NCBI GenBank assembly: GCA_015061525.1
Contig: SUWK01000024.1
Coordinates: 1-32,408, forward strand
From: Lentisphaerota bacterium
Lineage (GTDB): Bacteria > Verrucomicrobiota > Lentisphaeria > Victivallales > Victivallaceae
Direction of reading: 5' to 3'
Length of the DNA stretch: 32,408 nucleotides
Below are positions 1-32,408 of this stretch, one piece after another. Position 1 is the first letter of the stretch; each line of letters opens with the position of its first letter. Both the position numbers and the translations under genes were made by a program. The notes beneath the pieces are model-generated. The model saw only the letters and a list, made by a program, of their open reading frames with translations, did not search any database and was not told the DNA's origin.

Positions 1-140
1 AGGCACTCGCCCCGGGAGCGCAGGCGCAATAACTTAATGGAAGAACCCAATGACCCGCAACAGTCACGGGAAGGCTCTTGAGGGAGGGGAGTTTGAGGGG
101 AGGGAAACGCAGTGTCCCGCCCCTCAGGCAAACTGAACGC
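1..140. repeat. Dispersed repeat, copy 1 (C-unit)
   Basis: This stretch is repeated almost base for base at 31755-31894, and its first 69 bases recur with clustered mismatches at 32340-32408, where the window ends. It contains a long imperfect stem in which a TTGAGGG arm near 80 faces a CCCCTCA arm near 120. No credible gene lies in it. Because the window begins and ends inside copies of it, it is probably a high-copy intergenic repeat at which assembly stopped. Confidence 0.85.
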
Positions 141-179
141 TGCGAACACCCTCCACAACTTGTGTGCGCAATATGTTGT

Positions 180-238
180 CAACCTATATTGGGAACAGAG
201 CTTTGTTCAAAGCACGGGTGCGGAGCGGCAGCAGCCCG
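180..238. repeat. Mosaic of repeat fragments downstream of the membrane-protein gene
   Basis: Positions 180-204 match the reverse complement of 32141-32165 with a few differences (the GGGAACAGAGC core is shared). Positions 205-230 match 31600-31625 in direct orientation (shared core GCACGGGTGCG). Two repeat pieces in opposite orientation therefore sit side by side, just beyond the stop codon of the gene at 257. This looks like rearranged repeat debris. I see no terminator or gene in 141-256. Confidence 0.55.
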
Positions 239-256
239 TTTAGTTTCACAGATATC

Positions 257-1936
257 TTATTCCACAGCGATGGAACGGCGGCAGAAACACTCTGCATCTG
301 CCGGCAGATCACCGGCATGGCAAGCTCTGACTTCGGTATCCCGCTGAACTGGGATATATTCCACCCACGGCACCGGAACATCGTGCCAATTACCGTCGCC
401 CCCAAGACAGCTGACATATTCCAGATGATCCTCGCCCCGGAAACCAACAGCACAAACAGTTGCAGTAACATGCGTGCCGTGATCCCGGAAATTTCTGATT
501 TTAAGAATATCATCCAAAATACTTTCACGGTGAGCAAAACGGGCAGTACCAATACTGTTGACCGCGGTTTCCAGTTCGCAACGGGAAATTGCCGGATTTT
601 CCGGGAGCCGGCACACTTCCTGTTCCAAACGCGGCTCGGTATACAGCGGTATCGCCATCAGCGGTGCAAAAGTAAAATAAATCGTCCGGAAATATTCCGT
701 TGCCCGTTCATTGAATAATTCGCGTACCTTCTGCAAGTCAAATTCATGCGTAAAGAACGGCGGATCATCAACATCAATATCATTCAGGTGGCGCGGTGTG
801 AGACAGATGGCTTTACCGCCTTTATGGAACGAAAAGTCATCTCCGTACCCGTGCTTTTTATCGTTGAGCAGTTTTACCATGTACTGCTGGGCAAGGGGAG
901 TAAAAAGCATCCGGAATTCTATTTCATGATCCCGGTCTACCGCGCTGAAAAGAGCTTCAAAATCACGGTTGCTCATCATCGTGAACTGATTGCCGTCGGA
1001 GAGGTTCTGCTCTTTTCTGTGCAGAAAACCGAGTTTTACTTTTTTGCCAAGTCCGCCGAAAAATCCATCCATCCCGGAAAGCATTGACGGAGCACGGGAA
1101 AAACTCAGATGCGGTGCGGCTTCATGCCCGAAAAAACACATCGCGTAGCGGTTGAATTGCGGTGCCGGACGTTCAATATTTGCCCGCAGAGTTTCATGAC
1201 GGGTCTCTCTGGAATATGAACCGTCACTGTTTCTCACCCGCTCGACCCAGCTTATTTCCAATTCTCCGGTCCAAATTTTTTCGACCCACTCATAATCCTT
1301 TATATCTGCCAGAATAAACGGATACCCGAAAAAACTTCCACTGTTGGCAGCAAGCACGGTATTATTCTCATTATCCGGCACTTCCAGATCAAAATTCTCG
1401 CGCATATCCGCTTCGCGTTCCCGGGAAAGGAACTTGTCGAACTTGAAATCCGGCATCACTTTTTCGATCAGCTGCGAAATGGTGTTCCAAGTGAAAAAAT
1501 TATACAGCGGAGCAAGTTGAGCTTCAGCAACGGCACGTTTTTCCTCAATGACAGCTTCCAACTCTGCGAGCATTTCACTCAAATGTTTGAGAATGGGTAT
1601 CGCCTTGATCCCGAGAAAAACTGTTCCTGCAGCGGCAAGACAAAACAGAACCCAGTTCAATGCAGACGGATCATCGGAGTTGATCAGTACCAGCAGCCAG
1701 ATCACAACCACGGCAATGGAGCCGATCAGACTCCACAACCACCTTTTCTTTCTGGAAGAACCGTCATTATAGTTTTTGATAAGTTTGTGGAGTTCGGCAG
1801 CCAGAACAGCATTAGCCTGACAATCTATTCCGGAATTTTGGACCGCAGTTTCAAAGCAAGCTGACGCTTCCCTTGCGAATTCATCCCGGAAAAAATCAGC
1901 ATACGCTGCCGACGGCTCATTATCCCCGGGGCGCAT
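257..1936 (-). CDS. Two-helix membrane protein, DUF3137-like, partner of LemA
   Basis: This is a 559-residue protein of unknown function. After a polar amino end, two hydrophobic segments (about residues 66-86 and 93-112) form a membrane hairpin. A charged helical stretch (about 115-145, rich in Glu and Ala) and a large soluble domain follow. The layout of two helices plus a soluble domain next to lemA is that of the DUF3137 type. I did not recognise a sequence signature strongly enough to be certain, and it is longer than typical members. Its ATG shares one base with the TGA of the upstream lemA (TGATG), so translation is probably coupled. The gene ends 20 bases from repeat debris. Function is not known; a role in an envelope complex with LemA is inferred from position only. 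Confidence 0.7.
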   Translation of the reverse strand: MRPGDNEPSAAYADFFRDEFAREASACFETAVQNSGIDCQANAVLAAELHKLIKNYNDGSSRKKRWLWSLIGSIAVVVIWLLVLINSDDPSALNWVLFCLAAAGTVFLGIKAIPILKHLSEMLAELEAVIEEKRAVAEAQLAPLYNFFTWNTISQLIEKVMPDFKFDKFLSREREADMRENFDLEVPDNENNTVLAANSGSFFGYPFILADIKDYEWVEKIWTGELEISWVERVRNSDGSYSRETRHETLRANIERPAPQFNRYAMCFFGHEAAPHLSFSRAPSMLSGMDGFFGGLGKKVKLGFLHRKEQNLSDGNQFTMMSNRDFEALFSAVDRDHEIEFRMLFTPLAQQYMVKLLNDKKHGYGDDFSFHKGGKAICLTPRHLNDIDVDDPPFFTHEFDLQKVRELFNERATEYFRTIYFTFAPLMAIPLYTEPRLEQEVCRLPENPAISRCELETAVNSIGTARFAHRESILDDILKIRNFRDHGTHVTATVCAVGFRGEDHLEYVSCLGGDGNWHDVPVPWVEYIPVQRDTEVRACHAGDLPADAECFCRRSIAVE

Positions 1937-2649
1937 CAGAAGAAGACCCCGCGGGCTTGAGCTTTGGTTTCAGCAGACGCCGTAAAAGGAATACGCGTGG
2001 TATAACCGGCACGGGCTGCAACGATCATCTTGGCGGGCCACTCGTACAGAGAAGTATTCCACAAAGCTACAGTATCATTGTAGAGTGTGCGGGCGGCAGT
2101 GATCTCTTTCTGCAAATTGGCATTCTGCCGCACAGCTTCCATAATAGTGGTATGAGATTTAAGTTCCGGATAAGCCTCTATCTGGGGAAAAAGCCGGGCA
2201 AATGAACCATCAATCTGAGCTGAAAGATTGTTGCGTTCAACATCGCCGATGGTACCGCCGCCGCGCAGTGCAGCGACTGCCGTCATCACGTCTTTATCCA
2301 AGTCCACAGCTTTATTGACCAGTGGAGCGACATTCTGAAGGATCTGTACACGCTGTTCCAGATAGTTGTCGATCTGCGAAGCATCTTGCTGGATTTTCTG
2401 CTGAAGCTGCCGGAAATAGTTGGCAGCATTCACTTTCATATAGAGGTAAATACAGCCGACGACCAGACCGAGAAGCAACGTAACAGGCTTACCGGAAATA
2501 AGCCAGACGGGAATACCGACACACCACAACGCGATCTCAAAAATCTGTGATCCGACACCCACTTTGACCGGCAGCTGTTTTTCAATAACGTTGACATCTC
2601 TGCCTTCTGCATTTACCGGACCGGTCATTTCATCAAGTTCATTAGCCAT
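1936..2649 (-). CDS. lemA: LemA family membrane protein
   Basis: This 237-residue protein has hydrophobic segments at about residues 36-52 and 56-72. A long helical domain follows, in which YFRQLQQKIQQDASQIDNYL and the next residues match the start of the LemA core (a long helix, then an Ile-Asp and a polar run leading to a VAPLV-type segment). LemA proteins are membrane-anchored helical bundles with the bulk of the protein outside the cytoplasm; their biochemical role is unsettled. The ATG at 2649 is preceded by a good ribosome site (AAGGAGTG). The amino end before the membrane segment (about 35 residues) is longer than in typical LemA. It is the first gene of a two-gene unit with the membrane protein that overlaps its stop. 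Confidence 0.85.
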   Translation of the reverse strand: MANELDEMTGPVNAEGRDVNVIEKQLPVKVGVGSQIFEIALWCVGIPVWLISGKPVTLLLGLVVGCIYLYMKVNAANYFRQLQQKIQQDASQIDNYLEQRVQILQNVAPLVNKAVDLDKDVMTAVAALRGGGTIGDVERNNLSAQIDGSFARLFPQIEAYPELKSHTTIMEAVRQNANLQKEITAARTLYNDTVALWNTSLYEWPAKMIVAARAGYTTRIPFTASAETKAQARGVFF

Positions 2650-2823
2650 GATTTACACTCCTTGTTTATCGTTTTCTGAAAGAGATTTTTATGGTGGCTG
2701 GAGTTAAAATATCATCATTTTTGAGATTTACAAACTGTATTGTCGATTTTTTTCAGAAATATTTCAAGACGTAAAACAAATCCTCCGCCCTCCCGTCCTG
2801 CGGACAGAACCTTTTCGGCAGAT

Positions 2824-2856
2824 ATTCCGGTGTTTTCATCAAAAATACTCCGGAAT
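2824..2856. promoter_or_regulatory. Inverted repeat just upstream of the purA promoter
   Basis: The arms ATTCCGG (2824-2830) and CCGGAAT (2850-2856) are perfect. An inner TTTT/AAAA pair extends the structure. It ends 4 bases before the -35 box of the purA promoter, a position suited to an operator. It has no T-run in a useful place, so a terminator is less likely. Confidence 0.35.
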
Positions 2857-2859
2857 CAT

Positions 2860-2888
2860 TTGAAAAACTCCCGCTTTGATGCTATTTT
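2860..2888 (+). promoter_or_regulatory. Sigma-70-type promoter of purA-rodA
   Basis: A -35 box TTGAAA (2860-2865) is separated by 17 bases from a -10 box TATTTT (2883-2888), predicting transcription from about 2895. The leader to the purA ATG is then about 60 bases. This is pattern evidence only. Confidence 0.5.
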
Positions 2889-2954
2889 ATGGTTTAAGTG
2901 TTTATTTTGAACAACAAAACTGCTTCTCCGGGAGCAAATACAGGAGTTTTTATC

Positions 2955-4229
2955 ATGCCGGTAGATATTCTGGTTGGAACCCAATGGGGTGATGAGGGTA
3001 AAGGTAAACTGATCGACGTCCTTACCCGCGATGTTGATATGGTTGTGCGTTTTCAGGGCGGCAACAACGCCGGACATACGGTGGAGATCGGTGACAAACG
3101 TTATGTGCTGCACCTCGTGCCCTCCGGCATTTTCCGTCCGGAAGTGACCTGCGTCATCGGCAACGGTCTGGTCGTTGACCCCATCGCACTGGATGAGGAA
3201 CTGCGCGGTATCGAGGAAAAAGGTTTTTCCACTGACAACGTCCAGTTGAGCAACCGTGCCCAGATGATCTTCATCTACCACCGTGTTGCCGATACTTTGA
3301 GCGAAAGCAAAGCCAAACAGAAAATCGGTACCACCGGCAGAGGCATCGGTCCTGCGTACATGGATAAGATGCGCCGTACCGGTATCCGGGCGATCGACCT
3401 GAAGTTCCCGGAAAAACTTGCCGAACAGTTCCGCGTTGAGTGTGCCCGTTACAACAAGATCTTCGCCGATTACGGAGTAGCTGAACTGGATGTGGAAAAA
3501 GAGCTTGCCAAAGTTCTGGAAGCTGCCAAACGTCTTGCCCCCATGGTCTGCGATACCGTCTACACTGTCAACCGCGCAGTCAAAGAGGGAAAAAACGTGC
3601 TGTTTGAAGGTGCGCAGGGTGCGTTGCTGGATATCGACCACGGTACTTATCCTTTTGTAACCAGCAGCAACACCACCAGCGGCGGTGCATGTACCGGCGG
3701 CGGTGTTCCTCCGCAGAGCATCCGCGATGTCTGGGGCGTGATCAAAGCTTATACCACCCGTGTCGGTGAAGGTCCGTTCCCCACCGAATTGTTCGATGCT
3801 ACCGGTGAAAAACTCCGTCAGATCGGCCGCGAATACGGTGCCACCACCGGCCGTCCCCGCCGCTGCGGATGGTTTGATGCAGTCGCTTCGCGTTACGCCT
3901 GCATGGTCAACGGCATCAACAAACTTGCCGTCACCAAACTTGACTGTCTTGATGATCTGGATGAGATTGCCATCTGCGTGGCGTATAAGGTCAACGGCGT
4001 ACTGACCACCGAGTTCCCTGCTTCCGTGGCTGAACTGGAAGCGGCCGAACCGGTCTACGAATATCTCCCGGGTTGGAAAAGCAGCACCAGCGAAGCACGC
4101 AAGGCCGCTGATCTGCCGGAAAACGCCCGTAAATATCTTGCCCGCATGGCGGAACTGGTCGATTCTGAAGTGGCGATCATCTCCGTCGGTCCCCGGCGCG
4201 ACCAGACTTTTGCCGCTGACGCGGAGTAA
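2955..4229 (+). CDS. purA: Adenylosuccinate synthetase
   Basis: This enzyme joins IMP and aspartate with GTP to make adenylosuccinate, the first committed step to AMP, in the cytoplasm. The family motifs are present in order: the glycine-rich loop GTQWGDEGKGK at the amino end, FQGGNNAGHT, the TTGRGIGPAY segment, FEGAQG followed by the DHGTYPFVTSSN segment, TRVGEGPFPTEL and TGRPRRCGWFD. The length of 424 residues is normal for the family. An in-frame GTG at 2898 would add 19 residues, but the ATG at 2955 has its own ribosome site (CAGGAG, 8 bases away) and puts the GTP loop at the usual distance from the start. It is followed after 3 bases by rodA, so the two are probably cotranscribed. Confidence 0.97.
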   Translation: MPVDILVGTQWGDEGKGKLIDVLTRDVDMVVRFQGGNNAGHTVEIGDKRYVLHLVPSGIFRPEVTCVIGNGLVVDPIALDEELRGIEEKGFSTDNVQLSNRAQMIFIYHRVADTLSESKAKQKIGTTGRGIGPAYMDKMRRTGIRAIDLKFPEKLAEQFRVECARYNKIFADYGVAELDVEKELAKVLEAAKRLAPMVCDTVYTVNRAVKEGKNVLFEGAQGALLDIDHGTYPFVTSSNTTSGGACTGGGVPPQSIRDVWGVIKAYTTRVGEGPFPTELFDATGEKLRQIGREYGATTGRPRRCGWFDAVASRYACMVNGINKLAVTKLDCLDDLDEIAICVAYKVNGVLTTEFPASVAELEAAEPVYEYLPGWKSSTSEARKAADLPENARKYLARMAELVDSEVAIISVGPRRDQTFAADAE

Positions 4230-4232
4230 GTC

Positions 4233-5393
4233 ATGCAGGAAACGTCCCGGCAGCTGCCGATTTTAAGCGTTCTGCGCACTCTTGACTATCTGCAGATCGC
4301 AGTGATGGTGTTGCTGCTGGGAGCCGGTTTGCTCTTCATCCACTCCACCGGTGTCCAGATCGACACAGAAGAGAGCAGGAGTTTTTTCTCCAAACAGCTC
4401 ATTTGGATCGTCACCGGTGCCGGAGTGTATACCTTTATTGTCATGCTGGACTACCGTTCCCCGATCTGCCGGATGGTGATGACCGGCGGTTATCTGGTGT
4501 CGTTGGTACTGCTTGCTGCAGTACTGTTTTTCGGAGTGAAAGTCTTCGGAGCGACCCGGTGGCTGAATATTTCCGGTTTCCGGCTCCAGCCGTCGGAACC
4601 TGCCAAACTGATGGTTATCGGAATGCTGGCGGAGCTTTTCACCATACCGTTTCTGGTGAAAAACAAATTTTACGGCATAATTTCCGCCGGGGTGGTTGTA
4701 GGCATACCGTTTCTGCTTATAGCGATCGAACCTGACCTGGGCAGTGCGCTCGTGCTGCTGCCGATATCCGGAGCCATGCTCTTTGCCTATGGTATCAAGT
4801 GGCGGTATGTTTTATTGGGAATACTGGCGATCACAGCCGGGACAGCGTTCATCCTTATCGACAGTTTCCGCGAAGATCCCATCCTGCTGCGCAACTATCA
4901 GCGTGACCGGATCAAAGTTTTCCTCAATCCCGGTTCCGACCGCGGCAACCGGGGACATAATGCCTTTCAGGCAAAACTCGCAGTCGGTGCCGGCGGTGCC
5001 ACCGGAACCGGGATCGGGAAAGGTACACAGAACGAACTTGGATTCCTGCCCCATACAGTTTCCAATAACGACTTCATATTTTCAGTGATCGCAGAAGAAA
5101 CCGGATTCTGGGGCGTGACTGTCCTGCTTACGCTCTACGCGCTTTTGCTGTATACTATTCTGCGGACAGCTTTTCTGGTATCCGGCTACGGCAGGTACAT
5201 AGCCTGCGGTATAGCGACTCTGATATTCTGCCACATATTCATCAACATCGGCATGAGTATCGGGATCGCACCGGTAACCGGACTGCCGCTGCCGCTGGTA
5301 AGCTACGGCGGCTCATTCATCCTGACTTCAATGACCACATTGGGATTAATGCAGGGCATCTACCGGCAGTACAAACTGTCGCTTAGTGAATAA
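4233..5393 (+). CDS. rodA: Rod-shape SEDS peptidoglycan polymerase RodA
   Basis: This 386-residue polytopic membrane protein belongs to the SEDS family (RodA/FtsW/SpoVE), which polymerises lipid II glycan chains during elongation with a class B PBP. Visible family marks are RWLNISGFRLQPSEPAKL, EPDLGSAL, YQRDRIKVFLNP, the SNNDFIFSVIAEETGFWG segment holding the conserved Asp in the large extracytoplasmic loop, and GLPLPLVSYGGSF near the end. The GFLPHTVSNNDFIFSV spacing and the single-chain length favour RodA over FtsW. It starts 3 bases after purA. No PBP2 or mreBCD gene is adjacent. Its stop codon is only 2 bases from the stop of the convergent terminase gene, with no terminator between. Confidence 0.93.
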   Translation: MQETSRQLPILSVLRTLDYLQIAVMVLLLGAGLLFIHSTGVQIDTEESRSFFSKQLIWIVTGAGVYTFIVMLDYRSPICRMVMTGGYLVSLVLLAAVLFFGVKVFGATRWLNISGFRLQPSEPAKLMVIGMLAELFTIPFLVKNKFYGIISAGVVVGIPFLLIAIEPDLGSALVLLPISGAMLFAYGIKWRYVLLGILAITAGTAFILIDSFREDPILLRNYQRDRIKVFLNPGSDRGNRGHNAFQAKLAVGAGGATGTGIGKGTQNELGFLPHTVSNNDFIFSVIAEETGFWGVTVLLTLYALLLYTILRTAFLVSGYGRYIACGIATLIFCHIFINIGMSIGIAPVTGLPLPLVSYGGSFILTSMTTLGLMQGIYRQYKLSLSE

Positions 5394-5395
5394 TT

Positions 5396-6649
5396 TCACA
5401 CCAGGATGAACCTTTCCGCCCGTTTTTCCCCGGCAAGTTCACTTACCGCCCAAACCAGAGCATCCATCCGGTCAGGTGAAGCGGTACGGCAGGCAGATTT
5501 GAATGAACACATCTGTTCTTCCAATTCAATAAAGTTTCCCGCGTGGTGAACGATGCCTTTTTCATAAAACGCCGCCACCGGTTCAGCGCGGGAAAACTTG
5601 TCTTTGAACGCCCGTACCTGACGGATCGGAACAGAGTCATCTTCTCCTGAAAAAAGTGTCCCGAGCAGATCGCCGCCGTTATTGACTTCGACAACGATAC
5701 AGTCGGCATGAAACTTTTTTGCCAGAACCAGTGCCTTGCGCACCCAGAGCAGCGGAGAACTTTGCATACTTTCATCAGCAAGCACATAAAATTCCCCCCG
5801 GTAATCCATCCCGGCAGCGATGATCCCCGTACAATCGCTCTCTTTTCCACCGGTCACGGCCGGATCGACCCCGATAACCACCCGGCTCAAAGGCGGAACT
5901 TCCGTCACCCGGGCGGAATCGATCATATCGCGTTTCCACAATGCGCCGTCAACATCATCGCTCCACTCACCAAGCATGAAACGTCTGCGCTGACGTTCAG
6001 GGAGATTGGCAAGGGTGTTCTCAATATAATTATCCGGCAGATTGATACGGTTATCCGCCGGATTCATCTGCATGGCGGCATAATCCTGCGGATTGGGAAA
6101 CTTTTCCCTGGTCACCGGATCACACTTTTCCATGAATACGCGGTAGCACCAATGGTTTCTGCCCGGCGGATTGCAGTCATAATAAACCCGGTTGGTCAAC
6201 GGGGGAACATTCTGCGCCAGCCGGGTCAATGCGGTCTGCACACTGGAATATTCCAACTCGGAACACTCATTGAAGTAGATCGTGGCAAACTCTTTGCCGA
6301 GGATCTTATCGGCACGTTCACCGTCATCCAGTCCGATAAGCCAGATCTCTGAACCGTTGTCAAAATGAAAAAAGTTTTCCGCCTTGTTGAAGTGCCATCG
6401 GAGCTTTCTGCCGAAGCGGCAGCGCAAAACTTTGGGCATGGTATCCATTCCGATGGTACTGCGCGCACTGGCACAGTACCGCCGGATGACAGCGTGACGG
6501 CTTCCGGGAACCCGCAGCGCACGGATCGCCAGCGCACAGCACAGAACGAAACTTTTTCCGGATCGTGAACCGCCGAAAAGCATCACATGGTGAGCCGGAG
6601 ATGTCAGCAGTTCCATCGCCTGCTGCTGAGCGGAAGTGTAGGAAAACAT
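5396..6649 (-). CDS. terL: Phage terminase large subunit (ATPase-nuclease)
   Basis: This protein powers DNA packaging into a procapsid and cuts the concatemer. The 417-residue chain has a Walker A-type GGSRSGKS (26-33), Walker B TIYFNE (123-128), a YYDCNPPG segment (156-163), and a carboxy-terminal RNase-H-fold nuclease. Nuclease carboxylates are Asp262 (GVDPA), Glu321 (VEVNNGGD) and Asp393 or Asp396 (SPDRMDA). All key residues are intact and the length is normal. The ATG at 6649 is preferred because GGAGG lies 7 bases upstream; the GTG just before it would add one residue. It is the last gene of the leftward module, whereas terminase genes usually lead a head operon. Confidence 0.93.
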   Translation of the reverse strand: MFSYTSAQQQAMELLTSPAHHVMLFGGSRSGKSFVLCCALAIRALRVPGSRHAVIRRYCASARSTIGMDTMPKVLRCRFGRKLRWHFNKAENFFHFDNGSEIWLIGLDDGERADKILGKEFATIYFNECSELEYSSVQTALTRLAQNVPPLTNRVYYDCNPPGRNHWCYRVFMEKCDPVTREKFPNPQDYAAMQMNPADNRINLPDNYIENTLANLPERQRRRFMLGEWSDDVDGALWKRDMIDSARVTEVPPLSRVVIGVDPAVTGGKESDCTGIIAAGMDYRGEFYVLADESMQSSPLLWVRKALVLAKKFHADCIVVEVNNGGDLLGTLFSGEDDSVPIRQVRAFKDKFSRAEPVAAFYEKGIVHHAGNFIELEEQMCSFKSACRTASPDRMDALVWAVSELAGEKRAERFILV

Positions 6650-6666
6650 CACACTCCCTCCGCCTG

Positions 6667-7158
6667 TTATGCCGGATTGTACAGCGAACGGAACATGAAA
6701 TTTTTCCGGCTGCCGCTGAGTTTGGGCAGGACTCCGAGAAAGAGTGCTGCCAGTTCACGGTGGCGGGAAACGGTTTCCAGCAGTTTCCGGTGCATCGCCT
6801 GACGCGAACAATTACGCAGTTTGCTCAACTTGGTAACGGTCATCGGTTCACCGGCTGCTGAGGCGAGAACGACCTCCCTGATCATACCGATGGTATAGTC
6901 ATCAAGACCGAGCAGATAGCGGAGAAACGCAGCCAGATCCCGGATGATCTTATCCCGTCCGCGACGCGTTTTGGAGATATCATGGGTTGCAGAATCATCC
7001 GGCAGAAATTCCGACACCTGTTCAAAACTCACATCACGACTGCACTTCTCACCGTGTGAAACACTTCCGGTGTAGTAACGGCAGGAGTGCAGATATTCAC
7101 AAGCGGCACACTCCGGCTTTCCGGCTGTATAATGTCCATAACAATCAATATTGTCCAT
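6667..7158 (-). CDS. Cys-cluster HTH protein of the phage module (possible small terminase)
   Basis: This 163-residue protein has two visible parts. The amino end carries four cysteines (Cys6, Cys17, Cys20, Cys26), a pattern that could bind zinc or an iron-sulfur cluster. The carboxy half contains a probable helix-turn-helix at about residues 107-132 (VTKLSKLRNCSRQAMHRKLL). Lying directly upstream of the large terminase (17-base gap), it could be the DNA-recognition subunit of the terminase or a regulator. I do not recognise the family. A TTG at 7182 would add 8 residues, but the ATG at 7158 is a better start, with AAAGGA about 10 bases upstream. The upstream gene ends at 7179, 20 bases before this start. 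Confidence 0.72.
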   Translation of the reverse strand: MDNIDCYGHYTAGKPECAACEYLHSCRYYTGSVSHGEKCSRDVSFEQVSEFLPDDSATHDISKTRRGRDKIIRDLAAFLRYLLGLDDYTIGMIREVVLASAAGEPMTVTKLSKLRNCSRQAMHRKLLETVSRHRELAALFLGVLPKLSGSRKNFMFRSLYNPA

Positions 7159-7178
7159 AAAGCATGATCCTTTTTTTC

Positions 7179-7718
7179 TCAACCACGCGAAATGCGCAGT
7201 ATTCCGATAAACTCATTTTCTTTATCATCTCCGTCATCTTCCGGAGCAACAGCTTCCCCGCCCCCGGTGTCACCGCCGGTTCCGGTGCTGCCATCGCCGG
7301 CATTTCCGGAGTTGCTGTTGTTGCCCGAATTGCCGGTATTTCCGGAGTTTGCGGAGATTTTTTCCGCACGTTCTGCCGCTGCCAGCAAAGGGGCGATCAA
7401 GGCTGCCGCCCGCTGCCCGAGCGGAGAAGCCGTATCACTGAAACGTCTGGTTCCTCCGCCGGATGACAACGATGACGTCCGGGTGTAACAGCCGGTCAGA
7501 TACTCCGGGTTGAGCATGAGAAAAACAGTCTGTTCCGCGATTGCGGCAAGCAGAAACGCTTTATCTGATTCACTTTCAATTTTACAGTGAGCCGTCGCAG
7601 CAAGAATATCCCGTTCAGCGACGGCAGCAGTTCCGGCACGTTCAGCTTCACTGCAGGCGAAATACCGTTCTTTCAAAGGATGATCCTGAAAAAAATCATC
7701 TATAGTTTCCAACTGCAT
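7179..7718 (-). CDS. Probable head-completion / connector protein
   Basis: This 179-residue protein has a helical amino half (about 1-70) resembling phage head-completion or gp6-like connector proteins: an acidic start with a DDFF segment, followed by a run of short helices and a hydrophobic LLAAIAEQTVFLM stretch. The carboxy half is low-complexity, rich in Asn, Gly and Ser (about 122-155), then acidic. The ribosome site AAAGGAGGT is strong. It lies between the major capsid gene and the terminase genes, which fits a portal or neck closure role. The assignment rests on position and helical pattern, so it is tentative. Confidence 0.65.
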   Translation of the reverse strand: MQLETIDDFFQDHPLKERYFACSEAERAGTAAVAERDILAATAHCKIESESDKAFLLAAIAEQTVFLMLNPEYLTGCYTRTSSLSSGGGTRRFSDTASPLGQRAAALIAPLLAAAERAEKISANSGNTGNSGNNSNSGNAGDGSTGTGGDTGGGEAVAPEDDGDDKENEFIGILRISRG

Positions 7719-7760
7719 AATCCGGTACCTCCTTTCGGTGTTATGTTTCAGAAAACTGCA

Positions 7761-7786
7761 CCTCCCTGCCGTTTTCAGCAGGGAGG
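7761..7786 (-). terminator. Stem-loop after the capsid gene, possible partial terminator
   Basis: Arms CCTCCCTGC (7761-7769) and GCAGGGAGG (7778-7786) form a perfect 9-bp stem with an 8-base loop. It lies 24 bases downstream of the capsid stop codon (read leftward) and before the next gene. The sequence after it has only a short TTTT, so full termination is doubtful. Attenuation, or protection of an abundant capsid mRNA 3' end, would suit the position. Confidence 0.55.
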
Positions 7787-7809
7787 GCTGCTGTAATGCG
7801 TATTACAGC

Positions 7810-8967
7810 TTATGCGGTACGCAATGCCGCGATCGCTTCGGAACTGCCGAGCAGATTTTTGATCCGGCAGCAACGCTGGGCGACGTTTTTGAACTCAAAG
7901 GTCAATTCACCGATCGCCACGCGCCGGATACCGTCAAAGCCGCCGGGGGTGGCATCCATGTCGGTGATCGCTCTGCCGGAAAGACTGGCGAGCGCGAAGC
8001 AGCCGGTATCCAGTACCCAGGCATCATTATCCGGCATATCCGGGTCAGCCATAATGGTCATGCCCCTGCCGTTGATCTCATTGACGATGACTGCGACATA
8101 AGCACCTCTGCGGTCATCGGAACGCAGGATCTGGATACGGTCACGATACTCATTGGAAATGACCCGCGCCTGACCGGGGGAACAGAGGATCTGCATGGGA
8201 TCACCGCCTTCACCGAGAATATTCTGGGCAGCATCATTGATGAGAAAGCTGTCCAGTCTGCTTTTGGCAGCGTCGATGACCGGAACTCCGGACTGCGTCC
8301 CGAAGAAGTACAGACCGCCGGCTTCGCCGCGGGTATTGACTCCGGCTTCCACACGTCTGCCGAAAAGTGCCACGCGGTTGAGATCGCGCGCCAGATCCGC
8401 CAGAGCGAAAGCTGTCTGCCGGTTGAGCTGGTTGTCAGCATTGCCGTAGAGATTGACGGCAAGAGCCGTACCGGAAAGCACGATCTCTTTGCGGAAGATC
8501 TGCGTGGCGTTCCACTGAACGTTGGCAAGATGGTAGTTCTCCTCACCGTCACCGTTGGAAGTACCCTCATTCATGGGGGTGGAAACGATGATGAAAACAC
8601 CGCCGTCGGCGGGCAGAGAAGTTACTGCACTCAAAGCTGAACCGTTATTTGCCGCCAGTTCCACTTCTGCCTGCGTACCGGAAACCGTTTTGACCCGGAA
8701 CAGTGCCGGATCATCCTTGAGAGCAACCAGTGTACCGGTTTTGAGTTTGGCAGCATCAGCGGCGGAAAGGGTCAGTTTACCGTTGGTGATCGCCTGGGCG
8801 GTGATGCCTCTGCCGGTGAGCTGATCTTCCAGATACTCATGTTTGGCACTGACGGCATCCGGAGCGGTGCGGAAGTTGGAGATAAAACGTGGTTCATCCT
8901 TGATAACAGTTGCCATCACATCGGAAAGATCGCGTTTGCGGTTGGCGAAAGTGTAGTTGTAAAGCAT
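7810..8967 (-). CDS. Major capsid protein, SU10/DUF5309 type (HK97 fold)
   Basis: This 385-residue protein has the features of the SU10-type major capsid family (DUF5309): an amino-terminal segment about keeping a chain with a paired domain (HEYLEDQLT, near residue 43), the ANVQWNATQIFRKEIVLSGTA region, the ADLARDLNRVALFGRR helix and the EAGGLYFFGT loop typical of these proteins, then a carboxy-terminal domain. It would form the shell of the head. The gene begins at an ATG with AAAGGA upstream. The scaffold gene lies directly upstream and no maturation protease gene is present, which suits a scaffold-dependent, protease-free assembly. There is no frameshift or internal stop. Confidence 0.85.
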   Translation of the reverse strand: MLYNYTFANRKRDLSDVMATVIKDEPRFISNFRTAPDAVSAKHEYLEDQLTGRGITAQAITNGKLTLSAADAAKLKTGTLVALKDDPALFRVKTVSGTQAEVELAANNGSALSAVTSLPADGGVFIIVSTPMNEGTSNGDGEENYHLANVQWNATQIFRKEIVLSGTALAVNLYGNADNQLNRQTAFALADLARDLNRVALFGRRVEAGVNTRGEAGGLYFFGTQSGVPVIDAAKSRLDSFLINDAAQNILGEGGDPMQILCSPGQARVISNEYRDRIQILRSDDRRGAYVAVIVNEINGRGMTIMADPDMPDNDAWVLDTGCFALASLSGRAITDMDATPGGFDGIRRVAIGELTFEFKNVAQRCCRIKNLLGSSEAIAALRTA

Positions 8968-9048
8968 GGTGTATTTTTCCTTTCAGATTTTGTTTTTTGC
9001 GCTGGATCATCTGCCCTTTGCAGAGAGTACAGCATAGTTTGTTATATG

Positions 9049-9501
9049 TTATCGGCAGACAGCATCGGGAGCATTGTCGATAGACAACGCGATCAGCGCG
9101 ATACGGTCTCCGTTAAGGGCTTCCCTGCGATTCCCGGCATGGGAAGCCGGCTCAGAAGTGTTCCCTGCACTGCTGCCCGGGGTGATCCTGGCATTGAAAC
9201 ACCCCGGGGCAGCGGCGGCGAGTTCCCGGGTGAACTGCCGCAGTTTTTCAGGATCGTTCAAAGGTACTCCCTGACGGGCGGCACAGAACTCCAGATATTC
9301 AGCATCGGTACAGCCGCTCTCATAGCAAACCTTTTCCAACAGACTCTTTTTCTGCAGAGCCTCGCACTGCCGGCGCAGTCTGGCACACTCCTCTTCCAAT
9401 TCAGCCAGACGTTCTTTTCCGTCATTTTCCGGAACCGGAACCTCTGCTGCGGCGGCGGCAACAGTTTCTGTACCGCAGGCAATATCAATATCAGTTGGCA
9501 T
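9049..9501 (-). CDS. Phage scaffolding protein
   Basis: This 150-residue acidic protein has a predicted coiled coil at about residues 28-56 (a Glu, Leu and Arg-rich run), then a short helical domain and a disordered Ser/Gly/Ala-rich tail. Small coiled-coil proteins placed just before the major capsid gene are normally scaffolds that shape the procapsid and then leave. The start has a good AGGAGTG site. The portal gene ends only 6 bases upstream, so the genes are probably cotranscribed. The family is assigned from position and composition rather than from a sequence signature. Confidence 0.75.
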   Translation of the reverse strand: MPTDIDIACGTETVAAAAAEVPVPENDGKERLAELEEECARLRRQCEALQKKSLLEKVCYESGCTDAEYLEFCAARQGVPLNDPEKLRQFTRELAAAAPGCFNARITPGSSAGNTSEPASHAGNRREALNGDRIALIALSIDNAPDAVCR

Positions 9502-9507
9502 AATTTT

Positions 9508-10881
9508 TCACTCCTGATCTATTTCGTTGATAATAGTTTCTTTTTCTTTTATTCCGACATGCCCGATGGCATCGAGCAATTCCACAGCGGTTCTGCCGAC
9601 GGCGCGTTTGTATGCATTACCGGCAGCTATTCCGGAAAGCTGCAGCAGTCCGGCGATCCCCGAAGCCAGATCGTTGACCGCAAACCTGCGGTTGTAATGG
9701 ACATCAGGTACATTCAGATCCAGATCGTAGCGGCGCATAAGTTTCCATGCATCCAGCTCCGCCTGCTCCAGCAGTTCAGCGCGGGCGCAGAGGAACTGGG
9801 AAACGTTCTGGAAATCCCACGCTTTGGATTCAGAACTCTGTGCCTCTTTGGAGTTACCCTGAACCGCCAGACCGACCACGTCGTAGAGTTCCTGTTTAAG
9901 ATAACGGTTCTCTTCGCGGATGGTGTCAGTAGCCACTCCGGAGGGACTGATGTAGCGGCTGATGCCTTTTTCCTCCACCGATTCAATGATTGCGGCACTG
10001 CGCGCCACGGTAGCGGCGAAGTTATCCTCCTTGCCCTCGCTGACCGCAAGTTTCTTCGCGCATCTGGCGAAACTGTCGGAAACGACCAGCATACCGAACA
10101 TCTGCTTGACCGTATTCATCTGAGCTTCGGATTCATTGTTGAGTATCGCTTCGCTGATGCGCACGACATCTTCAAACCAGTGGTTGGCCGCCAGACCGAA
10201 ACCGTCAGGTTCGGTGATCGGGATCAGCGGCACACAGCCGGTGGGATTCACTCCGGAAGCGATCTCCATAACTGAACCGGAACTGTTTTCAAACACCCGC
10301 CAGCAGTTGCGGTCGTAAAGGCGGCGGCGGCGCAAACGTACCGGCGGAGAAAAAGGATCGTGATTGACGTACTCCTCTTCAGCGATAAGGGCCCAGACAA
10401 GTTTACCGTCACTGCCGTATGCCCAGTCAACCACCTGTAATGGCGACAGTGCCCGGACATACGGACGGAGACGCTCTTTTTTTGCCTCAAGCAAAGTCGG
10501 CTGTCCCTGAAAAAACGGCATTTCGACCAGCAGCCACGCTCTGCCGTAAACATTGAGCAAAGTGGATACCTGACGCATCACGTCATTGGTACGCAGACCG
10601 GTTCTGCTCCAATCATCCACCAGTTCAGCATCGACATGACGGCGCACCGGTTCAATGCTCAGAGCGTACTGGGTGATCCGCCGTGCGATCGCCCGCGGGT
10701 AGTTGAAGTAATATGCCCGGCGTTTACGTTCGGCGAACTCCATATCGATCTCGGAAACATGGCGGATCAACGCCTGTTCGATGTATTCCCTGCCGCCGGA
10801 ATACGCCTCTGCCGACCGCCGCCAGCGGCGTTCATTGGCGGTATACTGGGGATTTTTGCGGTAAAAGATGTAGTTGTTCAT
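9508..10881 (-). CDS. Phage portal protein
   Basis: This 457-residue protein would form the twelve-subunit ring at one vertex through which DNA enters the head. The start is rich in aromatic and basic residues. A long helical wing domain follows, and the middle carries the ALSPLQVVDWAYGSDGKLVW segment with beta strands around it, as in portals of the SPP1 gp6 and DUF4055 sort. The VGLAVQGNSKEAQSSESKAWDF stretch with a helix after it matches the carboxy-terminal crown region. The ATG at 10881 (CAGGA upstream) is preferred over a TTG at 10899. The gene overlaps nothing after this choice. It lies between the small terminase-like ORF and the scaffold. Confidence 0.85.
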   Translation of the reverse strand: MNNYIFYRKNPQYTANERRWRRSAEAYSGGREYIEQALIRHVSEIDMEFAERKRRAYYFNYPRAIARRITQYALSIEPVRRHVDAELVDDWSRTGLRTNDVMRQVSTLLNVYGRAWLLVEMPFFQGQPTLLEAKKERLRPYVRALSPLQVVDWAYGSDGKLVWALIAEEEYVNHDPFSPPVRLRRRRLYDRNCWRVFENSSGSVMEIASGVNPTGCVPLIPITEPDGFGLAANHWFEDVVRISEAILNNESEAQMNTVKQMFGMLVVSDSFARCAKKLAVSEGKEDNFAATVARSAAIIESVEEKGISRYISPSGVATDTIREENRYLKQELYDVVGLAVQGNSKEAQSSESKAWDFQNVSQFLCARAELLEQAELDAWKLMRRYDLDLNVPDVHYNRRFAVNDLASGIAGLLQLSGIAAGNAYKRAVGRTAVELLDAIGHVGIKEKETIINEIDQE

Positions 10882-10895
10882 AATTTTAAATCCTG

Positions 10896-11132
10896 TCAAA
10901 GTAAATTTTCCGTAACGGTAAACATTTCCGTACTGCGTTCGTCATTTTCGCTGTCCCGGCGTTTTTTCCAACGTTCCGGGCAGCGGTTTTCCAACCAGTA
11001 CATCGCCGCCCGCACATCCGGGGGAACGATCTTGCCCGCCGCATCCTCATAACCGGTGGCGCGGCGGAGCAGAGCCTCCTCTACCAGTGCCAGAAGTTTA
11101 TTTTCTTTTTCCTCCATTGTTTCTGCTGTCAT
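10896..11132 (-). CDS. Small TerS-like protein
   Basis: This 78-residue protein opens with an acidic helix (MEEKENKLLALVEEALLRRA) and then contains PPDVRAAMYWLENRCPERWKKR. The W-L-x-N-R-x-P-x-x-W pattern is a familiar closing motif of phage terminase small subunits and related HTH proteins, which suggests DNA or packaging-related binding. The usual amino-terminal HTH domain is missing, so it may be a minimal or truncated form. The start at 11132 has CAGGAGGG. The upstream ORF overlaps its first 35 bases. A terminase-associated function is an inference from the motif. Confidence 0.72.
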   Translation of the reverse strand: MTAETMEEKENKLLALVEEALLRRATGYEDAAGKIVPPDVRAAMYWLENRCPERWKKRRDSENDERSTEMFTVTENLL

Positions 11133-11328
11133 TGTCGACCCTCCTGCGTTTCATACCCCTGCATATATACGCTCTATTGTCAACATGATTTGCGAACATT
11201 TCATTCAGCAAACGCATCAAACCGGATGCCGAATACACTTTTCCGCAAGGGGCGATCAGCGGATCATTGATCTTACCTGCAAGAATATCCATTGCTTTTT
11301 CAATCTCCTGTAATGTGTTCATAATCAT
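11098..11328 (-). CDS. Small first gene of the leftward phage operon
   Basis: This 76-residue ORF is read from the ATG at 11328, or from the ATG at 11322, two codons later. Upstream in-frame TTG codons would add up to 21 residues, but the predicted start of transcription is about 11390, and the leader contains GAGGAG at about 11379. Residues after MNTLQEIEKAMDILAGKI suggest a helical protein; the carboxy end is very basic (RRRVDN...KRK). I do not recognise a family. The gene begins only 3 bases beyond operator O1, and its end overlaps the next gene, so it would be made first when the repressor is lost. No strong ribosome site fits the chosen start, so confidence is moderate. Confidence 0.5.
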   Translation of the reverse strand: MIMNTLQEIEKAMDILAGKINDPLIAPCGKVYSASGLMRLLNEMFANHVDNRAYICRGMKRRRVDNDSRNNGGKRK

Positions 11329-11330
11329 TA

Positions 11331-11346
11331 ATTGCACGCGTGCAAT
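11331..11346. promoter_or_regulatory. Operator O1, perfect 16-bp palindrome
   Basis: The 16 bases ATTGCACGCGTGCAAT are a perfect palindrome. Their half-sites match those of two other sites in the same divergent intergenic region. The site lies in the leader of the leftward operon, 2 bases before the probable ATG of the first gene. A repressor bound here could block elongation or loop with the upstream sites. Binding by the neighbouring S24 repressor is inferred. Confidence 0.7.
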
Positions 11347-11396
11347 CGTTCCGGGCAAAAAAGTCAGCCGCTCCTCTTTTGCAGCCGTCAAAAATC

Positions 11397-11425
11397 AATA
11401 TAATTGCATGGATGCAATTTTTCAA
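11397..11425 (-). promoter_or_regulatory. Leftward promoter with operator O2 as its spacer
   Basis: Read leftward, a -35 box TTGAAA (11425-11420) is followed by a 17-base spacer and a -10 box TATATT (11402-11397). The spacer (11403-11419) is occupied by the palindrome ATTGCATGGATGCAAT, whose half-sites match O1. Occupancy would directly exclude RNA polymerase. Transcription is expected from about 11390, feeding the whole capsid module. Evidence is sequence pattern only. Confidence 0.7.
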
Positions 11426-11452
11426 CCCATATTTTTAACTTTTTTTCAAAAA

Positions 11453-11485
11453 ATTGCTTGCATGCACGCAATTGGCATGTATATT
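11453..11485 (+). promoter_or_regulatory. Rightward repressor promoter with operator O3
   Basis: Half-sites ATTGCTTG (11453-11460) and CACGCAAT (11465-11472) form an imperfect 20-bp palindrome. Overlapping it is a possible -35 box TTGCAT (11458-11463), then a 16-base gap and a -10 box TATATT (11480-11485). The repressor could therefore control its own gene. O3 has a wider half-site spacing than O1 and O2, which may mean weaker binding. Confidence 0.6.
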
Positions 11486-11543
11486 AATCAGTGTAACGAT
11501 AATTTCTCCATTTCATCCGGGAAAATGAAAGGGACATGACACT

Positions 11544-12449
11544 ATGAGGATAAATGACCATATTCTGCACTCGCTGCGTCAGGCAGTGGAAACAGCCGGA
11601 GGTGCCAAAGAACTTGCCGCCAGATCGCAAGTCAGCGCATCCAATATTTCGCGTTACTTGAGCGGCAAAGTCCGCTCCATCACCGATGAGTGCTGGGAAA
11701 GACTTGTGCCATTTCTGGATCTGCCCGTTCCTCCGGCAGTTTCCGGCACCATCACCAATACCCCGGAACTGCGCAGTTTTATCATATCTGCAATGGAAAA
11801 ATGCGGCATGGAAAACACTGAACAGCTCCGCCGTGCCATCGGTTATGATTCCGGGAACAGCTTGAAGCGGCTGTTTGACGGGGAACTGAACTGGTTTCCG
11901 GATGTATTGTCAGCCGTATTTGATGCGCTGAATTGTGATCCATCCACCGCTCCGCTGCGTCCGGGTGAAATGGAACTGCTTGCTCCGCGCGGGATCTACC
12001 GCGACGGTGCGATGCTGGTGCGTCCGGTTCCGGTTGTGGAGTGGGCGAATGCTGCCAGTCATCTGGAAAATCTGGAATCCGACACCGTGATCATGCGCCG
12101 CTGGGATCCGGAAACCACCCCGACAGTACCGGTTCCGGCATCTTCGCGCCGGGATACCAAAGCGTTCCGTGTCCACGGCATATCCATGGAACCGCGCATA
12201 CTTGATGACGATATCGTACTGGTGGAACCGGCGGAGAACTTCGATGCCATTCCGGACAACAAAGTGGTCGTTGTGCGTTTCAATGAACAGAGCTGCATCC
12301 CGGAAAAAGTGGTCTGCAAACGTCTTCGCAAGCAAAACGGTTCCCAGCTGCTTCTGACCAGTGACAATCCCGAAGGCAAAATCATACCATTTGAACTTCA
12401 GGATGTCGCCTGGGTTGGTATCGTCGTCCGCAAGATCAGCGAGATGTAA
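11544..12449 (+). CDS. CI/LexA-like repressor with S24 peptidase domain
   Basis: This 301-residue regulator carries a helix-turn-helix at about residues 20-45 (ELAARSQVSASNISRYLSGK), a second HTH-like region at about 92-130 and a carboxy-terminal S24 signal-peptidase-like domain. The catalytic pair is visible: Ser214 in HGISMEP and Lys259 in VVCKRL, 45 residues apart, close to the spacing in lambda CI. In related proteins, RecA filaments trigger self-cleavage and induction. The usual Ala-Gly cleavage site is replaced here by VPVVEWANAAS. Start ATG 11544 has AAAGGG 10 bases upstream. It is divergent from the capsid genes with three palindromes between, so it very probably represses them. Its stop lies 3 bases from the convergent dsbD stop. 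Confidence 0.88.
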   Translation: MRINDHILHSLRQAVETAGGAKELAARSQVSASNISRYLSGKVRSITDECWERLVPFLDLPVPPAVSGTITNTPELRSFIISAMEKCGMENTEQLRRAIGYDSGNSLKRLFDGELNWFPDVLSAVFDALNCDPSTAPLRPGEMELLAPRGIYRDGAMLVRPVPVVEWANAASHLENLESDTVIMRRWDPETTPTVPVPASSRRDTKAFRVHGISMEPRILDDDIVLVEPAENFDAIPDNKVVVVRFNEQSCIPEKVVCKRLRKQNGSQLLLTSDNPEGKIIPFELQDVAWVGIVVRKISEM

Positions 12450-12452
12450 CGA

Positions 12453-13631
12453 TCATTTAACGATGATGAAAGCGGGAAAGCCGGGAATACCGTAATGCTT
12501 GAGCAGAGCTGCGGTTTCCGGTTCACCGGGATCTTCGGCGGGAAATGTTACCATGATGAAGTTGTCTTTGATAAACTTTGCCGTTTCCGGATCTTTGAGC
12601 GTGGTCTTTTCCATAGCGTGACAATTTTTGCACCATGACGCAGTGAACTTGACCAGAATCGGTTTGCCGGTTTCCTCTGATTCGATTTGAGCCGCTTCAA
12701 ACGCCTCAAAACCGTCGACAGCCGCCGGGACACCGTCATCCGGCAGAAGTTTTATTCCCAATACAGTGTAATAGACAGCGGCACCGAATATGATCACTGC
12801 GAAGAGGTATTTTATTATCACCATAAATCTGCCCGGTTTGGGCAATACTGCCAATCCGGCTCCGGCAAATGGCCACGGCAAAGCCATACCGATACCCAGA
12901 GCGAAGGGGACAAAACAGCCATACCATCCGGTACCGGCGGCAAAGAGCAGCACGCTGATGACCACCGGGGCGACACAGGCACCGGCGAGCAAAGCCGAAA
13001 CTCCGCCCATGAGCAGCGCAGTCAAATCCATGGAAACTTTGAGTTTTCCCGGAGAGATATGAAATTTCGATGCCGGGTCAAGCGTAAAAACCCCCGCCAT
13101 GCCGAGAGAGAGCAGAAGGTATATCAGCGCAATGACAAAATTGAATACCGGAGAACTGTTAAGGGAACCGAAACCGACACCGGCAAATGCCGCCAGAACT
13201 CCGAGAATGCCGTAAACTGCAGCCATGCCGATACCGTAAAGCAATCCGCGCCGGAATCCCTGCGAGCCGCCTGATGCACCGATGATCGCCAGATTTACCG
13301 GCAGCATCGGCAAAACACACGGGGTCAGATTAAGAGCCAATCCACCGGCAAGAGCGATCAATATCATCACCCAGAAAGCCTTTCCGGCAGCCGGAGCATC
13401 TTCTCCTTTGAGAAAGGCGAGGAACTCCGGCACTCCGGTATAGCCGACCAGTTTCCGCACCAGCACTGGATACTCTGTTGTTTCACCGGTGATCTCCTCA
13501 CCGGCAGGAACGTCATCCGCATCCACCAGCTTACAGATTCCGGTCTCTTCATCACAAACCATTTGCGGCGCGGCAGAAAGCTGCCGGACAGACACCGTAA
13601 ACAGGCAGAAAATAACGATCAAAAATCTCAT
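12453..13631 (-). CDS. DsbD-like thiol:disulfide interchange protein
   Basis: This 392-residue protein carries reducing power across the cytoplasmic membrane to periplasmic thiol proteins. After a signal-like start there is a short periplasmic segment, then a CcdA/DsbD-type polytopic domain of about eight helices with the paired transmembrane cysteines Cys105 (LTPCVLPMLP) and Cys219 (AGACVAPV). A thioredoxin domain follows, with Cys334-Lys-Asn-Cys337 in TASWCKNCHAME. The normal DsbD amino-terminal alpha domain is missing or very short, which is common for this subtype. Its ATG overlaps the stop of the preceding thioredoxin-fold gene (ATGA). It is the last gene of the Bat-redox unit and converges on the phage repressor with a 3-base gap. 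Confidence 0.88.
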   Translation of the reverse strand: MRFLIVIFCLFTVSVRQLSAAPQMVCDEETGICKLVDADDVPAGEEITGETTEYPVLVRKLVGYTGVPEFLAFLKGEDAPAAGKAFWVMILIALAGGLALNLTPCVLPMLPVNLAIIGASGGSQGFRRGLLYGIGMAAVYGILGVLAAFAGVGFGSLNSSPVFNFVIALIYLLLSLGMAGVFTLDPASKFHISPGKLKVSMDLTALLMGGVSALLAGACVAPVVISVLLFAAGTGWYGCFVPFALGIGMALPWPFAGAGLAVLPKPGRFMVIIKYLFAVIIFGAAVYYTVLGIKLLPDDGVPAAVDGFEAFEAAQIESEETGKPILVKFTASWCKNCHAMEKTTLKDPETAKFIKDNFIMVTFPAEDPGEPETAALLKHYGIPGFPAFIIVK

Positions 13632-14131
13632 TGTCCCCTCCGTTTTTTATTATTATCACCGAATTTACGCATAAATTTATCCGATTTATATTTGCAATAC
13701 TTCGCCAGTTCAGACAGGAACTCTCCGGCGGAACCGGAACGGTAACTGCGGAATACGGTGCGTGTTTTTCCATTCGGATCGGTCACCAGTACAGTTGGAA
13801 AGACAGTTACATTGTAATACTCTTTGCACTTGTTTCTGATATAGGCATCTTTTGCCGAAACCTTTGCATCAAGTCCGAAATCAAAATAAAGAACAATAAA
13901 GTTTTTCTCTGCCAATTCCCGGAAATATCTGTTATCCACCACTTCGCGGTCAAAGATCTTACATATATTGTTCCATTTGGTACCGGTAAAAAGTATGAGC
14001 ATATCTTTTTTTTCACGTTTTGCTCTTTTGAATACCGCTTCCGGATCATCTTCCCAGCTGCGCGGGACACCGGCGATAACGGCAAAAGGCAGATATGCCA
14101 TCAACAGTGATAAGAATATCAACTTCCGCAT
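13628..14131 (-). CDS. Secreted thioredoxin-fold protein lacking the first active-site cysteine
   Basis: This 167-residue protein has a signal peptide (about residues 1-20) and a thioredoxin-fold core: LILFTGTKW before the active-site loop and the TVFPTVLV strand with the cis-proline. The active-site loop is W53-N-N-I-C57 instead of W-C-x-x-C, so only the second cysteine remains. It therefore cannot run a normal dithiol cycle. It could bind a partner, form a mixed disulfide or act structurally. The 26-base gap to the upstream thioredoxin-fold gene and overlap with dsbD suggest one transcript. The sequence resembles its neighbour (same order of segments), so a tandem duplication is likely. Confidence 0.82.
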   Translation of the reverse strand: MRKLIFLSLLMAYLPFAVIAGVPRSWEDDPEAVFKRAKREKKDMLILFTGTKWNNICKIFDREVVDNRYFRELAEKNFIVLYFDFGLDAKVSAKDAYIRNKCKEYYNVTVFPTVLVTDPNGKTRTVFRSYRSGSAGEFLSELAKYCKYKSDKFMRKFGDNNKKRRGQ

Positions 14132-14156
14132 TTCCCCACACCCCGTATCGGCCGCG

Positions 14157-14597
14157 TTACTTTTGCGGCAGATACTGCCTCAGTGCGTTCAGATACGCTT
14201 CAAGCGGGCGGTAACCGCCGATCGTTCCGATCCGGCTGCCGTCCGGTTTGAGGATGACCACAGTCGGATAACCTCTGACACCGAACTTTCTCTGCCACAT
14301 TTTCTGTATCTGCATCTGTCCGGCAGAAACACTGGAGTTGGAGGGAAAGTCAAAGTAGACCGGTACAAAATTTTCATTGCACAGTTTCTGAAAATCATCC
14401 TTGTCCAGCACGTCGTTTTTCAACCGGACACAGTAGCGGCACCAATCGGAACCGGTAAAGAGCAGCAGCACATTTTTCTTTTCACTTCCGGCAGTTTTCA
14501 ACGCAGCTTCAATATCAGTGGTCCACCCTTTCGGAGCTGCGGCATGGAGGATACCGGCACCGAACAGTACAGCGAAGATCAGCAGTAATTTTTTCAT
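14157..14597 (-). CDS. Secreted thioredoxin-family protein with intact CxxC
   Basis: This 146-residue protein has a signal peptide (about 1-20) and a thioredoxin fold: LLLFTGSDW, then Cys53-Arg-Tyr-Cys56, and GYPTVVILKPDG with the cis-proline and beta strands after it. It probably receives electrons from the DsbD-like protein two genes downstream and reduces periplasmic targets. A GTG at 14615 would add 6 residues; the ATG at 14597 is favoured by AAAGGAAA about 8 bases upstream and gives the usual signal peptide. It follows the BatD-BatE fusion by 62 bases. Confidence 0.88.
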   Translation of the reverse strand: MKKLLLIFAVLFGAGILHAAAPKGWTTDIEAALKTAGSEKKNVLLLFTGSDWCRYCVRLKNDVLDKDDFQKLCNENFVPVYFDFPSNSSVSAGQMQIQKMWQRKFGVRGYPTVVILKPDGSRIGTIGGYRPLEAYLNALRQYLPQK

Positions 14598-14635
14598 AAT
14601 GTTTTTTCCTTTCACAGCTGAATTGTTGATTTATC

Positions 14636-14660
14636 ACAAACTTATAACGTAAAAGTTTGT
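14636..14660. repeat. AT-rich inverted repeat after the BatD-BatE stop
   Basis: Arms ACAAACTT (14636-14643) and AAGTTTGT (14653-14660) are perfect, with a 9-base loop. The stem abuts the stop codon of the BatD-BatE gene. There is no T-run on the leftward 3' side, so it is at most a weak terminator or a processing signal between the Bat and thioredoxin genes. Confidence 0.4.
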
Positions 14661-17038
14661 CACCATATTTTATACGGAAAGATGCGGACGGCATCTTTTT
14701 TACTTATCCAACCGCTTGCTCCGGCAGTGCGGATCTGCCAGAAACCGCCGTTTTCGCCGGTGATGATCACTTCACTGCCGCCGGGCAATGACACCGGAGT
14801 TTCCGCAGATTCTGCCGGAACCGCCCGCAAAGGAGCCGGTGCCGCCGTCACCATTGCCCGTTCAAAAGAATACACTGTCGTATGCAGATATGCCGCACCG
14901 GTCAGGAAGATCACCATCAACAGTACCATAAGTGTCTGTATTGTGATGAATAAACCGGCAGCCATCCGTCTGCGCCACAGCCAGAATACACCGGCAGCGG
15001 CGAAGATCGCCGCCGCGATCACGATCATGTTATCCGGACGCAGAAACATCAGGTGCTGTAATCCGCGTGAAAAAGTTTTCTCTTCTCCGGGCAGAGTCAA
15101 TTTCTCCTTTGACCGTTCCATAGCCTGACGGTAAACACTGTTCCACGGTTCAAGCAGATGCGCCCGGGTGAAAAACAAATGAGCCTGCGGCAGATCACCG
15201 AGCATAAACCAGGCACAGCCAAGGTCATAAAGCAAAGCCGGATCCACGGAATTTTCAGAAGCGGTCAATTCGGAAAAGTTTGCTGCTGCTTCCCGGAAAC
15301 GCCCCTGATCGAAAGCATCTGCCGCCGTCTGATAATCTGCGGAAAGTTTTCCGGGGAAGATGAGTGCGAAAAACAAAACCGCAAACAGTGACAGTTTCTT
15401 CAAAAAACCGGTGAGTTCAGCCAATTTTCCATCCGTCAACTGCAGTTCAGTTTTTCCGGGAGCAAAACCGCTTGCCGCCAATTGCCGCAAAAGTTCCGCG
15501 ATTTCCGGGTCATCAACTTTTTCCGCGATCTCCTCAAAGGTTGCCCCGGGAGCAAGCTCCATAGCAGCTGCGATAATTTCCCTGCCGGAACCCTGCAACG
15601 CTGCAGCACCGTGACGTTTGACCGCTTTTATCAACTGTGCCATTTGACGGCGGTTCGGCTTTTTACCGGTATTGCGCCGCACTCTGCCGACAGACAAAAT
15701 TATTGAAACAACTCCGCAGAGCAGTAAACCGGCGATCCACGGCAAAACATTTTTTATCAACGGCAAACGGAGTGTTTTTCCGGGTGGAAGCAAGGTAAAA
15801 GTCAGAAGTTCAGCATTGACGTCACTCTTTTTTCCACCGTTGTTTTCCGCAGTGATATTTGCGGAACTTTTCTCCTCACTGCTGACATCCGCGATCCCGG
15901 GCAGAGCGGTGAAATGCAGTTCGCGGCGGAAGAGAGTGTATTTACCGCTCTGCACGTCAAAATACGCCAGAGCCAGCGGCAGTGTCACTTTACCGCTTTT
16001 TACTGCGACAAAGGGATATTTCACGGTAAACGTCTGCAGGTCACGGCTTTTGGTCACCTCGGCAGGATAAACACGCGTTCCCGGGATATCCAGCTGCGGC
16101 GCATGGAATGCCGGAACCGGAGCGGAACCGGTAAAATTCAGGATCAATTCACCCAGATCACCGGTTTTAAGTTCCTCTTTGCTGAATTTTGCCGAAATCT
16201 GCCAATTGCCGATAAGTCCGGTGTTTATACAGTTTTCCGGAGCCGGAGGCAATGGGATAACGGTCAATTTTGCAGAACTTTCTGCCGTCACCCGGCGCAT
16301 CTGCTCACGAATGGGGGAAAAGAAATCATTTGTCCGCCGTCCGGTACGCATTTCAAGCTGACAGAGCGGAGTGAATGTACCGCTTTTCTGCACTTGAAAC
16401 ATCGCAGTAAAATTCACTGCCGTTCCGCCGTTATACCGCATGGGTTCATCGGTGATGACAAAAGTTTCCCCTTTTTTACCGATCTCCAGATAGAGCGGAT
16501 CACCGAAACCGGAAACCTTGAATTCCGGCATGGCGAGCAGCTGCCATGCCCCCGGGAGAAAAAGTTCCACATCGGCACGCACAACTTCACCGACATAGAC
16601 ACGCCGTTGGGGAGTGAGGGTCAACTTTGCGGAAAACTTCTCTCCGGCGGGCAATTGGGCGGCATCTCTGACGGTGATTTCCAGTTTGTTGGTCTGAACT
16701 TTTTTACCGTTGATATCCAAAGTAAACGGTGCGATGGTGTATTTACCCGGTTTATCAGCCATGGCGGCGACCCCGTAAACGGCTGTCGCGGTACGTTTGC
16801 CATTGATAACGGTGGTGTTGAATGAGGAAGAGGAAATATTCTTTGACACCCGTAATCCGTCGGGCAATTCAGGGAGTTTCAGAGAGAATTTCTCGTCGCT
16901 GTCCAGAATTATTTCAAAAGTAAACAGTTCCCCGGAAACCGGACGCGATGGCCGTACGGCAAGCTGTGGTGCCGCAGCGAACAGTGTACACATATACCCG
17001 CAAAGGAGCATCGGCAAGTATAATTTTTTCATTTTCAT
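14660..17038 (-). CDS. BatD-BatE fusion protein (oxygen-tolerance family)
   Basis: This 792-residue protein joins two Bat components. Residues about 1-25 are a signal peptide, then comes a BatD-type beta-rich region whose FTFEIIL, PGKYTIAPFTLDINGKKV and VQKSGTFTP stretches repeat the family pattern, ending with a transmembrane helix near residue 440 (WIAGLLLCGVVSIILSV). A hydrophobic stretch near 560 (LFAVLFFALIFPGKLSA) looks exactly like a signal peptide, and is followed by TPR-like repeats, two more helices and a carboxy-terminal SH3-like domain: the layout of BatE. The start at 17038 overlaps the upstream stop (TGATG). In other bacteria these are separate proteins linked to aerotolerance; the mechanism is not settled. 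Confidence 0.82.
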   Translation of the reverse strand: MKMKKLYLPMLLCGYMCTLFAAAPQLAVRPSRPVSGELFTFEIILDSDEKFSLKLPELPDGLRVSKNISSSSFNTTVINGKRTATAVYGVAAMADKPGKYTIAPFTLDINGKKVQTNKLEITVRDAAQLPAGEKFSAKLTLTPQRRVYVGEVVRADVELFLPGAWQLLAMPEFKVSGFGDPLYLEIGKKGETFVITDEPMRYNGGTAVNFTAMFQVQKSGTFTPLCQLEMRTGRRTNDFFSPIREQMRRVTAESSAKLTVIPLPPAPENCINTGLIGNWQISAKFSKEELKTGDLGELILNFTGSAPVPAFHAPQLDIPGTRVYPAEVTKSRDLQTFTVKYPFVAVKSGKVTLPLALAYFDVQSGKYTLFRRELHFTALPGIADVSSEEKSSANITAENNGGKKSDVNAELLTFTLLPPGKTLRLPLIKNVLPWIAGLLLCGVVSIILSVGRVRRNTGKKPNRRQMAQLIKAVKRHGAAALQGSGREIIAAAMELAPGATFEEIAEKVDDPEIAELLRQLAASGFAPGKTELQLTDGKLAELTGFLKKLSLFAVLFFALIFPGKLSADYQTAADAFDQGRFREAAANFSELTASENSVDPALLYDLGCAWFMLGDLPQAHLFFTRAHLLEPWNSVYRQAMERSKEKLTLPGEEKTFSRGLQHLMFLRPDNMIVIAAAIFAAAGVFWLWRRRMAAGLFITIQTLMVLLMVIFLTGAAYLHTTVYSFERAMVTAAPAPLRAVPAESAETPVSLPGGSEVIITGENGGFWQIRTAGASGWISKKDAVRIFPYKIW

Positions 17039-19161
17039 CACCAATCCTTATTTACCCGCCGGCGGCGGAGCTGCTGTTGACGGCGGATGGCATCACGCAG
17101 CTGTCCGGCTTCATCATCGAGCAGTTCCAGTTTTTTTCCGGCGGCGTTTTGAGCCTCTTTTTCCGAATTGTCTTCCTGAACTTCCCCGGCACCAGGAGCT
17201 TTTTCCTCACCGGAATTTCCGGAACCGGCATTTTGAGCATCTTTATTCCCGCCGGATTTTCCGTCGGACTTATCTTCCGGTTTGCCGAGTTTTTCCTTTG
17301 CCTGCTCCAGTTTCTCTGCGGCATCACGATAGTTGCCCTGCTGCTGGAGTTTTTCCGCCTCTTTCAAGTCATCAGCGGCGGACTGCGCCTGGTCGGCAAG
17401 TTTATCCTGACCGAGTTCCTTTGCCTGTTGAGAGAGTTTTTCGGCGGAGTCTGCAGCGGCTTTACTCTGTTGAGATGCCTGATTTCGCTGTTCCTGCTCT
17501 TTTCCGGAACCATCCTGCGGCTGCTGATTCTGTTGTTCTTTATCACCCTGCGGCTGCTGAGCCTGCTGCTGTGCTTTGTCACTCTGCGGCTGGTTCTGTT
17601 GTTCTTTATCACCCTGCGATTGCTGTTGGTTCTGCTGTTGGTTCTGCTGTTGATTCTGCTGCTGTGCCTGTTGAGTCTGTTCCCGGGTTTTCTGTTGTTG
17701 AGCTTTCAATTCCTGAAGTTTTTTCAAAAGTTCTTTTGCGGCAAGATCATCGCGCAGCAGATGGTTGTAATTGCTTATGCGTCCGGAGTCAGCACTCTGA
17801 TCGGCAGTATTAAGTGAACCGGCATACAACTCTTTGCTCAAGGAGAAAAGTCCCTGAGAACCGGTCAGAGTTTTGATCGCCTCATCAAGCTGCTGAGCCT
17901 GCAGCTGCTGACGGCTTTTTTCCACGATTTCCCGGGCGGAACGGTGACGGATGACCGCCAGATTCTGCATGGCACGGGAACGGATCAATTCAGGAGCATC
18001 TGCCGAAGCGGCAAGTTTTTCGTAGATCGCGGCGGCATCACCGCTGCCGTTTTTCTGCATTTCCAACGCCTGTTGATAGAGGGCTGCCGGATCACTTGCC
18101 GGAACATTTTTCCCGTTATCTTCTGCGGCGGTAAGCATCAGCGGCAGAAGTACGAAAAGCACGACTTTAACTTTCTTTCTTGACGATATCCCGGCGGCAA
18201 GTGCCAGCACGATCAATGCAGCAATGACAAAATAACCGAAAAGATCATCCGGCACGGCACGTTTTTCCGATTCTGAAAACCGGGGACTGGCAAGGTCGGT
18301 GATCGCGGTTTTCACTGCGGAAAAACCGGTATCGCCCACCGTGCTGCGGAAATATCTGCCGCCGGTGGCAAGGGCGATCCTGTTCAGCAAAGCTTCGTTG
18401 AGTTTGCTGCCGACTGCTTCACCGCTGCTGTCACGCATGATTTTGCCCTCTTCATCCGGAACCGGAGCGGCGGCATCCGGAGAACCGAAGCCTACTGCGA
18501 TCAGCGGGATGTGCTGTTCCTCAAGCTGTTTCAGAGCTTTTGCAGTATTACCGGTCAATTCATCACCGTCGGTCAGAAGCAGGATCACCCGCTGTTCTCC
18601 TGCGGAAGCGGCAAAACTTTTATCTGCCGCCAGCAGTGCCTGTTCCAGATTGGTTCCGCCGACAGGAACACTGTCGTAATCCAATTGATCGATGCACTGC
18701 TGCAAGGTATGATGATCACGGGTAAGCGGACAACTGACAAAGGCTTTACCGGCAAAGGGGATGAGTCCGAAACGGTCTTCGGGAAAGGCTTTGATGACCT
18801 GCCGCAGCAGATATTTTGCCTGCTCCATACGCGATGGAGGCAGATCGGCGGCACGCATGCTTTTGGAAACGTCAAAAATCACCATTACATCCCGCGAAAG
18901 ATCCCCGGATGCCATCTCCTGATAACGGATATACGGGCGGGCGGATGCGAGGGTGATCAGGATAAGAGCAAGCAGGATCAGAATCAGCCGGAATACCCGT
19001 TTGGGTTTTGAAAGCGAAACGAACCGCGGATCATCTGCGGCAGGACCCAGCAGTTTTTTACGCAGACGGCTTTTACGTTTTTCCGTCAGAATGAAACAAA
19101 GTGCGGCGATGATCAACGCGCATGCTCCGTAGAGCAGCATCAATGGTTCGGCAAACTTCAT
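17038..19161 (-). CDS. BatB-BatC fusion: VWA-domain membrane protein with TPR and Q-rich tail
   Basis: This 707-residue protein begins with a hydrophobic helix, then a second at about 58-74, then a von Willebrand A domain with an intact MIDAS motif (Asp97-x-Ser99-x-Ser101, in FDVSKSM). Thr in GGTNLEQ and Asp in LLLTDGDE complete the metal site. A helix follows near 310-325. Then KKVKVVLFVLLPLMLTAAED (about 328-347) looks like a former signal peptide. It is followed by TPR-like repeats and a Gln-rich coil (about 490-580), as in BatC. Start ATG 19161 has GAAAGGAAA upstream. It is the first gene of the Bat operon. No BatA or MoxR gene lies upstream. Confidence 0.85.
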   Translation of the reverse strand: MKFAEPLMLLYGACALIIAALCFILTEKRKSRLRKKLLGPAADDPRFVSLSKPKRVFRLILILLALILITLASARPYIRYQEMASGDLSRDVMVIFDVSKSMRAADLPPSRMEQAKYLLRQVIKAFPEDRFGLIPFAGKAFVSCPLTRDHHTLQQCIDQLDYDSVPVGGTNLEQALLAADKSFAASAGEQRVILLLTDGDELTGNTAKALKQLEEQHIPLIAVGFGSPDAAAPVPDEEGKIMRDSSGEAVGSKLNEALLNRIALATGGRYFRSTVGDTGFSAVKTAITDLASPRFSESEKRAVPDDLFGYFVIAALIVLALAAGISSRKKVKVVLFVLLPLMLTAAEDNGKNVPASDPAALYQQALEMQKNGSGDAAAIYEKLAASADAPELIRSRAMQNLAVIRHRSAREIVEKSRQQLQAQQLDEAIKTLTGSQGLFSLSKELYAGSLNTADQSADSGRISNYNHLLRDDLAAKELLKKLQELKAQQQKTREQTQQAQQQNQQQNQQQNQQQSQGDKEQQNQPQSDKAQQQAQQPQGDKEQQNQQPQDGSGKEQEQRNQASQQSKAAADSAEKLSQQAKELGQDKLADQAQSAADDLKEAEKLQQQGNYRDAAEKLEQAKEKLGKPEDKSDGKSGGNKDAQNAGSGNSGEEKAPGAGEVQEDNSEKEAQNAAGKKLELLDDEAGQLRDAIRRQQQLRRRRVNKDW

Positions 19162-19188
19162 ACAGATATTTCCTTTCTGAAGCTGAAG

Positions 19189-19216
19189 AATATAACCACT
19201 TTTCCAAAAATTTCAA
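19189..19216 (-). promoter_or_regulatory. Promoter of the Bat-redox operon
   Basis: Leftward, a -35 box TTGAAA (19216-19211), a 16-base spacer and a -10 box TATATT (19194-19189) predict transcription from about 19182, only about 20 bases before the ATG at 19161. The unit would contain five genes. Confidence 0.55.
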
Positions 19217-19280
19217 GAGGGGGAAAAACACAAAACAAAAAAATCCGCTGCCGAATTGTCAGACACACCTGATTTTTTAT

Positions 19281-19310
19281 CACAAAAAAATAAGTTTTTG
19301 TGTTTTTTTT
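19281..19310 (+). terminator. AT-rich hairpin followed by a T-run
   Basis: Arms CACAAAAA (19281-19288) and TTTTTGTG (19295-19302) are followed by T8. It is oriented as a rightward terminator, although no rightward gene precedes it. It may insulate the pseudopilin promoter just downstream from read-through, or simply be AT-rich DNA. Confidence is low. Confidence 0.35.
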
Positions 19311-19320
19311 GTTCAAGCTC

Positions 19321-19349
19321 TTGACATTTGAGCCTCCTTTGTGTATAAT
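19321..19349 (+). promoter_or_regulatory. Consensus sigma-70 promoter of the pseudopilin-led glycan operon
   Basis: The -35 box TTGACA (19321-19326) and -10 box TATAAT (19344-19349) both match the consensus at all six positions, with the ideal 17-base spacer. Transcription should start near 19356, giving a leader of about 60 bases. This is the strongest promoter in the window by sequence. A weak GCTC/GAGC inverted pair (19317-19320 and 19330-19333) overlaps the -35 box. Confidence 0.85.
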
Positions 19350-19414
19350 ATAGGCATGTGTCTGAAAAAGAGCATTGATTTCTTCAACCATATTAATGAA
19401 AGGAAAACTGAAGA

Positions 19415-20185
19415 ATGTTTTATTCACTCTCTACCCAGAGAGTGAACCGCATGCGGTTCACTTTGATCGAACTCCTCGTCGTCATCGCCATTATCGCCAT
19501 TCTGGCGGCGATCCTGCTCCCGGCTCTCAACTCTGCCCGTGAGCGCGGCAGAACTGCCAGTTGTGTCAACAATCTGAAACAGCTCGGTACCGCAGTTGCT
19601 CAATATGCCGATGATGCAACTTTCTACCCTCCGTCATTTGCCAATAACCCGGATTGGGCAAACTGGGCTTATCAGCTGGGGTCAAATGGTTATATGAATG
19701 ATTATCAGGTATATATCTGCCCCTCTCTTGATGTGACCAGCATCCCTAATCCGGGCAGCTACCGTCACGATCAGAACTGGGCGAAAGATCCCACAATGAA
19801 AACTGCATCTTGGACGAAAAGTTATCTGCATTACGGGATCAATGCTTATGGTGTCACCCATGATGCCGGTGCCGGAGATCAGATTTTGTCCTCCAGTTCT
19901 TCTATGAGCAATCTGAAACCGGTCAGACCCGGAAAGATCGATAATCCTTCAGCTAAAGTTATGATCACTGAAGCCTATATGTGTGCTACCGGCAGCAAAT
20001 TGGTTCCGTTCTCCTACTGTGATACTTCCAACGGCTGGATCACCGCCCGTCACGGTGACAATGCCAATATCACCTGGGTCGACGGACATGTGACCAGTGA
20101 CAATTATATCCACACTTTGACCGACAAAGAACGGAAAAAATATTTCTATACCAGCAAGAGTACCTTGACGGTAAGCGGAATTTAA
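19415..20185 (+). CDS. Pseudopilin with H-x9-DG motif
   Basis: This 256-residue protein begins with a short leader and then [20 protein letters not shown], the class III signal and hydrophobic helix of type II secretion and type IV pilins. The carboxy part contains [12 protein letters not shown], the H-x9-DG motif named for pilin-like proteins of Planctomycetes and Lentisphaerota. The residue before the cleavage point is Arg rather than the usual Gly. Start ATG 19415 has AAAGGAAAA; an in-frame ATG at 19451 lies at the centre of a 22-bp palindrome. It heads a cluster of glycan enzymes. It may present a surface fibre or help transport; neither is proven. Such genes are numerous in this phylum. 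Confidence 0.93.
19423..19462 (+). promoter_or_regulatory. Two overlapping hairpins across the pseudopilin start
   Basis: Hairpin 1 has the 10-bp arms TTCACTCTCT (19423-19432) and AGAGAGTGAA (19437-19446) around an ACCC loop. A second element, 19441-19462, is a perfect 22-bp palindrome with arms AGTGAACCGCA and TGCGGTTCACT. The ATG at 19451 sits at its centre. The two share 19441-19446, so they cannot both form as RNA stems. The position spans the choice between starts at 19415 and 19451. A switch or operator is inferred, not shown. Confidence 0.65.
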
Positions 20186-20210
20186 TAAAACAAAAATCAA
20201 AACAAAGAAA

Positions 20211-21557
20211 ATGCAAGAACTCAAGACCCTTATTGCGTCGTACAATGCAGTCCATGCCGCCTTGCCGTGGCTGGACTGCTATGTTTCCACCCTCCCTGTT
20301 CCCTTTGCCGGTGCCCCGGCAGTACCGCCGACCGATTATGTCGATTTGAGCGGCAATGAGAAGTTCAAACTGCTCATCCAAACGGAACACACCTTTGAAG
20401 AGATGGCGGCATTCGCCGAAGCGGAACCGGAGAAGATCTTCATCATCGCGTCCGGAGAGCGCAAACTGCTCTACCACTATGTCGCCATTGAAGAACTGCT
20501 GGTCAAATATCCGAATATTTACCTCGCCAACGGCAACTTCTGCAGTACCCACGGTCTGGAACGGCTCATCGCCGCCGGAGCAGGCAAAAAACTGCTCTAC
20601 GGATCCATGGCTCCTTTCCTCGATCCCGGTCAGGCACAGGGGCCGGTCGTCCTCGGTCACTTTGACTGGGAAACCAAATGCGACATCGCCGGTAACAACT
20701 TCCGCCGTCTGCTCGGACTGCCGGTCGTCAATGTCCCGGAAGTGACCATCCCTGCGATCGCACCGTTTATCGTTGATGCCCATATCCATACCAAAGAGGC
20801 TGCCACTCCGAGCCGTTTCCCCGCTCCGGATTCCGAAGCAAAATGGGAACAATGGGAAAGTGTCATGGATGAGTATTTCGTGGAATACATTTTCAACACT
20901 CCCGGCGAAGCGATCGCTGACACGGTGAAAAATCCCGCGCACATCGTTGCGGGAAAAATGTGTGAAGACTCCAAAGGCAGAGCCAGATACTTTGCATTCT
21001 ACGATCCGCGCGACGTGGAAGGCAGTCTTGCGGTGGCAGAGAAATCCCTGCCGGATCCGGCTTGCATCGGTTTGAAGATCCACCCGGTGGAAAATCATAT
21101 TTTTGCCAATGATGAGCGTTATGCCCCGGCATTTGAGATCGCCGGAAAATACAATAAGGCGATCATGTCCCACACCTGGGGGCTTTCTGATTACAACCCC
21201 AATCAGCAGTACGGTACTCCGGAACTTTTTGACGCTCACTGCCGCAACTACCCGGAAACCCGTTTCGTTCTCGGTCACATGGGCGGCAGACCCAACGGTT
21301 TTCCCGAGGCAGTTTCCATGTGCCGCAAGTACAAAAATGTCTACGCCGACCTTGCCGGTGACTTTTTCCACAACGGTGTCATTCAGGCCGGTGTGAAAGA
21401 GATCGGTGCTGACCGGATCATTTTCGCCAGTGACATCTACTGGATCGATCCGCGGTGCATGCTCGGTATGGTGCTGGGGGCGAAACTCTCTGTTGAAGAC
21501 ACCTGGAACATTCTGCGCGCCAATGCGTTCAAAGTTTATCTGCCCAACGAACAATAA
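20211..21557 (+). CDS. Amidohydrolase (metal-dependent hydrolase) with an extra half-barrel
   Basis: This 448-residue protein ends in a typical amidohydrolase_2-type TIM barrel: Asp189-Ala-His191-Ile-His193 opens it, then IGLKIHPVENH, FVLGHMGG and RIIFASDIYW, with the barrel closing in NILRANAFKVY. These supply the metal-binding and catalytic groups. The first about 183 residues look like the last third of another amidohydrolase: LLYGSMAPF and the INGNNFRRLLGL-like closing segment IAGNNFRRLLGLP occur there, without their own DxHxH or other metal ligands. It is 25 bases after the pseudopilin, with only a weak ribosome site. Substrate is unknown; sugar lactone or acid hydrolysis would fit the cluster. 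Confidence 0.82.
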   Translation: MQELKTLIASYNAVHAALPWLDCYVSTLPVPFAGAPAVPPTDYVDLSGNEKFKLLIQTEHTFEEMAAFAEAEPEKIFIIASGERKLLYHYVAIEELLVKYPNIYLANGNFCSTHGLERLIAAGAGKKLLYGSMAPFLDPGQAQGPVVLGHFDWETKCDIAGNNFRRLLGLPVVNVPEVTIPAIAPFIVDAHIHTKEAATPSRFPAPDSEAKWEQWESVMDEYFVEYIFNTPGEAIADTVKNPAHIVAGKMCEDSKGRARYFAFYDPRDVEGSLAVAEKSLPDPACIGLKIHPVENHIFANDERYAPAFEIAGKYNKAIMSHTWGLSDYNPNQQYGTPELFDAHCRNYPETRFVLGHMGGRPNGFPEAVSMCRKYKNVYADLAGDFFHNGVIQAGVKEIGADRIIFASDIYWIDPRCMLGMVLGAKLSVEDTWNILRANAFKVYLPNEQ

Positions 21558-21571
21558 TGTAAGGTTTTTAT

Positions 21572-23908
21572 ATGATCAGCCTGAAACGTTTCCGTACACC
21601 GTCTGCCCGCCGCTCTCCCGGATATTTCTGGAGCTGCGGCAGAGAGTTCGACTCCGCAAAAATGCGGGTCGAACTGGAAAATATGGTCAAAAAAAATATC
21701 CGCACCGTCTGTCTGCATCCGGTACCTGCCAACTTCCGTATAGATATTGCCACCACGATGGCTCCGGAATATCTCTCTGAACCCTACAACAAGATTATCG
21801 GTGAAGTTGTTCAGATCTGCAAAGAACTCGGTATGAATTACTACCTCTACGATGAGGGCGGCTGGCCCTCCGGCGGTGCATGCGGTCAGGTCTGGGCGAG
21901 CAATCCGGAACTTTTCACCCGTCAGAGCATCGTCAAAGACGGCAACGGCACCTGGAAGATCCTCCGGGAAACCCCGACACCGGAACTTGCCGCTCCTTAC
22001 CCCAATCTGCTGGAAAAGGGCGCAACGGAAAAATTCATCGAGCTGACCCATGAAGCTCACCGCAAATACTGTTCCGACCACTTCGGCAAGACCATCTATA
22101 TGGCGTTTACCGATGAACCGACCATGCCGAGCTGCTGGCCGGGAGAAAGACTCGGATACTGCAGTGATCTCTTTGATGAGTTCCGCAAACGCAAAGGCTA
22201 CAGTATTGAAGATCACCTTGCCGATATGCTCTACCACAACAACCCGACCGAAATGCGCGGTGAGCTGGCGGAGCATTTTCTGGACTACTGCGATGTGATG
22301 AATGAACTTTTCACTGAAAGGTTCCTGCTTCCCCTGCGGACATGGTGCCGGGAAAACGACATCATTTCCGCCGGACACTTCGGTGGGGAAGATGAGTGGT
22401 TCAACTGGAAACTGCACCACTTCGGTGATCCGCTGCATTCACTGCGGCAGCTGGATTGTCCCGGTGTTGATATGATCTGGCATCAGCTTTATCCCGGCGA
22501 AAGACTTCATCCATTTCCCAAACTTGCCTCATCCGCCGCCAGACAGATCGGTAAAAAAGAGGTTTTGGGCGAGATGTTCGCCATTTACGGCGGCGGTCTG
22601 ATGCCCGACCGGATGAAGTTCCTGTTGGATTACATGCTCATCTGCGGAGTTAACACTTTTGTTTTCAGCAGTACTCCGCACTATGCTGATATCGTCAACC
22701 TTTCCGGCGGCAGACCCAGTTTCGGCAAAAGCGATCCCATGTGGGGAGAGTTTGATTTATGGCACACCTACGTCGGACGTATGTCTGAACTGCTCACTTC
22801 CGGTAAAGGCGCAGTAGATACGGCGTTTTATCTGGATCAACGGCACTTTATGCTGGGCAACCGCGAAGCGGAATACTCCATCATAAATGCTCTGCAAACA
22901 GTTGACCTGCTCCGCAACCGGCAGATCGACTTTGACTTTGTCGATGATGAAATCATTTTGCAGGCAAAACTGAAAAACGGCAAACTCTGCATCGGTCTGG
23001 CGCAGTACAAACAGTTGGTCGTCAATCAGCTCAATCGGATGACTCCTGCGGCAAAAGCACGGCTTGAAGAGCTGAAAAAACAGAATTTCCCCGTCCTTAC
23101 TCCCGATGAGATCGACACCATCGCACCCACGTTGACGGTCACTCCGGCAACGTGGAAACTGCAGGTGCATAAGCGTGTACTGGGTAACGGTCAGGCAGGG
23201 TACTTTGTTTTGAATACCTCCGGCACCACCGTTAAAGCGACTTTGACTGCCGATGAGAAAAATCAACCGGTATCGGTCGCCGATTGGGAGCGCGCCGGAT
23301 TCTATGCCGTTGATTCAGCAAACGGCTCATGGCAGTGGGAGTTCGCGCCTTACGAATCACGTTTCTTCCTCTGCGGAGAAATCGCCACCATCGCTCCGCC
23401 GGAAGTCCCGGTGGAGTGTGTCAAAAAGCTGACCAAATGGCAGCTGCGCCCGCTGGTCAAACACTTTGTTGCGCAGGTTTATCAGGAAAAATGCAATACT
23501 CCGGCAATGGATGCCGCTCTGGGCGACTGGGGTAAGTTTTTGGGTGAAGATTTTTCCGGTACAGCCGAATACACGACCACGTTCCGTTACGACGGCAAAG
23601 GCGGTATCCGGTTCATTGATCTCGGACAGGTCAACTACACCTGCAGCGTGAAACTCAACGGCATAACGGTCGGCAGAAGTTTCTTCAGCGGAAGTGTCTT
23701 TGATCTGCAAGGCGCGTTGAAAGAGGGAGTGAACAAACTTACGGTCACCGTTTCCAATACTCTTGCCAATGCACTGCGCCCCAAAGAAGTACAGGATTTC
23801 TGGAAAGGCAGCCGCAAGGTTCCCTCGCCCTACAACATCATCCAGTTGGATTTTGAAAGCGAAGCTCTGCCGTCAGGGCTTTTCGGTCCGGTGCGTTTGA
23901 TGAAGTAA
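21572..23908 (+). CDS. GH106-like glycoside hydrolase (putative alpha-L-rhamnosidase)
   Basis: This 778-residue protein has a TIM-barrel-type amino half with YYLYDEGGWPSGGACG (about residues 91-106), the pattern of the GH106-related group, and Glu182 in FTDEPTM as a possible catalytic acid. Later come GEMFAIYGGG and an alpha/beta region. The last about 150 residues form a beta-sandwich (VNYTCSVKLNG, GVNKLTVTV) like the carbohydrate-binding domains at the ends of GH2 and GH106 proteins. No signal peptide is present, so it probably acts inside the cell. TAAGG lies 7 bases before the ATG. It is the third gene of the operon, 14 bases after the amidohydrolase. Family placement is by pattern; the substrate is inferred. 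Confidence 0.75.
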   Translation: MISLKRFRTPSARRSPGYFWSCGREFDSAKMRVELENMVKKNIRTVCLHPVPANFRIDIATTMAPEYLSEPYNKIIGEVVQICKELGMNYYLYDEGGWPSGGACGQVWASNPELFTRQSIVKDGNGTWKILRETPTPELAAPYPNLLEKGATEKFIELTHEAHRKYCSDHFGKTIYMAFTDEPTMPSCWPGERLGYCSDLFDEFRKRKGYSIEDHLADMLYHNNPTEMRGELAEHFLDYCDVMNELFTERFLLPLRTWCRENDIISAGHFGGEDEWFNWKLHHFGDPLHSLRQLDCPGVDMIWHQLYPGERLHPFPKLASSAARQIGKKEVLGEMFAIYGGGLMPDRMKFLLDYMLICGVNTFVFSSTPHYADIVNLSGGRPSFGKSDPMWGEFDLWHTYVGRMSELLTSGKGAVDTAFYLDQRHFMLGNREAEYSIINALQTVDLLRNRQIDFDFVDDEIILQAKLKNGKLCIGLAQYKQLVVNQLNRMTPAAKARLEELKKQNFPVLTPDEIDTIAPTLTVTPATWKLQVHKRVLGNGQAGYFVLNTSGTTVKATLTADEKNQPVSVADWERAGFYAVDSANGSWQWEFAPYESRFFLCGEIATIAPPEVPVECVKKLTKWQLRPLVKHFVAQVYQEKCNTPAMDAALGDWGKFLGEDFSGTAEYTTTFRYDGKGGIRFIDLGQVNYTCSVKLNGITVGRSFFSGSVFDLQGALKEGVNKLTVTVSNTLANALRPKEVQDFWKGSRKVPSPYNIIQLDFESEALPSGLFGPVRLMK

Positions 23909-23920
23909 TTTTTGTCTGAT

Positions 23921-23957
23921 GCCGGACTGGTAATTCCAGCCCGGCGTTTTATATTTT
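23921..23957 (+). terminator. Intrinsic terminator after the GH106-like gene
   Basis: Arms GCCGGACTGG (23921-23930) and CCAGCCCGGC (23936-23945) form a 10-bp stem with one A-C mismatch and a TAATT loop, followed by GTTTTATATTTT. It begins 12 bases after the stop codon. It ends the first transcript of the glycan cluster and separates it from the GH78 unit. Confidence 0.8.
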
Positions 23958-23978
23958 GATAATGTCCCAAATTTTGTG

Positions 23979-23996
23979 AAACTCAAACAGGAGTTT
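23979..23996. promoter_or_regulatory. Inverted repeat upstream of the GH78 promoter
   Basis: Arms AAACTC and GAGTTT around a 6-base centre end 1 base before the -35 box of the promoter at 23998. The position suits an operator for a sugar-responsive regulator, but no regulator gene is near. Confidence 0.35.
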
Positions 23997-23997
23997 A

Positions 23998-24025
23998 TAG
24001 ACAAACATTTCTATTAACGTATAAA
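23998..24025 (+). promoter_or_regulatory. Promoter of the GH78 unit
   Basis: A -35 box TAGACA (23998-24003), a 16-base spacer and a -10 box TATAAA (24020-24025) predict transcription from about 24032, just before the structured element at 24038. The mRNA leader would be about 240 bases. Confidence 0.5.
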
Positions 24026-24037
24026 AATATCACATAA

Positions 24038-24218
24038 GTTGTGATTTGTCAAACCGGTGAAACACCGGCTTGATCCAATCGGTGGATGGATTGCGGAGAA
24101 AGGTCGTGTTTTGCGACGAGTACGGGGCAGGAGTGTACTATGTACTCGACTGCTCCGGCGCAGGAGCAAGGCGCGAGATTACCCGCAAGCCGCCACCGCC
24201 GGTTCGATTTTTCACAAC
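24038..24218 (+). ncRNA. Structured leader element upstream of GH78 (candidate cis-regulatory RNA)
   Basis: Several nested perfect pairings can be read: GTTGTGA (24038-24044) with TCACAAC (24212-24218); AACCGG (24052-24057) with CCGGTT (24199-24204); CGGTGG (24080-24085) with CCACCG (24193-24198); TTGCGG (24091-24096) with CCGCAA (24183-24188). Inside lie hairpins at 24103-24117 (GTCG/CGAC), 24131-24147 (GAGTGT/GTACTC with two G-U pairs) and 24151-24168 (TGCTCC/GGAGCA). This is far more pairing than a random stretch would give. A predicted promoter ends just before it and GH78 begins 53 bases after it. It matches no riboswitch or attC pattern I know. A dispersed repeat is the main alternative. 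Confidence 0.55.
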
Positions 24219-24271
24219 AATTGAGACAATACCTATAGGTCAAAACAATCCAAATTCAGCAGAGTTTTATC

Positions 24272-26836
24272 ATGACATCATTCAAAATAGTTGATCCCCG
24301 TCTGGATCACCGGCAGCCGGAGGAGTTCGTAATCTCCCCGAAACCGGTATTTTCGTGGCGGATGCAGAGTAAACGCCCGGGAGCTGCCCAAAGCGCGTAC
24401 CGGATCGCCGTCCGCGATGAAAAAAACAATATCCTCTGGGACAGCGGCAGGGTCAACTCTCCGTTAAGTGCTGCAATTCCCTGGGGCGGCGAAGCGTTGA
24501 GTTCACGCCAGCGCGGAAGTTGGAGTCTGGAAGTATGGGACGATCAGGGCAATAAAGAGTCAACACTGCCGATCGCCTTTGAAGCAACTTTGTTCAACAA
24601 CGCTGACTGGAAGGCTCAATGGATCTATTTTGACGGCAACAACCCGGCATTTTCCGCGCCGTGTCCCTATTTCCGTAAAAAATTCACCCTGCCTGAAAAA
24701 CCCCTGCGGGCAAGACTTTATATCTCTGCCAAAGGACTTTTTGAAGCGTACATCAACGGCAGAAAAGCCGGTGACGACCGTTTTGTTCCCGGCTGGACGG
24801 AGTTCAATAAACAACTGCAGTTCCTCACCTATGATGTGACGGAAATGTGCGATGCCGGGGAGAACCTTTTCGGTGCCATCCTCGGTGAAGGCTGGTACTG
24901 CGGCTGCGGCAGACGGAAAAACTATTACGGCAAATACCCCGAATTGCTCGTCCAATTGGAAGTGACCTTTGCCGATGGTTCCGTCAAGCGCATAACTTCC
25001 GGAAGAAACTGGAAATGCACCACCGGGCCTTTGATGTACAGTGACATTTACGACGGGGAATTTTACGATACCCGTTTGGAAATGCCCGGCTGGAACACCG
25101 CAGATTTCGATGACCGTCAGTGGCGCAATGCCGTCGTCGGGGAAAATGCCGCGAAATCCCCCGCACTCGTTCCCAAACGCGGTGAACCGGTGCGTAAAAT
25201 GATGACCATCAAACCGGTCGCAATCTATCACCCCAAACCGGATGTGTGGATCTGGGATGCCGGACAGAATATTTCCGGTGTTCCCCGTATCAAGATCGGC
25301 GGTTCACGCGGACGGCTCTACACCATCCGTTTCGGTGAAATGCTCTACGATGACCAAACCCTTTACAATCTCAACTACCGCGGCGCACGTTCCACCGACT
25401 ACTGTACTATCGGTGATGAACCGGTCAAATGGTACGAACCGACTTTTACTTTCCACGGTTTCCGTTATATGCAGATCGACGGGTTCCAGTTCTCCAACAG
25501 TGCCTTTACCGTTGATGATGTGGAAGTTGAGTTTAAAGTTCTCTATTCGGCTCTGGAAGATACCGGAACTTTTGAATGCGGACACGAAAAGCTCAACAAA
25601 CTTTACAACAACACCCTTTGGAGTCAGCGGGACAACTTCTTTGAGATCCCCACAGACTGTCCGCAGCGTGATGAACGGCTCGGTTGGACAGGTGATGCCC
25701 AGGTCTTTATCGGCACAGCCAACTGCAATATGGCGACACTCAACTTTTTCCGCAAATATCTGCGTGATATACGCGAAGCACAGCGCAGTGACGGTGCAGT
25801 TGCCTCGGTCTGTCCGGATATTCTGAAATACAGTTACGGTGCCGCCGGCTGGGCGGATGCCATCACCATTATTCCGTGGTCACTTTATCAATTCTACGGT
25901 GATGCTGAAGTCCTCAAAGAAAACTTTGCTGCCATGGAAAAGTGGGTCTGTTTCCAAAAAGATTCCTCCAACGATCTGATCCGGCCGGAAACTTACTACG
26001 GCGATCACTTGAACTTCTCTCCGGTCAAAACTCCTTCGGAATTGCTCGGCACAGCTTACTTCTACAACAGTGCCGTGCTGCTTTCGCGTTCTGCAGAGGT
26101 GCTGGGTAAAAAACAGAAAGCCAAAATTTATGCGGAATTGGCAGAGCAGGTTTATGCCGCTTACCGTGCGCGTTTTGTAGGGGAAGACGGCATTGTGAAT
26201 ATCCCCAGTCAGACAGCATTGGCGATCTCGCTGCACTTCGGTCTGATCCCGGAATGCGACCGGCAGAAAAACGGTGAATTTCTTGCCAAACTCATCCGGG
26301 AAAACGGCAACCGGCTGACCACCGGGTTCCTCGGCACATCCTGCCTCAATGCCGCATTGAGTGCCAGCGGACAGACCGGTACGGCTTATGAACTTTATCT
26401 GCAGGAGGAGTTCCCATCATGGTTATTCTCCGTCAATCAAGGTGCGACCACCATCTGGGAACGCTGGAACTCCTATACGGTCAAAGACGGTTTCGGCAAT
26501 GTCAATATGAACAGCTTCAACCACTACGCTTACGGCGCGGTGCATGAATGGGTCATCAACACCGTTTGCGGTATCAAATTGATGTCGCCCGGCGGCAGAG
26601 ATATCCGCTTTGCCTGCAATCCTGATCCGCGTCTGGGACATGTCAAAGCTGAACTCGGCACACCTTACGGCAAGGTTACAAGTGCATGGAAATATCTTGA
26701 TGACAATACGTTAAGCTGGGAAATATCCTCTCCGGCAAATACCACTATCGAAGTGGTCATTCCGGAAAACTGGCATTGCAGTCAGGATATCAGTGATCTT
26801 TGTTGCGGCAAATATAAACTGGAACTGAAAAAATGA
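24272..26836 (+). CDS. GH78 alpha-L-rhamnosidase
   Basis: This 854-residue enzyme hydrolyses terminal alpha-L-rhamnose. It has the GH78 architecture: amino-terminal beta-sandwich domains (including WKAQWIYF and the segment with AYINGRKAGDDRF, about 115-170), an (alpha/alpha)6 barrel and a carboxy-terminal beta-sandwich. The catalytic acid is Glu468 in CPQRDERLGWTGD, and the base is Glu730 in GATTIWERW; NSFNHYAYGAVHEW follows. There is no signal peptide, so action is likely intracellular. Length is normal. Its stop overlaps the next start (ATGA), so the next gene is coupled. The ribosome site before the ATG at 24272 is weak. Confidence 0.93.
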   Translation: MTSFKIVDPRLDHRQPEEFVISPKPVFSWRMQSKRPGAAQSAYRIAVRDEKNNILWDSGRVNSPLSAAIPWGGEALSSRQRGSWSLEVWDDQGNKESTLPIAFEATLFNNADWKAQWIYFDGNNPAFSAPCPYFRKKFTLPEKPLRARLYISAKGLFEAYINGRKAGDDRFVPGWTEFNKQLQFLTYDVTEMCDAGENLFGAILGEGWYCGCGRRKNYYGKYPELLVQLEVTFADGSVKRITSGRNWKCTTGPLMYSDIYDGEFYDTRLEMPGWNTADFDDRQWRNAVVGENAAKSPALVPKRGEPVRKMMTIKPVAIYHPKPDVWIWDAGQNISGVPRIKIGGSRGRLYTIRFGEMLYDDQTLYNLNYRGARSTDYCTIGDEPVKWYEPTFTFHGFRYMQIDGFQFSNSAFTVDDVEVEFKVLYSALEDTGTFECGHEKLNKLYNNTLWSQRDNFFEIPTDCPQRDERLGWTGDAQVFIGTANCNMATLNFFRKYLRDIREAQRSDGAVASVCPDILKYSYGAAGWADAITIIPWSLYQFYGDAEVLKENFAAMEKWVCFQKDSSNDLIRPETYYGDHLNFSPVKTPSELLGTAYFYNSAVLLSRSAEVLGKKQKAKIYAELAEQVYAAYRARFVGEDGIVNIPSQTALAISLHFGLIPECDRQKNGEFLAKLIRENGNRLTTGFLGTSCLNAALSASGQTGTAYELYLQEEFPSWLFSVNQGATTIWERWNSYTVKDGFGNVNMNSFNHYAYGAVHEWVINTVCGIKLMSPGGRDIRFACNPDPRLGHVKAELGTPYGKVTSAWKYLDDNTLSWEISSPANTTIEVVIPENWHCSQDISDLCCGKYKLELKK

Positions 26837-29800
26837 AAAAATTTCTCCTTCTCTTTATGGCGGCATCATCGGCAATGATTTTTGCCGATGACTTGCTTCG
26901 CAACGCTCCGTGGCGTTTTGTTTCCGCAGACGGCGGAGCCGGAACAGTGGCAAAACTGGAAAACAGCGGCCGGAAGGTCATCTCTACTTTGCCCAAAGGT
27001 TATGTCTCATTTGCCAACGCCAAAAATCTGCCCATCGTACCTGGCAAAACCTATACCGTTACCGCACAGGTCACTGCAGAGAAACTTACCCGCGGCACTC
27101 ACATGCTCATTTCTGTAGGTAAACGTACCCCGTGGCATGCGGTGAAGATCACTGAAGCTGGAACTCCACAGACACTGACATGGGAATTTACTGCCAAAGA
27201 GGGTGAAACCGGTATGCGTGTCCACTTTATCGTTGCCGGGGAAAACTCTGTGGATGTGACCAAAGTTGAATTGAACGAACTCAAAGCCGCCGCAGAACAA
27301 CCGGCAGTCAAAGCTGCTCTCAAACCGGCTTTTGACATCATGCGGGCAACTCCGTACCGGATCATCAATGCCGATGGCGGCAAAGGCCGTTTCAAAAAAT
27401 TTGCCGACGGTAAATATCAGGTCTTTACCAATTCAGCTAAAGGTTATGCGGCGTTTGCCAATACCGGAGATTTGAAAATCTCTCCGGATACCAACTACCG
27501 GCTGACCGCAGTAGTGGAACGGAGTGCGGAAAGTGTCAAATGCAATATGCTGGTATCTGTCGCCAAACGCAGACCGTGGGCGGCAGTTCCCGCTGAAGGT
27601 GTTGCCCGGGAAGATGATCTGCTCACTTATGATTTCACCACCAAAGCTGATGAAAAAAGTATGCGTCCGCACTTTATCGTTTCCGGCAAAGGTTCACTTA
27701 CGGTAAAATCGGTCAAACTGCAGGAGTACAGCGATGAGGATTTCCGTGCGCTGAAAGAAAATGCCAAAGTAAGTGCGGTAAATTTCACCGGAACAGCATT
27801 GAAAAAAACCTGGAAACCATTCAATATGCTCAACCGTCTGCCGGGAGCAGCGGTTTCGTTCCGCAGTAATCCATTCGGCGGCGTGGAGTGTGCAGATCTG
27901 GATTGGGATGCTGAAAAAATCAAATCCCTTGACGTGCGGATGTGTTCCAGCGAACCGGGATATATCAGAGTGGAGTTTTCCAACTCCGCAGGTCAGAAAT
28001 CCTACGTTTCCAAATCCGCTTATCCGGGCAGTGTGCTGCGGGATTACACATTCAACCTTGCCGCCAATCCGGCATGGCGCGGAAAAATCACCCATATACG
28101 GATCATCTGGGGAGCTTACGAACGGACGAGTCACGTGCAGATCGCCCGTATTTCTGCCAACAGCAAAGCGAACATCATCCCGTTTGCCGATGAGAAAAAG
28201 ATGGTCACCGAGTTCCCCATCATTGACTTTCTGCCGCGGGCGGAGTATAAACTTACTTTCAACGGCAACAACCCGGGAACCACGGTAAAATTCTTTGACC
28301 GTCACGGCAGACTGCTGGACAGCAGCACTTTGCCTGCCGGAAAAAACGAGGGGGTATTTGCTGCTCCGGAAATGACCGTACGCAGTGTGTTGACCATAGC
28401 CGAAGCAGGCAAAGGCACTCCCTGTATTGAGATGCTCAATTGGAGCAAACCGGACAAAAAGGTCTATGACTGGCGCGGCAAATGGATCTGGAGCAATACT
28501 GAATTCGGACCGAACAACGAGTATGTGTGGTTCAAACGCGAAATCGATATTCCCGATGACGCAGAGGAAGCTGAACTCATCTTCACCGCTGATGACAGTT
28601 TCGTGGCTTATATCAACGGTAAAGAGGTCTACTCCGGCAGCAGCTGGCGCATCCCGGTTCGTAAAACTGATGCCGCGGAATTTTTCAAATCCGGCAGAAA
28701 CGTAGTGGAGATCCGGGCATACAATGAAGCTGCCAACGGCGGTATGATCGGCGATATTTACATCAAATCCGGCGGCAAAGCATACTTCTTCTCCACAGAT
28801 AAGCAGTGGCAATATAAAGTCGGCGGCAAGGATGCCCCGGCAAAATATACTGCATCTTCTCTGGAACTCGGCGCACCGCCCACCTCCCCCTGGGGGGATC
28901 TGGTCTATTTGTACGTCGGAGAAAAGGGCGAAGTTTCAGTACTGGAAAGCGGCAGCTGCTCCGCAAAAATCAAAGTGGATAAAAGTATCCCGGTCGATAC
29001 GGATAAAGTGACGTTCAAGTTGAACTTCCCCGACGGCTCCAGCCGTCTGGTCACCGGCGGCGTAACTCCGTCAACCGGCAAATGGAGTGCCGGAAAAACA
29101 GTTGCGGTCAAAGTTGATCTGCCGCAGATCGCGCAAAAAGGTGTAACTGCAGAGCTGGCAAGTGATTTCATCCGCAGCACCGGAACATTCTGCAACGTTC
29201 CCCCCACTGCGGAGCAGTCAAAAGAACTTGCCGCCGCCCGTATCGAGGGAACCGGCAGCCGGGCGCACTTCGTCATCAACGGCGAAAAATATCCCCCGAT
29301 CTACTATGACGGTTACGGCAAAGTTGCCAACACCTGGATGCTGGAAAAAGCCGGAAAGGGAAATTGTAAAATAGTCCGCATCAATGTCGGTATGCACAAC
29401 ATATGGAAAGCTGAAGACAAATTTGACTTCTCCATCATCGACCGCTTCATGGATGCGTTTGCAGTCAATTATCCGGAAGCCAAAGTCATTCTCAAAGTTC
29501 AAGTCACCATGCCGGACTGGTGGCTTGCCAAATATCCGGATGATGTGACAGCCTACCATGACGGCCGTCCTTATTCCAAAGCACACGACCGTCATGCGCT
29601 GGCATCGGCACGCTGGCGCAAAGACGGTGCTTATGCCATGCGGGAACTGATGAAATATCTGAAAAAAACTCCCGGCACGGAACGGATTTTCGCGATCGGA
29701 TTGTCCGAGGGGTGGAACAGCGAGTGGTTCTGGAGTACTCTCGGCGGAGCGACCAGCGGCTACAGTAAAAGTGATTACGATACTTTCCGCTCATATTTGA

Positions 29801-31308
29801 AAGAAACATACGGCACCGATGCCGCACTTGCCAAAGCGTGGAACATGCCTGGGTTGACCTTTGATACGATCAAAATGCCCATGCCCGCAGATATCGACAA
29901 ACAAAGTATCGGCGAACTGCTTGACCCCAAAAAAGACGGGAGAACGATCGATTACTTCCGGTTCCGCAACCGGGCTTTGGCAGATGCCATTGAAACCTTT
30001 GCCAAAGTGGTAAAAGAAGAGTCCGGCAACCGTTATCTGGTCGGTATTTACTACGGATACTTTGTGATGTTTTCCCATGTGAACCGCAAACTTCAGACGG
30101 TCGGCCACATGGAGATCGAGCGTCTTGCCCGTTCCCCCTATGTGGATATATTCTGGGCACCGTCCATTTACCACTGGCGGCAGATCGGGATGCCGGACGG
30201 TATCATGCAGGCGGCAGAAACTCTGAGTACCCACGGCAAGCTGGTGGTTGTTGAACAGGATATGCGGACATTTTCCGAACCGGCACACATGCAGGTCGGC
30301 AACGGCAGAAGCGATAACCCGCAGCAGAGTATTGATGATATGCACCGGGCTTTCGGTATGCTGCTGGCGCGCGGTGTCGGAACACACTGGTACGATATGC
30401 ACGAGATCTGGTTCAGGGAAAAAGTGCTGCTGGAAGCAATGAAAGATATCAATGACACTTACATGTCGCTCTCCCCGGTAAAAAACACCACTCCGGTGGA
30501 AATGTGTCTGGTCAGCGATCAGGAGAGTGCCTTCTATACCCGGCACAACTTCAACCGCAATCCGAACAAAGGTTCGGTTTACGAATTTCTGCGGACCCTC
30601 AACTACGCCGGAATACCTTTCCGCCATGTTTTTGTCAACGACCTGCTGGACAGTAAAAAAGTTCCGGCGCATAAGCTCTATATACTGACCAGCGTTATCA
30701 AGTTGGAGCCGGAAAAATACGCTGCATTGATGCAGAGATTCGCTGCTGAAAAAGCGACCGTCATTCATCTGTATGCCACCGGTGTCACCCGCAAAGACAA
30801 AACTCCGTCAGTGGAAAATATGGGTGAACTGCTGGGCATGAAGTTCCAGATGGACATGAACTACTCCAGTCCGGTCTGTATTCCTGCCCCCGGCAGCGGC
30901 ATAAAGGGCTATGGCAGTACGATCTCTTCCAATCCGTGGTTCTATCCGGTATCCGGATTTGATAAAATTCTGGGAGTTTCCGCTGACAAACGTCCGGTAT
31001 TGGTGAAAAAGGTTACAAACGGTGTTACAGTCTACTTCTCAACCTTGACGGCCCCCGGACTGGAAACACTCCGCAAAATCGCCAAAGATGCCGGAGTTCA
31101 CGTTTACAGTACCGATATCCGTCACGCTCTGCATATCGGCAACGATACATTGACGATCGTGCCAAACGCTGACGGAGAAGCAGTGATAAATCTGCCTGCC
31201 GGTAAAAAACTCCACGGCTTTATCGGCGAATACAAAGGCAAAGTTTTCGCCTCCGGTGACAAGATCCCGGTTCGCGCCGGAGTCTGTGCCCTGTTCATCG
31301 TCAGGTAA
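26833..31308 (+). CDS. Large secreted GH42-like hydrolase with duplicated amino-terminal domains
   Basis: This 1491-residue protein starts with a signal peptide (about 1-18). Two similar beta-sandwich modules follow (about 20-150 and 165-298); each has an ADGG segment, a KGY.AFAN stretch, a ..LISV or LVSV..K.. stretch with PW, and HFIV..... near the end. More beta-rich modules come next, including one with FVAYINGKEVYSG (about 590-605). From about 830 a beta/alpha barrel of the GH42/GH-A kind begins: Glu959 in GLSEGWNSEW is a likely acid/base and Glu1141 in VVVEQDMRTF a likely nucleophile. A further alpha/beta domain and beta domain end the chain. It is translated in overlap with GH78. The substrate is unknown. 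Confidence 0.75.
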   Translation: MKKFLLLFMAASSAMIFADDLLRNAPWRFVSADGGAGTVAKLENSGRKVISTLPKGYVSFANAKNLPIVPGKTYTVTAQVTAEKLTRGTHMLISVGKRTPWHAVKITEAGTPQTLTWEFTAKEGETGMRVHFIVAGENSVDVTKVELNELKAAAEQPAVKAALKPAFDIMRATPYRIINADGGKGRFKKFADGKYQVFTNSAKGYAAFANTGDLKISPDTNYRLTAVVERSAESVKCNMLVSVAKRRPWAAVPAEGVAREDDLLTYDFTTKADEKSMRPHFIVSGKGSLTVKSVKLQEYSDEDFRALKENAKVSAVNFTGTALKKTWKPFNMLNRLPGAAVSFRSNPFGGVECADLDWDAEKIKSLDVRMCSSEPGYIRVEFSNSAGQKSYVSKSAYPGSVLRDYTFNLAANPAWRGKITHIRIIWGAYERTSHVQIARISANSKANIIPFADEKKMVTEFPIIDFLPRAEYKLTFNGNNPGTTVKFFDRHGRLLDSSTLPAGKNEGVFAAPEMTVRSVLTIAEAGKGTPCIEMLNWSKPDKKVYDWRGKWIWSNTEFGPNNEYVWFKREIDIPDDAEEAELIFTADDSFVAYINGKEVYSGSSWRIPVRKTDAAEFFKSGRNVVEIRAYNEAANGGMIGDIYIKSGGKAYFFSTDKQWQYKVGGKDAPAKYTASSLELGAPPTSPWGDLVYLYVGEKGEVSVLESGSCSAKIKVDKSIPVDTDKVTFKLNFPDGSSRLVTGGVTPSTGKWSAGKTVAVKVDLPQIAQKGVTAELASDFIRSTGTFCNVPPTAEQSKELAAARIEGTGSRAHFVINGEKYPPIYYDGYGKVANTWMLEKAGKGNCKIVRINVGMHNIWKAEDKFDFSIIDRFMDAFAVNYPEAKVILKVQVTMPDWWLAKYPDDVTAYHDGRPYSKAHDRHALASARWRKDGAYAMRELMKYLKKTPGTERIFAIGLSEGWNSEWFWSTLGGATSGYSKSDYDTFRSYLKETYGTDAALAKAWNMPGLTFDTIKMPMPADIDKQSIGELLDPKKDGRTIDYFRFRNRALADAIETFAKVVKEESGNRYLVGIYYGYFVMFSHVNRKLQTVGHMEIERLARSPYVDIFWAPSIYHWRQIGMPDGIMQAAETLSTHGKLVVVEQDMRTFSEPAHMQVGNGRSDNPQQSIDDMHRAFGMLLARGVGTHWYDMHEIWFREKVLLEAMKDINDTYMSLSPVKNTTPVEMCLVSDQESAFYTRHNFNRNPNKGSVYEFLRTLNYAGIPFRHVFVNDLLDSKKVPAHKLYILTSVIKLEPEKYAALMQRFAAEKATVIHLYATGVTRKDKTPSVENMGELLGMKFQMDMNYSSPVCIPAPGSGIKGYGSTISSNPWFYPVSGFDKILGVSADKRPVLVKKVTNGVTVYFSTLTAPGLETLRKIAKDAGVHVYSTDIRHALHIGNDTLTIVPNADGEAVINLPAGKKLHGFIGEYKGKVFASGDKIPVRAGVCALFIVR

Positions 31309-31312
31309 CCCC

Positions 31313-31443
31313 GCTTTCTTTTACAAAAAAGAAAGCTTGGCAAAGAAAATGAATCGTCGCGCACGCCTCGTTGGGCGTGCTTGATCGACGCTTTTGAAAA
31401 AAGCTTGGCAAAACCCCTGTGGAAGAAGTTTCACTGGGGTTTT
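31313..31443 (+). terminator. A-unit 1: hairpin repeat ending in an intrinsic terminator
   Basis: The unit begins 4 bases after the GH42-like stop. It has a 10-bp hairpin (31313-31336), a central stem GCACGCC (31361-31367) with GGCGTGC (31374-31380) and a final stem CCCCTGTG (31414-31421) with CACTGGGG (31432-31439) followed by TTTTT. The last is a good rho-independent terminator for the glycan operon. Related units occur at 31442, 31924 and about 32056. Confidence 0.75.
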
Positions 31444-31575
31444 TCTTTCGCAAGAAAGAAAGCTTGGCAAAGAAAGCGGATTGTCGCGCCGCTCCGTTGT
31501 CGCGGCTTGATCGACGCTTTTTTGAAAAAAAGCTTTGCAAAAAACTCAGTGGAGTAACATCCACGGGGTTTTTCT
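31442..31575 (+). repeat. A-unit 2: hairpin repeat ending in an intrinsic terminator
   Basis: Stem TTTCTTTC (31442-31449) and GAAAGAAA (31454-31461) closes a GCAA loop (GNRA type). The central stem is GCCGC (31488-31492) with GCGGC (31502-31506), different from A-unit 1 in sequence but still paired. The last stem CTCAGTGG (31545-31552) with CCACGGGG (31561-31568) is followed by TTTTT. It repeats A-unit 1 in order and layout. Confidence 0.75.
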
Positions 31576-31577
31576 TT

Positions 31578-31803
31578 TTGATGCCCTCCGTGGAACGTTC
31601 AACGCACGGGTGCGAGGCGGTTGCCGCCGAGCGCGCAGTCCGCATGCGAATGTACTTTGCGAGCATTTCCATGCGAGCAAAGCCGACGCAACAAATGTTG
31701 CGAGGATGAGCGGAGGACGAGCAATAAGCCGCGAGCGACCGGAAAGAGTGCCAAAGGCACTCGCCCCGGGAGCGCAGGCGCAATAACTTAATGGAAGAAC
31801 CCA
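31578..31803. repeat. Long direct repeat, copy 1 (B-unit)
   Basis: This 226-bp block recurs at 32163-32388 with one visible difference (T at 31696, A at 32281, between the arms of a GCAAC/GTTGC hairpin). It includes a perfect GAGTGCC-AAA-GGCACTC hairpin and runs into the C-unit repeat. The 585-bp spacing and near identity point to recent duplication or gene conversion. Open reading frames crossing it are repeat translations, not genes. Confidence 0.9.
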
Positions 31804-31894
31804 ATGACCCGCAACAGTCACGGGAAGCCCCTTGAGGGTGGGGAGTTTGAGGGGAGGGAAACGAAGTGTCCCACCCCTCAAGCAAACTGAACGC
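31755..31894. repeat. Dispersed repeat, copy 2 (C-unit)
   Basis: This copy aligns base for base with 1-140, with about seven substitutions. Its first part overlaps the end of the long direct repeat at 31578-31803. Substitutions occur on both sides of the long TTGAGGG/CCCCTCA stem, so pairing is largely kept. Confidence 0.85.
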
Positions 31895-31923
31895 CGGTAA
31901 ATGCTGCTGCAAGGTATGATGCA

Positions 31924-32060
31924 CCCGCTTTCTTTCGCAAGAAAGAACGCGGGGCAAAGAAAGCGAACTGTCGCGCCGCTCCGATGTCGCGGCTTGCTCG
32001 ACGCTTTTTTGAAAAAAAGCTTTGCAAAAAACTCAGTGGAAGAACGCCCGCTGGGTTTTT
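31924..32060 (+). repeat. A-unit 3: hairpin repeat ending in an intrinsic terminator
   Basis: The first stem is the longest of the family: CCCGC-T-TTCTTTC (31924-31936) pairs with GAAAGAA-C-GCGGG (31941-31953) around a GCAA loop, with a single mismatch. The final stem CTCAGTGG (32032-32039) with CCGCTGGG (32048-32055) is followed by TTTTT. It lies downstream of a C-unit, not of a gene. Confidence 0.75.
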
Positions 32061-32145
32061 CTTTTGCAAAAAAGAAAGTTTGGCAAAGAAAGCGGATTGT
32101 CGCGCCGCTCCGATGTCGCGGCTTGATCGACGCTTTTGAAAAGGC
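32056..32145 (+). repeat. A-unit 4, truncated before the terminator stem
   Basis: It has the hairpin with GCAA loop (near 32060-32079) and the same central GCCGC/GCGGC stem as A-unit 2. After the CGACGCTTTTGAAAAG segment the sequence changes to GGCTCTGTTCCCGATATTGG and enters the second long direct repeat, so the terminator stem is missing. Confidence 0.65.
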
Positions 32146-32162
32146 TCTGTTCCCGATATTGG

Positions 32163-32388
32163 TTGATGCCCTCCGTGGAACGTTCAACGCACGGGTGCGA
32201 GGCGGTTGCCGCCGAGCGCGCAGTCCGCATGCGAATGTACTTTGCGAGCATTTCCATGCGAGCAAAGCCGACGCAACAAAAGTTGCGAGGATGAGCGGAG
32301 GACGAGCAATAAGCCGCGAGCGACCGGAAAGAGTGCCAAAGGCACTCGCCCCGGGAGCGCAGGCGCAATAACTTAATGGAAGAACCCA
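32163..32388. repeat. Long direct repeat, copy 2 (B-unit)
   Basis: Same 226-bp block as 31578-31803, with one difference. A C-unit copy begins inside it at 32340 and is cut by the window end. Confidence 0.9.
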
Positions 32389-32408
32389 GTGGCTTTGAGG
32401 AGTCACGG
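32340..32408. repeat. Dispersed repeat, copy 3 (C-unit), cut by the window end
   Basis: These 69 bases match positions 1-69, apart from a cluster of differences between matching positions 50 and 62. The exact length match of the two window ends is consistent with contig breaks at one repeat, but because they differ it is not simple circular overlap. Confidence 0.85.

Follow-up and report, generated by a model that had tools for sequence, protein, structure and literature searches.

A phage-derived head and packaging block with its own repressor in gut Victivallaceae, probably part of a gene-transfer-agent-like particle

The window, a stretch of 32,408 nucleotides from a gut genome of the Lentisphaeria (Victivallaceae type), contains, between rodA and dsbD, an intact block of phage head and packaging genes that is accompanied by an S24 repressor of its own and by three predicted operators (Table 1). 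The names of the neighbouring genes rodA, purA and dsbD are putative and were assigned by reading only. The block lies 2-3 bp from its neighbour on either side, and no pair of direct repeats was found at its two ends among the 20 of 36 repeat families listed.

Table 1 Genes and predicted sites of the block, in window coordinates
Feature	Position	Strand	Basis or remark
Large terminase (TerL)	5396..6652	-	Terminase_6N 2e-15, Terminase_6C 2e-12 (Pfam); phrog_979 2e-64
p171	6667..7182	-	Four conserved Cys and HTH-like part; encoded at a separate locus in other genera
Adaptor-like (head-completion) protein	7179..7718	-	Named from position and distant homologues
Major capsid protein (MCP), SU10 type	7810..8967	-	SU10_MCP 7e-46
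Scaffold-like protein	9049..9501	-	Named from position
Portal protein	9508..10899	-	phrog_145 3e-44
Small terminase (TerS)	10896..11132	-	phrog_309 2e-13; lacks the N-terminal HTH-like part of deeper congeners
Small 97-aa ORF, function unassigned	11098..11391	-	Similar ORFs in congeners
Operator 1	11332..11345	.	Predicted site, TTGCAYNNRTGCAA
Operator 2	11404..11417	.	Predicted site, TTGCAYNNRTGCAA
Operator 3	11458..11471	.	Predicted site, TTGCAYNNRTGCAA with one mismatch
CI-like repressor, HTH and S24 domain	11544..12449	+	Peptidase_S24 6e-16

The head genes claimed by the initial annotation are open, and TerL, MCP, portal and TerS are supported by family matches; the ATPase and nuclease residues of TerL are invariant across 12 aligned relatives. 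The scaffold and head-completion genes are open as well. Their products have no significant family match, and these two names derive from gene order and from the proteins found at the corresponding place in prophages. Two small-terminase candidates had been proposed, and one of them holds. The small 97-aa ORF has no PHROG match, and p171, with its cysteines and HTH-like part, is probably a regulator. The reported absence of integrase, replication, tail and lysis genes between rodA and dsbD agrees with our results, as none was recognised there in the ORF list or among the Pfam and PHROG matches. A complete prophage combines genes for integration, replication, lysis and tail in a single element, and the block does not.

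The S24 repressor and its three operators were likewise found as described. In the window alone, three sites are only modestly unusual, with 3 of 100 shuffles likewise giving three. Across 27 congeneric loci, 60 operator-type sites with at most one mismatch fall within the 1.3 kb before the portal gene, compared to none in the other 457 kb, and every exact 16-mer operator in 12 genomes of the genus is located at the module. Repressor and operators are retained in most congeneric loci; the S24 repressor was not found in G006, G007, G008, G024 and G026.

A search of related genomes, proposed in the initial annotation together with dN/dS comparisons, recovered the same block in the same gene order in 30 of the 34 genomes of the genus, the other four being without it (TerL was counted in 30 of 33 genomes, once as a contig-end scrap). 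Within this genus rpoB diverges by up to 26%. The module tree of 22 genomes shares 13 of 19 splits with the rpoB tree, compared to a mean of 0.25 and a maximum of 3 with shuffled labels; the 6 splits absent from the rpoB tree are mostly weakly supported or lie among very close species. The host flanks of the block are constant within subclades. Between sister species, dN/dS amounts to 0.08-0.13 for MCP, 0.06-0.14 for the portal and 0.04-0.07 for TerL. Pairs with dS below 1.5 have medians of 0.18-0.21, and non-sister pairs with low dS reach 0.51, or 0.76 for a scrap of 36 codons; dS is near saturation in many pairs, and the rpoB rows of G006, G008 and G026 were left out because of wrong-strand frames. 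Clear damage is rare, comprising a split MCP in G006 and a stop in p171 of G032, with genes outside the window called by a simple codon-usage caller, which overlooks or miscalls some genes in loci rich in GC. The block is thus vertically inherited, under purifying selection and at stable sites, and the view of an intact, non-decaying module is upheld.

Tailed prophages of the same family provide the nearest comparison for gene order. Prophage L080 (BRZ_AG bin40) is arranged as TerS-portal-scaffold-MCP-adaptor-...-p171-TerL, and its proteins are 61% (portal), 67% (MCP) and 59% (TerL) identical to those of the window. L080 and L098 (UBA5247) additionally carry MuF, neck and tail-tube genes, L098 a tape measure and L080 replication-type genes, none of which is present in the window block. 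Trees of the portal and of TerL place L080 within or next to the genus clade, and two prophage portals group inside the clade of scattered genes described below. Taken together, these placements may mean that domestication happened twice or that there was some exchange with phages.

The description of the block as head-only fits the locus and is too strong for the organism. Congener G011, the one genome of the genus from which a tail cassette is known, has a stand-alone tail-fibre cassette elsewhere in its genome (L396, positions 9254-14475, with proteins of 279, 290, 329, 357, 354 and 124 aa), an IMG/VR contig (L105) carries tail-cassette-related genes beside the repressor, and an unlinked tail cassette also occurs in other genera (L347, L348, L351). 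Head-only is true of the locus, though perhaps not of the cell.

Other genera of the family have these phage genes dispersed among at least five unlinked cassettes, which are retained or lost jointly. Of 44 genomes, MCP, portal and TerL are all present in 34, nine have none of five markers and one lacks only MCP; these counts were compiled by hand from match tables, with the fragmentary TerL of genus g24 scored as present, and genomes within one genus are not independent. Of the genomes with MCP, portal and TerL, four lack p171 (G111, G120, G128, G134). Another protein, p490, which has no credible match among the 34 genomes of the window's genus, is missing from four of them (G120, G134, G135, G151). 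The scattered genes sit apart on single contigs in G140 and G150, their cassettes co-vary in 14 genomes, and in trees they cluster mostly by genus.

Based on gene content, vertical inheritance, purifying selection, the local switch, and kinship to both tailed prophages and the scattered set of the sister genera, we favour the reading that the block is probably the head and packaging locus of a domesticated particle resembling a gene transfer agent (GTA), known from its genes alone and with its tail parts encoded elsewhere. This was among the options offered by the initial annotation, and it fits the inheritance, selection and sister-genera cassettes. In the proposed mechanism, the S24 repressor would occupy the three operators and shut off the divergent head operon until it is inactivated, probably by self-cleavage upon DNA damage. 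The cell would then produce portal, scaffold, capsid and terminase, a procapsid would assemble, and TerL would pump DNA into it. A separate locus would supply the tail parts, and the particles would exit the cell and deliver their DNA; no lysis gene was identified for them. In the window's subclade TerS has lost the HTH-like part, its predicted DNA-binding part, so packaging there would be largely of non-specific host DNA. The shortened protein is only a hint in this direction, and deeper congeners retain the HTH-like part, so that non-specific packaging does not extend to the genus as a whole.

Unlikely, in our assessment, is a domesticated capsid with a job other than gene transfer. The cell would make heads, perhaps filled with DNA, for example to sequester the tails of infecting related phages as an anti-phage defence, or for DNA storage or disposal. 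Selection and vertical inheritance are equally compatible with such a role, and the tailless cluster, the purely local switch and the presence of related tailed prophages such as L080 speak for it. However, portal and terminase are conserved down to the catalytic residues, sister genera keep or lose unlinked tail cassettes together with the head genes, and one congener has the tail-fibre cassette. It is very unlikely that the genus acquired the module from L080-like phages on several occasions instead of inheriting it once: the position of L080 in the trees and the six unmatched splits would suit this, but the shared splits, the weakness or shallowness of the rest and the constant flanks oppose it. 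We likewise give little credence to a capsid-forming satellite using helper tails, an option of the initial annotation, because its matching kit (own capsid, portal, terminase and repressor) and the tailless locus are outweighed by the lack of any recognised integrase or replication gene at the locus, a module tree that tracks rpoB, and sites stable within subclades, which argue against random decay as well. The least credible explanation is a prophage remnant retained by chance, for which the check named at the outset gave a mixed answer: the head-gene order recurs in known prophages and two genes are damaged, but no tailed prophage lies at the module sites inspected, frames are open with low sister-species dN/dS across a divergent genus, and repressor and operators are preserved in most loci.

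For the family as a whole, we tentatively propose a GTA outside the known groups, with two stages of domestication. Its genes for head, portal, terminase, tail and switch would occupy the co-retained unlinked cassettes, and the window's genus would hold a second, compact version derived from the same phage family, under a lysogeny-type repressor and with the tail at another locus. If true, gut Victivallaceae possess a DNA-packaging particle of their own, exapted independently in a phylum for which our literature search, in the portions of the sources available, found no GTA. The family would offer a natural series that starts with a prophage (L080), passes through a clustered head module under a repressor and ends with host genes that are fully scattered, which makes the transition from phage to host organ testable by comparison. 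Lone MCP, portal or TerL genes in such genomes are then not necessarily prophage debris.

Among known systems, an encapsulin-like empty shell is a capsid without portal and terminase, whereas here portal and TerL stand beside MCP across the genus and are conserved. Capsid-forming PICIs have their own capsid, portal, terminase and repressor, as does the window block, together with integrase and replication genes, and move between genomes. In contrast, the stretch from rodA to dsbD contains no recognised integrase, primase or other replication gene, and the rpoB-like tree and stable sites indicate vertical inheritance. With phage SU10 the block shares the MCP family PF17236, the level at which the two were compared. 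GTAs, as delimited in the accessible part of PMC9662315, consist of Caudoviricete-derived proteins, are endogenized in the host genome, often at multiple loci, are mostly inherited vertically and co-diversify with the host, package mostly random host DNA in a head too small for their own genome, and deliver it to other cells. Caudoviricete derivation is evident, at the level of genes, from the family matches and the prophage comparison; endogenization from the host flanks of the block and the scattered genes on single contigs; and vertical inheritance from the rpoB comparison within the genus, the clustering by genus and the co-variation. In gene content and organisation, the level at which the two were compared, the predicted system differs from RcGTA-type GTAs (Rhodogtaviriformidae) in its SU10-like capsid, its CI/S24-type repressor with three operators and its head cluster without a tail, and its host lies outside the Alphaproteobacteria. 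It resembles them in that head and packaging genes of phage origin are passed on with the host and lie at several loci, five in RcGTA (PMC9662315, accessible part), and, in the window's subclade, in a TerS without the N-terminal HTH, which RcGTA TerS likewise lacks (PMC6854486, accessible part).

The phage-head module lies between the host genes rodA and dsbD (named by reading) in a 2.83-Mb genome that is 90% complete. Relatives detected with the capsid profile in a named genome collection bear titles such as Lentisphaeria, Victivallaceae and Victivallis, many of them of herbivore-gut origin, and on this basis the window's family is probably Victivallaceae. The minus strand carries a 97-aa ORF, a small terminase (TerS), the portal, a scaffold-like protein, the SU10-type major capsid protein (MCP), an adaptor-like protein, p171 (a four-Cys, HTH-like protein and probable regulator) and the large terminase (TerL); the S24 repressor gene in the same interval is divergent from these genes. 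The outer genes stop just 2-3 bp short of their neighbors rodA and dsbD. None of the direct repeats listed for the window forms a pair marking both block ends. Past the block lie dsbD-like, two thioredoxin-like and Bat-like genes, named by reading only, as well as a 1491-aa open frame close to the contig end.

The same block, which the initial annotation had proposed to seek in related genomes, is present in most of the genus. MCP and portal occur in 30 of 34 genomes, the window's own counted, and TerL in 30 of the 33 congeners, one as a contig-end scrap; MCP and portal were not found in G005, G018, G023 and G030 (71-87% complete). Apart from broken contigs and G021, the module is single-copy, with a constant gene order wherever contig extent permits. 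Besides the module, G021 carries an additional, prophage-like set whose capsid is 64% identical to that of the window and whose TerL is divergent. Internal stops are absent from the genus MCP, portal and TerL matches, and in G006 the MCP is in two pieces, split over two frames. Within a subclade, the module keeps the same host flanks. The module is inverted in G014, adjoining rodA, and in G017, adjoining a moxR-like gene, the neighbor of the module in one congeneric subclade.

Among the 22 genomes with rpoB, the module and rpoB trees share 13 of 19 splits (label shuffling: mean 0.25, maximum 3), with Mantel r versus rpoB of 0.75 (MCP), 0.89 (portal) and 0.65 (TerL). Because rpoB proteins drop to 74% identity to the window's among the genomes compared, the association between module and host is old. 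Contig C40 of G009 (L292) carries a second rpoB, 49% identical to that of the window genome, representing contamination or a strange paralogue. The dN/dS comparison across copies suggested earlier gave 0.04-0.14 between sister species for MCP, portal and TerL, and higher values in other low-dS pairs. Median values for pairs with dS <1.5 are 0.21 (MCP), 0.18 (portal), 0.21 (TerL), 0.18 (S24), 0.32 (TerS) and 0.42-0.43 (adaptor, scaffold and p171).

Coordinates of features in the window and in related loci
Feature	Location	Position
Predicted operators TTGCAYNNRTGCAA	Window	11332, 11404, 11458
dsbD-like, thioredoxin-like and Bat-like genes	Window	12453-19161
1491-aa open frame	Window	26833-31308
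Tail-fibre cassette	L396 (G011)	9254-14475
Second, prophage-like set	L054 (G021)	3403-11474
Split MCP	L045 (G006)	6884-7890
Two tail-tube-like ORFs	L219 (G150)	6602-7560
Five markers	G150, one contig	TerL 1.604, MCP 1.774, portal 1.786, p171 1.974, p490 2.605 Mb
Five markers	G140, one contig	p490 0.52, MCP 0.57, portal 1.86, TerL 2.24, p171 2.78 Mb

The initial description of the module as head-only holds at the window locus but perhaps not beyond it. G011, from the window's subclade, carries elsewhere a stand-alone cassette flanked by host genes. It encodes a protein related to tail-region proteins of two prophages, two unassigned proteins, a stalk of coiled-coil type, a tip with laminin-G similarity and a DUF1353/phrog_1158 protein. 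On IMG/VR contig L105, related genes directly adjoin the S24 gene of a window-type module. The tail-cassette marker p490 has no credible match among the 34 genus genomes, and the tail proteins gave no match in 371 kb of G029.

In other genera, the capsid gene sits in a scaffold-MCP-adaptor cassette flanked by host genes. Portal and TerL are present in 15 of 15 genomes reached via capsid-cassette or prophage loci, a count that includes some fragments, some genomes with additional prophage copies, and G074, which is genus genome G021. Outside prophages, the two occupy separate loci with ordinary neighbors. In several genera p490 is first in a tail cassette, followed by proteins of 166-188 aa and 264-307 aa and a fibre; these fibres match phrog_5302 (4e-35) and phrog_15437 (1e-48). 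Frequent neighbors of p171 are a Cro-like and a weakly CI-like gene. Across the 44 genomes of the family that belong to other genera, MCP, portal and TerL occur together in 34 and the full five-marker set in 28; one (G143) lacks MCP alone of the three, and nine (six genera; 78-97% complete) yielded none of the five. A second family has MCP, portal and TerL together in three genomes (G043, G050, G055). Across 14 genomes the distances of the three genes correlate (r 0.66-0.89), and dispersed copies cluster mostly by genus in the portal and TerL trees, with two prophage portals among them. In genus g38 (six genomes; L210, L211, L213, L217, L228, L229), p490 lies directly upstream of TerL, joining cassettes unlinked in other genera. 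In genus g24 (G110, G111, G112), TerL was recovered only in pieces, with several partial matches spread over different contigs and many of them reaching a contig end; it is perhaps interrupted or multiplied. The p490 of G110 contains a stop.

Two family prophages, L080 and L098, carry tail genes, the former in the order TerS-portal-scaffold-MCP-adaptor-MuF-...-p171-TerL-tail genes. Among the loci compared, MuF, neck and tape-measure homologues are confined to prophage-like loci. In G150, the scaffold-MCP-adaptor cassette is followed by a related pair of tail-tube-like ORFs, of which one is 34% identical to a tube-like protein of L098. The portal and TerL trees place the genus with L080 and the MCP tree does not, so that the module of the genus and the dispersed genes may reflect either one domestication or two.

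Across 27 congeneric loci, all 60 operator-like sites (≤1 mismatch) fall within the 1.3 kb before portal, the other 457 kb being free of them. One or more sites occur in 23 loci, and 16 have three. At this threshold, sites are absent from the G006, G008, G024 and G026 loci. Sequence comparison likewise revealed no S24 gene in those four genomes, nor in G007, whose locus keeps two operator sites. G006, G008 and G026 form a subclade, and G006 is also the genome with the split capsid gene. Scans of 12 whole genomes placed every exact 16-mer match at the module and six one-mismatch sites elsewhere; the repressor thus seems to govern the module locus alone.

Chronic phages have reportedly been seen in deep-sea Lentisphaerae (PMC11361711). 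A system of the present kind is undescribed in the literature found on Lentisphaeria, Victivallales, Victivallis and Verrucomicrobiota phages or gene transfer agents, a coverage excluding most subscription papers and preprints, and in PMC8863827. Of six features published for gene transfer agents (PMC9662315), three were tested and found here; the module is therefore read as working like a gene transfer agent, without being filed as a proven member. The small terminase offers a further comparison. Deeper congeners have a longer TerS with an HTH-like N-terminus, whereas in the window and in nine of its close relatives (L022-L028, L030, L031) the frames show the C-terminal part alone; this was assessed visually, and a single weak Pfam HTH hit fell short of the family threshold. 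The TerS of the gene transfer agent RcGTA, as described in PMC6854486, likewise has no N-terminal DNA-binding domain.
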